A stretch of 64,000 nt of DNA from Bdellovibrionota bacterium (GTDB taxonomy: Bacteria; Bdellovibrionota; Bdellovibrionia; Bdellovibrionales; Bdellovibrionaceae): positions 1-64,000 of the forward strand of contig CAUJGP010000033.1 in the NCBI GenBank assembly GCA_963170155.1. Reading direction: 5' to 3'. Within the stretch, counting starts at the first letter, position 1, and the number at the start of each line of letters is the position of its first letter. The notes below the pieces were generated by a model. It searched no databases. It was not told where the DNA came from and was given only the letters and a program-made list of their open reading frames with translations. This document shows positions 1-64,000 of this stretch, one piece after another. The position numbers and the translations under genes are program-made.

Positions 1-64
1 CTGCGAGATCCACAGCCTGAGCCTTGAACTCATTCGTGAATGACCTTCTGCTTCTTCTTTCCAT
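1..64 (-). CDS. IS3-family transposase OrfA, N-terminal part (runs off the edge)
   Basis: Read on the minus strand from the ATG at 64, the frame gives MERRSRRSFTNEFKAQAVDL. This is the typical start of an IS3-family OrfA helix-turn-helix protein (basic run, then FT-EFK-AV-L). A GGAG ribosome-binding site about 8 nt upstream (near 73-78) decides this start over an ATG 5 nt further upstream in another frame. OrfA proteins bind the ends of the element and supply the N-terminal part of the frameshifted OrfAB transposase. Only about 21 codons are in the window, so nothing can be said of its integrity. Confidence 0.65.
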   Translation of the reverse strand, partial: MERRSRRSFTNEFKAQAVDLA

Positions 65-140
65 TTCATGTGCTCCTTCCCCAGTCTTCTGAGGGCTTAT
101 AGCACGCTAACTCTGTGTCCGGCAAACTGGGGGAAGCTCA
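1..140 (-). mobile_element. End of an IS3-family insertion sequence
   Basis: The segment 115-140, read on the minus strand, starts TGAGCTTCCCCCAGTTTGCC and then GGACAC. This matches the usual IS3-family terminal repeat pattern (TGA-CT-CCCC-AGTT-GGACA). It is followed inward by a ribosome-binding site and the start of an orfA. The element runs off the left edge, so its completeness and its target duplication cannot be judged. It is a different element from the IS3-type copy near 48.2-49.5 kb, because the terminal sequences differ. Confidence 0.7.
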
Positions 141-341
141 AAGGGACTGATTTCTTGGAGAGTGCGTGAGATTTCAAAAAAGACTAAAATTTATTACAAG
201 ATTGAAAAGCAAATTGAAGTGAGAGTTCTTGAGAAATGAGAAGTCACTAAAGTTTTTCAGGCTTACCAATTCATTATTGACTAGAACTCTATAGTCATTG
301 ATTCTATTGGTATGAGTAAAATAAAAACAAGGAGGTTTTTT

Positions 342-734
342 ATGAAACTCACTATTATTGTTTTGGCTTTCATGAGTAGTTTTGCTTTTGGTTCAATCAA
401 TGGCTATAACTTGAAAATGGATTTGTCAGTGAATGGAAAACATGTTTCATCACCACAATTGATTGTTATGGCTGGGGAAGCTGCTACCATTACTCAAAAA
501 ACAGAGATGGAGTGGTTTTCTATTGATGTTATTGCCACCGAGGGCTCCATTCAAAATCAGACAGGAATTTTAATGAAGTTTGTTATTGGTATAATTAGAA
601 AAAATGGAGAGCCAATGATCAGAGTTCAGCCACAGATACTAGCTAAAGAAAATGAGCTTGCCCAAGTTACAGTTAGTGGACAGGATGGCAATGAGGTTTC
701 TTTATCTATTATCGCTAACAGGAAAGCTCTTTAG
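342..734 (+). CDS. Small exported protein of unknown function
   Basis: The start at 342 is chosen because a strong GGAGG lies 6-7 nt upstream; an upstream in-frame ATG at 312 has no such signal. The 130-aa product begins MKLTIIVLAFMSSFAFG, a typical Sec signal peptide, so it should be periplasmic or secreted. The rest is predicted to be mostly beta strand (LKMDLSVNGKHVSSPQLIV, then ITQKTEMEWFSIDVIATEG) and has no cysteines or recognisable catalytic motif. I recognise no family. It stands alone between an IS end and a methyltransferase gene. A short hairpin overlaps its stop codon. Confidence 0.7.
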   Translation: MKLTIIVLAFMSSFAFGSINGYNLKMDLSVNGKHVSSPQLIVMAGEAATITQKTEMEWFSIDVIATEGSIQNQTGILMKFVIGIIRKNGEPMIRVQPQILAKENELAQVTVSGQDGNEVSLSIIANRKAL

Positions 735-747
735 CTTTTCTTTAAAT
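723..747 (+). terminator. Possible short terminator hairpin overlapping a stop codon
   Basis: AAAGCT (723-728) and AGCTTT (733-738) form a 6-bp stem with a CTTT loop. A T-rich stretch follows from 737 to about 751. The stem contains the TAG of the preceding gene. It is short, so the call is weak. Confidence 0.35.
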
Positions 748-797
748 TTTTTTGGACTCATTTCTCATATCATCTTTGAGTGATATTGGAGTGGAGC

Positions 798-1658
798 ATG
801 AAATCTAATAATCATCAGTCTGCAGTTCCAGAGCATACGGCGGTTCGAGTAGCTCTTTGGCGAGCATTGCATGTACAAATTGATTCAAAACCGCATGTTC
901 TTGTTGACGAAATTGGGATGAAGCTCATTGATGAGGATCATTGGCGTGATCGTCAAGACATGCATCCACAATTTTCTAAAAGTATGCGTGCTTCTATTGT
1001 AGCACGCGCCCGTTTTATTGAAGATTTGGTTGAAGAGCAAGTCAAGGAAGGGATCACACAATATGTGATTCTTGGGGCCGGTTTGGATACTTTTGCTCAA
1101 CGTCGCACGACAATGGCGTCTCAGCTTCATATCTTTGAGGTTGATCAGCCTGGTCCTCAGGCATGGAAACAGAAGCGGCTTGTTGAGCTTGGGTTTGCTC
1201 TTCCTCAATGGCTTCATTTTGTACCGGTTAATTTTGAAGTAGGAGAATCTTGGTGGGATCGGTTAATTGCTGCTGGTTTTGATCAGGCAAAGCCCGCTAT
1301 TTTTGTATCAACAGGGGTTTCAATGTATCTCTCGAAGGAGGCAAACTTAGTGACTCTTCGACAAATGGCAAGGTTAGCTAAGGATTCAACATTTGCTATG
1401 ACCTTCATGTTAACTCCGGATTTAATGGCTCCAGAGGAGCGATCAAGTATGGAGTTTGTAATGAAAAAAGCAGAGGAAGCTGGAACCCCCTTTAAGAGTT
1501 TATTTACACCCCCAGAAATACTGATGTTGGCGGAAAATGCGGGATTTACCAAAGCACAATACATCTCATTTGAGGATCTCGCTTTGCAGTATTTTTCAGA
1601 TCGATCTGATGGTTTGCGCCCTCCTAGTGCCGAAGGATTTTTAGTCGTAACGACATAG
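798..1658 (+). CDS. SAM-dependent methyltransferase, LCMT/Ppm1-type family
   Basis: The 286-aa product resembles the bacterial leucine-carboxyl-methyltransferase-like family (TIGR00027 type), class I SAM-dependent enzymes that O-methylate small molecules or unknown acceptors. The SAM-binding motif I reads VILGAGLDTFAQR (about residues 90-102). A following acidic residue, in FEVDQPG (113-119), is placed to bind the ribose. The conserved NR-R-type N-terminal segment (SIVARARFIEDLV) is also present. The ATG at 798 is preceded by GGAG at 6 nt spacing, so I prefer it to the GTG at 780. The substrate is unknown. The gene is monocistronic, with no partner enzyme next to it. It sits just upstream of the RiPP-like cluster but is separated from it by 264 bp, and I do not assign it to that cluster. 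Confidence 0.8.
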   Translation: MKSNNHQSAVPEHTAVRVALWRALHVQIDSKPHVLVDEIGMKLIDEDHWRDRQDMHPQFSKSMRASIVARARFIEDLVEEQVKEGITQYVILGAGLDTFAQRRTTMASQLHIFEVDQPGPQAWKQKRLVELGFALPQWLHFVPVNFEVGESWWDRLIAAGFDQAKPAIFVSTGVSMYLSKEANLVTLRQMARLAKDSTFAMTFMLTPDLMAPEERSSMEFVMKKAEEAGTPFKSLFTPPEILMLAENAGFTKAQYISFEDLALQYFSDRSDGLRPPSAEGFLVVTT

Positions 1659-1740
1659 TTTTCATTGGGTGCTAGGTTGTGCCTCAATACTTCAATTTTT
1701 AAATCTTATTGGGTACAAGCTCATGAAATTGGGTTTTTAT

Positions 1741-1761
1741 GCTTTAAATTGAATTTAAAGC
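1741..1761. promoter_or_regulatory. Perfect inverted repeat upstream of the RiPP-like cluster
   Basis: GCTTTAAATT (1741-1750), G, AATTTAAAGC (1752-1761) is a perfect 10-bp inverted repeat with a 1-nt centre. There is no T-run, so an operator is more likely than a terminator. It lies about 160 bp upstream of the small peptide gene. Its role is inferred from position only. Confidence 0.4.
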
Positions 1762-1922
1762 GATACTAGGTCGTCTTAAAAATTGGATTTCATTATTAAC
1801 TTTCGGACAAATCGTATTTTTATTTCATTTTAATGGCACTTCTATTTGGCATCGATGCTGCAATAAGAACCTCCATAGTAAGGGCAATGCAAGCCCTGCA
1901 ATTAAATAGAAAGGAGAATACA

Positions 1923-2030
1923 ATGGAAACAACAGAGCAAAAAAATGAAACTACGCTTATTGTGCCTCGATGCCTTAGCGCACTTCCTGAAAATATTGAA
2001 GAAATTCTTAAGCAGTTCGAAGAACAGTAA
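1923..2030 (+). CDS. Candidate RiPP precursor peptide, 35 aa
   Basis: The frame encodes a 35-aa peptide, starting METTEQKNETTLIVPRC and ending in an amphipathic acidic helix (LPENIEEILKQFEEQ). The ATG at 1923 has an AAGGAG at ideal spacing (about 7 nt). The open frame continues upstream to 1833, but no start there has a ribosome-binding site. The gene is followed by a strong hairpin and then by a TP-methylase, an ABC exporter and a radical-SAM gene, the usual company of a modified-peptide precursor. The hydrophobic segment TLIVPRCLSALP could be the modified core and the C-terminal helix the enzyme-recognition part, or the reverse. The peptide is much shorter than known split-borosin precursors with a helical binding domain. 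The precursor role is inference from context. Confidence 0.6.
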   Translation: METTEQKNETTLIVPRCLSALPENIEEILKQFEEQ

Positions 2031-2086
2031 ATATAAAAAATAATACAAAGCTGTTATTATTTTACTACAGTTTATTACAATAAATT

Positions 2087-2120
2087 AAAAGAGCTTCTTT
2101 CTTGGAAGAAGCTCTTTTCT
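2087..2120 (+). terminator. Strong terminator/attenuator hairpin between peptide gene and methyltransferase
   Basis: AAAAGAGCTTCTT (2087-2099) and AAGAAGCTCTTTT (2106-2118) form a perfect 13-bp stem with a 6-nt loop, ending in TTTTCT. It lies 57 bp after the peptide stop and 20 bp before the methyltransferase ATG. Partial termination here would make many more peptide transcripts than enzyme transcripts, a common arrangement in RiPP operons. Confidence 0.75.
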
Positions 2121-2139
2121 AGTCTTAATTAGGGATCCT

Positions 2140-2913
2140 ATGAAAACACTTTATATCATTGGCCGAGGAATTGACCCTTCTGCTCATTTAACAATTGAAG
2201 GAATCCAGGCTTTGCAAAAGTCTGAAGTCGTTTATGGAATAGAGCCAGAAAAGCAAACTTGGATCGAGTTAGCAGCAAAATATGATATCCCTGAAGTTAC
2301 GGATATTACACAATTGTACCGATGTGGATCTGAAGATCAAAAAAATTATTCCAATTTTATTGATTTCATAAAAGAAAAATTTCATACCAAGAGCAATATT
2401 GCATTACTTATCGCTGGACATCCAAGATTGGGAGTAACTTTTGCTCAGACTATCAATAAAAAGATAGGTAATGATATAAAGATCAAATTTATAGCGAATG
2501 TCTCAAGTTTTGATATTATGATTAATGATCTATCTCTCGACCCTTTAGAGCAAGGAAGTTGTTTAGTTGATGCAAATAGGCTCTTATTATTTAATTATCA
2601 TCTAGAGACTTCAATTAATTATTTTGTTTATCATATATGCTCAGTTGGAACAAAGAGGCTCAATTTCGATGATTCGCTGAAAGATAATCAGCTGAGTCTC
2701 TTGAGGGATTATTTCCTCAAATTTTATTCACACAATAAAATCGTTTATTTTTGTAAAGCTGCCAATGGGCCGAACGAACAAGGTTGCTATACGCCAGTCG
2801 TTCTTTCGGAACTCATAGACAAAGCGAGTATAATAAACTTTGGAACCTCTCTTTATATTCCTGCAGAAAATCCAAAATCTTTTAACCGAGATTTTTTTAA
2901 TCTTCTCAATTAA
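2140..2913 (+). CDS. TP-methylase-fold SAM methyltransferase, borosin-like (candidate peptide N-methyltransferase)
   Basis: The 257-aa protein has the tetrapyrrole-methylase fold. The N-terminal loop is YIIGRGIDPSAHLTIEG (residues 5-21), and a second SAM-site loop is IAGHPRLGV. Further matches are VSSFDIMINDLSLDP and LVDANRLLLFNYHL, and near the C-terminus GTSLYIPAENPK. Recalled against fungal borosin enzymes (OphMA type), these line up block by block, including GHP, VS-D, DLxxDP and xYIP. Borosin enzymes alpha-N-methylate the peptide backbone. The catalytic Tyr/Arg region of OphMA (about Y63, Y66, R72, Y76) aligns with ITQLYRCGSEDQKNY. Two tyrosines are kept, but the arginine and the first tyrosine are not. 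It may therefore be a diverged subfamily or catalyse another methylation. There is no fused core peptide, so a split arrangement with the 35-aa peptide is proposed. It is the first enzyme of the cluster. Confidence 0.72.
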   Translation: MKTLYIIGRGIDPSAHLTIEGIQALQKSEVVYGIEPEKQTWIELAAKYDIPEVTDITQLYRCGSEDQKNYSNFIDFIKEKFHTKSNIALLIAGHPRLGVTFAQTINKKIGNDIKIKFIANVSSFDIMINDLSLDPLEQGSCLVDANRLLLFNYHLETSINYFVYHICSVGTKRLNFDDSLKDNQLSLLRDYFLKFYSHNKIVYFCKAANGPNEQGCYTPVVLSELIDKASIINFGTSLYIPAENPKSFNRDFFNLLN

Positions 2914-2926
2914 TAATTCTAGGAGA

Positions 2927-4303
2927 ATGAAAGTGAAATTAAGTCAAATTATCAGAAAAGATCAGTGGTTTCTATTGGCACTATTAGCTGTTTTAATTCA
3001 GCAAATAATCGTTGCATTGGGAACTTATTTGATGGGCACTATCACTGCGGATGTTAGCCATGGTGAATTTTCTCTTTTTAAAATAATTGCTTTGATCCTT
3101 TCCTTTCTTCTATCGGGGAGTTTAATTCACTATTTTGTTTCCAATTTTACACTGCGATCTCAAAAATCAACACTAAAAAAATATTTAATGAGTTATTTTA
3201 ATAATAATTATAACAATCCTGCGATTTGGCGAAACACTAAAATTAAGTCACTCCGACATGATATTATGAGTCGGGAAGGACAAGATGCTCTGACGAACAC
3301 AATACATTTTTTTGTTGATGCTGCAGCAACGACACTTAATATTCTCTTTAATACGATATCAATTATATTAGTAATTAATTTTTCGATGGGGTTTGTTCTT
3401 TTAGCAGCTGGTTTAGCGGGCATAGCTATTATTCATGTTTTTGATAAAAAAATCAAAATGGCATCATCCATAGAAATGGCGGAACAAAATAATTTAAATG
3501 GGTTTATCTCAACAAGCTGGGATAACGTGGTTCTAGGTAATCAGATTTTTTTTCAAAAATGGGTTTCAAGATGGAATAGGATTTTCAAGACGGCAGAGCA
3601 CGCTGCAATAAAACGATCTCAATCCAATGATTTTATAATCTCCATGGCTTCATTTGTCACAACAGGAATGGTTGTTGGTTTTATATTTTTTCAAATTTTA
3701 AATAATAAAACTAACATTGCTTTAGTCACGACCCTCCTGGTGATGCTTCCACGCTGTATGCAAATTGTGATGCATCTTCAAATAATACAAACGTATTGGA
3801 CTCAGTGGAAGCAATTACAACAAAAACTTGCACAAACAGAAAAAACGATTTTACCGCTTCACTCAGGAGAAAAACCTATCATCGATCATTTCATTGATCT
3901 CGAAAAAATCAAAATTAGAAGCAATACAGAGGTCATTGAAAAGAACAATCTGATCGAATGGATTGAAAATAATCGATCAGGCCGAATCACTATTACTGGA
4001 GAAAACGGTGCTGGTAAATCCAGTCTTTTAATCAAGATAAAAGAAATTTTTGGTGAAAAATCCATTTATATTCCTTCGCATCATCACCTCGAAATTAATG
4101 ATGGAGAAAGTTCCAAAATTCTTTCAACAGGAGAAACCCTTATGAGGACCCTCTCTGTCATTAAAGATTGTTCATCGAGCACCATGTATTTATTAGATGA
4201 ATGGGATGCCAACCTTTCAAGAGAAAATCGTGAAAATATTGATCAGTTTTTAAATCAAGTGTCTAATCAAAAATTAGTCGTTGAAGTGAGACATCATGGA
4301 TAA
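2927..4303 (+). CDS. ABC transporter, fused membrane and compact ATPase domains
   Basis: The protein of about 458 aa has five to six hydrophobic segments in its first 310 residues, the first being WFLLALLAVLIQQIIVALG. A short nucleotide-binding domain follows. It has Walker A GENGAGKSS, a signature-like LSTGETLMRTL in place of LSGGQ, and Walker B MYLLDEWDANL. It ends with a possible switch histidine in VEVRHHG. The ATPase part is only about 120 residues, much shorter than the usual 200-240. The gene starts 13 bp after the methyltransferase stop. AGGAG at 2921-2925 is only 1-2 nt from the ATG at 2927 but 7 nt from a GTG at 2933, which may be the real start. In this context it most likely exports the modified peptide. 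It overlaps the next gene by 8 nt. Confidence 0.8.
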   Translation: MKVKLSQIIRKDQWFLLALLAVLIQQIIVALGTYLMGTITADVSHGEFSLFKIIALILSFLLSGSLIHYFVSNFTLRSQKSTLKKYLMSYFNNNYNNPAIWRNTKIKSLRHDIMSREGQDALTNTIHFFVDAAATTLNILFNTISIILVINFSMGFVLLAAGLAGIAIIHVFDKKIKMASSIEMAEQNNLNGFISTSWDNVVLGNQIFFQKWVSRWNRIFKTAEHAAIKRSQSNDFIISMASFVTTGMVVGFIFFQILNNKTNIALVTTLLVMLPRCMQIVMHLQIIQTYWTQWKQLQQKLAQTEKTILPLHSGEKPIIDHFIDLEKIKIRSNTEVIEKNNLIEWIENNRSGRITITGENGAGKSSLLIKIKEIFGEKSIYIPSHHHLEINDGESSKILSTGETLMRTLSVIKDCSSSTMYLLDEWDANLSRENRENIDQFLNQVSNQKLVVEVRHHG

Positions 4304-4889
4304 TCTTGCAAAAACGATTATGGTTACAACCAAATGCTCTGCGGGTTGCGTTCACTGCCCATTTTCAAGTTCCGAAATGAAAAATTTATCTTTAAGTGTT
4401 GAACGTATTATATTCTTAATGGAATCATCTCAAGAGGAATTGGTGATTCTCTCTGGGGGGGAGTTTTTCGAATATGGTCAGTTGACTCACTTATTTGAAA
4501 AACTTAAAATGAAATCTATCAAAAAATTCAGAATTGCTACTGGCAACTATATCCCTCTCAACAGTTATATTCAGGAGTTACGCAATTTGCAAAACTTGGA
4601 TGGCATTTCAATTGGAACAGATACGTTTAGAGACAATCCAGATCAATGGATCAATAATTTAAGGCTATTGCAAACAAAACATATTCCCTACTCTTTGACG
4701 TTTACTTTAATAAAAAAATACCCTTTTTTTCTAGACTTCTTTTTAGCTGTATTAGCTCATTACACCCTAAAGCCACAATTTATTTATCTAAGAGTTGACG
4801 AGGACTCTCTAATAGCTAAAAAGGATGAAATTCAAAAATTAAAAACTTATTTTAATGCCACACCCTTTATAGAAGATATTATCCATTAA
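4296..4889 (+). CDS. Minimal radical-SAM enzyme
   Basis: The 197-aa protein carries the radical-SAM cluster motif C-x3-C-x2-C near its start (C14, C18, C21 in TTKCSAGCVHCPF), followed by a GGE-type SAM-binding motif in LVILSGGEFFEYG. These ligate a [4Fe-4S] cluster that cleaves SAM to a 5'-deoxyadenosyl radical. There is no SPASM or other C-terminal cysteine-rich domain, and no RiPP recognition element is obvious. The length is short for the family. Its ATG lies inside the end of the ABC gene (ATGGATAA overlap), so the two are translationally coupled. The likely job is a second modification of the peptide, such as epimerisation, cross-linking or methylation; the reaction cannot be read from the sequence. 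Confidence 0.78.
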   Translation: MDNLAKTIMVTTKCSAGCVHCPFSSSEMKNLSLSVERIIFLMESSQEELVILSGGEFFEYGQLTHLFEKLKMKSIKKFRIATGNYIPLNSYIQELRNLQNLDGISIGTDTFRDNPDQWINNLRLLQTKHIPYSLTFTLIKKYPFFLDFFLAVLAHYTLKPQFIYLRVDEDSLIAKKDEIQKLKTYFNATPFIEDIIH

Positions 4890-4925
4890 AATGATATATT
4901 CCAGACAGGGTTAGGGAGCACTTTG

Positions 4926-4958
4926 TAATTCAAAATAAAATTAATTTATTTTGAATTA
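4926..4958 (+). terminator. AT-rich terminator hairpin after the RiPP-like cluster
   Basis: TAATTCAAAATAAA (4926-4939) and TTTATTTTGAATTA (4945-4958) are perfect 14-bp arms around ATTAA. It closes the cluster 37 bp after the radical-SAM stop. The stem is AT-only apart from one G-C pair, and no long T-run follows, so it may also be an RNA-stabilising element. Confidence 0.5.
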
Positions 4959-5011
4959 TTGGGGAAATCTATTGGCTTCTAATGAGGTCACTTTGATCTA
5001 AAGTTTACTTT

Positions 5012-5392
5012 TTAGGTTAAGAGTGACGTGACTAAGAACCTTCCTATAATAATAGCTCCCACACCTATAGTAAGATTTCCTATAATGTTTAGTAGTGCAA
5101 GGGTGGGTTGAGAGCGGAGTAGCTCAGCCGTTTCGAAGCCGAATGCAGAAAAAGTTGTAAATCCTCCAATGAAACCTGTCGATAAAAAGAGGGTCAATTG
5201 AGGATGGAGTCCGGTGATGCTAATTTCAGCTATGGTCGTTAGTATGCCGATCGCAAAACATCCAATACTATTGACTATAAGTGTAGAAATTGGAAAAGAT
5301 GGAGCTAAGTGAGTATTAACTAATAAATAAATAAGGTAACGACTGATTGACCCAGCAAAGCCGCCAAAACCAACAAGGATTATATTAAACAT
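5012..5392 (-). CDS. crcB: Fluoride ion channel CrcB/Fluc
   Basis: The 126-aa membrane protein has four hydrophobic helices. It contains the family motifs NSIGCFAIGIL and GGFTTFSAFGFE, the second holding the phenylalanines and Thr/Ser that line the fluoride path. Length and motifs fit a Fluc monomer, which works as a dual-topology dimer that lets fluoride leave the cytoplasm. The start at 5392 is preceded by GGGAG at 5-nt spacing; a start four codons upstream is less likely. The mRNA leader carries a fluoride riboswitch, which independently confirms the assignment. The gene is transcribed away from mscS. Confidence 0.95.
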   Translation of the reverse strand: MFNIILVGFGGFAGSISRYLIYLLVNTHLAPSFPISTLIVNSIGCFAIGILTTIAEISITGLHPQLTLFLSTGFIGGFTTFSAFGFETAELLRSQPTLALLNIIGNLTIGVGAIIIGRFLVTSLLT

Positions 5393-5397
5393 AAAAA

Positions 5398-5475
5398 CTC
5401 CCACTGAAGAGAAAAGGATTGTTCAGTAGGAGTCATCAGCTCATTGGCGGTTATAGGGCAGACTCCATTGCCTTG
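5398..5475 (-). promoter_or_regulatory. Fluoride riboswitch (crcB motif) with RBS-sequestering platform
   Basis: Read on the minus strand, the leader contains GGCAATGGAGTCTGCC (about 5474-5459), then AACCGCC, then GAGCTGATGACTCCTAC (about 5442-5426). This is the crcB-motif consensus (GG-ATGG-GT-CC, AACCG, GCTGATG-CTCCTAC). Downstream, CTCCTACTGAA (5432-5422) can pair with TTCAGTGGGAG (5408-5398) through 10 Watson-Crick pairs and one G-U pair. The second strand holds the crcB ribosome-binding site. Fluoride binding should hold CTCCTAC in the aptamer and free the site, giving a translational ON switch. The aptamer is certain by pattern; the platform is inference. Confidence 0.92.
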
Positions 5476-5664
5476 AAATAGCGTAAACGAGATCATTTTT
5501 TATGTAAAGATAAATACTGGGAGTACCGCCCAAAATAAGTAATGAAAGTCACCGTTAGTAGTGTGATTATAAAGTCCCAAAAAAGCTTGAGTTTATTTTA
5601 TCTTTATTAATTGAAAAATGCTGTTTGTGAAAATCCTTGAAATATTTATTGTTTATGATATTTG

Positions 5665-6774
5665 ATGGTAATGCTTGAATATATTGAACAAATTCGTGAG
5701 CTTTACTCTGAAGATCCTACTTGGAGATGGTTTGAGTTGATTGCGTTTGCTGGACTCATAACCTTCTTAATTAAGATTATTTTAAAAATTATTGTTTCTC
5801 GTGTGAGAAAAATAGCCCTCAAATCTTTTTCTGCGGATCAAGGATTTGTCATAGGTCTCATTAATGGCCTAAAAAGCGGTGTTATTTTTATTTGGATTTT
5901 TTATGTTTCTTCAGCTGATTTAGCGATCACAAGTCCAGTTAAAAAAGGATTTCAGACAATTGTTGTTTTAGCTTCACTTTACCAATTCTCTATTTGGGGA
6001 TTTCAGTTTATTGAGATTTGGCGTCAACGGGTTTTGAAGAGACGGATTGAGCAAGATCCATCTTCTTCCGCCGCACTAGGTTTACTCCACACAGCAATAA
6101 AGGTTGCATTTGTAACAGTCCTTTTACTTATAGGTTTAAGTAACCTAGGAGTGAATATTAGCGCTCTTATGGCCGGTTTGGGTGTGGGGGGGATAGCTGT
6201 TGCTTTGGCGGCTCAGAATGTTTTGGGAGACCTTTTAGCTTCATTGTCTATTGTTTTAGATAAGCCTTTTGTTGTTGGAGATTTTATAATCACTGGAAAT
6301 GAAAAGGGAACTGTGGAACATATAGGGATAAAATCGACTCGTTTAAGAAGCCTTTCTGGTGAAGAACTTATATTACCAAATAAAGACCTTCTTGAGAGTC
6401 GTGTCCAAAACTTTAAAAGAATGTGGCAACGAAGGGTGGTACAAAAATTTGGAGTCATTTATTCCACTCCAGTGGAAAAACTTGAACAAATCCCTCGTTG
6501 GATTGGAGAGATTGTTTCTAAAGAGCCTAAGTTGCGATTTGAACGATGCCACTTCATGGGTTACGGTACGTCTTCTCTGGATTTTGAATTAGTATTTTTC
6601 GTTTCCGCTCCTGAATATAATATTTGTCTTGATGTGCAACAAAACGTGCTTTTGGACATTTATAAAAAATTTTCTGAAGAGAAAGTCGAATTTGCTCTTC
6701 CAACTCAAACTCTTTACATTGAAAAGTTATCTAGGCGACTTACGAATAATCGTGAGTCGATAGTACCAAATTAA
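5665..6774 (+). CDS. Mechanosensitive channel of the MscS family
   Basis: The product of about 369 aa has several membrane helices in its first 190 residues. The last is the pore-lining MscS helix, rich in Gly/Ala (GLGVGGIAVALAAQNVLGD), followed by the beta domain (DKPFVVGDFI, then LPNKDLL). It opens on membrane tension to release solutes during osmotic downshock. Length and layout fit the small-to-medium MscS group. There are three in-frame starts (TTG 5662, ATG 5665, ATG 5671), and no good ribosome-binding site decides between them. It is a single gene, divergent from crcB. Confidence 0.92.
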   Translation: MVMLEYIEQIRELYSEDPTWRWFELIAFAGLITFLIKIILKIIVSRVRKIALKSFSADQGFVIGLINGLKSGVIFIWIFYVSSADLAITSPVKKGFQTIVVLASLYQFSIWGFQFIEIWRQRVLKRRIEQDPSSSAALGLLHTAIKVAFVTVLLLIGLSNLGVNISALMAGLGVGGIAVALAAQNVLGDLLASLSIVLDKPFVVGDFIITGNEKGTVEHIGIKSTRLRSLSGEELILPNKDLLESRVQNFKRMWQRRVVQKFGVIYSTPVEKLEQIPRWIGEIVSKEPKLRFERCHFMGYGTSSLDFELVFFVSAPEYNICLDVQQNVLLDIYKKFSEEKVEFALPTQTLYIEKLSRRLTNNRESIVPN

Positions 6775-7053
6775 CAATAGAGTTCACTGATCCATTACAT
6801 CCTGCGTAGGAGAGTGAGTCCTTTTCTTCAGTCAGATTGATTCATGATTCTCTTGGGTTCAAATGTTAAAATTTGTATATTAATTTAATAATCTGACAAT
6901 TTTTCTTGCATTAATTTTATTTCAATAGGATGTCATACCCACCAAGATAATGGTGTTGATGCAGGAGCTATCATGCGGCAACAGTTCTTAAGAATTGAGA
7001 TCTAAAAAATATAAAATGTACGATGAATCTTTATTATCATGAGGAGGCCTTAG

Positions 7054-7653
7054 ATGTTTAAATTTTGGAATTTGTCTTTAATAGCAATAGTGATGACTGC
7101 ATTTAGTTTTATCGCAAAAGTTGAGGCGATCACACCAGCAAAAGCTGCAGAATTGGCTTGTCATAGGTTGGAACGTTTGGCCTTACAAAAAAAAATTGAT
7201 AAGTCTTATTTAACTCAATTTCAAAAAATGACAGTGGAGTCTCTCCAAAATGACTCTTCAGGAGCAGCCTTTGCTGTAACGGCTTATCAGGTCTCCTCTG
7301 ATTTGGAAGAAAACATTCAGCCTTTGAGCATTACTATTCTTTTGGATGCGGAGGGAGTTATTCTAAAGTATGTTGTAAATGAGGGTGGAGTGAGTGGTTC
7401 AGGCGTAAATTGGCCAGGTAAAAATCCTGTTGTATTGACAGAATCTGGATTACACTATGTGATTGATAATCAATCGAAATTAGAAGCTTTGAAGCCTTTT
7501 GTTGAAAACTTTCAATCACTCGCTTTAAATCCAAAAGTTGTGAATGGAAATACAGTGGCCGAATTAACAATGAGCAATCAACTGGATAACACGAAATTAG
7601 TTTTGATTTTGGATCTTAATGGAAAAATCTTAAATAAAGAGGTTCTTCCGTAA
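7054..7653 (+). CDS. Exported protein of unknown function
   Basis: The 199-aa product has a signal peptide (MFKFWNLSLIAIVMTAFSFIAKVEA) with likely cleavage after VEA. It has an ideal GGAGG site upstream of the ATG. The mature part holds a helical stretch with one cysteine (AELACHRLERLALQKKI), then mixed alpha/beta sequence. The repeats SITILLDAEGVILKYVV and LVLILDLNGKILNKEV look like two copies of a PepSY-like beta hairpin, but this is weak. No catalytic motif is visible. It stands alone after a 279-bp gap in which I see no gene. Confidence 0.65.
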   Translation: MFKFWNLSLIAIVMTAFSFIAKVEAITPAKAAELACHRLERLALQKKIDKSYLTQFQKMTVESLQNDSSGAAFAVTAYQVSSDLEENIQPLSITILLDAEGVILKYVVNEGGVSGSGVNWPGKNPVVLTESGLHYVIDNQSKLEALKPFVENFQSLALNPKVVNGNTVAELTMSNQLDNTKLVLILDLNGKILNKEVLP

Positions 7654-7879
7654 GAGCACGGTTATTTCTATCTAATTTGAATTTAAAGAAAAGTTTTGAA
7701 GAGGAATTCGAAGGTCTTATTGAACTCGTTCCCTAAAGCTAATTAAGGGTAATTATTCTTCTACTTGATTGGCTTTGCGCGCACCTCATTTTTAAGTTTG
7801 GGGTCGTGGGTATCATATTTATGGTTACAAACTATAAATGAACTGCTATTGAAATAGACATTTCTGTTGAGGTGAAGCG

Positions 7880-8710
7880 ATGAGAGTAAAGTTTGAAGCT
7901 CATAAGAAAGTCGCTTTTTATTTGATATGCTTTTTGGGGAGCTTGTTTGTTACTTCTTGTGAGTATATCAAGTATAAAAAAATAGTAGAAGGTGAGCGTA
8001 GTCCCATTCGACTCACCAAAGAAGAGATTGATGGTTTGAGTTTTCAAAAAATTAAATCAGAGGTTTTAAACGAGTATTGTCTTTCTTGTCATCGAGATCA
8101 AAATAGGACAGATAAAAAATATCCATTAGTCACTTATGCAGAGGTATTTTCAAGGCTTTCAGAAATTTATGATTCGGTTTTTGTTAAGGAAACGATGCCT
8201 CAGCGGAAAGTTCTTTCATCTCGTGCGCGAAGTTTGCTCCAGGAATGGATTAATATTGGAGCTCCAGAGTTTGCGAAAAATCCTACGTCAATCCCCGTTG
8301 AGTTGCCTATTCAGCCTCGTTTTTCATCTATACGAGATCGTATTTTTAATGTTCGGTGCGGGTATTGTCATAACCCTCAATCGAGAGAATGTTTGTCTTT
8401 GAAGAGCGTAAAAAGCGAATCGATTTCAATTGATGGAGAAGGTCGCTCAGAAATAGAGAGCCCTGAAGAGGGAGGATATAGTAGCACTTCTTGTGAGATT
8501 GATCTTGGAAATTATAATAATCTTCTTTGGGGTAAAGAAGAGCTCATCACACCAGGAAACGTTGAGGAGAGTTGGTTGGTTCATGTTGTTCAAGGAATTG
8601 ATGGTGAAGCGCCGGAGATGCCTCCACCAGACTCTCCATACACTCCTCTTAATTCAGAGGAGATTCAAGCGATCAAAGATTGGATTTTAAGTGGTGCTCT
8701 CAATAATTAA
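7880..8710 (+). CDS. Di-haem cytochrome c-like lipoprotein
   Basis: The 276-aa protein starts with a lipoprotein signal (CFLGSLFVTSC; lipobox VTSC), so it should be lipid-anchored after processing by Lgt and LspA. It has two c-type haem motifs: CLSCH, and CGYCH in the middle. The C-terminal pattern of MPP followed by I-x2-WI-x-GA resembles the planctomycete-type cytochrome domain (PSCyt1). The expected role is periplasmic electron transfer. An upstream GAGGTGA serves as ribosome-binding site. The next gene, 46 bp downstream, also carries a haem motif, so the two probably form one redox unit. Confidence 0.8.
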   Translation: MRVKFEAHKKVAFYLICFLGSLFVTSCEYIKYKKIVEGERSPIRLTKEEIDGLSFQKIKSEVLNEYCLSCHRDQNRTDKKYPLVTYAEVFSRLSEIYDSVFVKETMPQRKVLSSRARSLLQEWINIGAPEFAKNPTSIPVELPIQPRFSSIRDRIFNVRCGYCHNPQSRECLSLKSVKSESISIDGEGRSEIESPEEGGYSSTSCEIDLGNYNNLLWGKEELITPGNVEESWLVHVVQGIDGEAPEMPPPDSPYTPLNSEEIQAIKDWILSGALNN

Positions 8711-8755
8711 TGACTGTGATGGGTTGATGTTTTGGTGTCGTCAAATTGAAAAAAA

Positions 8756-9883
8756 ATGAGGTGTTATTTTTTGTCCATGCGTAGCTTGTCTTTTTATTCT
8801 TTTTTGGAATTGATGAGTTTAATCGGAACTTTGATGTTTTCTCAGTCTCTAATGGCCTTTCCTGAGACGGCCCGCCATGGCTATTTAAGTTGTGTAACTT
8901 GTCATTTGAGCCCCAGTGGAAGGGGGATTTTAACTTCCTATGGTAAAACGCTTTCTCATGAGCTCTATAGTTATAAAAAGATTGATAATGGTAATGAGTC
9001 TTTGGAAGCTGAAGTCCCTTGGTGGCAGGTTGGGGGACGAACACGCTTAATGCAGTATATTCTTGATACACCAGAAATGCAAAAAGGGCATTTCTTTCCG
9101 ATGCAAATGGAGTTAGAGGCTTCCATAGAAAAAGGAATTTGGGCCTTAGGATTGAGTGCGGGTGGGTGGAGGCCCATGGCTGGACCAAAAGAGAAACTTA
9201 AAGGCTATCTAAGAAATGCTTATGTTTTATGGCGTCCTACTGAAGCGTGGAACTTTAGGGCTGGAAAGTTTAGAATTAGTCATGGATTGGGATTGCCTGA
9301 TCATGCGACTTTGGTAAATGAAAAAATGGGTTGGTCTCATTCTCATGAGACCCAAAATATCGAAGTGACTCGTTTATCAGAGAGCACTATTATTCAAGCA
9401 TCATGGGTTTTACCCTCTTATCTTCTTGTTTCAGAGGAGATGTTTTCAGGAATTTCATTGGGTGTAGAGCAACTTTTGAATTTAAAGCATAGGGTGGGCT
9501 TGAATTTATCTCGTTTTCATCGCGCAAATGTAAATGAATCACATCTTAATTTGCACACAGTTATAAACATAAATGAAAAATCTTTTCTTCAGGCAGAGTT
9601 GGCTCAACGACGCATGGAGTATGCGAGACCTACCGATGAATATGCTTTTTTAATGCGCTACTCTCATGAATTTCAATATGGCTTACGTCCATTGATTCAA
9701 TGGGAAGAGTTTTTATTAAAGTCTGTGACCGTCTCTGCCCCGCAACAGGAGCGGCGTTTCTATCTGGGAACCGAATGGTTTCCTGTTTTGCATACGGATT
9801 TTTTATTTTTAATAGGCAATCAAATGGATTCAAGTTTTGATGATGCTCGTATTGTTATGATCATCGGGCATTTTTACTTTTAG
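8756..9883 (+). CDS. Exported protein with one c-type haem motif and a predicted outer-membrane barrel
   Basis: The 375-aa protein has a signal peptide ending near LMAFPE, then a CVTCH haem motif (C46, C49, H50) in the sequence LSCVTCHLSPSGRG. From about residue 85 on it is a series of alternating beta strands with aromatic ends, finishing in IVMIIGHFYF. The terminal Phe is typical of outer-membrane barrels. A haem at the inner mouth of a barrel would suit electron transfer across the outer membrane, perhaps taking electrons from the di-haem lipoprotein just upstream. The start may be the ATG at 8777. The 3' end overlaps the convergent xerC gene by 23 bp. Confidence 0.7.
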   Translation: MRCYFLSMRSLSFYSFLELMSLIGTLMFSQSLMAFPETARHGYLSCVTCHLSPSGRGILTSYGKTLSHELYSYKKIDNGNESLEAEVPWWQVGGRTRLMQYILDTPEMQKGHFFPMQMELEASIEKGIWALGLSAGGWRPMAGPKEKLKGYLRNAYVLWRPTEAWNFRAGKFRISHGLGLPDHATLVNEKMGWSHSHETQNIEVTRLSESTIIQASWVLPSYLLVSEEMFSGISLGVEQLLNLKHRVGLNLSRFHRANVNESHLNLHTVININEKSFLQAELAQRRMEYARPTDEYAFLMRYSHEFQYGLRPLIQWEEFLLKSVTVSAPQQERRFYLGTEWFPVLHTDFLFLIGNQMDSSFDDARIVMIIGHFYF

Positions 9884-10769
9884 TCCCTGCTTCTCCGAGA
9901 GGGTGATGAGACTCAAGCGTGCGCGCTAATTGATCCATGCTGAGGTGTAGGTATTTTTCTGTAGAGGTTAAACTTGCGTGCCCCATGAGTTCTTGGAGTG
10001 CCCTGAGATTAATTCCGGCAGAAATAAGATGGGTCGCATAGCTATGCCTGAGGGCATGGGGATGAAGGGGTGTCCTCAGTCCTGCTTGTTGACCTAACTT
10101 TCTAATCCAATCAAAGGCCTTTCTTTCTGTGAGTCCTTTAGGCCCCCAAATAGAATCTCCCTCTCGAGGAAGATTCATTAACGCTTCCATTGCTTTTTGA
10201 GGAAGGATCACCCATCTTTCTTTTTTTCCCTTACCGAAAACAAGAATTTCTGAAGATTTGACCCTGATATTTTTCCACATTAAATGACAGGCTTCTGATA
10301 CACGTAGACCACCCCCATATAGTAGGTAAACAAGAGTTAAATAATATTTATTTTTTATAATATTTTCGTGATTTGAGTTGTTGTAACCATTCTTTAAGAA
10401 ATGAAAAAGATGTAGGACTTCATCAATAGATAAAAAATGGGGTATTTTTTTAGGGACAGAAGGCGCTTCGATTTTTTCTTGTAAGGGCGAATGAATTATT
10501 TTTTTTTCATAAAGCCATCGAAGAAAAGACTTCATTGAGGCTGCTTTTCTTTGTCTTGTTGCTGGAGAAAGTTCAGACCATCGCACTTGAGCTGTTTTAA
10601 TTTTCTTTAATAAAGAAAATTCATTAATTTTTTCTTTAAAATCGTCTTCATTGAAAACCTGACGAAAGTCAGTTTCATAAGCTTTGATTGTATGAGGGCT
10701 AAAATTATTAATTGCTGTCATTTCTTTTAAAAAGGTGACGAAAATTGTCTTTTTATCATATAAATACAT
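9861..10769 (-). CDS. xerC: Tyrosine recombinase XerC/XerD type
   Basis: The 302-aa recombinase has an N-terminal SAM-like DNA-binding domain (residues 1-95) and a catalytic domain with all active-site residues: R156 (GGGLRVSEA), K180/K182 (GKGKKERW), H238 and R241 (HPHALRHSYATH), H264 (LMGHAS) and the nucleophile Y273. Length and motifs fit the chromosome-dimer resolvase XerC rather than a phage integrase. It acts at dif sites with XerD and FtsK. No second recombinase or dif-like site was recognised here. It is divergent from the sigma-54 activator gene, and its 3' end overlaps the haem-barrel gene. Confidence 0.87.
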   Translation of the reverse strand: MYLYDKKTIFVTFLKEMTAINNFSPHTIKAYETDFRQVFNEDDFKEKINEFSLLKKIKTAQVRWSELSPATRQRKAASMKSFLRWLYEKKIIHSPLQEKIEAPSVPKKIPHFLSIDEVLHLFHFLKNGYNNSNHENIIKNKYYLTLVYLLYGGGLRVSEACHLMWKNIRVKSSEILVFGKGKKERWVILPQKAMEALMNLPREGDSIWGPKGLTERKAFDWIRKLGQQAGLRTPLHPHALRHSYATHLISAGINLRALQELMGHASLTSTEKYLHLSMDQLARTLESHHPLGEAGTKSKNAR

Positions 10770-10819
10770 AATATTTAGTATAAGTTTTTGTAAAAAAGTA
10801 ATGTAGTGAAATTATTTAC

Positions 10820-10849
10820 TTGAAAATATTCTATACATGCGTGTATAAA
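10820..10849 (+). promoter_or_regulatory. Candidate sigma-70 promoter with an overlapping inverted repeat
   Basis: TTGAAA (10820-10825) and TATAAA (10844-10849) are spaced by 18 nt, upstream of the sigma-54 activator gene. TATACA-TGCG-TGTATA (10832-10847) is an inverted repeat overlapping the -10 region and could be an operator. Confidence 0.45.
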
Positions 10850-10913
10850 TCTTTTACGCGATGCAATGTGTTTTTTCATAAAGACCGTTTGTTTATAAAG
10901 AAAGGTTATTTGT

Positions 10914-11999
10914 ATGTCTAGTACAGTGCCCCCTGCTTCTTCTCAAGTTTTACCTAACTCTCAAAGCCCTTATCAGTCTTATTGGAATCCGGTACAAGGA
11001 CAAAGAGTTATTGAACCGAAGTCTATGGTTTACCAGTCAGAGATTATGTCAACACTTATGAAGGTTGTTGATAAAGTCGCTAGTTCTACAGCGTCAATAT
11101 TGGTTTTAGGAGAATCTGGAACTGGTAAAGAGTTAATGGCTCATGCTATTCACGAAAGAAGCCCCAGAAGAAATAAGCCTTTTGTAGCTATTAACTGTGG
11201 AGCTCTACAAGAAACCCTTCTTGAGAGTGAGTTGTTTGGACATGAAAAAGGTTCTTTTACAGGAGCTTATAATAGAAAAATTGGTTTGGCCGAAATGGCT
11301 AATGGCGGAACTTTATTTTTAGATGAAATTGGAGAGTTGACCCCTGGGATCCAAGCGAAGCTTCTTCGTTTTCTACAAGAGGGTGAGCTTTATCGTGTTG
11401 GAGGCAAAGATTCAATCAAAGTTGATGTTAGAGTGATCAGTGCGACCAATCGTAATATTGAAAAAGATGTTGCTCAAGGTGTTTTCAGAGAAGATTTGTA
11501 TTACAGAGTTAATACCATTGTTGTCCAAACACCTTCTTTGAGGCAACGTCGCGAGGATATTCCTTTGCTTGTAAGCCATTTTCTAAATCACGGGTCTCAG
11601 GCATTTCTTGGGCGTGGCCGGCAAGTACATGAAGATGCAATGAAACTATTGTGTGATTATGATTGGCCAGGGAATATTCGTGAATTGCAAAATATTTGTG
11701 AGCGTTTACAAATTCTTTGTGACGGGCATATGATTATGCCTAATGATCTTCCAGATCAAATTCGGGCCCCCCAACAACGCCTTCTCATTACTGGATATGA
11801 TGCTAAATTGACTTTGTATGAACTAGAAAAGCGTTATATTTTAAAAGCATTACTTCATTTTAATGGTAACAAAACACAGGCAGCAAATGCGCTTGGGATC
11901 ACTATAAAAACTCTTTATAATAAACTTCATGAATACGGTGAGTTTAATAAATTTGCCATTTACCCTAAAGAGGCGAAGGACGACGCCAATAAAGGTTAA
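10914..11999 (+). CDS. Sigma-54-dependent transcriptional activator (PspF-like, no receiver)
   Basis: The 361-aa protein has a short N-terminal tail (about 38 residues) with no receiver or sensor domain. A full AAA+ activator domain follows: Walker A GESGTGKE (66-73), the sigma-54-contacting GSFTGA loop (113-118), a variant of GAFTGA, and Walker B LFLDEIGEL. A Fis-type helix-turn-helix closes the protein (NGNKTQAANALGITIKTLYN). It activates RNA polymerase carrying sigma-54. Without its own sensor, activity must be set by a partner protein or by its level, as with PspF. Targets are unknown. Its 3' end overlaps convergent lgt by 35 bp. Confidence 0.92.
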   Translation: MSSTVPPASSQVLPNSQSPYQSYWNPVQGQRVIEPKSMVYQSEIMSTLMKVVDKVASSTASILVLGESGTGKELMAHAIHERSPRRNKPFVAINCGALQETLLESELFGHEKGSFTGAYNRKIGLAEMANGGTLFLDEIGELTPGIQAKLLRFLQEGELYRVGGKDSIKVDVRVISATNRNIEKDVAQGVFREDLYYRVNTIVVQTPSLRQRREDIPLLVSHFLNHGSQAFLGRGRQVHEDAMKLLCDYDWPGNIRELQNICERLQILCDGHMIMPNDLPDQIRAPQQRLLITGYDAKLTLYELEKRYILKALLHFNGNKTQAANALGITIKTLYNKLHEYGEFNKFAIYPKEAKDDANKG

Positions 12000-12732
12000 A
12001 TCGAAGACCTGCTATGAATAGGCCGAGAGCCAACCAAAATGAGAGTCCCATATGGAACAATAAAGGGCCTCTTGGATCATTTCGGAATAGTTCCATTGCC
12101 ATGCGATTGATTCCATGACCTACCATCCAGTAAGTAAAAAGTTGTCCCTCGCGAAGCGAGGGACTTTGTTTTTTTTCGATGAAAATTAAAATCAAGTAAA
12201 GGACTAGCTCTCCCATTGAAGCAAAAAGTTGTGTTGGAAGACGTAAAGAGTTTTCTCCGGTATGAATAAGACTATCAAAATGAACCCCGAGGATTGAGTG
12301 AGTCTCTTGACCATAGCAACACCCTTGTAAAAAGCACGCAAGACGTCCTATGGCGTAGCCAAGAGCTAGGATTGGTGCGAAGAGGTCAAGATAAGGAAGA
12401 GGATTTTTTCGTTTTATTTTTAACCAAAGGAGTCCACCGAAAAGGCCTCCTAAAATTCCTCCAAAAAACACGTAACCACCTTCCCAAAACAAGAAGACAG
12501 ATAGAGGGTTTTTGAAGTAATAAGCAGGGGCTTCGTAGAAAACATGGAGAAGCCTTGCGCCTAAAAAACCACAGATTGAAGAAATTATTCCAAGGTCTAG
12601 AGTTTGAAGGACAGGAAACCCGCGCTGTTGAGCGCGATGGCGTAAATAAAAAATCATGAAACAAAAATCAATGCTTAATACGAGATAATAAGTTGATAAG
12701 CTCCATGATTCAAATTGAAACTCTGGATACAT
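11965..12732 (-). CDS. lgt: Prolipoprotein diacylglyceryl transferase Lgt
   Basis: The 255-aa inner-membrane enzyme moves diacylglycerol from phosphatidylglycerol to the lipobox cysteine of prolipoproteins, the first step of lipoprotein maturation. Family signatures are visible: GYAIGRLACFLQGCCYG, LPTQLFAS (the HPTQLYE-like motif), and E-FR-DPRGP near the C-terminus. Seven hydrophobic segments fit the known fold. It lies downstream of lspA on the same strand with a 16-bp gap, so the two maturation steps are probably co-transcribed. Confidence 0.93.
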   Translation of the reverse strand: MYPEFQFESWSLSTYYLVLSIDFCFMIFYLRHRAQQRGFPVLQTLDLGIISSICGFLGARLLHVFYEAPAYYFKNPLSVFLFWEGGYVFFGGILGGLFGGLLWLKIKRKNPLPYLDLFAPILALGYAIGRLACFLQGCCYGQETHSILGVHFDSLIHTGENSLRLPTQLFASMGELVLYLILIFIEKKQSPSLREGQLFTYWMVGHGINRMAMELFRNDPRGPLLFHMGLSFWLALGLFIAGLRFNLYWRRPSPL

Positions 12733-12748
12733 GAATCAAAAATCTCAG

Positions 12749-13258
12749 TTAGGAGCCAGCTGCGACGGGTTTTGCTGCGCTTTTCTTCTCCGTCCACATG
12801 AGAATAGTGAGAATGATAACACCTAAAACAATAGCGCTATCAGCGATATTGAAAGCCGGCCAACTATATTTATTATAGTAATGAAAATCTAAGAAATCGA
12901 TAACATAACGAAATCGAATCCGATCAATGTAGTTTCCAATCGCTCCACCAAAAATGTTACTAAGAGCGAAAATCTGCCAACGATCCTTATCGGGAGCGCT
13001 TCTCAATATAAAATAAATAATGATCATCACAATAGGAGGAACGGAGAGGAAGAAGATTTCACGAAATTGAGGGTGGCTTTCAGCTAAAAATCCAAAAGCA
13101 GCACCAGGGTTTCTGACATAGGTAATATTAAAGTAATTTTCGATTACAGCGATAGATTCACCTAGCTGAAAGCGGGTATGAACGTAAAGCTTTGTAAGCT
13201 GATCCAGGGCGACTGAAAAAGTGCACCAAGCGATGAGAAAGATATATTTAAATTTCAT
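12749..13258 (-). CDS. lspA: Lipoprotein signal peptidase LspA
   Basis: The 169-aa protein has four membrane helices and both catalytic aspartates of signal peptidase II: D121 in the YIDRIRFRYVIDF segment and D140 in FNIADSAIVLG. The NPGAAFGF motif is also present. It removes the signal peptide from diacylglyceryl-prolipoproteins in the inner membrane. It is the upstream gene of an lspA-lgt pair. The di-haem lipoprotein at 7880 is one likely client in this window. Confidence 0.94.
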   Translation of the reverse strand: MKFKYIFLIAWCTFSVALDQLTKLYVHTRFQLGESIAVIENYFNITYVRNPGAAFGFLAESHPQFREIFFLSVPPIVMIIIYFILRSAPDKDRWQIFALSNIFGGAIGNYIDRIRFRYVIDFLDFHYYNKYSWPAFNIADSAIVLGVIILTILMWTEKKSAAKPVAAGS

Positions 13259-13487
13259 TGATGATCCTTTGTACTTTATAAGCGAAGTTGTGTTTTAATC
13301 CTCCTGGAAAATCAACCCTCTGTCCAGCCTTTGTGCCATAGGTTAAGGTCTAAGAATCAAATTAACGAAAAGAACTGCTTAAGGTAAGCAAACTTAAGCA
13401 TAAGAAGAGTCGATGAAGGATAATTATAATCCTATATTTGGATATGAGTTCCAATGGATAGAAAGCCGATTTCTGCAGTTTTTTAGA

Positions 13488-14999
13488 TTATTTTTTTATA
13501 CAATAACGAGTATTTATTCCAGAGAATTGTTTGATGATCCTTTTTTCTTTTAGGAGCTTAAGCGCTAAACGACGAGCAGAACGAGGTGAAATTTTTAAAC
13601 TCTGAGCAATATCTTTTGCTGAAAAACTATGATTAATGAAGAGTTTTTGAATTTGAATCCATTCAGGAAAATCCTTTTTTGCAGGATGTTTGCGGTAGCA
13701 ACGTAAGGTTATATCCTCTTTAAACCCTAAAGCGATTTGCTTGTTCTTTATGAAAATATCAAGAGGAATGGCGTGCTCTTTTAGCTTTAATCGAGTTTTT
13801 CTGATAATTTCTCTTAGTTTTAAAGGTGTTGTTTCGATGTTAAAGTATTGATCAGCATAAAGAAACTCTTGAAGCTCTCCTAAATGAAAGGGGGAGTAGA
13901 AGTCTGTCGTCAAGAATTGAAGAATTTTAAGGGAATTTCCTTTTAAGAGAGGAAGCTGTTGGAGCTCATGGGATGAGACTGGAGAATATAAACCGGAGGA
14001 AAGATCGAGCTTTGGATTTAAATGGGAATGGGATAAAAGATATTCCTCTGATGCTGAAGAATTGGTTTCTGATCCTTGCCAGTCCCAGTACTTGGGAAGT
14101 TCACCTTTCCAATTGTACTTTATTTTTAGAGTATTGCGGTAGGAGCGAAAGCGAGTTCCCCAGTAAACCTGAAAGAATAAACGATCATCTCGATCAAAAT
14201 AAGCCTTGTAAAAATCACAGTCACGTCCAATTTCCCATTGTTTCATTTGAATGCTAAGCTGTTTTGTTGCTGTTAATTCACTGTCTGCCAAGGGTGAATT
14301 CTTAGCTTTTAAAAGAATCGCTTTCCATTTCTTATTCAATAAATGATAAACATTGGATTCGTCGGAAAGTTGTTGGAAGGATTTATCAATGAATTGTTCA
14401 GCAGTCTCGTAGTCTTGATTATTGAATAGTAATTGAGCTTTTATTTCATACAGGTTTCCAAGCAGTACAGGAATATCTTTGATCTTTGGAAGTAAATTTT
14501 CGAATTCATTGTTAGCTTCTAGAAAATTTCTTGTTGATACCAGAGCTGCGAATAAATTGAGTTGGATAACTTTTTTTTGGTAATCAGAAAGGGTAGATTC
14601 TTTTAAAGAAATCTTAAGGGGGAGAATGGCTTTAATATAGTCCCATTGAGAAATATACATTAAAGCTTCATAAAAAGGTGCGATAGGGACTTGTTTGTGA
14701 TTGATTTCAGAAAAAAGAGCTTTAGCTTCAGTGAAGGCGCCAATTCGACTTAGACCTAATGCATACAAGGCTTTTTCTTGGTTCGTGGCCGTTGGATTCA
14801 TAGGTGGATTAGGATGAACTCGTTTTGTGAGCCAATAAAGGATTCCCCACGGATTTTGAGTTCTTCGATACAACTCAGCCACTTGAAACCAATTTTCTTT
14901 AGGAATATCGGTTCTCTTGAACTTTGAAAGTAACAGACGAGCCTCTGTTGTTTTTCCGCGTTTCAGAAGGTCATCAATTTTTTGAAAAGATTCATGCAT
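13488..14999 (-). CDS. Large TPR-like protein with a C-terminal winged-helix DNA-binding domain
   Basis: The 503-aa protein has no signal peptide. Residues 1-250 are helical repeats of TPR type (for example EKALYALGLSRIGAFTEAKALF, broken here as EKALYALGLSR and GAFTEAKALF). The C-terminal 70 residues form a helix-turn-helix of replication-initiator/DeoR-like look (FSAKDIAQSLKISPRSARRLALK). An internal segment (residues 360-420, LRARLKEH-like) may be a second winged helix. It looks like a transcription regulator with a protein- or ligand-binding TPR body. It is divergent from the FAD oxidase gene at 15129 and may control it. I do not recognise a named family. Confidence 0.7.
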   Translation of the reverse strand: MHESFQKIDDLLKRGKTTEARLLLSKFKRTDIPKENWFQVAELYRRTQNPWGILYWLTKRVHPNPPMNPTATNQEKALYALGLSRIGAFTEAKALFSEINHKQVPIAPFYEALMYISQWDYIKAILPLKISLKESTLSDYQKKVIQLNLFAALVSTRNFLEANNEFENLLPKIKDIPVLLGNLYEIKAQLLFNNQDYETAEQFIDKSFQQLSDESNVYHLLNKKWKAILLKAKNSPLADSELTATKQLSIQMKQWEIGRDCDFYKAYFDRDDRLFFQVYWGTRFRSYRNTLKIKYNWKGELPKYWDWQGSETNSSASEEYLLSHSHLNPKLDLSSGLYSPVSSHELQQLPLLKGNSLKILQFLTTDFYSPFHLGELQEFLYADQYFNIETTPLKLREIIRKTRLKLKEHAIPLDIFIKNKQIALGFKEDITLRCYRKHPAKKDFPEWIQIQKLFINHSFSAKDIAQSLKISPRSARRLALKLLKEKRIIKQFSGINTRYCIKK

Positions 15000-15128
15000 A
15001 TTCGATGTCTCAGTTTGATTAAAACGTAAAACATAAGAGAAAGCCAGTCTTTAACTCCTTTTATGGCCAATTTCTGTGGCTTTAGCTACCCCAAGGTCCA
15101 GAGTATTCTGAGAATGCCTGGAGGTTTT

Positions 15129-16760
15129 ATGTTAGAAAATGAATTTAAACATCATCAACAAGTGATAGACCGCTTAAGTGTAATTTTACCCGTTGACAGG
15201 ATTATCTCAGAGGCTGGCAGAGTGTATGGTAGTTGTACCACTGGAACAGAAAGAAAAATTATAGCAGCAGTGAAGCCTCAATTTGAATCTGAAATACAAG
15301 CCATTCTAAGGATGGCTAATGAGTACAATTTCAAAATTTATCCTATCAGCACGGGTAAAAATTGGGGATACGGAACAGCACTTCCCGTAACTAATGATTG
15401 TTTACTGATGGATTTATCGTTAATGAATAAAATTCTTGATTGTGATCCTAAGATGGGATGGGTGAGAGTTGAACCAGGGGTGACACAGCAGGATTTAAGG
15501 GTGTATTTGGATCAGTTAGAAAAAGAAGGTCATGGAAAATTTTTGGTGCCAACGACTGGAGCAGGGCCTCATGCCAGTCTTTTGGGAAATATTATGGAGC
15601 GAGGGTATGGCATTACTCCTCATAAAGATCATTTTGAGGCGCTTCTTTCTTTGAGAGCAGTCTTACCAACGGGAGAAATTTATCAATCTATTTTGAAAGA
15701 CCTTGGCGGCGATGAGCTTCATCAAAACTTTAAATGGGGGCTGGGGCCCTATGTTGAGGGCCTTTTTGCTCAAAGTAATTATGCTGTTGTTACTGAGGTG
15801 ACAATAGCTTTAGCGCGAGCTCCAGAATGCATTTCGATCTTTTCATTTGATATAGGGGATGAGGCATCCTTTCGGTTAAGTGTGGAAGCCATTCGAGAAA
15901 TTACGCAGGAATTAGGATCTATTGTCAGTGGTATTAATTTAATGAATCAACGTCGTGTTCTTTCCATGAAGATGCCTTATCCTCAAGATGACGTGGATCC
16001 TGAGATGGGCATTATTTCGGATGAAAAAGTACGCGAGTATGGACGACAATATGGATTCTCAGCTTGGACTGGTGTTGGAGCCTTATATGGATCTAAGGAT
16101 ATTGTCGCGGCTGCAGAAAAAATGGTGAAAAAGAAATTTCATTTTGCAAAAAGAATTCGCTTTATCAAGAATAAGACGGTTTCTCAAATTAAGAAAATGA
16201 TTGATATCTTACCTCAATTTTTAGTGTCTCATCAGACTCGGGCGCTCTTTGAAATGCTCAGTAAGCTAAAGGATATTCTTGAAGGACGCCCTAATGAAGT
16301 TGCTATTCCTCTCGTTTATTGGAAGTCTTCGCAGAAATACTCCTCTCAGTCTTCTCAATTTTTGCATAAAGATTCTTGCGGGCTATTGTGGTATGCCCCT
16401 TTAGTTGTGATCAAAAAAGAAAGAGTTCTGGAGTATACACAAATGGTGGAGAAAATTTGTCGAGAACATAAAGTGGAGCCCCTAATAACGCTGACTTCTA
16501 TCTCCGAGCGTTGTTTTGATAGCACCGTACCTATTTTATTTGATAAAAATAATTTAGAAGAGGTTGTGAAGGCTAAAAGATGTTATGAGGCCTTGCTTAA
16601 GGAAGGGCAGATGAGGGGATTTTATCCATATCGTTTGAATATTGATACAATGAGATCTGTTTTTCAAAACAAGGAAATGAATATGAAGGTACTGAGTCAA
16701 TTGAAAGCTTGTTTTGATCCCAAGCAGGTCTTGGCTCCAGGACGTTACTGCCCTCAGTGA
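15129..16760 (+). CDS. FAD-linked oxidase of the vanillyl-alcohol oxidase / p-cresol methylhydroxylase family
   Basis: The protein of about 543 aa has the FAD_binding_4 (PCMH) domain. Its FAD-pyrophosphate region reads YPISTGKNWGYG, followed by GWVRVEPGVTQQDLR and a TTGAGPHASLLGN segment. The C-terminal cap and the ending CFDPKQVLAPGRY are typical of VAO-family flavoenzymes acting on 4-alkylphenols or similar alcohols. A GGAGG 5 nt before the ATG at 15129 decides this start over ATGs at 15063 and 15114. The substrate cannot be told from the sequence. A TPR/HTH gene is divergent upstream and a LysR gene is convergent downstream. No cytochrome partner gene is adjacent. Confidence 0.85.
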   Translation: MLENEFKHHQQVIDRLSVILPVDRIISEAGRVYGSCTTGTERKIIAAVKPQFESEIQAILRMANEYNFKIYPISTGKNWGYGTALPVTNDCLLMDLSLMNKILDCDPKMGWVRVEPGVTQQDLRVYLDQLEKEGHGKFLVPTTGAGPHASLLGNIMERGYGITPHKDHFEALLSLRAVLPTGEIYQSILKDLGGDELHQNFKWGLGPYVEGLFAQSNYAVVTEVTIALARAPECISIFSFDIGDEASFRLSVEAIREITQELGSIVSGINLMNQRRVLSMKMPYPQDDVDPEMGIISDEKVREYGRQYGFSAWTGVGALYGSKDIVAAAEKMVKKKFHFAKRIRFIKNKTVSQIKKMIDILPQFLVSHQTRALFEMLSKLKDILEGRPNEVAIPLVYWKSSQKYSSQSSQFLHKDSCGLLWYAPLVVIKKERVLEYTQMVEKICREHKVEPLITLTSISERCFDSTVPILFDKNNLEEVVKAKRCYEALLKEGQMRGFYPYRLNIDTMRSVFQNKEMNMKVLSQLKACFDPKQVLAPGRYCPQ

Positions 16761-16811
16761 GGGAGATGAATTGGATCGAGTTGATATCGCAAAATAGAAT
16801 GGTGTCGGTAG

Positions 16812-17690
16812 TTATACATCAATGGAAAAGTTTGCCATCAAGTTAGAAGCAATAGGATTGGCTAATTTTCTTTGTGTGGATATCAACCAGATTTCCTCAA
16901 AAACATTTTTAAGCCTTCCAATTCGATGTAAATTTTGTTCTTTGGAGCCAATCATATCTGAAAAAGGGGCCAATCCAACGCCATGTTCGGCTAAGAGTTT
17001 TTGAAGGCTGGTATCTTGAGTTTCTGCTACGGAATGTGTGAGAATATCATGAGTTTTGAAATAGTGATTGAGGTCATGTCGTAGTTTGCTGTGAACTGTT
17101 GGAAATACAAAGGGGCTTCCATGAAGAGATTGCGGGAAGCCCTTCTTAAGAGGCTTATATTTTTCAGAGCCGTAAACTGAAACGGTAAGTTTGGCGACGG
17201 ACCTTGAAAATACCTGAGTTTTTTCCATCACTTGGGGTGGGTAATTAGATACAATCAAATCTATACGGTGCGCCCATAGTTCTCTTAAAAGCTCATCACC
17301 CTTTCCTTCTAAAATAGAAACAACACAGGGAGCAATCTTGTAGGCAGCCATGACGACAGCGAGAAGAACTGTTTTGGGCACACTATCAAGAGCTCCGATT
17401 TGCAGATGCACCTGATTTCCAATGGTTCTATCTTTCAGCACTTCAAGCATTTCATCGCCGAGACGGAATATTTCATTAGAGTAGTCGAGGGCTGCTTTTC
17501 CGGCCTCTGTAAGGATCAATTTACGATGACGGCGCTCAAAAAGAGGAGTACCAATCATATCTTCTAACTGTCTGAGTTGAGCGCTTAGCGTTGGTTGTCC
17601 TATATGAAGTTTTTCGGCCGCTCTAGCAATGCCGCCTTCAATAGCAATCATTCGGAAGTAAAAGAGATGATGATAGTTTAACCATTGCAT
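16812..17690 (-). CDS. LysR-family transcriptional regulator, NhaR-like
   Basis: The 292-aa protein opens with NYHHLFYFRMIAIEGGIARA, the start of a LysR helix-turn-helix of the NhaR subgroup (E. coli NhaR begins INYNHLYYFW). The HTH continues as KLHIGQPTLSAQLRQLE. A periplasmic-binding-protein-like effector domain fills the rest. NhaR responds to sodium and controls Na/H antiporter and stress genes, but no antiporter lies nearby. The target here is not known; the next divergent gene is htpX, 188 bp away. Confidence 0.85.
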   Translation of the reverse strand: MQWLNYHHLFYFRMIAIEGGIARAAEKLHIGQPTLSAQLRQLEDMIGTPLFERRHRKLILTEAGKAALDYSNEIFRLGDEMLEVLKDRTIGNQVHLQIGALDSVPKTVLLAVVMAAYKIAPCVVSILEGKGDELLRELWAHRIDLIVSNYPPQVMEKTQVFSRSVAKLTVSVYGSEKYKPLKKGFPQSLHGSPFVFPTVHSKLRHDLNHYFKTHDILTHSVAETQDTSLQKLLAEHGVGLAPFSDMIGSKEQNLHRIGRLKNVFEEIWLISTQRKLANPIASNLMANFSIDV

Positions 17691-17792
17691 TCTGTCTTCC
17701 CTTTGTTAACCTTTGTTTAAAACGAAGTATTTTATATTATTTATCGTGTTTAAAAAAGTTTCTGTCAAAGTTATAATGATGTTGGTCGTAGC

Positions 17793-17811
17793 ATGAAAGA
17801 TAATCTTTCAT
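17793..17811. promoter_or_regulatory. Inverted repeat upstream of htpX
   Basis: ATGAAAGAT (17793-17801), A, ATCTTTCAT (17803-17811) is a perfect 9-bp inverted repeat in the region between the LysR gene and htpX. No T-run follows, so it could be an operator. Binding by the LysR protein would be a guess. Confidence 0.4.
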
Positions 17812-17878
17812 TGGCATAGATTTGACGATATGACACTACAAAGTCATGATGATATAAAAGGTACTATAGGAGGTTTTT

Positions 17879-18790
17879 ATGAAATGGTTTAAACGAATTG
17901 GTCTTTTTCTGGCCGTAAATATTTTGGTGATTATCACCATTTCAACCATACTCAATGTTTTGGGCGTTAAGCCTTATATAACGGCTCAGGGGATTGATTA
18001 TCAATCTTTAATGATTTTTTGTTTAATCTGGGGTATGGGAGGAGCTTTCATCTCATTGGCACTTTCTCGCGTGATGGCGAAATGGATGATGGGTGTACAG
18101 GTGATTTCTCCAGAGACGAGAAGTGTGGAGCAGCGAGATTTACTCCAGATGGTCCATGAGCTTGCCAGAGCGGCGCATCTTCCTGTGATGCCGGAAGTAG
18201 GGATTTACGATTCACCAGAAATCAATGCTTTTGCCACAGGCCCGACAAAATCTCGTTCTTTGGTTGCTGTATCCACAGGTCTTTTGCGTCGGATGAGCCG
18301 AGATGAAATCAAAGGGGTTCTAGGACACGAAGTTGCTCATATTGCCAATGGAGACATGGTAACGATGACCCTGATCCAAGGGGTTATTAATGCTTTCGTG
18401 ATGTTTTTGGCTCGAGCAATTGCATTCGCTTTAACCATGACAAAAGGTCAAGACAGTGAAGAAAGACAAGGGACTCCCATGTCTTATTATCTTGTTCAGT
18501 TTGCCCTTGAAATGGTGTTTATGATTCTTGGTTCTATGGTCGTAGCGTGGTTTTCTCGGTATAGAGAGTATCGAGCGGATTCGGGAGGCGCTCAGCTTGC
18601 TGGACGTGGGAACATGATACAAGCTTTAGAAGGATTAAGGCGTTCAATAGCAGATGTAGACCCATCAGCTCAGCCTGCAATGCAGGCATTAAAAATTTCA
18701 AGTCGTCCCAGTGGATGGGCCAAATTATTTTCCACCCATCCTCCACTTGAAGAAAGAATTGAAAGATTAAAGAAAATGCAGTCATTATAG
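17879..18790 (+). CDS. htpX: Membrane zinc metalloprotease HtpX
   Basis: The 303-aa inner-membrane protease has the M48 zinc motif HEVAH (H150, E151, H154) in GVLGHEVAHIANGD, with the third ligand in the later SRYREYRADSGGA segment. Two N-terminal helices and a further hydrophobic pair around residues 165-215 give the typical HtpX topology. It degrades damaged or misfolded membrane proteins along with FtsH. An excellent AGGAGG site lies before the ATG. A terminator follows at 18827. Confidence 0.95.
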   Translation: MKWFKRIGLFLAVNILVIITISTILNVLGVKPYITAQGIDYQSLMIFCLIWGMGGAFISLALSRVMAKWMMGVQVISPETRSVEQRDLLQMVHELARAAHLPVMPEVGIYDSPEINAFATGPTKSRSLVAVSTGLLRRMSRDEIKGVLGHEVAHIANGDMVTMTLIQGVINAFVMFLARAIAFALTMTKGQDSEERQGTPMSYYLVQFALEMVFMILGSMVVAWFSRYREYRADSGGAQLAGRGNMIQALEGLRRSIADVDPSAQPAMQALKISSRPSGWAKLFSTHPPLEERIERLKKMQSL

Positions 18791-18826
18791 TTGGTTTAAC
18801 TGAGAATTATTTTATTATGATGTTCT

Positions 18827-18856
18827 AAGGGGCTACACTTACTCTGGCCCCTTTTT
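18827..18856 (+). terminator. Rho-independent terminator of htpX
   Basis: AAGGGGC (18827-18833) pairs with GCCCCTT (18847-18853), and TTTTT follows. It separates htpX from the TerC gene, whose ATG is 15 bp further on. Confidence 0.85.
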
Positions 18857-18870
18857 AGGATGGTGTTGTT

Positions 18871-19824
18871 ATGAGTGGTTTTATTTCCGAAGTGTCTGTT
18901 GCTCCCTCTTGGCTTTGGGTTTCATTTTGTATTGGAATTTTAATTTTATTAATTATCGATTTAAGTCTCTTTGGAAAGGGAACTGATAAAATCAGCCGTC
19001 GAGCTGCTTTGATCGAGAGCGGTGCGTGGGTGGCGATTTCTTTAGCTTTTAACCTATGGTTTGGTTATGCCTTTGGTAAAGAGCTTGGAGTGGAGTTCTT
19101 GACGGGTTATTTAGTTGAAAAAAGTTTGAGTGTTGATAACTTATTCGTTATTTTGCTTATTTTTAGTTCTTTCAAAATTCCTGCAAATTACCAACACCGA
19201 GTCTTATTCTATGGCGTTTTAGGAGCTGTGGTTTTAAGAGCCTTTTTTATTATTGTTGGCGCTAAATTACTTTATTTATTTCATTGGATTTTATACGTCT
19301 TTGGTGGAGTTTTACTCTTTACAGCGATTAAGCTTCTTCGAGATTCCGATGAGAAAATGGATGTCAAAGAAAACTGGTCTATTCGAATCTTAAAAGCTTT
19401 AATGCCTACAGCGAATAAATTTAATGGTAATCACTTTTTTTTGGTTGAAAATGGAGTGAAGAAAGCAACCCCATTATTTTTAGCTTTGATTGTCATTGAA
19501 GTGACGGATCTTGTTTTTGCTGTTGATTCTATTCCAGCGGTTTTTGCTGTCACTCAAGATGCCTTTGTTGCTTTTGCATCCAATATTTTAGCTATTCTAG
19601 GTTTGCGAGCGTTATACTTTGTATTGGCTGATTGGGTAGTTAAATTACGATACCTTAAGCCTGGTTTAGCTGCTGTTTTAGGATTCGTCGGTGTTAAAAT
19701 GATATTGATGGATATTTATAAAATTCCAAGTTGGGTTTCTTTATTGGTGATTTTCTCTATTCTTTTAACTGTAACATTGGGATCGTGGTACGTTGCTAGG
19801 ATGGAAGAGAAGAAGTTAAAATAA
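18871..19824 (+). CDS. TerC/Alx-family membrane protein
   Basis: The 317-aa integral membrane protein has about nine helices and the family acidic motifs: LLIIDLSLF near the start, LSVDNLFVILLIF in the third helix, and DLVFAVDSIPAVFAVT in the sixth. TerC/Alx proteins are linked to manganese export, metallation of exported enzymes and tellurite resistance. The intramembrane aspartates are thought to bind the metal. The 80-bp leader holds only the htpX terminator, so no manganese riboswitch is present. It seems to be a single gene. Confidence 0.92.
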   Translation: MSGFISEVSVAPSWLWVSFCIGILILLIIDLSLFGKGTDKISRRAALIESGAWVAISLAFNLWFGYAFGKELGVEFLTGYLVEKSLSVDNLFVILLIFSSFKIPANYQHRVLFYGVLGAVVLRAFFIIVGAKLLYLFHWILYVFGGVLLFTAIKLLRDSDEKMDVKENWSIRILKALMPTANKFNGNHFFLVENGVKKATPLFLALIVIEVTDLVFAVDSIPAVFAVTQDAFVAFASNILAILGLRALYFVLADWVVKLRYLKPGLAAVLGFVGVKMILMDIYKIPSWVSLLVIFSILLTVTLGSWYVARMEEKKLK

Positions 19825-20304
19825 TGTCGTTTTTTATTTGAAGAACTCACGGCTTTTAATCATTTAGTATCTTTGTCTTGAAAAGATGACGTTATTGTCT
19901 TGCGCATAGCTCTTTCCAATGGAAATTGAGCTATGTGTTGAGTAAATTTAGAATATGGAAGTCTTATTTTTTTCATTTAGGTAGTGCCAAAAATCTTAAT
20001 GTAGTAATCTATAACACCACTTTATGAGTGTCTCTGAAGTCTGATCATCTTTTATTTTGCCAAAAGTTCTTCATTTTTAGGAGGCCTTTGTCAAAGAGTT
20101 TAACACGTCCTTTCCGCTTTAAATTAACTATAGAGCATTAGAATCTGGCATAAAAATAGCAATGACGAATGGTTGATGGATTCTAATGTATAAGGTGATG
20201 TCAGAAGCTTGAAGCTTTATTGGCATCATTGATCTATTTTTCATGGGTCAATGTTGCTATTAATGGATTCAAGTCTTTTATTTAGAAAAGATGAGAGGTT
20301 TTTC
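19825..20304. other. 480-bp gene-free stretch with one hairpin
   Basis: I see no coding frame here. CATAGCTCTTTCC (19905-19917) and GGAAA plus GAGCTATG (19921-19935) form a stable hairpin of 13 bp broken by a 2-nt bulge, without a T-run. It may terminate or stabilise the terC mRNA. The rest is AT-rich and must hold the promoter for the large exported hydrolase gene at 20305. No clear -35/-10 pair was found. Confidence 0.5.
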
Positions 20305-22920
20305 ATGAAACTGAAATCAACTATTCAATTTGAGGCGAAAGCTAAAGTAATAGGAAAGGGCTTCTTGGCTTTTGCTGTATTGACCACCGGGATCAATTTA
20401 AAAATGTATGGGGAAGAGAGCAAGAATCCATACCTTCAAACATTAGAAGAATCTCGGGGCGTTTCTGAAAATCTCAATTATTTTTTTAATCAAGCCCTTC
20501 AAGAGAAAAAACAAGAACTGAATCGCTATGGCTTGCAATATAATGAAGCACGATTTCAATCGAGTCATTATCTTTTACAGTTTCCTAAAGCTGCCAGTTC
20601 AAGTGATGAATCTAGTATCAACAACAATTGTAATTTAAATGCATATGTATCGTTTAAAAAAGGTAAGGATTTCAATCCATATCCTTTTTTGAATTCAAAC
20701 TCATTCGGTTTTAGCGAAAAAGTAAATAAAAATTATTGTTTATTGCAGAAAACATTTTCCGACTTAAATTTTAGCAACGCTGAAATGACCTCAGTTCCAT
20801 CTCTTGAGGATCATGGACAGTTTTTTACAGAAATGAAAGAAAATTTGAAAGGTAAAGATACTTTAGTGGTAGTCATACCGGGTATTTTTGGTGAGTTTAT
20901 TAATCAAGTTGCTTTTGGTGAAGTTTTTGGGCAAGGCCTTACGAAGGTAGAGAAAACACTTTTAAATCAACAATTGGAGCAATCTCAATTTCAGAAGAAA
21001 TTCGAAAATTTTTTAAAAGCACAAAAAAATCAAGCAAGTAATGAAATTAAAAAAAATCTTTATGATGAACGGCTTTTGATTCGTAATCTTAAAGCTTCTC
21101 AGATTTCTGATATGAAAAATGGAAAAAATACAGAGGAGCTTCGAAAAGAGCAATATGGAAGTGTGTCCATTGATCAGTGGATTAAAGTTTCAAGTTATGA
21201 TGATAAAGATGGAAACCCTTTATTTAAAATGGCTATCCTTGGATTAGAGCCGATGTCTCTCGAATCTATTGGTTCTCAAGAGAGGCTAGCTATGATTTAT
21301 TTGCGACGTTTGAACAAGTTCATGAATGTATATAAAGCGATCAATAATGGTCAGTATCCCGAACAGATTGTCTTTCTTGGATACTCCCGAGGAACTCCTG
21401 TTGCCTATGAAATGCTGACTATTTTGAATAGTGGTGGTGATGCGGGATCAAATAATTTTATCAAAGATAGAGAACGAATCAAACAAGATAAAAATCGAAT
21501 TCAAAAAGAGAGTCAAGGATGGTCGCCTCAAGTTGTCGCGACACTTTCATTAGGAGGTGTAAGTCTTGGGTCATCTCTTGCGGATAAAAGTGTTGTATTT
21601 CGTGAGGATGTACCTAAGGACGTAAAAGTATTGCATGCAGTTAAGGATCTTATCCTTAATTTAGAAATTATCACACCAAATGATGTCAATTTTTTAAAAG
21701 AAGTTCACCGTCGGGTTGTGGCCAAAGGAAATAGTTATATTGGACGCTCCTCAATCCAAGATTCGAAGGGTCATTCTGAGACTGTACCTGTTATTACTCC
21801 AAATTTAGACCCAAAAGATAAGGCACTATTGGCTCTTGTAACTGTTAAACTACAGAAAAACTATCAATTATACGCTGAGTTTACTAAGGTCATGAATGAA
21901 GTAGGCCATGAAGTATTACCACCAGAGCAAAGGGAGGCACTTCAATCGCTACAAAGGCTTTTTAGTATTTATCAGGATATTTCCATTTCATCTGTAGCGC
22001 AGATGAATGAAACTCAAAAATTAAAAACCTTAGATAAGGTCGTAACTGCTTTTAATGATATAGGCAACCTAAGACCTCTTTTGGAAAAAATTGTAGTAGG
22101 CCTTCCATCTTTAATTCCTGGGTTTATCAATGCAGCTCAGGTGGCTAGAGATGATAAGTATCAAGTCAATACAGAGGGAATGAAGTCTTTTAATGATAGG
22201 ATTTTAAAAAACTTTGGTGCTACAGATTTCTATGAAAAAATTCAAAAAATTATGAATGAAAAATCAGTGGACATGGATACAGTTGTAAAGCTCAATGATT
22301 TTTTTGTCGGTGTTCAATATTTCTTTCGCTATGCATGGGTAGGCGGTTTTGAATTAGGAACATTGTCTCGAATGACTTGGTTGGCTCAACATGGTCAACA
22401 TTTGCGTAAGGATGTCTCATATTATTCTATTAGTGGCATACTTCAAGAGCCAGGAACCAATTACTACAAAAATGGATTGGGTTTGAGTTTTAACCAGTCC
22501 ACAGATCAAAATTTTTTGAATCAAAGTTGGAGAGACATCACCAAAGTAGGTCGTACAGAGGATGGGCTTAATGGTGCTTTTGCTGGTTCATCAGGAAACG
22601 ATAGCCAGGTTGATTGGTATAAGACAATCTTGTGGCCAAGTTTGTATAAGGATTTAACAAATACTAATCAGACATTGAAATCTAAAGTTCTGGGAATTGT
22701 CAGAACTCATCATTGGGGACTTGCCTTACCCTTCGCAGCTTTAAATAATACTGATATCAATCCAAATACTGGATATGCTTTGGGTGGCGGTAATAAGGTT
22801 GAGAATGTAAATCCTTTTCCACGCAAAGAATTTTTACTATCGATGGTATTGGCAATTCATGCTGATGTTAACAACCTCCTCTCTCCATCAGAGATGACGG
22901 TCGTGAGAGAATCCAAATAG
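20305..22920 (+). CDS. Large exported protein with an alpha/beta-hydrolase (lipase-type) core
   Basis: The 871-aa protein begins at an ATG preceded by GAGAGG; an earlier in-frame start at 20251 lacks a site. An N-terminal hydrophobic segment (GFLAFAVLTTGINL) looks like a signal peptide. Strand LVVVIPGIFGEF (187-198) fits an oxyanion-hole loop. IVFLGYSRGTPVAYE holds a GYSRG nucleophile elbow (S361). A His pair (H802/H803 in RTHHWGLALP) near the end could give the catalytic histidine. Long helical inserts separate these elements. It may be an exported esterase or lipase, but no named family is recognised. It forms an operon with the next gene, 14 bp away. Confidence 0.7.
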   Translation: MKLKSTIQFEAKAKVIGKGFLAFAVLTTGINLKMYGEESKNPYLQTLEESRGVSENLNYFFNQALQEKKQELNRYGLQYNEARFQSSHYLLQFPKAASSSDESSINNNCNLNAYVSFKKGKDFNPYPFLNSNSFGFSEKVNKNYCLLQKTFSDLNFSNAEMTSVPSLEDHGQFFTEMKENLKGKDTLVVVIPGIFGEFINQVAFGEVFGQGLTKVEKTLLNQQLEQSQFQKKFENFLKAQKNQASNEIKKNLYDERLLIRNLKASQISDMKNGKNTEELRKEQYGSVSIDQWIKVSSYDDKDGNPLFKMAILGLEPMSLESIGSQERLAMIYLRRLNKFMNVYKAINNGQYPEQIVFLGYSRGTPVAYEMLTILNSGGDAGSNNFIKDRERIKQDKNRIQKESQGWSPQVVATLSLGGVSLGSSLADKSVVFREDVPKDVKVLHAVKDLILNLEIITPNDVNFLKEVHRRVVAKGNSYIGRSSIQDSKGHSETVPVITPNLDPKDKALLALVTVKLQKNYQLYAEFTKVMNEVGHEVLPPEQREALQSLQRLFSIYQDISISSVAQMNETQKLKTLDKVVTAFNDIGNLRPLLEKIVVGLPSLIPGFINAAQVARDDKYQVNTEGMKSFNDRILKNFGATDFYEKIQKIMNEKSVDMDTVVKLNDFFVGVQYFFRYAWVGGFELGTLSRMTWLAQHGQHLRKDVSYYSISGILQEPGTNYYKNGLGLSFNQSTDQNFLNQSWRDITKVGRTEDGLNGAFAGSSGNDSQVDWYKTILWPSLYKDLTNTNQTLKSKVLGIVRTHHWGLALPFAALNNTDINPNTGYALGGGNKVENVNPFPRKEFLLSMVLAIHADVNNLLSPSEMTVVRESK

Positions 22921-22934
22921 GAGATTATTAATTT

Positions 22935-24623
22935 ATGGGCAAGCAACAGTTGCAATTTAAAAAATCAAAGCTATTTTTTCTCAGTCTCTTCTCTTTATCC
23001 ATGGTTTTAGTTGGATGGACTTCACCATCGTATGCTGAATATAATCTGGGAGCATGTGTGTGGGTTGAAGCTAATGCTAACATTCAAAGAGGAAATAGTA
23101 ATGATGATACTATTCACCAGAACGGCGGCGTAGAAGAATCTCATTTGAAAAAATTAGGATCTACCATACGATCTTTTGTAGAAGAAAATATGGTTGCATC
23201 AATAGGGAATAATTTGGATTTGATTCAATCACCTCTGTTAAATGATACTTTAGGATTATTTTTACCAATGAAAGGCACTCAGAATCCAAGTAACCCGATG
23301 GCTCACTTTTCAGTGAAGTTGCTAGAATTGATTAGAAAAGAAATTGTAAAGTTAAATATCAAAACAAATTTTAATGCGCGTGTGTCGGTTATTCCTGTGG
23401 AAATGTGTAACTATTTAGATAAATTAGTAGAGAGCCGTCCATTGACTAAGCAGGCTAAATCTGAAGAAACTCTATTAAAGAAATTGAAGAATGGTCCTCT
23501 TAGTCTTCCTAAATCCCAGTCTCTTCGGTTTCCAGTTTATGCAAAATGGCTTCAGGATAAAGAGCGCTTTAATTTTGCAGGTTTAACTTTGGATATTGGT
23601 TATACGGCAATTAAAGCAAAAAATAAAAGACAGCCTCTAAAAGTTGGAGAATTAAATGTACCACCATTTGATTTACGATTATCGGGAGGCATTGTAATTA
23701 CTCTTCCAGAGAACTTTGCTTATAGGCTTGAAACACCGCTTTATATGTCTAAGCCTTTGCCAAATATTATTATTAAAGATGTGTTTTTCGAGAAAAAAAC
23801 GGGTGATCAAAATCAAAAACATTTTGTTTTGTTAAATTTCAATAACCTTTTAGTTACGGAAAAAGGTATTAAAGTGAGGCATGATAAAAAATATGGTTCT
23901 GTTGGTTCTTTGGCCTATGATGATTTGAAATTGGACCTCTATTTTTCTGATAAGGTAGATGCTATTTATTCTTATGAGGATCGAAAGATTATTTTTTCCC
24001 CTAATTTAGATAATCCTATTCGCTCTCTTATCACCCAAGTCCTCACTGATGACTGTGATAATAAAATGAAGAACGGCGAATATAAACAACACTCTTTTTT
24101 TGATCTTCTTATAAAAGGTGATTTTCAAAATCTGTACGGACTTTCTTGTGATCAATTTTTTAGAATTAATCTTGGAGTGAACCATTTAATCCTAGAGATG
24201 TCGCCTGTTTTAATTAAAAGACATGCGGAGGATAAAAATCCCATTCAAACATTTGTTCCAAAAATTCGTGCCCCTAAAAGCGAGTTGAATGAAAAGGGTG
24301 GCATCAATTTCATAGCCCGAAGGTTTGCTCCTCTTGCTGTCGATACAACTCATCGAGAGGGAATTTTTTCTGTTTCTTTAAATAATCTTTCTATTGTTGA
24401 TGATGGAATTGATGCTGTTTATTCTCAAATATTCGGATTGGCGGCATCCAATGCCGCATTTGTTAGAGGAATTATGGAAAGCTTGGACGAGAACTATTGC
24501 AAAAACAATAACCCCCAAAGTCATCTTATTGATATTGACAAGGACAGTGCTCAAGAGATCCCACAATTGGATTGTGATCGTCTCTTAGGAAATAATGCAT
24601 CAATGATAGATACTTCTTATTGA
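22935..24623 (+). CDS. Large exported protein of unknown function, partner of the hydrolase
   Basis: The 562-aa product has a signal peptide (LFFLSLFSLSMVLVGW, cleavage after SPSYA). The mature part is rich in beta strand and contains five or more cysteines in pairs (for example GACVWVEA, EMCNYL, DDCDNK, LSCDQF, LDCDRL), which suggests disulphides outside the cytoplasm. No catalytic motif or known domain is seen. It lies 14 bp after the lipase-like gene, behind a GGAG site, so the two proteins are probably made and exported together. It could be a chaperone, inhibitor or structural partner. Confidence 0.65.
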   Translation: MGKQQLQFKKSKLFFLSLFSLSMVLVGWTSPSYAEYNLGACVWVEANANIQRGNSNDDTIHQNGGVEESHLKKLGSTIRSFVEENMVASIGNNLDLIQSPLLNDTLGLFLPMKGTQNPSNPMAHFSVKLLELIRKEIVKLNIKTNFNARVSVIPVEMCNYLDKLVESRPLTKQAKSEETLLKKLKNGPLSLPKSQSLRFPVYAKWLQDKERFNFAGLTLDIGYTAIKAKNKRQPLKVGELNVPPFDLRLSGGIVITLPENFAYRLETPLYMSKPLPNIIIKDVFFEKKTGDQNQKHFVLLNFNNLLVTEKGIKVRHDKKYGSVGSLAYDDLKLDLYFSDKVDAIYSYEDRKIIFSPNLDNPIRSLITQVLTDDCDNKMKNGEYKQHSFFDLLIKGDFQNLYGLSCDQFFRINLGVNHLILEMSPVLIKRHAEDKNPIQTFVPKIRAPKSELNEKGGINFIARRFAPLAVDTTHREGIFSVSLNNLSIVDDGIDAVYSQIFGLAASNAAFVRGIMESLDENYCKNNNPQSHLIDIDKDSAQEIPQLDCDRLLGNNASMIDTSY

Positions 24624-24720
24624 GATTTTAATAGCAATGTCACCCCCTTCAATAGGGTTCACCTCGAAGTGGGTGGTTCATTTATTCTAATGACATGACT
24701 TTATTTTAATGTAAAAATAA

Positions 24721-24746
24721 CGCTAGACCTTTACAAAGGCTTAGCG
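24721..24746 (+). promoter_or_regulatory. Hairpin covering the likely ribosome-binding site of the M14 gene
   Basis: CGCTAGACCTT (24721-24731) folds on AAGGCTTAGCG (24736-24746) around TACA, with a single A-C mismatch and one G-U pair. The AAGG is the only Shine-Dalgarno-like sequence before the TTG at 24749, so the hairpin would hide it. Confidence 0.4.
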
Positions 24747-24748
24747 AT

Positions 24749-25762
24749 TTGATCCAGCAGTTAGAAAAATTAGCAAAAAAAATAGATCAAGTTGGAGACT
24801 CCCTTGGAGTGAAACTTTGCTATGAGATTCCTATTGAGATTATCTATCAAAGGAAAAAATACCCTATTTTCGTTTATTCTATTGGAACCCAAAAGCCTTC
24901 CGCGCCAGTTTTATTTATTACTGGTGGAATTCATGGTCTTGAAAAAATTGGAGCACAGTTAGCGTGGAGTTTTTTAAAAACCACAATAGATAAATTAAAT
25001 TGGGATCAATCTTTAAGATTTATATTTAAAAATATTCGTCTTGTCGTTATACCACTGGTAAACCCTGTCGGTTATTCGTATCAAATGAGAAGTAATGGCA
25101 ACGGAGTAGACTTAATGAGAAACTCTCCTATTGTGGCTCGTGATAAAGTTCCCTTTCTTTTAGGGGGGCACGCTTTTTCTAAAAAATTACCTTGGTATCA
25201 GGGGCGTGAAAATCAAATGGAAATGGAAAATTTAGCTCTAAAAGAAATTTTTTTGAAAGAAACAAAAAAAAGTAATTGTGTTATTTCCCTTGATTTTCAT
25301 TCTGGATTTGGAATGAAAGATCGAATTTGGTTTCCTTTTTCTTATAAAAAGGAACCATTTGATCATCTACCTGAGCTTTACTCTTTAATATCTCTATTTG
25401 AGTCTTCTCACCCTTATCATGTTTATCAAATAGAACCACAATCCAAAAGTTATATGATTAATGGGGATATGTGGGATTTTTTATTCATTAAACTTAAAGA
25501 AATTAATGCTGCGTCCGTCTACCTTCCTTTGACTCTAGAAATGGGATCTTGGGCATGGGTGAAGAAAAACCCATTGCAATTATTGATGAGAGATGGAGTG
25601 TTTAATCCTATCAAAGAGCATAGACTTAAGAGAACTTACCGTCGGCATCACTTGCTTTTCGATTTTTTTTTAAAATCGCTTCAGTCTTATGAGCATTGGA
25701 CCAAGCAAAGTTTAATTTTAAGAGAAAAAAGCAAAAGATTAGCTTTGGAGAAGTGGTATTAG
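24749..25762 (+). CDS. M14-family zinc carboxypeptidase-like protein
   Basis: The protein of about 337 aa has the M14 zinc site: HxxE (H62, E65 in GGIHGLEKIG) and the third ligand H184 (LDFHSGFG). R114 and R124 with NGNGVDLMRN bind the substrate carboxylate, and E264 (LTLEMGSW) is the general base. No signal peptide is seen, so it is likely cytoplasmic, perhaps trimming murein peptides like MpaA or acting on other amino-acid conjugates. The TTG start is the best available; a GTG near 24809 is an alternative. Its stop abuts the ATG of the next gene, so the two are coupled. Confidence 0.8.
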   Translation: MIQQLEKLAKKIDQVGDSLGVKLCYEIPIEIIYQRKKYPIFVYSIGTQKPSAPVLFITGGIHGLEKIGAQLAWSFLKTTIDKLNWDQSLRFIFKNIRLVVIPLVNPVGYSYQMRSNGNGVDLMRNSPIVARDKVPFLLGGHAFSKKLPWYQGRENQMEMENLALKEIFLKETKKSNCVISLDFHSGFGMKDRIWFPFSYKKEPFDHLPELYSLISLFESSHPYHVYQIEPQSKSYMINGDMWDFLFIKLKEINAASVYLPLTLEMGSWAWVKKNPLQLLMRDGVFNPIKEHRLKRTYRRHHLLFDFFLKSLQSYEHWTKQSLILREKSKRLALEKWY

Positions 25763-26521
25763 ATGAATCAACATTGGATTTTACTACGAGGATTAAGTCG
25801 AGGGAATGGTCATTGGGGGAGTTTTCCTGAAGTACTCAAAAAGCAAGGGCTCAAATGGGAACTTGCAGAGATCCCAGGGAATGGCACTCGATATCAAGAA
25901 ATCACGCCTCTTCGTCCTCAAGAAGTTATTCAATCTCTTCGCAAAAATTCTCATTTTTTAAAAGACAAAAAAAAAATTAATATTTGCGCAATTTCGTTAG
26001 GTGGAATGCTTGCATTGAAGTGGGCGGAAGCTTTTCCTGATGAAATCGAGCGAGTGGTTATCATTAATTCGAGTTTATCTCAACTTTCACCAATATATCA
26101 TCGAATGTCTTTCAAAGCCCTTTTTAAGGTCCTACAAGGGCTTATCAGTCACGATCCTATTTTTAGGGAAAAGACAACATTGGATCTGACTGTCAGTAGA
26201 AAGAGAGTCAGAGATCAATATTTGCAGGTGTTTGCAAACTTTTCGAAAGAACACCCTGTCTCCGCAAGTAATTTTTTGCGCCAAATTTATTTGGCCACTC
26301 AGATTCATGTAGATCAAAAAATAAAGGTTCCTGTTTCTGTCATTGTATCTGAAAAAGATCGCTTTGTTAATCCTGATTGCTCTTTCAAAATGGCGGAGTT
26401 TTTTAAAGTGAAACCCATTATTAATTCAAATGCAGGACACGATTTACCTTTGGAATCTCCTCAATGGCTTGCAAGCATTCTCATTAAAAGCGACTTTCAA
26501 AAGTATGAGAGATTACTCTAA
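25763..26521 (+). CDS. Alpha/beta-hydrolase
   Basis: The 252-aa protein has the full catalytic triad pattern: nucleophile Ser in ICAISLGGMLAL, Asp in SEKDRFVNP, and His in SNAGHDLPLE. Strand WILLRGLSRGNGHW near the start gives the oxyanion loop. There is no signal peptide. It starts directly after the stop codon of the M14 gene, suggesting a shared cytoplasmic pathway, for example step-wise breakdown of an imported conjugate. The substrate is unknown. Confidence 0.82.
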   Translation: MNQHWILLRGLSRGNGHWGSFPEVLKKQGLKWELAEIPGNGTRYQEITPLRPQEVIQSLRKNSHFLKDKKKINICAISLGGMLALKWAEAFPDEIERVVIINSSLSQLSPIYHRMSFKALFKVLQGLISHDPIFREKTTLDLTVSRKRVRDQYLQVFANFSKEHPVSASNFLRQIYLATQIHVDQKIKVPVSVIVSEKDRFVNPDCSFKMAEFFKVKPIINSNAGHDLPLESPQWLASILIKSDFQKYERLL

Positions 26522-26690
26522 TCATTAGGCTACGTCTGTAAATCTTTAAGGACATTTCTACTTTGGTGATCTTTTCAGGATTTAACGTGATTCATTTTGA
26601 AAATTCTTTTTATTAAGAAATTGAAAAAAATAATAATTGACAGAAAATTAACACGACAAATGGCCTGTTGTCCATCATCGTGTAAACAAT

Positions 26691-27650
26691 ATGTCATTAG
26701 AGCTATTTTCCTTTTTGGGGATTGGGACAGAGCAAGGCCAGCAACACCATGGACTTGCTCAATCGCCTCATAGAGCTTTAGAGTTGTTGCCTCAAGATTG
26801 GTTAAAAATTTCTTGTGAAATCTTACATCAATCATCTGAGAAGAAAAAAATTCATCAATCATCTGATTTATCTTTGCTTGATTGGACTATTTATAAAAAA
26901 GCTTATGATTTGATCAATGAAAGTTTAGCACGTGGAAAAACTCAAATTAATTGGGGTGGAGATCACAGTGTAGGATTGGCAACTGTAGCAGCCTATCTTT
27001 CTCAGTTCTCAGATGGTTACGTTCTCTGGATTGATGCTCATGCTGATTTAAACACGCCAGAATCAAGTTTAACAGGTTATTTTCATGGAATGCCATTGTC
27101 TCATTTGATGGGGGTTAATCAGAGTTTTTTGAATAGAAAATTTCCGTTTTGGGGAGTGTTAGAGCCGAAGAAATTAATTTATGTGGGATTACGGGATCTT
27201 GATCCCTACGAAAAATACCTCATTCGTAAATTAGGGATTAAAGCTTATTATTGTGAAGAGCTGCATTCGAATCAGTTCACAAAGACCTTATTCGAAATTG
27301 AAACAATCCTCTCAAATAAACCTATTCATGTTAGTTTTGATATTGATTCGGTTGATCCTTCTATTGCCGCCTCAACGGGAGTTTGTAGTCCTCAAGGGAT
27401 CCAACTTGATCAGTTGAGAGCGCTGGCTTCTATGCTGAACATGAAAAAAAATGTTAAATCTGTTGATGTGGTTGAAATCAATCCTGAGATTGGATCAAAA
27501 CAAGAAGTCCTCAATACTTATGCTATTGCTTTTGAATTTTTAAATATATTACTTAACCTTAATGGGGAGAGCAAAAATGGTACAATTTATAAATCAAATA
27601 AAAACAACATATCGCTTCCAAAAAAATGGGATCTTCTCCTTTTCCCCTAA
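26691..27650 (+). CDS. Arginase/ureohydrolase
   Basis: The 319-aa enzyme has the ureohydrolase metal motifs GGDHS (89-93), DAHAD (115-119) and SFDIDSVDP (215-223), which bind two manganese ions. Substrate-loop residues NTPESS and GYFHGMPLS match arginase rather than agmatinase. It splits arginine into ornithine and urea. The C-terminal 25 residues (from about 295) are lysine- and asparagine-rich and overlap the next gene by 74 bp in another frame. The next gene encodes an OlsB-type acyltransferase that uses ornithine, so supply of ornithine for ornithine lipids is a good inference. Confidence 0.9.
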   Translation: MSLELFSFLGIGTEQGQQHHGLAQSPHRALELLPQDWLKISCEILHQSSEKKKIHQSSDLSLLDWTIYKKAYDLINESLARGKTQINWGGDHSVGLATVAAYLSQFSDGYVLWIDAHADLNTPESSLTGYFHGMPLSHLMGVNQSFLNRKFPFWGVLEPKKLIYVGLRDLDPYEKYLIRKLGIKAYYCEELHSNQFTKTLFEIETILSNKPIHVSFDIDSVDPSIAASTGVCSPQGIQLDQLRALASMLNMKKNVKSVDVVEINPEIGSKQEVLNTYAIAFEFLNILLNLNGESKNGTIYKSNKNNISLPKKWDLLLFP

Positions 27651-28419
27651 AATTCATTTTCAATTTGAAGTTGGTTCTTACACAGTCAAAACAATTACAG
27701 TTTTCAAGGAATTGATTGAGTGTTTTCAATTGCGAGATGAAGTTTTTAATAAAGAATTTCGCTCTGTTTATGATTGTAAATATGATTTTGATGAATTTGA
27801 TGCTCAATGTGATCATATCATCATCATTCACAATTCTACCGCGAAAATTGTAGGGACGTATCGCCTTAATTCTTCGTTGCACTCCAGGAATTTTTATACA
27901 ACTCAGGAGTTTGATTTGGATATTTTTAAACAAACTCAAGATTCTATTCTCGAATTGGGGAGAGCTTGTATTCAAAAAGAGCATCGAAGGGGTGCTGTGA
28001 TTACTTTGCTTTGGAAAGGTATTGCCGAATATATGAATAGATCAAAATCAAAATTATTAATCGGTTGTTCGAGTGTGAAAATTTCAAGCGCCAGAGAGGC
28101 GGCTTTAATTTATCGATATCTTGATAAGAATGGTTTGATTGAGATGAACTACAATTCTAAACCTCTGCCTCAGTATCAGATGCCAAGCTTTTCTGCCTGG
28201 CTTGACTATTTCAATCGATGTTACACAGAAGCTTATGAAGAGGAAGTAATGTCATTACTTCCTTCTCTTCTTAAGTCTTATTTAAAACTTGGTGCCAAAG
28301 TCATTGGGGAACCTGCTTATGATCAAGAGTTTGATTGTGTGGATTTTTTGACTTTGCTGCAGAGAGATCAGCTATCTAAATCCGTTGAAAAAAAATATGG
28401 GCTTACAATGGCTTTGTAA
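27577..28419 (+). CDS. olsB: OlsB-like ornithine N-acyltransferase (GNAT fold)
   Basis: The 280-aa protein matches the Acetyltransf_5 / OlsB group. Core motifs are FQLRDEVFNKEF, DEFDAQCDHII and KIVGTYRLNSS, then SILELGRACIQKEHRRGAVITLL, given here as ELGRACIQKEHRRGAV. OlsB transfers a 3-hydroxyacyl chain from ACP to the alpha-amine of ornithine, giving lyso-ornithine lipid. GGGGAG 7 nt before the ATG at 27577 decides the start, which lies inside the arginase gene. The second acylation (OlsA) could be done by the PlsC-like protein at 31731. Such phosphorus-free lipids are often made at low phosphate, in keeping with the phosphate genes downstream. Confidence 0.8.
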   Translation: MVQFINQIKTTYRFQKNGIFSFSPKIHFQFEVGSYTVKTITVFKELIECFQLRDEVFNKEFRSVYDCKYDFDEFDAQCDHIIIIHNSTAKIVGTYRLNSSLHSRNFYTTQEFDLDIFKQTQDSILELGRACIQKEHRRGAVITLLWKGIAEYMNRSKSKLLIGCSSVKISSAREAALIYRYLDKNGLIEMNYNSKPLPQYQMPSFSAWLDYFNRCYTEAYEEEVMSLLPSLLKSYLKLGAKVIGEPAYDQEFDCVDFLTLLQRDQLSKSVEKKYGLTMAL

Positions 28420-28502
28420 AATGAGAGAGTTTCTTTAGAAGAGTGAGAAACTCATTTTTAATAATTAGCATTAAAAGTGGCAGGCATTTTATCAAAATAT
28501 TT

Positions 28503-30641
28503 TTAGGACTTTGCTTCCTCTACATGATGACCATATTTTATTTTAGTTTGATTCATTAAGATGGAATGAGTGCCTAAGGGTTCGCTAGATCGCTGTACAT
28601 AATCTCCGTTGGCGTTCATATCCCAGGCTTGTCGCTTGTCAGAAAGCATTATGCGGAGAATATCCCACAATTTTTCTTTTAGCTGGCGATCTTCAATGGG
28701 AACAACGGCCTCAACACGCTTGTGGAGGTTCCGGTACATCCAATCAGCGGACCCGATATAGAACTCACCATCAATGGGATCAACAGCCTTTTTTCTAAAA
28801 TAATAAATTCTTGAGTGTTCAAGAAAGCGGCCAATGACTGAAATGACACGAATGTTATCGCTCAAGCCAGGAACTTGAGGCCGCAAACAACAAAAACCTC
28901 TAATGATCAGATCTATTTGTGTTCCTGCTTGTGAGGCTTTATAAAGAGCTTGAGAGACTTGTCGCTCTTCAAAATTATTACATTTCACAATAATCTGTGA
29001 TGGATGGCCTTGTTCTGCATTATTTTTTTCACCTTCAATTAATTCTAAAAAGCGTTGTAGCATGTTGATCGGAGCAACAAGCAGTTTTTTATAGTGAATG
29101 TGAAGAGATCGTCCAGTGAGGTAGTTGAATAACTCCATAACGTCAGACGTGATCAGATCATTAGAGGTTAGAAATCCTAAGTCTGTGTACAATCGAGCTG
29201 TTTCAGAGTTATAATTTCCAGTTCCTAAGTGACAATAAGATTTTAACTCGTCGCCTTCTTGTCGAACAATTAAAACCGTTTTGGCATGAGTTTTTAGGCC
29301 AATAATTCCGTAGACAACATGCACTCCAGCTTCCTCTAGCTCCTGCGCCCATACGATATTTCGTTCTTCTTCAAAACGTGCTTTTAATTCTACTAAGCAA
29401 ACCACCTGTTTACCAGATTCTGCAGCGAGAATAAGAGATTTAACAAATGGGCTGTTGTCTCCTGTTCTGTAAAGGGTCATTTTGATAGCCAGGACTTTTG
29501 GATCTGAAGCGGCTTCGTTAATTAAGCGTTCGATCGTTGCAGAAAAACTTTCATAGGGGCTATGAATGAGGAGATCCTGGTTTTTAAGAATATTAAAAAC
29601 ACTTACGGATTCATCAAGAAAAGAGGATGGTATGCGCGGGACCCAAGTTTCATATCGAAGATGGGGAAGCGGAAGATCTGTTAGAATTTTGAAATTCAGG
29701 TGATCAAGAGGGGTGGGCGACTCATAAAAATCAGAATCTGATAAATTGAGCCCTTCGAGAAGGTAATTTAAAACCCACGAATCTCCTGGTTTTAGATATT
29801 CGATTCTAACAATGGATGCAAATTTTCTTTGTTTAATTTCTTCTTCAATCATTTCAAGCAAATCTTCAACATCTTCTTCATCTCGTTCCACTTCCGAGTC
29901 TCTTGTCAATCTGAAGGACATTGTAGAAATAACTTTCATAGAAGGAAAAAGCTCATTAATATGAGCAAGAATCAATTCTTGTATGCTTATAAAGCGGAAT
30001 TCAACAGCATTGGTTCTGATCCATTGAGGTAACGCGCCAGGAATCTTAACTCGGGCAAATAATTTTTCTTCTTGGTCAGGATAGCTGAGGATGATCCCGA
30101 GAGATGTAGAGAGATTTGAAATAAAGGGGAATGGATGTCCGGAATCGACAGATAACGGTGTTAGAACAGGAAAAACCTGTTTGCGAAAATAAACTTGCAA
30201 AGTGGAACGCTCAATCTCAGTTAGTTCTTCCCATTTCACAAGCATGATTTCATTTTGATGCAATTGAGGAAGAATTTTTTCGTTAAAGATGGAGTGAGCT
30301 TCGGTCATTAAATGATTTACTTTTTGTTTAATTTCATGGAATAACTGATACCATGTAAGGCCTTCTTTATTGCGTTGTTGTGCACCCAAGAGCACATGCC
30401 TTTTCAGAGACCCCATTCTCTTCATAAAAAACTCATCAAGATTAGAATAAAAAATACTCAAGAAACGGAGGCGTTCTAGTAAAGGGGTTCTTTCATCTTT
30501 GGCTTCGTGAAGAACTCTGCTATTGAAATTAAACCAGCTAATATCCCGACTAAGGGAATCAAAAGAATTAGCTAAACTTTCAACTTTGATGTCTGTTTTA
30601 GATGATGTGCGGCTGGTTTTTTTGGACTTTCGCTTGGCCAT
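28503..30641 (-). CDS. ppk: Polyphosphate kinase 1
   Basis: The 712-aa enzyme polymerises the gamma-phosphate of ATP into polyphosphate. The catalytic histidine motif is seen in GLKTHAKTVLIV. The N-terminal domain begins RDISWFNFNSRVLHEA, and the C-terminal domain has FYIGSADWMYRNLHKRVE. Length is normal for PPK1. A basic N-terminal tail (KRKSKKTSRTSSK) precedes the conserved start. It lies downstream of ppx on the same strand (73-bp gap), giving a plsC-ppx-ppk operon that makes and breaks polyphosphate. Confidence 0.95.
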   Translation of the reverse strand: MAKRKSKKTSRTSSKTDIKVESLANSFDSLSRDISWFNFNSRVLHEAKDERTPLLERLRFLSIFYSNLDEFFMKRMGSLKRHVLLGAQQRNKEGLTWYQLFHEIKQKVNHLMTEAHSIFNEKILPQLHQNEIMLVKWEELTEIERSTLQVYFRKQVFPVLTPLSVDSGHPFPFISNLSTSLGIILSYPDQEEKLFARVKIPGALPQWIRTNAVEFRFISIQELILAHINELFPSMKVISTMSFRLTRDSEVERDEEDVEDLLEMIEEEIKQRKFASIVRIEYLKPGDSWVLNYLLEGLNLSDSDFYESPTPLDHLNFKILTDLPLPHLRYETWVPRIPSSFLDESVSVFNILKNQDLLIHSPYESFSATIERLINEAASDPKVLAIKMTLYRTGDNSPFVKSLILAAESGKQVVCLVELKARFEEERNIVWAQELEEAGVHVVYGIIGLKTHAKTVLIVRQEGDELKSYCHLGTGNYNSETARLYTDLGFLTSNDLITSDVMELFNYLTGRSLHIHYKKLLVAPINMLQRFLELIEGEKNNAEQGHPSQIIVKCNNFEERQVSQALYKASQAGTQIDLIIRGFCCLRPQVPGLSDNIRVISVIGRFLEHSRIYYFRKKAVDPIDGEFYIGSADWMYRNLHKRVEAVVPIEDRQLKEKLWDILRIMLSDKRQAWDMNANGDYVQRSSEPLGTHSILMNQTKIKYGHHVEEAKS

Positions 30642-30714
30642 TCCGTCATGGTAGCAAGGATTTTACAAAATTAAAAGAAGAGAGAACTGTAGAACTGTTT
30701 AATTTAACAAAATG

Positions 30715-31716
30715 TTAATATTTTCTTTCAAAGTTTTCATTCATCATCAGTTTGATATTGGGTTTGTGATGATTTTTTGTCACGGGCCTGTTGGGACGGC
30801 GTTCTTTTATTAACATGGTATTGATAAGGCCATCTTTAAGACCTACGTACGGTATGAGAAGTTTTAACGCTTTTGTTTGAATCATGAGTAGTTTAATAAC
30901 AAGCATTGCTGGTACAATAACATCCGCTCTATCGGTACGAAGGTTGAGCTTTTCACTCCTCTGGTGCAATGGGATTTTGCAAATCATTTCAATCATTAAA
31001 TTAAGTTCTTCAAGGGTTAGGCTGGAAGATGGGGCTTTTTTCAAAAGCTCGACTTTTAGTTTTCCCATGGATTCTACATTGCCCCCTGTTCCTATCAGGT
31101 AGAGGGAATGTCCATTTTTAGGCGGTTGGTGGAGGGAAATAAAGCTTTGAGTTTCGGGAAAGGATTCCAGTAAAAGAAAAGGCAAGTAAGACTCTTTTTG
31201 ATTTTGTTGCTTCAGTTGCTCTAGAAGTCGAACAGTGCCTAGCGGAAAGCTTTTGGTTGCTAGTGGTTTTCCCTTGAGGGTGGATGTTAATTCTACAGAG
31301 CCTCCCCCAATATCTACAAGGAGAGCTCGTGAGGGAAAATTTTTGATTTTACTTCGAACAGCAGAAAATACCAGCTGACCCTCTTGAAGCCCATTGATCA
31401 GTTGAATTTTAATTCTACTTTTACGATAAATTTCTTCGATAATTGCCTCGCGATTGGAGGCTTCCCGAAGAGCACTTGTCGCCACGGCGACACAACGATG
31501 AACTTTATGTCGAACTAAGGCTCTATGAAAGGCCTTAAAGGTTCGAATCACGTGATTAAGGTTATTTTTTGAGATTTTTCCTTGATGAAAGACATCGGCT
31601 CCCAGGCGAATGGGGACTCGGTATTTATGAATAAATTTTACGGTTCCTTTGCTTGTGTGATTAGCTATAGCTAACCTTATGGCATTGGAGCCAACATCAA
31701 TCGCTGCAATATTCAT
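30715..31716 (-). CDS. ppx: Exopolyphosphatase / pppGpp phosphatase family (Ppx/GppA)
   Basis: The 333-aa protein has the actin-like ATPase fold of this family: phosphate-1 loop IAAIDVGSNAIRLAIA, conserved ATSALREASN, and phosphate-2 loop LLVDIGGGSVELT. It removes terminal phosphates from polyphosphate or pppGpp. It has the short form, without the long C-terminal HD domain of E. coli Ppx. The start at 31716 has GAGGAG upstream and is preferred to 31755. It sits between plsC-like and ppk genes. Confidence 0.9.
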   Translation of the reverse strand: MNIAAIDVGSNAIRLAIANHTSKGTVKFIHKYRVPIRLGADVFHQGKISKNNLNHVIRTFKAFHRALVRHKVHRCVAVATSALREASNREAIIEEIYRKSRIKIQLINGLQEGQLVFSAVRSKIKNFPSRALLVDIGGGSVELTSTLKGKPLATKSFPLGTVRLLEQLKQQNQKESYLPFLLLESFPETQSFISLHQPPKNGHSLYLIGTGGNVESMGKLKVELLKKAPSSSLTLEELNLMIEMICKIPLHQRSEKLNLRTDRADVIVPAMLVIKLLMIQTKALKLLIPYVGLKDGLINTMLIKERRPNRPVTKNHHKPNIKLMMNENFERKY

Positions 31717-31730
31717 GAATCTCCTCAGGC

Positions 31731-32474
31731 TTATGCCTTTACATCTTGGCTGCAACTCTCATTATTATTACCAACTTGACTCCATAAATCAACTGAGTTT
31801 TGGGTTCCTGTACACCAAGTTCGACAATATTCCAAATCTTTCACGACATTTTTAATTTTCATAGGTGTATGAAACTCAACAAAAGCCGATAATCCTTTTT
31901 GGCGAGTAAGTTTAACGAGGTGAGGTAGGAGCCTATCTTTATCCACATAGGCTGTTGTTCGAAGGTGAGAATAAATAATTCTTACCGGTTGCAGGGGGAT
32001 TTGCAGGTGTTCAGCGACTTCAAATATCCCTTTGCTCCAATGGGATTCTCCTGTCAGGCTGGTTGTTCCAGAGGGAAAGATGATCACTTTCTTATTGTTT
32101 TGAGAAAGTTGGCGCATAATCTCTTGCCGTGCTTGAACCCTCGAGTTCTTAGAACTTCGCTCTACAAACAATGTTCCTATCTTCTTAGAAGCCTGGCCTA
32201 GAATGGGCCAAGAAGCCACTTCCTTTTTTGAAAGAAAAACACAGTCATCAATCAGAGATACCAGCAAAGGAATATCAATATAACCAATATGATTGGAAAC
32301 AAAAATGGCCGGCTGGCTTTGTAAAATATTTCCTGTTGTTGTGACTTTAAAATTCAATGTTTGTAAGATTTCCTGTGCCCATTGGATACGTATTTCGGGA
32401 TGAATGTAATCTGAGTGGCGGTTTTCCACTAAGTAACGTCCAAGGATGCTCAGCAAATGGAAGGTTTTTTTCAT
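31731..32474 (-). CDS. PlsC/OlsA-type lysolipid acyltransferase
   Basis: The 247-aa protein has the acyltransferase motif NHx4D (VSNHIGYIDIPLL), a second motif GTLFVERSS, and FPSGTTS where PlsC has EGTRS. The family transfers an acyl chain to lysophosphatidic acid or, in the OlsA branch, to lyso-ornithine lipid. The altered EGTRS motif and the olsB gene 4 kb away make OlsA activity possible, but the core PlsC role cannot be excluded. It is the first gene of the plsC-ppx-ppk operon; the ppx start lies 14 bp after its stop. Confidence 0.83.
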   Translation of the reverse strand: MKKTFHLLSILGRYLVENRHSDYIHPEIRIQWAQEILQTLNFKVTTTGNILQSQPAIFVSNHIGYIDIPLLVSLIDDCVFLSKKEVASWPILGQASKKIGTLFVERSSKNSRVQARQEIMRQLSQNNKKVIIFPSGTTSLTGESHWSKGIFEVAEHLQIPLQPVRIIYSHLRTTAYVDKDRLLPHLVKLTRQKGLSAFVEFHTPMKIKNVVKDLEYCRTWCTGTQNSVDLWSQVGNNNESCSQDVKA

Positions 32475-32631
32475 ATTGTGAGCCGTATATTACAATGCTT
32501 TTTGAAGAAGAAATGTTAAAAATCGGTTAAACTTCAGAAAGTTTTTTAATTTTTTTACATTAAATTAAAAATGAGATGGTATGGAAGGCTGGGTGTAAGT
32601 AAATTACTTTTGTGATACCCATGGGCTTGAG

Positions 32632-34254
32632 CTATTTTTCGCCACTCACCTGAGTGCTACCCTTATAGGCGTGAGAAACAAGAAGGCTTGCAATTCTTCG
32701 ATATTCACTCAGAACATCGAGGTGAATAGAACTGGTATTAATAGAATCTCGAATGCCTCTATTGAGGCGGCCTATGTGTTTTTCTCGAAGATTGAGTTCT
32801 GTTTTAGCGAGATCCCGTTTCAAGCGAATCACTTCATCACAAAGTTCTTTAGTGTGAAAAGCGTTGATAGCCATTGCTGCCACTTTCATGATTTGTTCAT
32901 GCATGTTTTTGAGCTCATCCCATCCATCTTGAGAAAACTCTAGTTTGAGGGCTGATTTTTTGGAGGCTAACGTAATTAAATTAATATCAATAGAGTCAGC
33001 GCTTCTTTCTAGATCGCTTAGAAACATAATCATATCCATGATTCTTTGGCTGACTTCTGTTGAACTATTGTTGGCGTGCTCTAGAAGAAACATTTTAATT
33101 TCTCGGTAGAGAAAGTCTACTTTATTATCACGGTCGCGGATGCTATCTACGAGAGTGATATTATAATTGCTAAAGAGTTTGATAGAGTCTTTAATCATAC
33201 TCAATACAATGTCGGCGGCTCGCATGATTTCTCTTTCGCCGTAAGAAATGGCTAGCGAGGATGATTTATAATTGTTTAATTTCAAGTATTCTGTTCCAAA
33301 TTCATCTTCTATGTTTTTGGGAAAGAGTTTTTCCATTAGAAGAGCTCCCCATTTAATAAAAGGATAAAATACTCCTGCAGAGATGAGATTAAAGAAAAAA
33401 TGGCTATTGGCAATGGTGCGTGAGGGGCTGGTTTGAAAGCGCTCCAGTTGTGTAATAAAGATTTCTGAAAATGGGAGAAAAATGAGGACACTGACCCCCT
33501 TGTAAAAAAAATGGGCCCACGCAACTTGTTTACCGATATGGTTGCTGTTTGCTGCGGCCATGATAGCCGTGGAAGTCGTTCCAATATTAGCACCATAAAC
33601 CCAAAAGAGAGCATCCTCAGTACTGATAACTCCTGCCATCGCCAAACTCATCGCTAGGCCAATAACAACTGCGCTGGAATGGATAAGGCCGCAAAAAACC
33701 ATAGAGAGAGTAAGAGAAATCATAGGGTGGCTTCGCAGTTGCTGGAACATCGATGCTAATTCAGGCAGGGAGGCAAAATAATTGGCCGCAATGCTCATCA
33801 TGGAAAGGCCAAAAAAAATTAATCCAAATCCCATGAGAATTTGTGAGATATTTTTGAGGGTATTTTGTTTTGTTAAAAAGTAGATTAGAAATGCAATACT
33901 GAAAACAGGTAGACCCAGTTGATTTAAATCAAAACTAATAAGCTGGACTGTCAAAGTGGAGCCAATGGCGGTGCCAATAATAACCCCCATGACTTGTTGT
34001 AGAGTAATCACGCGAGCAGAGCCTAGGCCTACAAGCATACTAGTAACCGCGCCAGAGCTTTGTAAAAGAGTGGTTAAGAGTACTCCAACGAAAATAGCAA
34101 TGAGTTGGCTTTGTGAGAGTTTGTGTAAGATCTGGCTGATTTTTTTAGCCATCAATTTCTCAAGAGATTGACTCACCATCGTCATACCCAAAAGGAAGAG
34201 CGACATGCCTCCAATGAGTTGAATAAGATGATCTTGAATCGCTTCCCAGCTCAT
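32632..34254 (-). CDS. Na/Pi-cotransporter family protein with a PhoU-like C-terminal domain
   Basis: The 540-aa protein has two inverted Na_Pi_cotrans repeats with motifs TTLLQSSGAVTSM and GLIHSSAVVIGLAM, about nine membrane helices, then a cytoplasmic helical PhoU-like domain from about residue 335 (for example IMDMIMFLSDLERSADSIDI). These proteins move phosphate with sodium, inward or outward (YjbB type). Placement next to ppk and ppx supports a phosphate-balance role. It is divergent from the nuclease gene at 34480. Confidence 0.9.
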   Translation of the reverse strand: MSWEAIQDHLIQLIGGMSLFLLGMTMVSQSLEKLMAKKISQILHKLSQSQLIAIFVGVLLTTLLQSSGAVTSMLVGLGSARVITLQQVMGVIIGTAIGSTLTVQLISFDLNQLGLPVFSIAFLIYFLTKQNTLKNISQILMGFGLIFFGLSMMSIAANYFASLPELASMFQQLRSHPMISLTLSMVFCGLIHSSAVVIGLAMSLAMAGVISTEDALFWVYGANIGTTSTAIMAAANSNHIGKQVAWAHFFYKGVSVLIFLPFSEIFITQLERFQTSPSRTIANSHFFFNLISAGVFYPFIKWGALLMEKLFPKNIEDEFGTEYLKLNNYKSSSLAISYGEREIMRAADIVLSMIKDSIKLFSNYNITLVDSIRDRDNKVDFLYREIKMFLLEHANNSSTEVSQRIMDMIMFLSDLERSADSIDINLITLASKKSALKLEFSQDGWDELKNMHEQIMKVAAMAINAFHTKELCDEVIRLKRDLAKTELNLREKHIGRLNRGIRDSINTSSIHLDVLSEYRRIASLLVSHAYKGSTQVSGEK

Positions 34255-34479
34255 TAAAAGCCCCTTCTATAAGAAATCAAAAGTTACTTACTTATCGGCT
34301 GGAGAGATGAATAAATTCAGTACTTTTGAAGAAAAAACAGATATTTAGAAAAAAATGTAGGCGCTGCAATATTCAATTTAAGAAAAATATTATTCATAAT
34401 TGACATAAGTCTTGAATCTTGAGAGCGTTGGCAAAGAGTTTTATCCCATAAGGGAGAACTTTCAAATTTGGAGGGAAGA

Positions 34480-35304
34480 GTGGTTGCTTCGTTTGCTAAA
34501 TTCACCTTGTTTCTGTCAACGTTTGTATTTTGTTCTTCAACTTTTGCTTTTGAAAACCCAATTTGGGGAGCCTCTCAGTTAGATTCTTTTAATAATTCAG
34601 ATAGTTACTACGGTGATTATCATCGTAATAACCTAGATCGAAATCAAAGAGATATTCTGGATTCTTTTTATGAATATTCATCTCGTGGACACAAGACCTT
34701 GGGCTATTTGAGGGCTCGTCAGATTCTTCATGGACAAGTCTACCTAGAGGGAAATAAGAATGGTTATTTTATCCGAGATGTTTATTGTTTAAAAAACTTC
34801 ACTGATAATGATTTTGGTCGTAATGGTGGATTGGGGCCTGAGCAAATTCCTGATTCCAATATTTTAAATACCGAACACACTTGGCCTCAAAGTCGCTTTG
34901 CCAGACATTTTCCAGAAGAAGTACAGAAGTCAGATTTACATCATTTATTCCCTTCAGATTCAGAGATGAATTCCAAGCGCGGTAATTTTAAATTTGCAGA
35001 GTTATCAGGAAAAACAATTCCTGTTAAGTGCTCTGCTTCTCGTTTAGCAAAAACGGCTATAGGCTTCCGATTTGAACCACCATTGGAGCATAGAGGTAAT
35101 GTGGCTAGAGCTCTTTTTTACTTTTCTGTTCGATATAAAATTTCTATTGATAATGATGAAGAGGTTTATCTTAGACAATGGCATCAAGAAGATCCTGTAG
35201 ATCAAAATGAAAGAAATCACCACGAAATGATTTATCAAGCTCAAGGAAATAGAAACCCTTTTATAGATCAACCTGATGCGATCAATCAAATTGTTGATCT
35301 ATAG
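34480..35304 (+). CDS. Exported endonuclease I (EndA/Dns family)
   Basis: The 274-aa protein has a signal peptide (FTLFLSTFVFCSSTFA, cleavage before FENP). It then has endonuclease I signatures: NTEHTWPQS, with the catalytic histidine, DLHHLFPSD, and RGNVARALFYF, whose residues bind magnesium. It degrades DNA non-specifically in the periplasm or outside, useful for nucleotide scavenging or prey digestion. The GTG at 34480 has GGAGGG upstream; a TTG at 34468 overlaps that site and is less likely. Confidence 0.9.
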   Translation: MVASFAKFTLFLSTFVFCSSTFAFENPIWGASQLDSFNNSDSYYGDYHRNNLDRNQRDILDSFYEYSSRGHKTLGYLRARQILHGQVYLEGNKNGYFIRDVYCLKNFTDNDFGRNGGLGPEQIPDSNILNTEHTWPQSRFARHFPEEVQKSDLHHLFPSDSEMNSKRGNFKFAELSGKTIPVKCSASRLAKTAIGFRFEPPLEHRGNVARALFYFSVRYKISIDNDEEVYLRQWHQEDPVDQNERNHHEMIYQAQGNRNPFIDQPDAINQIVDL

Positions 35305-35366
35305 ATACCTAAATAACGATCACATTTAAAAAATATCTATGCAATCGATGACCTTTGTTATCCAAT

Positions 35367-36491
35367 TTAGTCATTGAAGAGAGCTTTTTTAGTCAGTTCA
35401 TCTTGAGTGAATAATGGCTTTCCAGTATCTTCATCAATGGGATTTGAATTGATATAGGGGTCTATTTCTTGGCGTCGGAGACGAGAAGAATCGTTTGAGT
35501 TATCGATGAGATTTTTCTTGTAAGCGTCTTTTAGGAGTGGATCTTCATAGAGACTGTCACTACTATCATGATTATTTTGATTTCTTTTTAAAGAACCCAT
35601 GAGAGGGATTTTGACTCCGAGATACACTACAGTATCGTTGCCTCCGGCATTTCCTAAGGCTCCTGTTCCAAGGCCTAAGTTCCATGACAATGATTGAGAA
35701 GGTTGATAGCGACCGCCAACCGTGAATAACCCTGGAGGCGTAAAGTGATTATCTCCAGGGGTTAATTGAGATGAAAACTCTGAATCAAGAGCCCATTTTT
35801 GGGATAATTTTATAAGCCATCCAGCGCCTAAAAACACTCGCGATCTTCCATCAATGCGAGGATAGTGTTGTTCTGGGAATTTAAACTCAGCTTGATCGTA
35901 ATATGTATAGCCTAAATTAAAGGTCCATTGATTTTTATTTGTTCTGTATTCGCTGACGAGGCGAGCTCCCGGAGCAAAGCTGGAGTTAGAAATACTAGCG
36001 CCATATCGATGGCCTGTATATCCAACACCTGTTGGTAGTGTGATTTCTGGTATGACGGCCATGTTCCAGTAGGTGTCTGTGAGAAAGCGATATTTGAATT
36101 GAATTCTTGAATCTCCGATATGCGAAGTGCTGTGAGCTCCATATTGGGGGGCGACGTTCACTAAAGCTCCAAAGGTTTGAAATCCTAATTGCATGTTGTC
36201 ACTAAGAAGCCAACTAAGCCCTAGATCAAGTGTTTGCATGGATGACACTACATTCTCTGCTTTCTTTTTTTTATCTTCGGTGAGACGAACCCAGGGAGAG
36301 TTATCCCAATGGTAATTAGTGTAAAAGAATATGCGTCCCGGTGTGCGTTTATTTGAAAATGGTTGATCACTAAGGGAGGCATCCTCTAAGCCTAAATAAG
36401 AAGAGTTTAATCCCGTGAGAAGAGGATTGATATTAATGGATTTAGCATGAGCTAAATGACCTAATAAAAAAAAGAGAAGATACTTTTTCAT
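35367..36491 (-). CDS. Predicted outer-membrane beta-barrel protein with a disordered C-terminal tail
   Basis: The 374-aa protein has a short signal peptide (MKKYLLFFLLGHLAHA). Residues 50-290 alternate strands and turns in the way of a transporter-type or OmpA-like barrel (LDLGLSWLLSDNMQLGF, TFNLGYTYY, WALDSEFSSQL, VVYLGVKIP). The last 80 residues are polar and charged, with no predicted strand, and carry repeated D/N/P. No periplasmic OmpA domain is present. It is convergent with the nuclease gene. Function is unknown. Confidence 0.68.
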   Translation of the reverse strand: MKKYLLFFLLGHLAHAKSININPLLTGLNSSYLGLEDASLSDQPFSNKRTPGRIFFYTNYHWDNSPWVRLTEDKKKKAENVVSSMQTLDLGLSWLLSDNMQLGFQTFGALVNVAPQYGAHSTSHIGDSRIQFKYRFLTDTYWNMAVIPEITLPTGVGYTGHRYGASISNSSFAPGARLVSEYRTNKNQWTFNLGYTYYDQAEFKFPEQHYPRIDGRSRVFLGAGWLIKLSQKWALDSEFSSQLTPGDNHFTPPGLFTVGGRYQPSQSLSWNLGLGTGALGNAGGNDTVVYLGVKIPLMGSLKRNQNNHDSSDSLYEDPLLKDAYKKNLIDNSNDSSRLRRQEIDPYINSNPIDEDTGKPLFTQDELTKKALFND

Positions 36492-36650
36492 CTTTGCCTC
36501 CTAAATAACCTTTACTGCAGGAACAGTGCCATATTTCTTTGGATTCAAACTTTTTGATTGAATCAGAATGAGACGGAGACCTTAAATTGTTAAACAGGTG
36601 TCATTTGAAAATATAATTTTTGACGGATAATACGGAAATTATTTCCACCT

Positions 36651-36683
36651 ATTATAAATAAATATAATTTATATATTTATAAT
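36651..36683. repeat. AT-only inverted repeat in a divergent intergenic region
   Basis: ATTATAAATA (36651-36660) and TATTTATAAT (36674-36683) are perfect 10-bp arms with a 13-nt AT-only spacer, upstream of the exported protein gene at 36771. It may be a promoter or bent-DNA region; base composition alone could explain it. Confidence 0.35.
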
Positions 36684-36770
36684 GTATCGTTTTGAGGCGT
36701 AAATTGAAAGAAAACACTGTTTTTTCTAAAAGTCAAATGTAGGTCTGAATTTTGCTTTTACTTAAAAGCA

Positions 36771-38321
36771 ATGAATAAAGTTATATTTGCTATTTTCTTT
36801 TCATTCCTTCCTTGGGTTTTAGGATTACCGGCAACGGCTAAAGCTCAATCCGGTTCTTTACGGAAGACAAGCCTTTGTCCAAAAGGACCTGTGGTGATAG
36901 ACATCAACACTCAAAAAGAGTTAAGGATCCAAAAAAATCAGGAAATAAACGATTACGAAGATTTTGAGAAAGAGGCCAAGAATCTTTTGCGTTATTCTTT
37001 TCAAAATTGCATTTTAGAGCCAAATCAAATTCAAATTCGTTTGAAAACGAATAAACGACTTGGTGAATGCTCTCAAGAGGTGCATGGCCCAGAAGGATTA
37101 CCAATCAGCGTAACGGGCTTTCCTAAGTTTGAGCAATTCCTTTCAAAATATGCCAATCCTGTTCTTGAGCGAGGGGAGTCGTGTTTGAAGCCATGGTTTA
37201 ATTATCAGCCCGTTAAAAAAATAAATAAGCCATACAATTTAGATAAAAATTATAATTCAGTCGAAGACTTCATACATTCAGCTGAGCGACCATCGAAACC
37301 CTCACCGATTCCTTTCAGAAAGCCAGAAGCAAAATCACAATCACAATCACAAGATGTTAGATTAGGAACAATAAAGACTTCCAATCAATCACTAACAGAG
37401 GGAAGCTCTTGTAACGATTGTAATGATGAGGTGGCTGGATCTTCCGATGTCATTCAGAATTTGATTCGTCAGGTGAAAGAGATAGATAAGAATATTCAAG
37501 CTCCTGTAAGGTGTGAACCGCAAGGGTATAAACAAGGAATGTCCGAAGAGAGAGTCGATGAGTTTGTTCGACAAGGACGAATGGATGAATTAATTCAAAG
37601 ATATTCCGAACATTCTCAAGGAGCCATGGCCAGAGCTTTTCTAGCTGTTGTTAAGCCAGGAAAAGAGGCTAAGGCAACAAACCTTTTAGCTAAATATAAA
37701 AACTTTCAACATATCCCATCTCAGGAATTAAAGGGGTTGTTTCATACAGGATCGCTGGGCAAATGTTATTCTTTCATCAAGGCTGCTTTAAGCGGAGATT
37801 ATTCAATTATAGGAAAAAGAGGTTTAAGGTTTAATGGTAGTTTACTTAAAAATCAGTGCAGCATTAGCAATCATACTAAAGGAGATTTAGCTCAAAATCA
37901 TGGGGGATGGCTTCATGACTACAAAGATATAAGCTACAGTTCTCTTGCTGCTGGAAATGCTGGCTCTGAGTTAGAAAAAAGAGGATTTATCAATATTTTG
38001 GATGAAAAATATGGTGTAGCAAAAAGGTATTTGAGAAAAGACAAAACGGGGCGCATCGATGAAAAATCTTTACCTGAAGGGGCAGTCATTATTTATCATT
38101 GCAATGATCGAACTAAAGATATCAAGCATAATTATAATAATTTTACGAATTTTTATAAAGGTGGTTCAGCGGCAGGTATTGGTGGTAAGAATTGTGGATA
38201 TGGCGATATCGCCTTTAAGGCTGGGAATGGATTTTTAAGAGATTTTTATAGTGAAACTGCGGTTTCTGATTCTGGTAGGCGAGTTGTTATTGGCGCTTAC
38301 ATTAAACCAACAGAGGAGTAA
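36771..38321 (+). CDS. Exported protein with a possible CHAP/NlpC-like C-terminal domain
   Basis: The 516-aa product has a signal peptide (VIFAIFFSFLPWVLGLPATAKA). The middle (residues 150-250) is polar and low in complexity. The C-terminal 190 residues contain GKCYSFIKAAL, then LPEGAVIIYHC and YGDIAFKAGNGFLRDFYSE. This layout (Cys before a helix, then EGAVI-Y, then G-I--K) resembles CHAP or NlpC/P60 peptidoglycan amidases, but the usual catalytic His before the last strand is not obvious. A murein-related role is a weak inference. It is followed after 3 bp by a second exported protein gene. Confidence 0.6.
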   Translation: MNKVIFAIFFSFLPWVLGLPATAKAQSGSLRKTSLCPKGPVVIDINTQKELRIQKNQEINDYEDFEKEAKNLLRYSFQNCILEPNQIQIRLKTNKRLGECSQEVHGPEGLPISVTGFPKFEQFLSKYANPVLERGESCLKPWFNYQPVKKINKPYNLDKNYNSVEDFIHSAERPSKPSPIPFRKPEAKSQSQSQDVRLGTIKTSNQSLTEGSSCNDCNDEVAGSSDVIQNLIRQVKEIDKNIQAPVRCEPQGYKQGMSEERVDEFVRQGRMDELIQRYSEHSQGAMARAFLAVVKPGKEAKATNLLAKYKNFQHIPSQELKGLFHTGSLGKCYSFIKAALSGDYSIIGKRGLRFNGSLLKNQCSISNHTKGDLAQNHGGWLHDYKDISYSSLAAGNAGSELEKRGFINILDEKYGVAKRYLRKDKTGRIDEKSLPEGAVIIYHCNDRTKDIKHNYNNFTNFYKGGSAAGIGGKNCGYGDIAFKAGNGFLRDFYSETAVSDSGRRVVIGAYIKPTEE

Positions 38322-38324
38322 TAT

Positions 38325-38795
38325 ATGAAGTTGAGAAATAAAATTATTATTTTAGTTAATGGACTGTTACTGATTATTTGCAGCGTTGGTTATTCAAGAA
38401 TAAATGATAAAAATCATAATTTTGTTTGCATAAAAAGTGCTGCAATCCAAGATAATAAAAATAGAAGTGAGTACTATAAAAAACTAGATGATGAATTGGA
38501 TAGGGATAAAAATGCCATCATTGAGCAGTTACAGAAAAAAAATAATATTACTCAGATCGATTTTTTTAATTACATGAAAAAAATCGTTTGTATCTTTGAT
38601 CATGATGGCATGCTTGACCATGCTGAGAATCTTTACGATATAAGAAACCAAATGCTTATTCAAGCTTCGGCCTTTAAATCAAGAAAAAGCTATGAACTTG
38701 CTTTTGGCCAACTCGATACGGAGAGTAAAGTTCTTCTCGGAGAGTGCTTTGAAGCAATCAAAGAGATGAAAGAGGATCCAAGCTTTACAAATTAA
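38325..38795 (+). CDS. Small exported helical protein, unknown
   Basis: The 156-aa product starts with a hydrophobic signal or anchor segment (IIILVNGLLLIICSVGYS). The rest is helical and highly charged (for example YYKKLDDELDRDKNAIIEQL), with three cysteines. It starts 3 bp after the stop of the CHAP-like gene, so the two are coupled; it could be an accessory or inhibitor of that protein. No family is recognised. Confidence 0.6.
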   Translation: MKLRNKIIILVNGLLLIICSVGYSRINDKNHNFVCIKSAAIQDNKNRSEYYKKLDDELDRDKNAIIEQLQKKNNITQIDFFNYMKKIVCIFDHDGMLDHAENLYDIRNQMLIQASAFKSRKSYELAFGQLDTESKVLLGECFEAIKEMKEDPSFTN

Positions 38796-38898
38796 TAATA
38801 TTTAATTCTTTATTAGTTACTATAATTAATATAAGGACAAAAGAAGCGCTAGGTATAGAAATTAGAAATACAAAAAGAAACAGCATCTTAGGTCTTAA

Positions 38899-38930
38899 AA
38901 AGGGTGGCGAAAATCCGTCACCCTTTATTT
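38899..38930 (+). terminator. Rho-independent terminator
   Basis: AAAGGGTG (38899-38906) pairs with CACCCTTT (38919-38926), followed by ATTTT. It ends the two-gene exported-protein operon and marks the left edge of the island. Confidence 0.75.
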
Positions 38931-39283
38931 TAAAAGAATTTTAGGAGAGTTAAATTGCAGTAGTTAGAAATTGAGTTGACAGTTGCTTTCTTGGTGAGCA
39001 GCTTTAATATTAATATAAAATAGTTTGTTACCTTTTTTCCTTTTCTTTTTAACTTTTGTAAGTGCCCTTCGTCCTCAAGTTCTTTGGGTGCTTCAAATGA
39101 GTTAAAGTGATTCGGACGATCCTCAATAATTGTTTCACAATTATTCGAGGTCTCATTTTTAATTACGTATTTATCATATAACTCGTAACCCTTTAATAGG
39201 GTTTCTCTTGGCGTCTTTCCTTTACAGTATTTTCCTTGATTCGTTCGCTCATTATTATAGTAATCCATGTATCGATGTTGCAC
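38930..39283 (-). pseudogene. Remnant of an IS481/IS3-type transposase (C-terminal end)
   Basis: Only the end of a DDE integrase-core protein remains: YMDYYNNERTNQGKYCKGKT followed by PRETLLKGYE is the classic C-terminal signature (YN-ERTHQG--C-GRTP) of IS481 and related transposases. The catalytic D, D and E regions are missing. Sequence after about residue 45 is not recognisable. The upstream side is cut where the IS66 fragment begins (about 39275-39283). Confidence 0.7.
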
Positions 39284-40248
39284 TCTCTAAATACTGTGAT
39301 TTAATTCCTATGAATCGTTATGCGGCGATGGCAGGCCGATCTGGCTTAATCGATTTGCCACCCCACAGTCTTATTGATTCGACTCATTATTTTGCAGAAT
39401 TTGTGATGGGAGTTTATCAAAAAATTAAAGACAAGGTTTTTTCTAGTCGCGTATTACATGCTGATGAAACTCCGCACCGGATGTTGGAGGGAGATGAGAG
39501 CAAGACTTGGCAACTGTGGGGATTTTCCACCAGTGATGCCTGTTATTTTGAGTGTCACGATACGAGATCGGGAAATGTGGTCAGCGATGTTTTAATTAAT
39601 TCTAAATGCGAGATTTTAATTAGTGATGCTTATTCTGGCTACAGTAAAGCTACTCGTGTCTCTAATGAAGTTCGAATGCGAGAGAATAAACCATTAATTA
39701 GAAATGGGTACTGCAATGCTCATGCTAGGAGATATTTTTTTAAAGCCAATAAAAAACACACTACCCATGCTTTATTTTACTTATCCAAGTTCCAAAAAAT
39801 ATATCGAATAGAAAAAGAAGCCAAAGGCAAATCCCCTTCTGAAGTTCTTAAATTAAGAGAGCAGATAAAACCTCACTTTGAGGAAATGAAAGTACAAGCT
39901 GAGAAAGAAGTAAATCTTTATCCTGAAAAACATCAATTTACTCAAGCGATAAATTATTTTATTAATAACTACGATGGTCTCACTCTTTTTATTGCTGATG
40001 CTGAGGTGGCCATCGACAATAATCAACAAGAAAGGCTTCTACGAAGTCACGTTATTGGGAGAAAAACCTGGTATGGCACCCATTCCAAAAAAGGGGCTGA
40101 AACTGCAGCTATATTTTTTACGATTGTTGAGTCTTGTAAACTCATCGGTGTTAATCCGAGAAAATATTTTAAAGATCTAGTCCAAGATCTACTCGATGAT
40201 AAAAATCCGTATACTCCAAATGAATACAAAGGCTTAGTTAAAAGCTGA
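39275..40248 (+). pseudogene. Truncated IS66-family transposase (TnpC, C-terminal part)
   Basis: The frame contains clear IS66 TnpC blocks: LHADETPHRML (first catalytic Asp), LISDAYSGYSK (second Asp), YCNAHARRYFFKA, and IDNNQQERLLRSHVIGRKTW, including the last catalytic Glu, with the IS66 C-terminal tail up to VNPRKYFKDLV. The N-terminal third (zinc-finger and helical region) is absent, and no TnpA or TnpB is nearby, so the element is dead. It runs into the IS481 remnant on the left and stops 28 bp before the end of the vWA gene. Confidence 0.85.
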
Positions 40249-40276
40249 CGGGTTACCACGATGATGTACATTAATT

Positions 40277-43200
40277 TTAACGGCGAGACCACGCGCGAAG
40301 ATTTTCTAGAGCATCCTTTTCAGGATAAGTCATATCCTTCCAAGATCGTCCGGTTAATTGTTGATAGGATTCTATTACCGATTCTACCAGACGTTGCTTG
40401 AGAAGTGGATCCATCTTCAAAGAGCTCATCAAAGTTTCAAGTTGAGTCAAATTAAGGGCCTCTTCTAGGCCTGGAAGCTTGCTCACGTCGCCTTGGGTTG
40501 TTTGTATTTGAGAAAGGGCGCGATCTATTTGGGATGGATCTCCCTTTTGTCTTGGATCCACACTGATATTTTCTAGGAGTCGATTGATTTCAGCAATCAT
40601 GGTGCCTGAAATTCTTTGCGTGGTAGCAAAAGCTTGAGGATCATATTCCGCAGTCACCTCTCCGACCGCTTTCATCATTTGAGTATCCATTTTTCTAAAG
40701 GTGGGTTTACCAGAAGCAAGCTTATCGTTTTGAGCCAGGGTCTTGAGTGTTTCGTTGACTTGATCACCGATATTAACAAAATTCATATTGATCTGAACTG
40801 CTTTGGGAATAGATCGTCGTTTCACTTCTAACTGCTCCATGTTGATCATTGAGCCTCCGTCCGTAAAGAGAACCATATTGGCTTTTTGGAAAAGCTTCTC
40901 ACGACCTTGAGTGGATTTATTTTGATAGCTTGTGCTGATAATATCATAAAAATTTTCCACCGCTTTTTGAATATTAGTGCCACCCGAGATTTCAGTGCGC
41001 ATACTCATGCGACGTGATAGAAAGTTTTGAGCATCTTCGCGGGAGGCAATATGTACTCCTTGGAGAAGATTATCATTGAATGGGATCAGGTAAATTTCGT
41101 GCGTGGGTCTACCGATCGCATCGGTTTCACTCAAAGCCTTATCCACAAAGGCCATAACCAGGGCATCTTGACTCTCGATGGGACGGTTCTTCATTGATCC
41201 TGAAATATCGTAATAAATAACCGAAACTTTTCTCTCTAAAGGATTTTTAGGATTGCTCACGCGTCTAGTTTCAAGACTTCCAATAGCGAACTGTCTCCCC
41301 TGTAAGGTGGGAGCAAACATGTGCTCCCCCGGACGTAGGGTCCAAAGCATTTTGGCAAAATCAAGCGGGCTTCTAGTGATGATCAAATCTTGGCGAGGTT
41401 TCGGCACCAGGCTTCTATTTAGGGTGGGTTCATCCTTCCACTGGGGCTCGGGAGTGGAATTCAAAGTCATATCCACAAAGTCACTTACCGCTCCCATTTG
41501 CAAGAGGGGTTTAAGTTTTCCATTTACCATGTCTTGAGCCAGCCTGATGTTCGCATCACTTCCCAGTTGGTCATAATCTTTACCGTACTGCTTCGATAAC
41601 CAGTTTTTTGAGATATTTCCAGGTAAGCTCTGGAGTAACTCTTGAACGGCATCGTACTCCTTTGAATTCTCGTGTTTGATTTGGTCCAGGTTTCGAATGA
41701 TTCCTTCTATGGAATGGAGTGCTTCGGTTTCTTTTTTTGTTAAGCTTCGATGTTCACTCAGTGCTAAGAGGAGTCTTTGCACCATCATCAGTTTTTGTTT
41801 AGCTTCTCTTAAGTTGTTTTGACTAAATTCAACACGAATATCAGAAAGGAATGTTTGTAATCCACTAAATTTTGCAAATCTTGCGTCATTGATAAGAATG
41901 AATATTTTTCCTCTCGATCTTTCAACTGCATTTTCCCAATTGGAATTTTCATTTAATGTCTCTAACACCGAGTTAGATTCGTTTTGAAAGGGAGTTTTGT
42001 GACCCTCATGGATCAAATGCTCTAGGAGCATCAGCTCATTGCGCTTCAGGACGCGGTCGATGAGACCCAGGTTTTGCTCACCCTTACGTCTTTGAGTTGA
42101 TTTAGCATTAATAAGATCATCAATTCTCTTCGACCCGGGTGCCCCTTCACCCTCTTGCTCGCCTTCTTTTTTATTCTTTCCATCATCACTAGCTTTACCT
42201 TCGTTCTCTTTGTCTTTTGGGTCTTTGTCCTCTTTTTTGCTGTTGTCCTTTTCACCGTCTTTGACTCCATCTTTATCAGAATCTTTTTTCTCCGCTCCTT
42301 TGCCTTCACCTTTTGAGGGCTGAGTTTTATCTTTAGGGGGTTGCTTCTGACCTGACGGAGTCGGTTTAGGCTCTTCACGTTCTACGTCAGTAGGAGAGGA
42401 CTGACTCTCAGGGGTGTTATTTTTGGGAGTCATATCAAAAGGCACCCACTGCTTTCCCTCAAAGACTTCGATCCAAGCATGAGCAGGATCTGCCGATTTG
42501 ACGACGTGAAGCTTTTCTTGATTAACCGTTTTGATTCCGGCTGAAGTTCTTCCTCCCGCAATCCTCACTGGTAAATTTAAAACATCTCTTAGTAATAAGC
42601 CACCAATCCACGCGGCCCCATCACAGTTGAAAGCTCCGACCTGGGCCATAGCCATGGGCTTTGGCATTGTCGTTAAAAGTTGATTAAACTTTTGATCTAT
42701 CTTCGTAAGCTCTCCCTCACTGATTTTATCTCCCTTAGAATAATACAAAAACCCACCTTCTTCAGAAAGATACTTCTCTAACCGAGAAGCCGCCTCCATT
42801 GGTGGAAGCCCTTTGAGGCTTTGAGTAAAGAGAAGTAAATGCTGGGGCCAGAGGCCGAGCTCTTGAGCGCTTACAGCTCTAGGTGGTACAGGTAGTGCGG
42901 ATTCACTTTGAATCTTTACCAGTCCCAAGGAGACGGGATTCTTTGAAGAGACTTGAACCTTAAACTCCCCCGGACCTACTTCCACAATGCGGTGATCCGC
43001 GTATTTTCCAGGAATAAGGGTGTATCCGTAGGGAACTGGTACATCAACACTGGTTTCACCGAGAGGATTAATGATCAGTTTTTTAGTCACTTGAGTTTCG
43101 GCTTGAAGTGACTCTCGCCCTACGGGAGTCGAGGACCAATCCTTCAGATTAAACTGATCGTAAATTTTTTGGCGCAATAGACGCTTAAAGACATTGACGT

Positions 43201-43918
43201 CAGTGAGAACGAGATCGACGTTTTTTTTCTTACCCTTGCCATCATTAGCCAAGTCTTTATTCTCTGGCTTATATTTATCTTGAGTTTTGTTCCACTCAGG
43301 GTCTTCTTCTTTTTCGTCTTGTTCTTGGTCTTTCTTTTTCTCTTTTTCCTTTTCTTCTTCTTTCTTTTTCTGCTCTTCTTTTTGAATATCCTCTTTGGTT
43401 TTCGGAAACTCCACTCTGGTTTCTATCGTGGATATCAGACGAAGAGCCTCAAGAGCTGCAAAAACTTGAAGATCGGAGTTCGGTTTTTTACTAATAGTGA
43501 TCAGTTGATTTACGACGGTTCTCTTGATTCGAATAAATTCAGCATGACTTAAGATGCGTCCTTGATCCATAGATCCAAGTAAATTCATTAGGTCTTTTAA
43601 TACTGGAAGCTCATAAGACATACGCTTATAAACTTCACCAATACGATCTGGGTTCTGACCTACTGATTCAAGGGGATGCTCTAAATGAGAGACATTTTTT
43701 TGCAGCCTCTGTCTAATCTTTAGCCATAATTGTGGACGTGGAGAGAGATCCGATTTTTTATAAAGCTCCCTCCATTGTTCGACAAATGTAGGCTCAGTTT
43801 TATACAAACTCGAAAATATTTCCGCGCACTTAGGCGTTGATGCGACGACTTCGATGGAGATCGAACTCATCGCACAGATAAAGAAAAAGAGTGTAATAAA
43901 AAAGCGCCATTTCAACAT
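40277..43918 (-). CDS. Exported transglutaminase-like / von Willebrand factor A protein
   Basis: The 1213-aa protein has a signal peptide (ITLFFFICAMSSISIEVVAS), then the motif CAEIFSS at residue 31. A helical region follows, then a KE-rich stretch (about 180-235). A transglutaminase-like domain carries the triad C432 (FNCDGAAW), H480 (PAHAWIEVF) and D495 (WVPFDMTP). A long K/E/D/G/P-rich linker (about 505-600) leads to a helical region and then a vWA domain with the MIDAS motif DISGSM (D904). vWA proteins are the usual partners of MoxR ATPases, and transglutaminase domains recur in MoxR operons. Here both are on one exported protein, divergent from an exported double-MoxR protein. ATG 43918 is chosen over TTG 43936. 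The substrate and cell location are not known. Confidence 0.82.
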   Translation of the reverse strand: MLKWRFFITLFFFICAMSSISIEVVASTPKCAEIFSSLYKTEPTFVEQWRELYKKSDLSPRPQLWLKIRQRLQKNVSHLEHPLESVGQNPDRIGEVYKRMSYELPVLKDLMNLLGSMDQGRILSHAEFIRIKRTVVNQLITISKKPNSDLQVFAALEALRLISTIETRVEFPKTKEDIQKEEQKKKEEEKEKEKKKDQEQDEKEEDPEWNKTQDKYKPENKDLANDGKGKKKNVDLVLTDVNVFKRLLRQKIYDQFNLKDWSSTPVGRESLQAETQVTKKLIINPLGETSVDVPVPYGYTLIPGKYADHRIVEVGPGEFKVQVSSKNPVSLGLVKIQSESALPVPPRAVSAQELGLWPQHLLLFTQSLKGLPPMEAASRLEKYLSEEGGFLYYSKGDKISEGELTKIDQKFNQLLTTMPKPMAMAQVGAFNCDGAAWIGGLLLRDVLNLPVRIAGGRTSAGIKTVNQEKLHVVKSADPAHAWIEVFEGKQWVPFDMTPKNNTPESQSSPTDVEREEPKPTPSGQKQPPKDKTQPSKGEGKGAEKKDSDKDGVKDGEKDNSKKEDKDPKDKENEGKASDDGKNKKEGEQEGEGAPGSKRIDDLINAKSTQRRKGEQNLGLIDRVLKRNELMLLEHLIHEGHKTPFQNESNSVLETLNENSNWENAVERSRGKIFILINDARFAKFSGLQTFLSDIRVEFSQNNLREAKQKLMMVQRLLLALSEHRSLTKKETEALHSIEGIIRNLDQIKHENSKEYDAVQELLQSLPGNISKNWLSKQYGKDYDQLGSDANIRLAQDMVNGKLKPLLQMGAVSDFVDMTLNSTPEPQWKDEPTLNRSLVPKPRQDLIITRSPLDFAKMLWTLRPGEHMFAPTLQGRQFAIGSLETRRVSNPKNPLERKVSVIYYDISGSMKNRPIESQDALVMAFVDKALSETDAIGRPTHEIYLIPFNDNLLQGVHIASREDAQNFLSRRMSMRTEISGGTNIQKAVENFYDIISTSYQNKSTQGREKLFQKANMVLFTDGGSMINMEQLEVKRRSIPKAVQINMNFVNIGDQVNETLKTLAQNDKLASGKPTFRKMDTQMMKAVGEVTAEYDPQAFATTQRISGTMIAEINRLLENISVDPRQKGDPSQIDRALSQIQTTQGDVSKLPGLEEALNLTQLETLMSSLKMDPLLKQRLVESVIESYQQLTGRSWKDMTYPEKDALENLRAWSRR

Positions 43919-44043
43919 GAGAATAGATTTGAGCAATGTTCATACCATAAAAAATTAGGATCTTGATTTCGCATTAATAAATGGGTCAGCACGTATGGCA
44001 CGCTTATTGAATATACTACAGATTTACTTTCAAAGGACTATTT

Positions 44044-47000
44044 ATGAAATGCATGCGACCACATATATATAGATTTGGAATTTCAACTTTATTGATCTCA
44101 TGCTTATTTTCCTTTGATGTCGCATCTGCCGCTCTCAATTGTTCTGAAATTTTCTCTTCCCAATTTAAATCATCACATCCTGCAATCCAAGTCGCTCCTC
44201 GCACAACAAATGAGGCCTGGAATGAATCCACTACCGCATTAAAACAGATCAACCAAGCCGTCTACGGTCGCAATCAGGTCATTGAGGCATTAACCACTGC
44301 AATTTTAGCGAAAGAATTCGTTTGGATTAATGGTGAACCCGGCGGTGCTAAAACATTTTTATCGCGTCTCATGTTCCAATCCGTGCTGAATTCAATTCCT
44401 GAAAAGGACAAAAAGATCTTCGTCCTTCAGTTCCATAAGTTGATCTCGGAAGGAAAGATTTCGGGCTTTCAGAAGTTCTCTTCTATGATGAAGGACGGGA
44501 AATACGAAATTGAAACCGAGTCCTCGCTTGTGGGCGATAAATTCCTCTTCCTGATTGCGGACGAAGCGGAGAAATCAAATCCCGCTGTTCTTAATGCGCT
44601 TCTTTCTGTGTTGAACGAACGAAAAGCCTTTTTAGGCGCGAGAGTCGTGGACAGCATCTTATCCAGTGGTGTTTTCACTTCCAATAAAGCGACGGGTGAA
44701 TTCATCCAGGGTTCCCTCAACGACCGCTCATCGAGTGAGGCTTTACTTGATCGAATGGCAATCAAGATTCACATGCTGAATCAACAGTTGAGCCCAAAAG
44801 AATCGGTCGCGATGTACGACTTGGTGAAAAATCCGGGTAAGTTAAAGATCACGCTTCCCTTAAGAGAACTTGAATCTCTCGTGACGAAGGTGAAAATCCC
44901 TGACGAGATGATGGCGGAAATCGTCTCGATTGTGCGTGAATTTGATCGTTCCGTCACTAAAAAATCAGATCAATCAAGAGCCGCCGTGAGATATGGCGAA
45001 GCTGAAACCGAATACTTCCCAGCCAATCAATTCTCAAACCGTTCGGTGCGCAGACTTGTCCAAATTTTTAAGGTGGCCTTTATTGCTAAGCAATTAGCCG
45101 ATGGCATTCCGTTTGATCAAATGCGACTTCAGCCAGGGCGAAAAGACTTAAGTCTTCTTTCGCGCAGCGCTCTTTATACGGGTCCGGCAGGACTTAAAAT
45201 GAAGACCTATGCGGTGACCGAAGTTGATAACGGTATTAAAGTGACCTCGCCCTTTGGGTCTGAATCCAAAATGGCCGTTCAATATAGCCCGTACACCGGA
45301 GAACTTTTCTTATCTGACGGAGCTGGGCGGACTCAATTCACGTTTGCCCAGAGCCAAGAAGGTGGATGGGCCTTAAAATCAAAGTCCGTCGATTTCTCTG
45401 ATTGGTCCGCGGATAAAGGAGCCATCAATGGTCTTGCTCCCAAAATCAAAACTGTGGTCGATGCGAACAAAATTGATCTCGCAAAACCTAAGTTTGACGT
45501 CGATCAGGGAGTTGATCAGCTTCTCGCGAAGGGCACCGTCAAGGAGCGCACGCGTTTAGAACTTGAAAGTATCAAGAAAGACTTAGAACAGTTCGCTAAT
45601 GTTCTGAACCAGCATTTCGATCGAGATCAAAAGCCGCAAGTACCTGCTGCCACAAAGTTACTCCCAGCTCGCAGTGAAAAAGAAAAGCGGCAATTTCGTC
45701 GCGAACTGTTGACGGCATCTCTTGAGCAACGTGTCTCTCGCTATTATGAATGGATGGGCTATGAAGTCCGTGCCTTAAAGCAAAGATTCGTCGAGCTTGA
45801 ACACTCCATTGAAGCTCACTTGACCGGCATTTTATCTGACAATCATCTGTATGTGTTCGGGCCTCCCGGTGGTGCGAAAACCGCCCTCGCTGAGGTCATC
45901 TTGAAGGCGGAGCTTCGCAAACTGAACGCCGATCAAGTGGATCAATTTGTTCAAACAACGCTCTCGCAAATAGGACAAGACCAAAAATTTTTGACAGCGA
46001 TCTTAAAACGCATTCGCAAGGAAAAGCCTAAAGAGTTTGATCGCTTCCTTCTGCAGTTCCATAAGCTTTTGCCGGAAGGTGTGTTGATTGGTTTTCCGAA
46101 GGTCGAAAAACAACTCAACGAAGGGAAAGAAGAAATCGAAGTCTCTTCATCCTTGGCGAATCAAAAATTCGTCTTCGCTATTCTCGATGAAGTGGATAAG
46201 GCTAACCCGCAAACCATCACGGCCCTTCTTTCGATTTTGAACGAACGAGAAGTCTTCGCCGGAAACCAGGTGATCAAAACGGCTCTCAGATCCGCGATTC
46301 TTACGTCGAACAAAATGCCGAGCGAATTCTTGGACTCTTATCACGAAGACAGATCTACCGGCGAAGCGGTCATGGACCGCCCGGTGAATAAGGTTTACGT
46401 CTCGAATAAAATCTCTTCGGAAGAAGCGCTCACGCAATTTCTGATCAATCTTGAAAAAGGGATCAGCCCCAACTGGAAAGGTTTGCTTGCCATTGGGGAA
46501 CTTCGACCTCTTGTGAACCAAGTGGAGTTTGAAACTCCGGCGCTGAAAGAAATGCTCGCAAAAATCCATGAGAAATTTTTAGGCCTTCGTATCAAGAAAG
46601 AGGAAGAAACCAGAAAAGCACACCGCATGGATCCGCGCGAGTTCCCAGATTATTATGTTTCCGCGGCAGGTTCAGCTTCAGACCGAACCATGATTAAACT
46701 TTTTGATCAATTCAAGTCTAGATTTATTGTCCATCAATTGATGAGTGGTGTGGCTTTTAAAGATCTCCGCACCACCATTGAAATGAGAGATCTGGGACTT
46801 TTCTTTGAAGGGCTTGGTTATTGGGCACCACAAAAGATTGAAGCCTCTTACAATCAAGATGGTCTTCTTACATTCAAAAGCGACTCACAAGTAATCGAAC
46901 AACTCATTGGTTCTGGAGTTGTAGACTCTAGGGTGAAATTCCATCTGGAAATGATGATGGAAGAAGCTAAGGACTATGTACAAGTTTTGAATTCAACGGT

Positions 47001-48198
47001 GGGAGAATTCATGCAGGAGTACAAAAAAGAAATTACGAAGTACCCGGATCTTTTCCCAAGTTTATTCGTTCATGAACGAACTGGCGGACAGACTTTGGCG
47101 GCGCCACAAAAAGGCATCACACCAGAGATTCAAATCCAGATCAATAAGGCGGTCCGTGATCTTTCAGGATTGAGATTAAGTCTTGATATCGCAAAGTCAA
47201 AAGGCACAAGCTCCATTGAGCTTACGGCCTTGGCTACGGATTATAAAAAGAAAGAACAAGCTCTCGTCGATTATCTTGAAAAACATAAAATTATGACTCG
47301 GCTCGAGCTTGTTGAAAAAATGAAGCAAGAAATTTTAATCCTTCAAAGTCAGAAGCAGTCGGAAAAAAAGCAAGATGATCGACTCAAAGAAGAAGAGGCT
47401 CGCAAACGACGCGAACAAGAAAGACAAATAAAAGAATTAGTGATTGATGGTCATCGAGCCATCTTTCATCGAATAGAGCCAGGTTCATTTAAAATGGGTG
47501 AAGTGGGAAGTCAGATTGATGTTACTATCAAAAAACCCGTTGACATGATGGCAACTCCGACGACTCAAGTGATATGGAAAAAAATTGCAGAGCTTATCAA
47601 CAGTAAACTAGGTGGTAAGTATAAAATCGATGCTGATCCATCCTATTTTAAAGGTGATACGAGGCCCGTAGAGCAAGTTTCTTTCGATGATATTCAAAAT
47701 TATTGGATCAAGGGACTTAACGAGCTTTCCCAAGTTGGCGAGCCCGTACTGATGGAGCTGATCTCTGGCCATAAGAAAGGTGATGTCTATCGCCTACCGA
47801 CAGAGGCTGAATGGGAATTCATAGTTCGTGGGCGTGGCCAGTATAACGACACCTATCACTTCGGAAGCCAGAAATCTCAGCTGAGAGCTTATGCCTGGTT
47901 CAGCAGAAATGCTGGAAGTCAGACTCATCCTGTCGGAAAAAAGAAGCCTCTCATGATTGGTGGTAAGAAATTCTACGATATGCATGGAAATGTCTGGGAA
48001 TGGGTTCAGGACTGGTATCAAAGCTCACTCCCTGGTGGAACGGATCCTCAAGGCCCGGCACAAGGCTCCGACCGCGTTGTGCGTGGCGGCGGTTGGAACG
48101 ACGATGCGTTCAACCTGAGCTCTGGTAACCGTGGCTACTGGAGGCCCGGCGGTCGCAACCTCTATGTGGGTTTCCGCCTTGTGAGGACAGCCCCGTAG
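44044..48198 (+). CDS. Exported protein with two MoxR-type AAA+ domains and a C-terminal FGE/C-type-lectin-like domain
   Basis: The 1384-aa protein has a signal peptide (GISTLLISCLFSF, cleavage after VASA), then CSEIFSS (C33). AAA+ domain 1: Walker A GEPGGAKT (97-104), Walker B LIADE (170-174), sensor TSNK. AAA+ domain 2: Walker A GPPGGAKT (606-613), Walker B ILDE (713-716), TSNK. Both carry the same LQFHKL--EG--IGF insert and LxSxLNER, so they arose by duplication. A charged coiled coil (about 1098-1136) leads to an FGE-sulfatase domain (1137-1384) with PTEAEWEF (1252-1259), MHGNVWEWVQDW and RGGGW (1347-1351). The FGE cysteines are absent, so it should bind rather than oxidise. An AAAGGA lies before the ATG. 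An exported ATPase is odd, as the periplasm has no ATP. Base composition is visibly more GC-rich than the neighbours. Confidence 0.85.
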   Translation: MKCMRPHIYRFGISTLLISCLFSFDVASAALNCSEIFSSQFKSSHPAIQVAPRTTNEAWNESTTALKQINQAVYGRNQVIEALTTAILAKEFVWINGEPGGAKTFLSRLMFQSVLNSIPEKDKKIFVLQFHKLISEGKISGFQKFSSMMKDGKYEIETESSLVGDKFLFLIADEAEKSNPAVLNALLSVLNERKAFLGARVVDSILSSGVFTSNKATGEFIQGSLNDRSSSEALLDRMAIKIHMLNQQLSPKESVAMYDLVKNPGKLKITLPLRELESLVTKVKIPDEMMAEIVSIVREFDRSVTKKSDQSRAAVRYGEAETEYFPANQFSNRSVRRLVQIFKVAFIAKQLADGIPFDQMRLQPGRKDLSLLSRSALYTGPAGLKMKTYAVTEVDNGIKVTSPFGSESKMAVQYSPYTGELFLSDGAGRTQFTFAQSQEGGWALKSKSVDFSDWSADKGAINGLAPKIKTVVDANKIDLAKPKFDVDQGVDQLLAKGTVKERTRLELESIKKDLEQFANVLNQHFDRDQKPQVPAATKLLPARSEKEKRQFRRELLTASLEQRVSRYYEWMGYEVRALKQRFVELEHSIEAHLTGILSDNHLYVFGPPGGAKTALAEVILKAELRKLNADQVDQFVQTTLSQIGQDQKFLTAILKRIRKEKPKEFDRFLLQFHKLLPEGVLIGFPKVEKQLNEGKEEIEVSSSLANQKFVFAILDEVDKANPQTITALLSILNEREVFAGNQVIKTALRSAILTSNKMPSEFLDSYHEDRSTGEAVMDRPVNKVYVSNKISSEEALTQFLINLEKGISPNWKGLLAIGELRPLVNQVEFETPALKEMLAKIHEKFLGLRIKKEEETRKAHRMDPREFPDYYVSAAGSASDRTMIKLFDQFKSRFIVHQLMSGVAFKDLRTTIEMRDLGLFFEGLGYWAPQKIEASYNQDGLLTFKSDSQVIEQLIGSGVVDSRVKFHLEMMMEEAKDYVQVLNSTVGEFMQEYKKEITKYPDLFPSLFVHERTGGQTLAAPQKGITPEIQIQINKAVRDLSGLRLSLDIAKSKGTSSIELTALATDYKKKEQALVDYLEKHKIMTRLELVEKMKQEILILQSQKQSEKKQDDRLKEEEARKRREQERQIKELVIDGHRAIFHRIEPGSFKMGEVGSQIDVTIKKPVDMMATPTTQVIWKKIAELINSKLGGKYKIDADPSYFKGDTRPVEQVSFDDIQNYWIKGLNELSQVGEPVLMELISGHKKGDVYRLPTEAEWEFIVRGRGQYNDTYHFGSQKSQLRAYAWFSRNAGSQTHPVGKKKPLMIGGKKFYDMHGNVWEWVQDWYQSSLPGGTDPQGPAQGSDRVVRGGGWNDDAFNLSSGNRGYWRPGGRNLYVGFRLVRTAP
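48093..48195 (+). other. Variable-region-like end of the lectin domain (possible DGR target)
   Basis: Codons for residues 1351-1378 run from the W of RGGGW to GFR. Many codons are NNC/NNT (AAC, GAC, GAT, TTC, AAC, AGC, AAC, GGC, TAC, GGC, GGT, AAC, CTC, TAT), as expected if AAC/AAT codons of a template had been changed at adenines. The framework W-N...NR...P..R....GFR matches known variable proteins of diversity-generating retroelements. A GC-rich GGTTTCCGCCTTGTGAGG follows, like an initiation-of-homology element. No reverse transcriptase or template repeat is in the window, so the call is provisional. Confidence 0.5.
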
Positions 48199-48285
48199 CT
48201 CTTATCCTTCTAGCCCCTGATATAGGTTGGACAATATTTACGCGTCGACTTGATGTGTAAAGTAATCTCTATAGGGGTTATGAAA

Positions 48286-48552
48286 ATGCATTCTGCAGAA
48301 CTAAAAGAGCAAGTGGTTAAAGAGATCGAAGAAGTTGGCAATATCAGTCTTGTCTGCAAAAGACATGGGTTAAAAAGCAGTACTGTCCACGGTTGGCTTC
48401 ATAAGGTTAAGAACAAAGACAAAATCGCTCAGTCTAAATCTAATCGTGAAGCTCAAAAGAAGATCAAAGATCTTGAGCTTCAGGTGGCAGTGTTGACCTC
48501 ATTGTTAAAAAAAACATACCCACTCTGGAACAACGACGAACCACTGTCTTAG
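48286..48552 (+). CDS. IS3-family transposase OrfA
   Basis: The 88-aa protein starts with a helix-turn-helix typical of OrfA (MHSAELKEQVVKEIEEVG, then LVCKRHGLKSSTVHGWLHKV). A leucine-zipper-like helix (IKDLELQVAVLTSLLKK) follows, used for dimerisation. AGGGG 8 nt before the ATG at 48286 decides the start over ATG 48280 or TTG 48250. It binds the element ends. The A8 run at 48507-48514 near its 3' end allows a -1 shift into orfB. Confidence 0.85.
   Translation: MHSAELKEQVVKEIEEVGNISLVCKRHGLKSSTVHGWLHKVKNKDKIAQSKSNREAQKKIKDLELQVAVLTSLLKKTYPLWNNDEPLS
48507..48514 (+). other. Programmed -1 frameshift site (A8)
   Basis: The orfA reading TTA AAA AAA ACA places a slippery A-AAA-AAA heptamer at 48507-48513. 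After a -1 shift the next codons read N-I-P-T-L-E-Q and stay open for 317 codons to 49466, giving an OrfAB fusion of the usual IS3 kind. Confidence 0.8.
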
Positions 48553-49466
48553 AGTTTAAAGATAAAGCTAACTTTTCTAAAGTTTGCCTGTATGCAAGTC
48601 TCTCAAGGTCTTGTGCCTACTTTAATAGGAAAATACAGGTTGTTAAGCGCCCTGGACGTCCCCCACCAGGGTTTACTGTAAACAGAGATGGCAGAGTCAT
48701 TAAAGATGAGACCCTTGTTACTATTTTAAAAGAGTACCGATCACAGATAGAGTTCGCTAATGGCGGTGGTGCCAGGATGCTAAGCCACTACTTGGCGGTT
48801 GAGCAGAGTGTTTATATTAATCACAAAAAGATCTACCGACTATGTGATGAGTCTAATTTACTGTTATTTAAGAGAGCTGATAAGAAATCCAGAAAATTTA
48901 AAAAAGTAAGATGCAATTACTCTGAAGTCTCAGGACCCAATGAGTTATGGCAATTTGATTTAAAATATATTTGGATCCATGGAGAGAATCGTTGGTGCTT
49001 TTTCCTGGGGTTTATAGACGTGGTCTCTAAAAAAATCACTGGTTGGTATGTGGGAAGAACCTGTAAGTCTGGCGACTTGGTGTTTACACTTGATCAAGCC
49101 ATTAAAAGCGAGAGAATTGCTTCAGATCATCCTCTAACAATTAGGTCAGATAATGGTCCGCAGATGTCGAGTAATAGGTTTTATTTTTATTTAAAAAACT
49201 TAGAGAAGAAACTAACTCACGAGTTTATCCCACCAAGGTCTCCGGACAGAAATGCTTACATAGAGGCCTTTAACTCGATATTAGAAAAGGAAGTCTTACA
49301 GGTGCAGTATTTTAGAAACTTCGAAGAGGTGTATTTATCAATGATCAGGTTCATAGAGTTCTATAACAACAGAAGGTTACATGGTTCTTTAGGTAATCGT
49401 AGTCCAAAGATGTTCATCGATGGCATAAATAATGGAGATATTACACCCAGAGTCGTCGCCGTCTAG
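48513..49466 (+). CDS. IS3-family transposase OrfB (made as OrfAB by frameshift)
   Basis: The frame is open from the slippery site at 48513 and encodes about 317 residues. It begins with the IS3 HTH_21-like region (VCLYASLSRSCAYFNRK, GGGARMLSHYLAVE). The integrase core carries the DDE triad: D in LWQFDLKYI, D in IRSDNGPQMSS, and E in RNAYIEAFNSILE. The C-terminal EFYNNRRLHGSLGNRSPKMF block is complete. An independent start at 48777 would lose the N-terminal part, so expression as OrfAB is likely. All catalytic residues are present and no frame is broken, so the element may be active. Confidence 0.88.
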   Translation, partial: NIPTLEQRRTTVLEFKDKANFSKVCLYASLSRSCAYFNRKIQVVKRPGRPPPGFTVNRDGRVIKDETLVTILKEYRSQIEFANGGGARMLSHYLAVEQSVYINHKKIYRLCDESNLLLFKRADKKSRKFKKVRCNYSEVSGPNELWQFDLKYIWIHGENRWCFFLGFIDVVSKKITGWYVGRTCKSGDLVFTLDQAIKSERIASDHPLTIRSDNGPQMSSNRFYFYLKNLEKKLTHEFIPPRSPDRNAYIEAFNSILEKEVLQVQYFRNFEEVYLSMIRFIEFYNNRRLHGSLGNRSPKMFIDGINNGDITPRVVAV

Positions 49467-49585
49467 TTGTCTTTAATTAAGGGGTTGACGGGCTTCCATG
49501 GATCGTTTGTTAATTCCATAGTCAGAAATAAAATAAATACTATTTATAATAATTCAAGCAGGTATATTGTGCGTTTTTGAAACAG

Positions 49586-50479
49586 TTAATAACTTATTTT
49601 AATTTTCTCAAGGAGAGTTTCAAGTTTTTGTATTTTCCTTTGTCGAATGCGCTCTGGGCGTGGAGGAAGCGGCTGGATGATCTCTGGACTTTGATCTTCA
49701 AAAGATTTTTCTTGTTGCTGTTCAATAATTCCTAGGAGCGATTCAAGTTCTTCTGTTGATCCCCATTTTCTAATGGCTTTTAATACAAAAGACTTTGCTT
49801 TTAAAAATTCATTTCTAACCAAAAGAGCATCAATCAGAGTCAGAGTTTGGGTGAGCGCTCTGGCCTTTTCTTTATCCATTTTATTGGGAACTCTTTTTGA
49901 AGATAGATCATTTTCATGGTTTGGTGGGAGTTCCTCATCGTCTTCACCGATAATTTCTTCAACATTTTCGCCATCAATGACTTCAAATTTATGGGCAGAA
50001 TCCACCTGGAATGTTTCAGTGCTATATTCGTCTGCGGTTAGGCTTTCTAGGCGCTCAATGATCTTACGCACTTTGGAGTCATTTGGGTTGAGTAATAATA
50101 CCATTTTAAAAGCTTTGAGTGCTTCTTTAGGCTGCTTTTGGTTTAGACATAAATCAGCAAGAAGCGTATGGGCTTGGATATTTTCGGGTGCTAATGTTAC
50201 AGCCTTGGTTAAGGCATTGATAGCTTTTTGAATTTCTTCGCGATCAACATAAATTTTTGCTAACTGCAGCCACCCCCCTGCAAAGTGAGGATGAAGATTA
50301 AGACCTTGTCGGCATATTTGAAGGGCTTGGTGTAAGTTTCCGCTCTTTCTGTAAGCTTCGGCCAGAGGAGCAAAAACCTTTGATGTTTGATCAGAGTCCC
50401 ATAACTTTTGATATCGGTCTAAAAATTCACTGTTGATTTGGCTCATATTATAAAGGATTTCATAGGTGGGTTTATTCAT
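49586..50479 (-). CDS. TPR-repeat protein
   Basis: The protein of about 297 aa has at least three TPR units in residues 30-145 (for example FAPLAEAYRKSGNLHQAL, AGGWLQLAKIYVDREEIQKA, AHTLLADLCLNQKQPKEAL). An acidic linker follows (about 165-200), then a second helical region and a basic C-terminal tail (RPERIRQRKIQKLETLLEKI). There is no signal peptide, so it acts in the cytoplasm, most likely as a binding scaffold. A start at 50446 is also possible. It lies just right of the IS3 element, and no partner is evident. Confidence 0.8.
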   Translation of the reverse strand: MNKPTYEILYNMSQINSEFLDRYQKLWDSDQTSKVFAPLAEAYRKSGNLHQALQICRQGLNLHPHFAGGWLQLAKIYVDREEIQKAINALTKAVTLAPENIQAHTLLADLCLNQKQPKEALKAFKMVLLLNPNDSKVRKIIERLESLTADEYSTETFQVDSAHKFEVIDGENVEEIIGEDDEELPPNHENDLSSKRVPNKMDKEKARALTQTLTLIDALLVRNEFLKAKSFVLKAIRKWGSTEELESLLGIIEQQQEKSFEDQSPEIIQPLPPRPERIRQRKIQKLETLLEKIKISY

Positions 50480-50482
50480 CAA

Positions 50483-50822
50483 TAGGTTTCATGGAAAAGA
50501 TAAGGAAATGCTATTTTTGATGATCGAGAAATGGCTATTATTTAATATTAGAGCTGGAGTGATCTGCTTGATACTGGGAAAAAGGTATCATTAGGGGTCA
50601 AAAAGATCCATTTTAGCAATTGGTCTGTTACTTTATTCAAAATTATGTTTTAAAGGGGGATGGTTCAGTCGTTGATCCATGGTCATTTAAATTCATTTTA
50701 ATAAATATTTTGCAATTCATTCGATTGTTTTTACCAGGCTAAGGGTGATCTCTTCAAGAGGAGAAGGGCGAAGAATGAGTAGGGGCAATCGTATTTATCT
50801 TTAGGACAGAGAGAGGTGTTTT
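50483..50822. other. 340-bp gene-free divergent region
   Basis: I see no coding frame, tRNA or strong hairpin. It lies between the minus-strand TPR gene and the plus-strand haemoglobin gene, so it should hold both promoters. A short CTCTT-C-AAGAG repeat (about 50751-50761) lies in the haemoglobin leader. Confidence 0.5.
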
Positions 50823-51263
50823 TTGGAGTTAAAGCAGGGCCCACAAACAACAGATGAAATTATAGTCAATGGTGTTAGTTTCACTCATGGGGACATCTAT
50901 AATGTTGTGGATGATTTTTATACGAGGATTCAAGGAGACGTAATGTTGAAGGTTCCCTTTCAATCAGTCCATGATTGGCCGGAACACATCCAGCGTTTGA
51001 CCCACTTTTGGTGGATTCGTTTTGGAGGTAAACCCTACATGTTTGCTGAATACAATCCCGTTTTAAAACACTTCTTTGCGGGTTTTGATGGCCTCTTTTT
51101 ATCTCGATGGCTTCAATTATTTTATGAGACTCTTTGCTCTCATTTAAACCCGGATCAAATTCAACTATGGAAAATGGTCACGGAGAGAATGGGGCAGAGC
51201 CTGTCTATTCGAAATGAACATTTTAAAGAGTATTATGAACAAAATAAAAATCAGCAGGATTGA
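50823..51263 (+). CDS. Truncated haemoglobin, group III-like
   Basis: The 146-aa protein matches the group III truncated globins: VVDDFYTRIQGDVMLKVPF, WPEHIQRLTHFWWIRFGG, and the F-helix/E-region around PVLKHFFAGFDGLFLSRWLQLF, with a histidine in LKHFF as the likely proximal haem ligand. The family binds oxygen or nitric oxide and is linked to NO or peroxide handling under low oxygen. The start is a TTG behind GAGAGAGGTG. It is a single gene facing convergent hrpB. Confidence 0.85.
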   Translation: MELKQGPQTTDEIIVNGVSFTHGDIYNVVDDFYTRIQGDVMLKVPFQSVHDWPEHIQRLTHFWWIRFGGKPYMFAEYNPVLKHFFAGFDGLFLSRWLQLFYETLCSHLNPDQIQLWKMVTERMGQSLSIRNEHFKEYYEQNKNQQD

Positions 51264-51334
51264 TGTTGTTTGTTAAGTGTGATTGCCATTTTTAATAGGA
51301 TTAAAATGAATTGTCACATGGCCTTTGATGATCG

Positions 51335-53944
51335 TCATGGAGAGAGATTTCCAGATGAAGGGTTTTCTGGCCATGCGTGCTTGGGATACCGTGCCTTAAG
51401 CGTTGGGCGCATTTCTAAATAAGCTCCTTTCCAGAACGACTCTAAATCATCCGTGGTTTGGAGTGGGCGTCCATGAGGACCCAATAAAATTAATCGCAAC
51501 TTGATTCGTCCTTGTGCGATTCTAGGAGTTTCTGTCCAGCCAAAAGCATCTTGTATCTTGAGTTCTAGATTGACTAATCCAGAAGGGTCATAATGAAGTG
51601 GCAGTTTTTTTCCTTTAGAAGTGATTAAATCTTCCGGCAGTTCTTGTGTGAAAAGAAGTTTTTGTTCATGAGATAGGGCATAGTAAAATAGTTCTGGCCA
51701 ATTCTTTTCTCTAATATTCTGTAAGCTTTCTTCGCCGAGGCAGGCCATTTCAAGGGTGTCTTTTTCCCATTGTGATAAGTCTGGCCAGGACCAATGGGGC
51801 CATAGTTTCTGGGCGAGATTTAGGCGTAAAGACCATTGAATTAAAGAAGGGATTGTTTGTTTCCAAGATTCAAAAGATTGTCGCGCGATTTTAAGAAGAG
51901 TGTCTTGATTCATTTTTAAGGGTTTTAGACTCGGCTCTTCGAGTGGAAGATCCCGAAAATATTTTTGTTCTGAACTCATCCAGGATTCTTTTTCTGGAAA
52001 AAAAAGCTCTTCTTGTCGTGTTTCAATCTCACTTTCATAGAAATTCAAAATGGTATTTTTGGATAGAGGGTGCGCCAGATCCACAATTGCATTTCCATTT
52101 GCTTCATGAGCGTGTCCCTGCAAGCAGAAGAAAAATTCTGTTTGACGAACTAAACTCAAATTTGAAAGTTCAACGCCTTTTTGTCCAACAACGCGGGCTT
52201 TACTTTCTCCTGTTTGACGGCGTCTGGCAATGCGGTCTGAGAAACATGAGAGCAGTAAAGGAGTGATATTTTTCGCCAACTCATCATGTTCAATTCTAGG
52301 TTTAAACATGGACTTTGAGCTTTTTATAGGTTCAGAAGCAAGAAGAGAAGACGAAGTTTCTTCTTTCTTATTTAAATTAATTTTATTTTCTTTTGCGTGG
52401 TTAAATAAAATTTTTGAAAGTTGTTTTAAAGATTGTTCATGAACTTTAAATTCAGAAGGGACTGATGTTTGGTTGAGAGCTTGGAGCCTCGGAATAAGAT
52501 CAGAATCCTGAGCTTCAGTGAGGTGGCTTTCTAAATTTTCTTTTGACCATGGATCTCGTTCGTTGAGCAGAACGGCGATTTGGAGAGCTAAAGTTATTTG
52601 TTGTGATTGCATTCCTGAATACACCAGAGAAGCTAATCTTGGGTTGAGAGGAACTTTTTGAATCCATTGTCCTTTAGCGGTGAGTCGGTAGGGTGACGTT
52701 GGGTTTTCAATTAATCCAAGCTGGAATAACAATTGAATCCCGCGTTCGAGATTGTTTTGGTTTGGTTTTTCAAACCAGCTAAAATTATTGGGATCTGTAA
52801 TTCCTAAATGAAGCAGTATGAGGGTGATATCCGTTAAGTCTTGATGGCTGATGTCTGAAGGAGCAAACTCAGGCATCGACTGATCGTCGAGTTTTGTCCA
52901 GAGGCGAAAGCAGCGACCAGGATACTGTCTCCCAGCACGCCCTTTTCTTTGCTCAGCGGAAGCTTTGCTAATGCGTGAGGTTTTCAGCCATGGAAACAGG
53001 CGTCGTTGATCCCATTGCAGTTCTCGGGATAATCCTGAGTCAATAACCGTATTCACTCCATCAATGGTTAAGCTAGTTTCTGCGATGTTGGTGGCTAAAA
53101 TAATTTTTGGCTTATTATTATTTTGCAGAACAATGTGTTGTTCTTTGAGGGAGAGATGACCATGAAGAGGGCAAATTTTTCGTTGCAACTCTGGCCATCG
53201 TGAATGGGATATGAGATTTTTCTGCACCCTTTGAATTTCACTGAAACCAGGTAAAAAAACAAGGGTATGATAGGTATGGTTTGTTTGATGATCCTTTTTA
53301 TTGTTATCAGGGGTTGTTTCAATAATTTTTGAGACAACCCGATCGATAAAAGCAGAATTGGTATTCAGTTGTTGTGGACGTTGATCATAAAAAATTTCAA
53401 TGGGATGAGTGCGTCCTGGCACTTGAATTAAATCCGCGGGAGATAAGTAGTTCAAAAGAGGTTTTGGGTCCATTGTTGCGGACATGACTATTATTTTTAA
53501 ATCAGGACGTTGAAGCTGTTGCAACTCTCTGATCGCAGCAAGTCCAGTGTCGGTGTAAAGGTTTCTTTCATGAAATTCATCTAAAATGATGATCCCATAC
53601 TCATTAAGATTCGGATTTTGTTGCAATTCTCTGAGGAGTAAAGCCTCTGTGACAACGATTAATCGTGTCTGTTCTGAGGTGCGATCTTCAAATCGGACAC
53701 GGTAGCCAACGTCATGACCTAATTTCCAACAGTTTTCTTCAGCAATTCTTTCTGCAGAAGCTCGTGCGGCAATCCTTCTTGGTTGTAGCATTAAGATTTT
53801 CAGGGGTGTTATGGATAAGAGATGAGGGGCGATGCGCGTGGTTTTACCGGCTCCAGGAGCTGCCATAATAAGTAAGTTTTGTTTTTGAGAGAAGCGTTTT
53901 TTAATCTCTTCGATAGCATCATCAACAGGAAGGTGTTGCTTCAA
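51335..53944 (-). CDS. hrpB: ATP-dependent RNA helicase HrpB
   Basis: The 869-aa DEAH-type helicase has Walker A PGAGKTT (30-36), motif II DEFHERN, motif III SATMD, and the C-terminal helicase motifs TNIAETSLTIDGV and QRKGRAGRQYPGR. A full HrpB C-terminal domain ends the protein. The DEFH form of motif II is typical of HrpB. The exact RNA substrate of HrpB is not established. Its TTG start overlaps the stop of rsmI (TTGA), with AGGAG 6 nt upstream, so the two are translationally coupled. Confidence 0.93.
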   Translation of the reverse strand: MKQHLPVDDAIEEIKKRFSQKQNLLIMAAPGAGKTTRIAPHLLSITPLKILMLQPRRIAARASAERIAEENCWKLGHDVGYRVRFEDRTSEQTRLIVVTEALLLRELQQNPNLNEYGIIILDEFHERNLYTDTGLAAIRELQQLQRPDLKIIVMSATMDPKPLLNYLSPADLIQVPGRTHPIEIFYDQRPQQLNTNSAFIDRVVSKIIETTPDNNKKDHQTNHTYHTLVFLPGFSEIQRVQKNLISHSRWPELQRKICPLHGHLSLKEQHIVLQNNNKPKIILATNIAETSLTIDGVNTVIDSGLSRELQWDQRRLFPWLKTSRISKASAEQRKGRAGRQYPGRCFRLWTKLDDQSMPEFAPSDISHQDLTDITLILLHLGITDPNNFSWFEKPNQNNLERGIQLLFQLGLIENPTSPYRLTAKGQWIQKVPLNPRLASLVYSGMQSQQITLALQIAVLLNERDPWSKENLESHLTEAQDSDLIPRLQALNQTSVPSEFKVHEQSLKQLSKILFNHAKENKINLNKKEETSSSLLASEPIKSSKSMFKPRIEHDELAKNITPLLLSCFSDRIARRRQTGESKARVVGQKGVELSNLSLVRQTEFFFCLQGHAHEANGNAIVDLAHPLSKNTILNFYESEIETRQEELFFPEKESWMSSEQKYFRDLPLEEPSLKPLKMNQDTLLKIARQSFESWKQTIPSLIQWSLRLNLAQKLWPHWSWPDLSQWEKDTLEMACLGEESLQNIREKNWPELFYYALSHEQKLLFTQELPEDLITSKGKKLPLHYDPSGLVNLELKIQDAFGWTETPRIAQGRIKLRLILLGPHGRPLQTTDDLESFWKGAYLEMRPTLKARYPKHAWPENPSSGNLSP

Positions 53945-54660
53945 AATTTTCTCCTCTTTTTCATAGGAGTCTTGGAATGAGAGTTTTCTTTTCCAATTTT
54001 TTTATAGATCAGGGCGATGAATTCAGCTTTTTCTATACTTTGTCTTTTTAATTCAATGATAATTTCATCAGGAGTCCCTTCAAAGACTCGTTCTTGCTCT
54101 TGTGTGAGATTGAGGCCCAGCAACATTGTTCGGCCTGAAAAATGCCGGTTGAGCTCTTCTAAGACTTTCATTAGGCGATAGGGAGTATCCATAAAGACCA
54201 AAGGCTCTTGAAGATTTTGAATTTTTTTAAAGGTTTGGAGTCGGAGGGTTGTATCGGCTGGGAGAAATCCTGCAAAATAAAATTGAGTGACCTTTTGAGA
54301 AACAAGACTTAATAGCACCATTAGGCTTGAAGCGCCAGGGACCGCAATCATCGAAATTTTTTTGCTGCGGCACTTTTGTACAAGTTGATAGCCAGGATCA
54401 TAAAAAGACGGTGTTCCACAGTCTGAAATCAGTGCGACCTCTGAGTTTTCACAAAGGCTCGTTAATTCTTTGAGATCTGATTCTTGAGAATGTTCATTAA
54501 GGAGAAAAAGAGGCTTATAGGATAAATCCAATTTTTTGAGAAAAGTGGATGCGACTCGCTTCTCTTCTCCAATGATGTAATCTGCTTTTTGCAGCACCTC
54601 AAGAGCTCTTAGAGTAATATCTTTAGGATGACCAATGGGAGTTGCGACAATATATAGCAT
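53941..54660 (-). CDS. rsmI: 16S rRNA 2'-O-methyltransferase RsmI
   Basis: The 239-aa protein has the RsmI form of the TP-methylase fold: LYIVATPIGHPKDITLRALE at the start (GN in many relatives is GH here), LISDCGTPSFYDPG in the SAM site, and VPGASSLMVLLSL. It methylates the ribose of C1402 in 16S rRNA together with RsmH. Some relatives have a C-terminal extension; here it is a short basic tail (KTPMKKRRKF). It shares its fold with the peptide methyltransferase at 2140 but is clearly a different family. It forms a pair with hrpB. Confidence 0.92.
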   Translation of the reverse strand: MLYIVATPIGHPKDITLRALEVLQKADYIIGEEKRVASTFLKKLDLSYKPLFLLNEHSQESDLKELTSLCENSEVALISDCGTPSFYDPGYQLVQKCRSKKISMIAVPGASSLMVLLSLVSQKVTQFYFAGFLPADTTLRLQTFKKIQNLQEPLVFMDTPYRLMKVLEELNRHFSGRTMLLGLNLTQEQERVFEGTPDEIIIELKRQSIEKAEFIALIYKKIGKENSHSKTPMKKRRKF

Positions 54661-54827
54661 AGCGTTTATCCTACTGTATTTTGTAGAAGTTTCAATGAAC
54701 TTTCTTTATTGAAAATCGAACTTTTCCGATTTTTTTAAACAGCATTATACGCATAGTTTTTTTAATCAATTGTGAGCATTTGAAAAGAAATGGGTCATTT
54801 CTTTTCTGAAAATTTGGCCAGATATGT

Positions 54828-55901
54828 TTATGCAACTCGAGTGTGAGGGTTTTTTAGATGGATGGGATTAAGAACGCAGTTGACGTGGAGAGTAAGGGTA
54901 GGCTCTTCACTTTCTTCATTCTGTAATTCGGGCCAAAAGGTATTTTCATACCCTTCTTTAATGCCAATCAGTTCTTCTCTGATGCGATAAAGTAAGCCTG
55001 CAGGAGAACCCAGAAGCCAGTCAATTTGAAAGGTGTAAAGACTTTGTTCTAAAAGCTCTGAACTTTGATTGGTAAAAAACTTTTCAGGCAAAGCGTGTAC
55101 TAAATAGTGGCTGTGGGGTAGGTGATTCCGGAAGGCTTTGGTGAGAGAGTTTTTTAAAGATTCGTCGGATGGTTTTTGTTTGCAAGCTTTTAAAAACTGA
55201 TAGTAGAGCATCGTTTCATTCGTTAGTAAATCAGGCGCATGAAAGTAATCTTTGACGCTATCGATGTGTAGAGACTCATAAAGAACTTCTTTGCGTTTGG
55301 AGTTATAATAAATTGCAGAGATAGCTCTTAAGTTGCAGAGTAGAGAATTCAAAGTGTGGAGTGTGTTGAGACCAACCTCAGATAGATGCAGTTGAGTATC
55401 GAAAAGTAAAGGTTGAGATCGTTTTGATTCAAAATAATTGATACTGTCGATAAAGTTTAAAAGTGCATCTAATTGGATGCTTTCAGAAGAGCAAGATTGC
55501 TTTAAAATCTCGATGAGGCTTTGCTCGAGAGATTTTTCTAATTCCGTTTGCTGGAAGGACGGTTTGGTGTGTAAGAGCGGGTGAACTCTTTGGTGGGACC
55601 GTTGATAGACCTCATACAGAGGTTCAAGTCCTTGCCAAAGCTGAGAAATAAGTTGATTTTCTTTGGTTGAGGGATTGCCTTCTTTAATATTTCTTAAGAT
55701 TTTGTAGGCGGATAGTCCTAAAAGAGCATCTGTAAAATAAGGGAGTGGAGCGTAAGGGTGGCCTTCTGGTTCTTGAGAGAGATTAATATGGGTGTTTAAT
55801 TGGAGGGGGCAACCAATGATTTTCGAGTTTTCCGCATATTGAATCTCTAGTCGAATATCAAGTTCGGGTCTCTCATTGCTCTCATGTATGGTAAAACTCA
55901 T
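54828..55901 (-). CDS. Hypothetical cytoplasmic protein
   Basis: The 357-aa product has no signal peptide or membrane segment. The first 60 residues are beta-rich (LDIRLEIQYAENSKIIGCPL), then most of the chain is helical with many short loops, ending in a strand (PTLTLHVNCVLNP). No catalytic motif or known domain is recognised. It is a single gene, divergent from the 56225 operon. Confidence 0.65.
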   Translation of the reverse strand: MSFTIHESNERPELDIRLEIQYAENSKIIGCPLQLNTHINLSQEPEGHPYAPLPYFTDALLGLSAYKILRNIKEGNPSTKENQLISQLWQGLEPLYEVYQRSHQRVHPLLHTKPSFQQTELEKSLEQSLIEILKQSCSSESIQLDALLNFIDSINYFESKRSQPLLFDTQLHLSEVGLNTLHTLNSLLCNLRAISAIYYNSKRKEVLYESLHIDSVKDYFHAPDLLTNETMLYYQFLKACKQKPSDESLKNSLTKAFRNHLPHSHYLVHALPEKFFTNQSSELLEQSLYTFQIDWLLGSPAGLLYRIREELIGIKEGYENTFWPELQNEESEEPTLTLHVNCVLNPIHLKNPHTRVA

Positions 55902-56224
55902 TAGAACTCCCTAACAAATAATAAAATAGAAGGATCTTTTATTATTATCATTTGCTTGGATGAAATTTTTAAAGTCTTGATTGCAATTTCCCGCTGACTG
56001 TCGAGTTATCGTCAGAGTAAATGCTTTAAAATCTGCGTCAAAGGCCCAGGGAAGTGCGTATGATCATTTGCTTTGTTGATAAATGACCGCTGAGACTATA
56101 GTCTCCATACGAACAAATAAAGAGCTTCTTGCAAAAAACGGAAGCTTTTATTTCGTGGGTGCCGTTAAATTTGGAAAAGGCGAGGCATTCGACGGATTGG
56201 CAGGCTTTAGCTGGAGGAGGTAAC
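55902..56224. other. Divergent intergenic region with a palindrome and a leader hairpin
   Basis: GAGACTATAGTCTC (56092-56105) is a perfect 14-bp palindrome. AAGAGCTTC (56120-56128) and GAAGCTTTT (56141-56149) form a 9-bp hairpin with one G-U pair. Both lie upstream of the small membrane protein gene and could act in its regulation. The stretch 56150-56220 may also fold (TGCC pairs with GGCA), but it matches no riboswitch class that I know. Confidence 0.45.
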
Positions 56225-56383
56225 GTGTCTATTATCATTTTCTTTGGTTTCTCTCTTTTGGTTCTCTTTGTATCAACAGTGTATGTTGTTGTCTCAATTA
56301 AGAATCATATTCAACAGTGGAGAGGTCGTATGCAGAGCCGAGCTCTTATCAACTCAGCGAGAGGTTCAGGAGAGCGAGTGTGA
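56225..56383 (+). CDS. Small single-pass membrane protein, 52 aa
   Basis: A GTG at 56225 lies behind a strong GGAGG. The product has one membrane helix (IIIFFGFSLLVLFVSTVYVVV) followed by a short basic tail (KNHIQQWRGRMQSRALINSA), so N-out/C-in is likely. The frame continues upstream without a good start. The stop overlaps the GTG of the next gene (GTGTGA), so the two are coupled. No family is recognised. It may anchor or help export of the barrel-like protein encoded next. Confidence 0.6.
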   Translation: MSIIIFFGFSLLVLFVSTVYVVVSIKNHIQQWRGRMQSRALINSARGSGERV

Positions 56384-57138
56384 ATGCATTGAGGACATTC
56401 GTTTTTCTTTTTGTCATTTTGAAGTCCTACTTCGTTTTTGCATCTACTTTTTATCAAATTCAAGGTGGTTTCAGAACCACTCCTCAAAGTGCCAGCATAG
56501 AAGCCCAATATTTTTATAATGAAAAATTATGGGGAAGTGTGGATGGTGAACCTTTTTGGAAATATGGTTTTTGGAGAGTGGGTGGCTTTGCCGCACTTCA
56601 TGGTCAAGTCGGAGTGAAGATTGAAGTCTTCCCCATCTCAATTTGGCAGATCCAGATTCAAAGAAGTATGACTTCGCGATTTTATGATACTCAAACTATT
56701 GATTGTCAGTTGGTAGAGTGTCGTGGGGTTCTGCAGCGGGGAGGGATTAAAACAAGTCTTGCCTTGGCTTATAGCGATTATTTTCTTGTTCCGAGTTATT
56801 CAGTAACTGATTTAACTTTGAATTCCAGCGGTAAAAATTTTAGTAGTGAAGAGGACAATCTTATTGCTGAGGGCCCAGGTGATCAATTAATGATGGTCCA
56901 ATGGGCGCTTGGATGGAAATGGCGGGAGCAAAAATGGATTTTAGTCAATAAACAATCCAGAATGGTCCGTAGCCGTGACTCCAATACTTCTCAATATCTT
57001 ATTTGGAGTCAAAAGAGAGGTGATCATTTAAATTATTTTCTAGGGGGTGGAGCCTATCAATCGAATCACTTAAAATCATCATTGTCTGCCGTGATGGGAG
57101 TGAATTGGTCTTTAGGGGAAAATTTATCTCTTTTTTAA
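56380..57138 (+). CDS. Predicted outer-membrane protein (barrel-like)
   Basis: The 252-aa product starts at a GTG with AGGAG 5 nt upstream, inside the end of the small membrane protein gene. It has a signal peptide (LRTFVFLFVILKSYFVFA). The rest is rich in amphipathic strands (SASIEAQYFYNEKLW, FWRVGGFAALHGQVGVKIE, LMMVQWALGWKW, LSAVMGVNWSLG) and ends in Phe, as outer-membrane barrels do. One cysteine pair (DCQLVEC) may form a disulphide. Function is unknown. A methyltransferase gene follows after 12 bp. Confidence 0.65.
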   Translation: MNALRTFVFLFVILKSYFVFASTFYQIQGGFRTTPQSASIEAQYFYNEKLWGSVDGEPFWKYGFWRVGGFAALHGQVGVKIEVFPISIWQIQIQRSMTSRFYDTQTIDCQLVECRGVLQRGGIKTSLALAYSDYFLVPSYSVTDLTLNSSGKNFSSEEDNLIAEGPGDQLMMVQWALGWKWREQKWILVNKQSRMVRSRDSNTSQYLIWSQKRGDHLNYFLGGGAYQSNHLKSSLSAVMGVNWSLGENLSLF

Positions 57139-57150
57139 TGAGGTATTGAT

Positions 57151-58236
57151 ATGGAAGCATGGGAAACGGTTGAAAAGCAGTTGATGGATGTCAAGAAGCA
57201 CTCGTGGACTTCTCTTTTGCAACTGTATGGTGTTTTAAGGTCTTGTTTTTATATTACAGAATCTGTTCCTTTTTCGTTAGTTCGAGCTGAGGTTTTAAAA
57301 AATTTTAAAACTTTAAGCAAAAATGATTTCCAAAAACTAACTCAGATACTTGAAGAGATTTGGTTGTTGATTCAGCAAGACAGTGAACGGATCGCGGCGA
57401 GGCTCTATCCTGTCAGTGTGTTACGTCCTCATTGGTCTACATCTCACTGGTATCATTTATTGCAAATATGGTTTCATGGTTATCAAAAAGGTTTTGTAAA
57501 AAAGTCTCGATTTAAAAATAAAGCCTTTGAAGCAACCTCGAGAGAAATATTGAGGGATATTCCAGAGCATTATAAACAACAATATCGATATGCTGGAAAT
57601 AGTTTTTTAGATCCAGATTCTATTAATATTTATGAGTTGCAGATGGAACTTATTTTTCTTGGCTCTTTTGATCCCATGAGACGATTGATATTAGCTCCCA
57701 TGAAAAAACACTTTCGATTTTCAGAAGGTGAGGGACTCCGCTTTTTAGAAGTTGGTTGTGGTTCCGGAATGATGACGTCCTTTGTAAAAAAAGCTTTTCC
57801 TAAAGCTAAAATTACTCTTTTAGATGCTAGTCCCATTTATTTAAAAGAGGCTCAGAAAAATTTAATGGATTACACTCGTATTGATTTTATGCAGGGAGAT
57901 GCTTTGGACTTGCCTTTTCGAGACGGCACTTTTGATGCTGTTTATTCTGGTTTTCTCTTTCATGAGATGACTATTGATGTCCGGAAAAAAGTTTTATCAG
58001 AGTCTTATCGGGTTTTAAAACAAAAGGGTTGGCTTGGTGTGGTTGATTTTATTCAGCACGACGATTGTCGTGAGTTGAACTGGGTCTTGGAGCAACCATG
58101 GTTTTTGAGACAAAGCCCTTATGTTAAAGAATACACTAAAAATAGTTTATCTGGACTGTTGAAATACATTGGTTTTAATCCATTAGGGCTCGAACGGGGC
58201 TTTGTTGGAAAGGTTGTTTTTTGTGAACGGGATTAA
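57151..58236 (+). CDS. Class I SAM-dependent methyltransferase
   Basis: The 361-aa protein has a C-terminal Methyltransf_11-type domain: motif I FLEVGCGSGMMTS (198-210), LLDASPIYL with the ribose-binding Asp, GDALDLPF, and FDAVYSGFLFHEM. The N-terminal 190 residues are helical and not recognised, and are longer than in usual family members; they may bind the substrate. It is the third gene of the 56225 operon. A lipid or small-molecule substrate is possible, but nothing in the sequence decides it. Confidence 0.82.
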   Translation: MEAWETVEKQLMDVKKHSWTSLLQLYGVLRSCFYITESVPFSLVRAEVLKNFKTLSKNDFQKLTQILEEIWLLIQQDSERIAARLYPVSVLRPHWSTSHWYHLLQIWFHGYQKGFVKKSRFKNKAFEATSREILRDIPEHYKQQYRYAGNSFLDPDSINIYELQMELIFLGSFDPMRRLILAPMKKHFRFSEGEGLRFLEVGCGSGMMTSFVKKAFPKAKITLLDASPIYLKEAQKNLMDYTRIDFMQGDALDLPFRDGTFDAVYSGFLFHEMTIDVRKKVLSESYRVLKQKGWLGVVDFIQHDDCRELNWVLEQPWFLRQSPYVKEYTKNSLSGLLKYIGFNPLGLERGFVGKVVFCERD

Positions 58237-58350
58237 AGCTCTAACCATTCTTTGGTAATGTTAAAATTAAACAATAACTATTTGCATGTCTTTCAGTATT
58301 TGTTTGATCATGAAGGAGCTACAAATTAGCATCATAGAGAGGGCTCGTAT

Positions 58351-58366
58351 TTCCCACTAGTGGGAA
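58351..58366. promoter_or_regulatory. Perfect 16-bp palindrome before the RR-PilZ gene
   Basis: TTCCCACTAGTGGGAA is a perfect palindrome 20 bp upstream of the ATG at 58387. It overlaps the leader and could be an operator, or a short terminator (ATCATTTTC follows). Confidence 0.45.
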
Positions 58367-58386
58367 TCATTTTCTCAGAGGTGCTA

Positions 58387-59130
58387 ATGAGTTTTTTCAA
58401 GGATAAAAAAATATTGGTTGTCGATGATGAAGAGGGGATTCGAGATCTTGTCGTGGGTGAGCTCGAATTCAATGGGGCTATTTGCTATCAGGCCGAGAGC
58501 GGTCAAGGAGCTGTTGAGGTTTACAAGGCTCAAAAACTAAATGCTGTGATATCAGACATTAGAATGCCAAACGGTGATGGGCTTTATTTTCTTGAGACAA
58601 TCAGAGATTTGAATTTAGACCCTTGTACAATGATATTTATGACGGGTTTTTCTGATATTCCGTTAGAAGAGTTTTATGATCGTGGGGTTGAGGCTGTCAT
58701 TGCTAAGCCATTTCGTTTGGAGCAATTGATGGCTACTTTGGAAATGGCTTTAACAGTTCCTCGAATGGCTTGGAGAAGAGCGGCTCGTGTTGTCGCTGTT
58801 TTGAATATTGAGTTAGATTGGGCTGGATTGAGTGCCCCTATTTTGACCAAAACATACAATTTTGGTCGTGGTGGGATTTTTGTTCAAACAATGAAAAAAG
58901 ATATGCCGAAAGTGGGTGCTCGCGCTCGATTTAAGATTTTTTATATTCATGAAGGTAAGGATGAGGTTTTAGCTGGAGAACTCATTGTACGTTGGGTTAG
59001 ATCGGAGCCAGAATTAGGAATCCCTTCTGGTTTTGGTGCCGAATTTGTAGGAATGTCACAAGAACAAATGGATGAAATCGCTTCTATTACAGGACTTGCC
59101 CGTACGCGGGTTTATATCCCTAAGAAATAG
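58387..59130 (+). CDS. Response regulator with a PilZ-like output domain
   Basis: The 247-aa protein has a receiver domain (1-120) with acidic pocket D13/D14, phospho-acceptor D57 (ISDIRMP), a Thr in FMTGF and a Lys in IAKPFR. A PilZ-like domain follows (about 129-247): RRAAR, then NFGRGGIFV in place of the D/N-x-S-x2-G motif. PilZ domains bind cyclic di-GMP; the RxxxR and NxxxG elements are kept roughly, so binding is possible but not sure. The start at 58387 has GAGGTG upstream. The cognate kinase is not adjacent, though a kinase-like protein lies at 60437. Confidence 0.85.
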   Translation: MSFFKDKKILVVDDEEGIRDLVVGELEFNGAICYQAESGQGAVEVYKAQKLNAVISDIRMPNGDGLYFLETIRDLNLDPCTMIFMTGFSDIPLEEFYDRGVEAVIAKPFRLEQLMATLEMALTVPRMAWRRAARVVAVLNIELDWAGLSAPILTKTYNFGRGGIFVQTMKKDMPKVGARARFKIFYIHEGKDEVLAGELIVRWVRSEPELGIPSGFGAEFVGMSQEQMDEIASITGLARTRVYIPKK

Positions 59131-59317
59131 GGACCATGAATTAGATTCTGAGTACTCTCTCTTGCATCTCTTTGGCTTGAGTTGTAGCCACTAAATATGT
59201 TGCCAAGTATCGATCAAAAATATTAAGTAAGAACCCTTAAAAGAGTCTCTGTCGCGAAATAGATTTTCAGTGTCGCCGACCGATTATATGGACTCTATGA
59301 CAATAAAGAGGGGTTTC

Positions 59318-60286
59318 ATGATTTCACAATTTATAGATCATCATTTTCGACATTTTAATGCAGCGGCCTTAAGGGATGCATCGATTGGTTATAAAGCTCA
59401 CTTAGATAAGGGTGGAAAGATGCTTGTCACTCTTGCGGGAGCCATGAGCACGGCAGAATTAGGGATTTCTTTAGCTGAAATGATTCGTCAAGGGAAAGTT
59501 CATGCCATTAGTTGCACGGGAGCTAACCTCGAAGAAGATGTTTTTAATTTGGTTGCTCACGATCATTATAAGAGAATACCTCATTATCGAGATTTGACGC
59601 CCGAAGAAGAATCCCAGCTTTTAAGTCAGCATTTGAATCGAGTGACAGATACATGCATCCCTGAAGAAGAAGCCATTCGGCGCATTGAAAAAGTGGTGTT
59701 GGAAGAATGGCAAAAGGCGGATCGAGAAGGGGTTTCTTACTTTCCTCATGAGTTTATGTATAAAATTTTGCTTTCCGGTCGATTGAAGCCTTTTTATCAA
59801 ATTGAAGCTAAAGATTCTTGGCTTTTAGCTGCGGCAGAAAAAAATCTACCGATGGTGGTTCCAGGGTGGGAAGATTCTACCTTAGGAAATATTTTTGCGG
59901 GGCATTGTATCAAAGGTGATATAAAGAATGTGCATACAGTTAAGAGTGGAATTCAGTACATGATGAGTTTTGCAGAGTGGTACATGACCACTAGTAAAGC
60001 AGCTCCCTCTATTGGCTTCTTTCAAATTGGGGGTGGAATAGCGGGTGATTTTCCAATTTGTGTTGTTCCCATGTTAAGCCAGGATTTACTTCATGATGAC
60101 GTCAAGGTGTGGGATTACTTTTGTCAAATTAGTGATTCTACAACTAGCTATGGTTCCTATTCGGGTGCTGTTCCTAATGAGAAAATTACTTGGGGCAAGC
60201 TTTCAGTACAGTCGCCTAAGTTTATTATTGAATCTGATGCTTCTATTGTAGCTCCGTTGATTTTTGCCTATATTTTAGGTTGGTAA
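59318..60286 (+). CDS. Deoxyhypusine-synthase-like protein
   Basis: The 322-aa protein belongs to the deoxyhypusine synthase family. It has NAD-site elements GAMSTAELGISLAEMI and ISCTGANLEEDV, the segment IGGGIAGDFPICV, and the catalytic lysine region SGAVPNEKITWGKLS, with K294 matching Lys329 of the human enzyme. Bacteria lack eIF5A, and bacterial members are thought to act on polyamines, for example making homospermidine from putrescine or spermidine. An AGAGGGG site decides the start at 59318. A terminator follows. Confidence 0.88.
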   Translation: MISQFIDHHFRHFNAAALRDASIGYKAHLDKGGKMLVTLAGAMSTAELGISLAEMIRQGKVHAISCTGANLEEDVFNLVAHDHYKRIPHYRDLTPEEESQLLSQHLNRVTDTCIPEEEAIRRIEKVVLEEWQKADREGVSYFPHEFMYKILLSGRLKPFYQIEAKDSWLLAAAEKNLPMVVPGWEDSTLGNIFAGHCIKGDIKNVHTVKSGIQYMMSFAEWYMTTSKAAPSIGFFQIGGGIAGDFPICVVPMLSQDLLHDDVKVWDYFCQISDSTTSYGSYSGAVPNEKITWGKLSVQSPKFIIESDASIVAPLIFAYILGW

Positions 60287-60302
60287 TAAGTCGTGAGATT
60301 GA

Positions 60303-60337
60303 AGGCTGTCAGAGAAATTCTGCAGCCTGAATTCTTT
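60303..60337 (+). terminator. Rho-independent terminator
   Basis: AGGCTG (60303-60308) pairs with CAGCCT (60323-60328), with inner CAGA/TCTG pairs and a GAAAT loop. GAATTCTTTT follows. It ends the deoxyhypusine-synthase-like transcript. Confidence 0.7.
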
Positions 60338-60436
60338 TGCAAGTGGTTAAAATGTTTCTTAGTTAGCAGATAACGATACCCCGCATTATAAATTAATGAA
60401 TATCTTTTCGGTTTTAAGTCGATTACTACCTGTAGT

Positions 60437-61549
60437 GTGTATTTTAGTAGTAAGATCACAAATTCCATTTTGAGTTATCTGGATGATAGAGGTTATGATA
60501 CTTCTAAGGTTCTGGATTTAATTGATTTTCCTGAGGAGTTTCTTCGAGATCCAGCGTATTGGATCAAGGCAGACCAGATGGAGTCTTGGCTGCATATCTT
60601 TATCAACTCTTATAAGCCTTTAGATGGTACTGATTTGCTCCAAGAAGTGGGGAGCCGCATTCATGAGATTAAATCTTGGGGTGTTTTGGATAGTGTTTTA
60701 AGAATGATGCCACGACCTCAAGAAATCATGAATCAACCAGAGCGTTTTTTAAGCTATTTTATTTCACCGGCACCACCCATTGCTCACCTTCGTCGAGATA
60801 TGTATCATGTTGCTTTTGATCTTCCGATTTCTACGGAACAATTTCCTTTAACAACAACTTTTTTAAAGGCTGTATTTTCGGTACTTCCTTGTTATGTCGG
60901 ACAATCCCCTGCTCGCTGCGAATGGACGGATATCCATTTTCGACTTGAATGGGCTCCGGACTTGGAAGTTCCTTTGCCCGTAGAGGATTCTCAAGGGCAT
61001 CGTATCAGTCCTGATTTAATGCAGTCGATTATTGAACAGCTTGAACAGAATCAGAGGATTTTAGAAAAACGTAATGAAGAGTTAGTCCTTAAAAATGAAG
61101 AATTGGAACGAGCTCACCAAGATCTTCGTACTCACATGAAAGCTCAGGTTTTCACTGAGAAGATGAAAGGCCTATCTGAATTTGCAATCGTAATTGCAAG
61201 AGATTTAGGGGCTCCCGCTGATTTGCTTTCGAGCGAACTTCAAAAGGTTCAGGATTATATGGTCCGAGCTCAACAGGTCATTACTCTTATGAGTGGGATT
61301 GAGAAAAATTCAAAAATCTTAAATGAAGTTTTGCGGAGAGTGGATTGGGATTTGGTCAAAGATTCATTTCAAGATTCTTTAAAGAGAAGTGAGGGTGCCT
61401 TAACTTCTATTCGTAAATTGAGCAATGAGTTGCGACGAGGAAGTCAAGAGACCTTAAAAGCTTTAGCTGAATCGACATTGTCTCGCTCTTCATCAGATCA
61501 GAGTGAAACTCAAGTTCAAACTCTACAGGAAAGACCGCCATCGCATTGA
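60437..61549 (+). CDS. Histidine-kinase-like sensor protein without a kinase domain
   Basis: The 370-aa protein has an N-terminal helical sensor-like domain (1-180), then a coiled coil (195-235, rich in E/Q/R). A segment EKMKGLSEFAIVIARDLGAP follows at 241-260, resembling the HisKA H-box (LGELA-GIAHEINNP). The phospho-acceptor His is replaced by R255. No ATP-binding domain follows; the chain ends in a helical, Ser-rich tail. It may be a dimerising regulator derived from a kinase. The start is a GTG with no clear ribosome-binding site. It sits 30 bp before eno and after the RR-PilZ and polyamine genes. Confidence 0.68.
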   Translation: MYFSSKITNSILSYLDDRGYDTSKVLDLIDFPEEFLRDPAYWIKADQMESWLHIFINSYKPLDGTDLLQEVGSRIHEIKSWGVLDSVLRMMPRPQEIMNQPERFLSYFISPAPPIAHLRRDMYHVAFDLPISTEQFPLTTTFLKAVFSVLPCYVGQSPARCEWTDIHFRLEWAPDLEVPLPVEDSQGHRISPDLMQSIIEQLEQNQRILEKRNEELVLKNEELERAHQDLRTHMKAQVFTEKMKGLSEFAIVIARDLGAPADLLSSELQKVQDYMVRAQQVITLMSGIEKNSKILNEVLRRVDWDLVKDSFQDSLKRSEGALTSIRKLSNELRRGSQETLKALAESTLSRSSSDQSETQVQTLQERPPSH

Positions 61550-61566
61550 ATTGGATCAGCAACTAA

Positions 61567-62862
<1,296 letters not shown>

Positions 62863-62881
62863 TATAAAATTGATAAAAAAA

Positions 62882-62907
62882 CCAATGAAAGGCGAATCTT
62901 TCATTGG
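62882..62907. terminator. Hairpin after eno
   Basis: CCAATGAAAG (62882-62891) and CTTTCATTGG (62898-62907) form a perfect 10-bp stem. The poly-A on its left makes it a canonical terminator on the minus strand (T-run after the stem). On the plus strand the T-run is missing, so termination of eno may be partial and ftsB read through. Confidence 0.6.
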
Positions 62908-62953
62908 CATCAACAGCAAGTCATATTGACCTTAGTCTATATTTTAAAGAGCC

Positions 62954-63292
62954 ATGTGTTCAAATCATAGCTTTGCCCTCAAACTAAGAGGAATGAGAAG
63001 CTTTGGTGAAAAAATTACTAACCTGCTTGAAAGCCCTACACGAGTTGGAGTTCTGTGTGTTGTTCTTTTATTTGTGGGAGTGGTGTTTAATAAGTCATTG
63101 TGGAGACTTTACCAAATCCATCAAAGTAAACAAGTTTTACTCTCAAAAATAACAGAAGAGAGTGATAAAACAACCAAGTTGAAACAACAATTGGATCAAT
63201 TGAAGAATCCAGCTTACATCGAGAAGCAAGCTCGGGAGAGATTGGAATTTTTGGAAAAAAATGATCTTCTCTTTGTTTTTTCAGAAGAATAG
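62954..63292 (+). CDS. ftsB: Cell-division protein FtsB/DivIC family
   Basis: The 112-aa protein has a short cytoplasmic N-terminus, one membrane helix (VGVLCVVLLFVGVVF), then a coiled coil (LLSKITEESDKTTKLKQQL) and the family's C-terminal NPAYIEKQARERLEF motif. FtsB joins FtsL and FtsQ to start septal wall synthesis. The position after eno matches the usual eno-ftsB order. The next gene follows after 17 bp. Confidence 0.9.
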   Translation: MCSNHSFALKLRGMRSFGEKITNLLESPTRVGVLCVVLLFVGVVFNKSLWRLYQIHQSKQVLLSKITEESDKTTKLKQQLDQLKNPAYIEKQARERLEFLEKNDLLFVFSEE

Positions 63293-63309
63293 AGTAAAAG
63301 ATTATTTCT

Positions 63310-63609
63310 ATGGAAGAAATTCAGTGGACAAAAGATAGAGTGAGAGAGCTGAGGCTAAGAATGGGGTGGAGTCCGTCTGACTTTGCTCGCCATCTCGAGG
63401 TGGAAGTAACCACAGTTCAAAGCATTGAAAATGGAACCTTTGCGAATATGGATTCTATATCTCCTCTTTTAACACTGTTTTGGCATCAAGCTGAGCATTT
63501 ATCGAATGAAGTTATTCTCTCAGCTCTTGCAGAGCAAGAGCTGGAGACCTTAAAAACAAATCAACTTTATCAAAGTGATTTAATGGATAAATATTTTAGT
63601 GAATCTTGA
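63310..63609 (+). CDS. XRE-type helix-turn-helix protein
   Basis: The 99-aa protein has an XRE/Cro-type helix-turn-helix (VRELRLRMGWSPSDFARHLE, then VTTVQSIENG), followed by a helical tail of about 45 residues. It probably binds DNA as a dimer. It follows ftsB closely, so it may be co-transcribed. Targets are unknown. Its 3' end overlaps convergent pepN by 14 bp. Confidence 0.82.
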   Translation: MEEIQWTKDRVRELRLRMGWSPSDFARHLEVEVTTVQSIENGTFANMDSISPLLTLFWHQAEHLSNEVILSALAEQELETLKTNQLYQSDLMDKYFSES

Positions 63610-64000
63610 AGTCGAGAGAGCGCTTTAAGATTTCGTAGCTGTTTTTAGAAAGTTGTGTACGAGTGACAAGTCTTTCTAATGTATTATGCATCTGTTTTTT
63701 GCGAACATCCTCGAGACGGTACCAATTCTCAAAAACTTGACAGAGTCGAGCTGCGGTGGAGGGGTTGAGGGCATCTATTTCGAGCACTTTATCAGCTAAG
63801 AAGGCATAGCCAGAACCATCCTTATTATGAAATCCCCGCCAACACACATTGGAAAAGGCTCCATAGAGAGCGCGAACTTTATTGGGGTTTGACGCCTTAA
63901 AATAAGAACCGCCACTTAAATCTTTGACCGTGCTGAGAGTTGTTGGATGGTTAAGGCTTGCTTGCCAGGTCAGCCATTTATTCACGACTAGAGAATTATC
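63596..64000 (-). CDS. pepN: Aminopeptidase N, C-terminal part (runs off the edge)
   Basis: The frame is open to the right edge. Its about 134 residues match the C-terminal helical domain of bacterial PepN: NKWLTWQAS, FKASNPNKVRALYGAF, GSGYAFLADKVLEIDALNP, and ARLCQVFENWYRLEDVRK. PepN is an M1 zinc aminopeptidase that trims peptides in the cytoplasm. The catalytic HExxH domain lies outside the window, so activity cannot be judged. Confidence 0.88.
   Translation of the reverse strand, partial: DNSLVVNKWLTWQASLNHPTTLSTVKDLSGGSYFKASNPNKVRALYGAFSNVCWRGFHNKDGSGYAFLADKVLEIDALNPSTAARLCQVFENWYRLEDVRKKQMHNTLERLVTRTQLSKNSYEILKRSLDFKIH

Follow-up and report, generated by a model that had tools for sequence, protein, structure and literature searches.

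MoxR ATPases are regarded as chaperones that act in the cytoplasm. The RavA-ViaA couple of E. coli is cytoplasmic, and contains a single MoxR domain and no transglutaminase, sensor or signal peptide. The TgpA operon encodes a membrane-held transglutaminase together with an ATPase and a vWA protein that both stay in the cytoplasm; in P. aeruginosa (PA2875-2874-2873), the two neighbours of TgpA are presumably a MoxR ATPase and a DUF58 (vWA) protein. Since the periplasm is normally devoid of ATP, an exported AAA+ motor would need an extra ATP source. The periplasmic part of TgpA has transglutaminase activity in vitro, and its gene, which shares a transcript with two neighbouring genes, is critical for viability (PMC3507681). 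MoxR-vWA-beta-propeller ternary systems were described by Kaur et al. 2020 (PMC7159879; Pfam PF20030, bpMoxR), where the term "signal peptide" is unused. Finally, Dore et al. 2024 (PMC10907252) reported MoxR-associated FGE/C-type-lectin targets diversified by retroelements, one of which carries a signal peptide. A fully exported form, which the initial annotation had thought new, appears unreported within the open-access literature.

We looked at such a candidate in a 64,000-nucleotide stretch of a Bdellovibrionota genome, hereafter the window. On the minus strand, P0001 (40277..43936, 1219 aa) is a predicted exported fusion in which a signal peptide (43838..43918, MLKWRFFITLFFFICAMSSISIEVVAS) is followed by a TgpA-like transglutaminase, a charged linker and a vWA domain. 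Just past the signal peptide lies a cysteine, C37 in CAEIF (43826..43828), which is near-invariant among homologues and which we call the tag cysteine. The beta domain and transglutaminase fold (42407..43204) carry the catalytic residues C438, H486 and D501, and the low-complexity linker (42092..42406) is the fastest-evolving part of the protein. The vWA domain (40721..41224; Pfam vWA, E 2.8e-7), in a protein genetically linked to MoxR, has an intact MIDAS with DISGS at 41195-41209. Pfam gave no match for the transglutaminase; its predicted fold (pLDDT 89.5) is closest over its whole length to the periplasmic domain of P. aeruginosa TgpA (E 2e-9). C438 and H486 are invariant across homologues and D501 is near-invariant, and the domain is predicted to be TgpA-like with a Cys-His-Asp triad. 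It is missing from three P0001 homologues (L155, L158 and L159) and therefore cannot be the obligatory output of the system. The region C-terminal to the vWA domain is mostly helical in the predicted model, no beta-propeller was matched by Pfam in P0001, and no hydrophobic segment other than the signal peptide was found there.

Encoded divergently on the plus strand, P0002 (44044..48198, 1384 aa) contains a signal peptide, two MoxR AAA+ domains, a helical adaptor and an FGE/C-type-lectin domain. By eye, the signal peptide (44044..44133) is predicted to be cleaved after VASA, and the tag cysteine C33 in CSEIF (44140..44142) is the sole cysteine of the mature chain. MoxR domain 1 (44233..45183) has its Walker A, GEPGGAKT, at 44332-44355, with Walker B, sensor 1, Arg finger and sensor 2 all intact; domain 2 (45766..46893) has GPPGGAKT at 45859-45882 and all its catalytic residues. 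The adaptor (47089..47463) is homologous to the N-terminal part of a separate beta-propeller protein in a relative (L149 11722-13197, E 5e-8). The FGE sensor domain (47473..48186) ends in a region (48064..48189) which resembles a retroelement variable repeat. Pfam matched bpMoxR in 3 stretches (E 2.7e-28, with 98.9 bits against a cut-off of 27), AAA_5 and FGE-sulfatase (E 9e-28). The NCBIfam names GldK, PvdO and RavA were rejected, every score being far under its cut-off. Altogether, both reading frames, the Pfam matches and the transglutaminase fold bear out the domain make-up first read from the DNA, and the bpMoxR match supports the link then drawn to MoxR-vWA conflict systems.

Localization was deduced from hydropathy and from comparison of homologues. 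The predicted signal peptides are not start-codon artefacts. Both candidate starts of P0001 (TTG 43936 and ATG 43918) include it. In P0002, the next start after it is ATG110, already beyond Walker A (residues 97-104), so that a restart could not remove the signal peptide without removing the P-loop. Hydrophobic leaders are retained in homologues of both proteins, even at about 15-20% identity, and are near-universal among complete homologues, compared with 0 of 24 canonical MoxR controls from the same phylum. A lipoprotein reading of P0002 (LLISC) was rejected, as that cysteine lies inside the hydrophobic stretch and is lost in homologues, while C33 is kept. The signal peptide may serve as a mere anchor, in which case the protein would still face the periplasm.

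One cysteine directly past the signal peptide is common to all types of component: it is found in 24/25 MoxR proteins, 20/23 vWA proteins and 42/45 neighbouring sensor-type proteins, and in 20 of the 25 MoxR proteins the mature chain has no other cysteine. The CxxLF form is nearly absent among the other leader-bearing proteins of the window's genome. At one locus (L205), the tag is missing from both proteins together. Moreover, the ATPase chemistry is preserved. In MoxR domain 1, the Walker A K, Walker B DE, sensor-1 N, Arg finger R and sensor-2 R are present in 25/25 homologues, and domain 2 is intact in every homologue having a complete copy. The MoxR domains are the slowest-evolving regions (77-86% identity, as compared with 38-58% for the adaptor and 52-68% for the FGE domain), and the closest solved sequence to domain 1 is RavA (3nbx, E 2e-8).

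Relatives of P0001 were detected in 29 of 325 genomes of its own phylum, and in 0/395 and 0/398 genomes sampled from two other phyla (793 in total). In nearly every complete locus, a MoxR and a vWA protein, both with a signal peptide, are encoded side by side, usually accompanied by one or more genes for exported sensors with an FGE or beta-propeller end; in 23 loci, the MoxR gene is next to the vWA gene or separated from it by one sensor gene. The co-occurrence expected from the initial annotation is thus seen across the loci of relatives, and the pair is a lineage rather than a chance fusion. The window has the compact form of the locus, in which sensor and motor make up one protein. It has high GC3 and transposases at its flanks (statistics on the window's genome were taken on a 400 kb sample), and no P0001 homologue was found on plasmids. 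Most genomes of genus g7, which belongs to the same family and is probably Bdellovibrio, lack the MoxR-vWA-transglutaminase system, and for this reason it does not count among the core tools of predation.

Judged from the sequences, the sensor module at the FGE end can be exchanged. It is FGE in the window, L203 and L210; in relatives the sensor has its own gene, often in tandem copies, and a beta-propeller may replace FGE, as at L149, L156, L194 and L196, where separate exported WD40/beta-propeller proteins are encoded next to the pair. Retroelement diversification is proven at the sequence level in two relatives, G044 and G008, which have both a template repeat and a reverse transcriptase, and where 19/20, 12/13 and 19/20 differences fall at template A. 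The tail of the P0002 FGE domain matches the template repeat of G044, with differences at 14/30 A against 9/95 non-A positions (p=2.5e-5), and it probably belongs to this diversified lineage. No template repeat of a diversity-generating retroelement was found in the window's own genome. Active diversification there was rejected, because the only reverse transcriptase detected (contig C35, 425 aa) is of a different, longer type, resembling the enzymes of relatives in which no template lies close by. A 23-base match between the sequence past the P0002 stop and contig C9 was likewise discarded as a template; it lies within a longer repeated stretch resembling an insertion-sequence end.

As in the ternary systems of Kaur et al., a bpMoxR-type ATPase is associated with a vWA partner and possibly with a counterpart of the variable third component, which in relatives can bear a beta-propeller, the distribution is patchy, and some members (L159 and L208) have the GxxxTAKS form of the P-loop. 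Contrarily to these systems, every component has a signal peptide and the shared tag cysteine, a TgpA-like transglutaminase is part of the vWA protein, in which no beta-propeller was detected, and the third component consists of a helical adaptor bearing either FGE or a propeller. The MoxR-DUF58(vWA)-TgpA operon likewise combines an ATPase, a vWA protein and a transglutaminase, and the TgpA periplasmic domain is the nearest solved fold; here, however, transglutaminase and vWA belong to one soluble protein, predicted to be exported along with the ATPase, and no multi-span membrane protein bears the transglutaminase. The systems of Dore et al. also tie a MoxR ATPase to FGE sensors with a diversified tail, but FGE is there usually on the vWA protein, whereas here it is fused to MoxR or sits on an exported adaptor protein with a gene of its own, and MoxR too is predicted to be exported. 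Finally, RavA-ViaA is also a MoxR-vWA couple, with RavA as the nearest solved sequence, unlike the window system in its lack of signal peptides, of a second MoxR domain, of a transglutaminase and of a sensor.

The three parts (MoxR ATPase, transglutaminase-vWA co-chaperone, and adaptor with sensor) are encoded together with all catalytic residues kept. We lean slightly towards an exported, sensor-gated MoxR-vWA machine, which is best read as a cross between an exported variant of the ternary systems and the TgpA operon, remodelling or cross-linking protein targets outside the cytoplasm, and the products of the gene set probably act on the cell surface or within another cell. The exported parts would assemble, probably joined at their N-termini via the tag cysteine. 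The FGE end would bind a ligand carried by a foreign protein or cell, and the adaptor would relay binding to the MoxR ring. ATP hydrolysis would then move the vWA partner with a target peptide at its metal site, remodelling the target and carrying it to the transglutaminase, which would cross-link or cut it. We infer the site of action and the ATP source: the conserved ATPase residues imply ATP at that site, which would therefore most likely be fed by another cell's ATP, that of a contacted, invaded or lysing neighbour. A fuller version, in which a phylum-specific, cysteine-tagged MoxR-vWA-transglutaminase machine is sent to the cell surface or into other cells, uses target-cell ATP and has sensors diversified by retroelements in some lineages, is proposed tentatively. 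The initial interpretation as a whole is partly supported; its export signals hold up, and action inside prey is possible.

That the N-termini are dispensable or anchors, the domains remaining in the cytoplasm as an ordinary MoxR-vWA system, would agree with the other MoxR proteins being cytoplasmic and with the standard view that ATP is found nowhere else. We consider this very improbable, since the n-regions ahead of the hydrophobic stretch are positively charged and predict the remaining chain at the outer face, leader and tag cysteine are kept in three unrelated protein types, no leaderless P0002 start retains the P-loop, and exported MoxR proteins contain 0.22 cysteines per 1000 aa against 0.88 for canonical MoxR, a scarcity expected for exported chains. 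A role in envelope maintenance, in which an exported equivalent of the TgpA operon would help to assemble or cross-link the producer's own periplasmic or outer-membrane proteins, draws on TgpA being both the best fold match and the product of a co-transcribed, viability-critical gene. It is unlikely, and so is its corollary of little or no ATP turnover after export, with nucleotide pre-bound for instance, as the full conservation of Arg finger and sensors argues for real turnover. The patchy distribution, high GC3 and flanking transposases, together with exchangeable tandem sensors and retroelement diversification, suit recognition of changing partners better than housekeeping.

The bpMoxR membership, FGE and beta-propeller sensors, template-directed diversification in relatives and a mobile-looking locus, as well as the secreted MoxR-associated retroelement target of Dore et al., would fit the producer's own defence. 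Surface sensors would detect phage, competitors or kin, and the MoxR-vWA-transglutaminase would cross-link the invader and so contain it, like the proposed conflict systems turned outwards. We hold this rather unlikely, because either the cell under attack or a neighbour would have to supply the ATP, no effector domain of the death or nuclease kind was found, and the PADLOC defence models gave no match above chance level; as they gave just a weak P-loop match (E 9e-4), a known defence system was rejected.

Returning to the exported, sensor-gated machine, a lineage that is exported and keeps its ATPase chemistry would mean that ATP can be reached by secreted bacterial machines, most plausibly from the target cell, or alternatively that AAA+ proteins do useful work after export via an unfamiliar route. 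The system joins TgpA operons with MoxR-vWA conflict systems, and the single-cysteine N-terminal tag on all its parts offers a direct experimental handle.

The pair consists of two divergent genes, both located where the initial annotation had placed them. In P0001 (40277-43936, minus strand), a signal peptide is accompanied by a transglutaminase fold and a vWA domain, with a charged linker and a helical region as further parts; in P0002 (44044-48198, plus strand), the signal peptide is joined to a tandem of MoxR AAA+ domains, to a helical adaptor and to an FGE domain. The transglutaminase of P0001 gave no match in a Pfam search. When residues 245-520 were modelled with AlphaFold2 (pLDDT 89.5), the model resembled the TgpA periplasmic domain over its whole length in a structure comparison (E 2e-9), with no match below 0.1 apart from TgpA. 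In 18 homologues, the triad's Cys and His do not vary and its Asp hardly does. The MIDAS motif of the P0001 vWA domain is intact.

Possible P0002 starts are codons 1, 4 and 17, the next being codon 110, and a ribosome-binding-like AAAGGA lies upstream of ATG1. Because ATG110 comes only after the first Walker A motif, the leader cannot be removed without loss of the ATPase. The P0001 and P0002 homologues, down to about 15-20% identity, start with a positively charged segment, followed by hydrophobic residues and an AxA-like site. Under one fixed rule, leaders were scored in 23 of the 25 exported MoxR proteins and in 19 of 23 vWA homologues, most of those failing being clearly leader-bearing by eye, whereas the 24 canonical MoxR proteins from this phylum had none. 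All 25 first MoxR domains retain the lysine of Walker A, the DE of Walker B, the N of sensor 1, the R of the Arg finger and the R of sensor 2, and every complete tandem form has them in its second domain as well. Comparison of the window with three relatives shows the highest conservation in the MoxR domains (77-86% identity), whereas linker, adaptor and FGE diverge (35-68%). Residues of this kind should not persist in a motor that never meets ATP.

Of 325 genomes of the phylum searched with a profile of P0001, 29 contained relatives, spread over 26 of 165 genera; the 395 and 398 genomes of two other phyla contained none, the same profile, which worked within the phylum, being run there with no positive control of its own. 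Most genomes of a genus that is probably Bdellovibrio (g7) are without the system. The expected co-occurrence of the two genes was borne out, MoxR and vWA genes being adjacent or one sensor gene apart in 23 loci (L148-L157, L159, L193-L199, L202-L205, L208); loci outside this set were cut by contig ends or were weak matches. The sole complete vWA gene with no visible MoxR neighbour is at L207, whose contig stops shortly after. Three forms were distinguished: tandem MoxR with transglutaminase (window, L148-L154, L193, L194, L204), a lone short MoxR alongside transglutaminase (L156, L157, L195-L199, L203), and a lone longer MoxR whose vWA partner is devoid of transglutaminase (L155, L159, L202, L205, L208). 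At L159, a very long SKD/SKQ repeat takes the place of the transglutaminase region in the vWA protein (6331-9942), and similar simple repeats occur at L209 and L201.

At many loci, one to several extra genes adjoin the pair, encoding sensor proteins of about 350-570 aa that carry a signal peptide and whose helical region is accompanied by a C-terminal domain, either a beta-propeller of WD40 or another type (L149, L156, L194, L196) or FGE (L203, L210, weakly L195). The P0002 stretch preceding FGE shares homology with the helical part of the L149 propeller protein (E 5e-8). Therefore, the window contains in two genes the same three functions, with sensor fused to motor, whereas at L149 these are separate genes. 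At L153, the MoxR frame of genome G044 (9455-13165) contains an FGE tail-like stretch at about residues 113-145, upstream of the MoxR domain; it may be a relic or result from a start called too far upstream.

In MoxR, vWA and sensor proteins alike, the leader is soon followed by a cysteine, in many cases within the pattern C-x-x-[LIF]-[FYL]. This tag was found in 24 of 25 MoxR, 20 of 23 vWA and 42 of 45 neighbouring sensor-type proteins, and in 20 of 25 MoxR the mature protein has no other cysteine; at L205 both proteins lack the tag. Mature P0002 has exactly one cysteine, C33; in P0001 the cysteines are C37 and the catalytic C438. Exported MoxR proteins contain other cysteines at a rate of 0.22 per 1000 residues, canonical ones at 0.88, and the motif rule picked 5 of 120 leader-bearing-looking ORFs (window plus a 400 kb sample of its genome), P0001 and P0002 among them, a contrast that is descriptive because the sets were self-assembled and the rule was chosen after viewing sequences. 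The three other ORFs look chance-like, one being a ClpX-like zinc finger. This pattern suggests that the tag may connect or position the parts.

In the relative G044, a reverse transcriptase adjoins a template repeat (L237, 7918-8043), and in the variable repeats of two FGE genes 19 of 20 and 12 of 13 differences fall at template A, as do 19 of 20 in the variable repeat of genome G008. One of the two G044 FGE genes, on contig C14, shares 89% identity across 706 bases with the FGE gene that adjoins the MoxR-vWA pair assembled on contig C9. Aligned across 125 bases to the G044 template, the window FGE tail differs at 14 of 30 A versus 9 of 95 other positions (p 2.5e-5); given this enrichment, the FGE tail of P0002 looks like a former retroelement target. 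A search of the window's genome revealed neither a template nor a reverse transcriptase of the matching kind. The G008 target is a 455 aa lipoprotein-like protein (GWLGCTH) with C-terminal FGE (L238, 3094-4461). A further exported, cysteine-tagged family of about 1050-1130 aa with C-terminal FGE (L237 2459-5629; L161 4384-7788; L162 1945-5256 and 5305-8448) has a nucleotidyltransferase-like region by eye (LFGGTASSYLHY...DLDIVVDG) and is possibly a second exported nucleotide-using system; its G044 member has a proven variable repeat.

GC3 of the P0001 and P0002 genes is 0.40 and 0.46, versus 0.24-0.39 in nine other window genes. The pair is flanked by an IS66-family transposase frame (39208-40248), converging on the P0001 3' end, and by an rve-type integrase (48777-49466). 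Together with the patchy distribution, these features point to horizontal transfer. The integrase belongs to an insertion-sequence-like stretch (48205-49466) that begins at most about 10 bases past the P0002 stop codon and whose end sequence recurs on contig C9 of the window's own genome; the adjacent P0002 C-terminus looks intact.

Bdellovibrionota are known for predators. A prey cell is one candidate ATP source for the exported motor, predation by this organism and delivery to prey being hypothetical. In known MoxR-vWA couples, as described in PMC7159879, a peptide is caught at the vWA metal site, then remodelled and released via ATP hydrolysis. The periplasmic domain of TgpA acts as a transglutaminase in vitro (PMC3507681). 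Modelled on such couples, and by inference for every step after export, FGE would bind a ligand, the adaptor would relay this signal, the MoxR ring would turn over, the vWA partner would move, and the protein it holds would be presented to the transglutaminase.

The component parts are already known; no description of the whole set in exported form, of a ternary system with a TgpA-vWA fusion or of the shared cysteine tag was found in the open-access full-text papers searched. Compared with MoxR-vWA-beta-propeller ternary systems, one defining feature is missing here, the propeller on the vWA protein, and compared with the TgpA operon, two are missing. We therefore regard the pair as a new variant of MoxR-vWA systems, belonging neither to the ternary systems nor to the TgpA operon.
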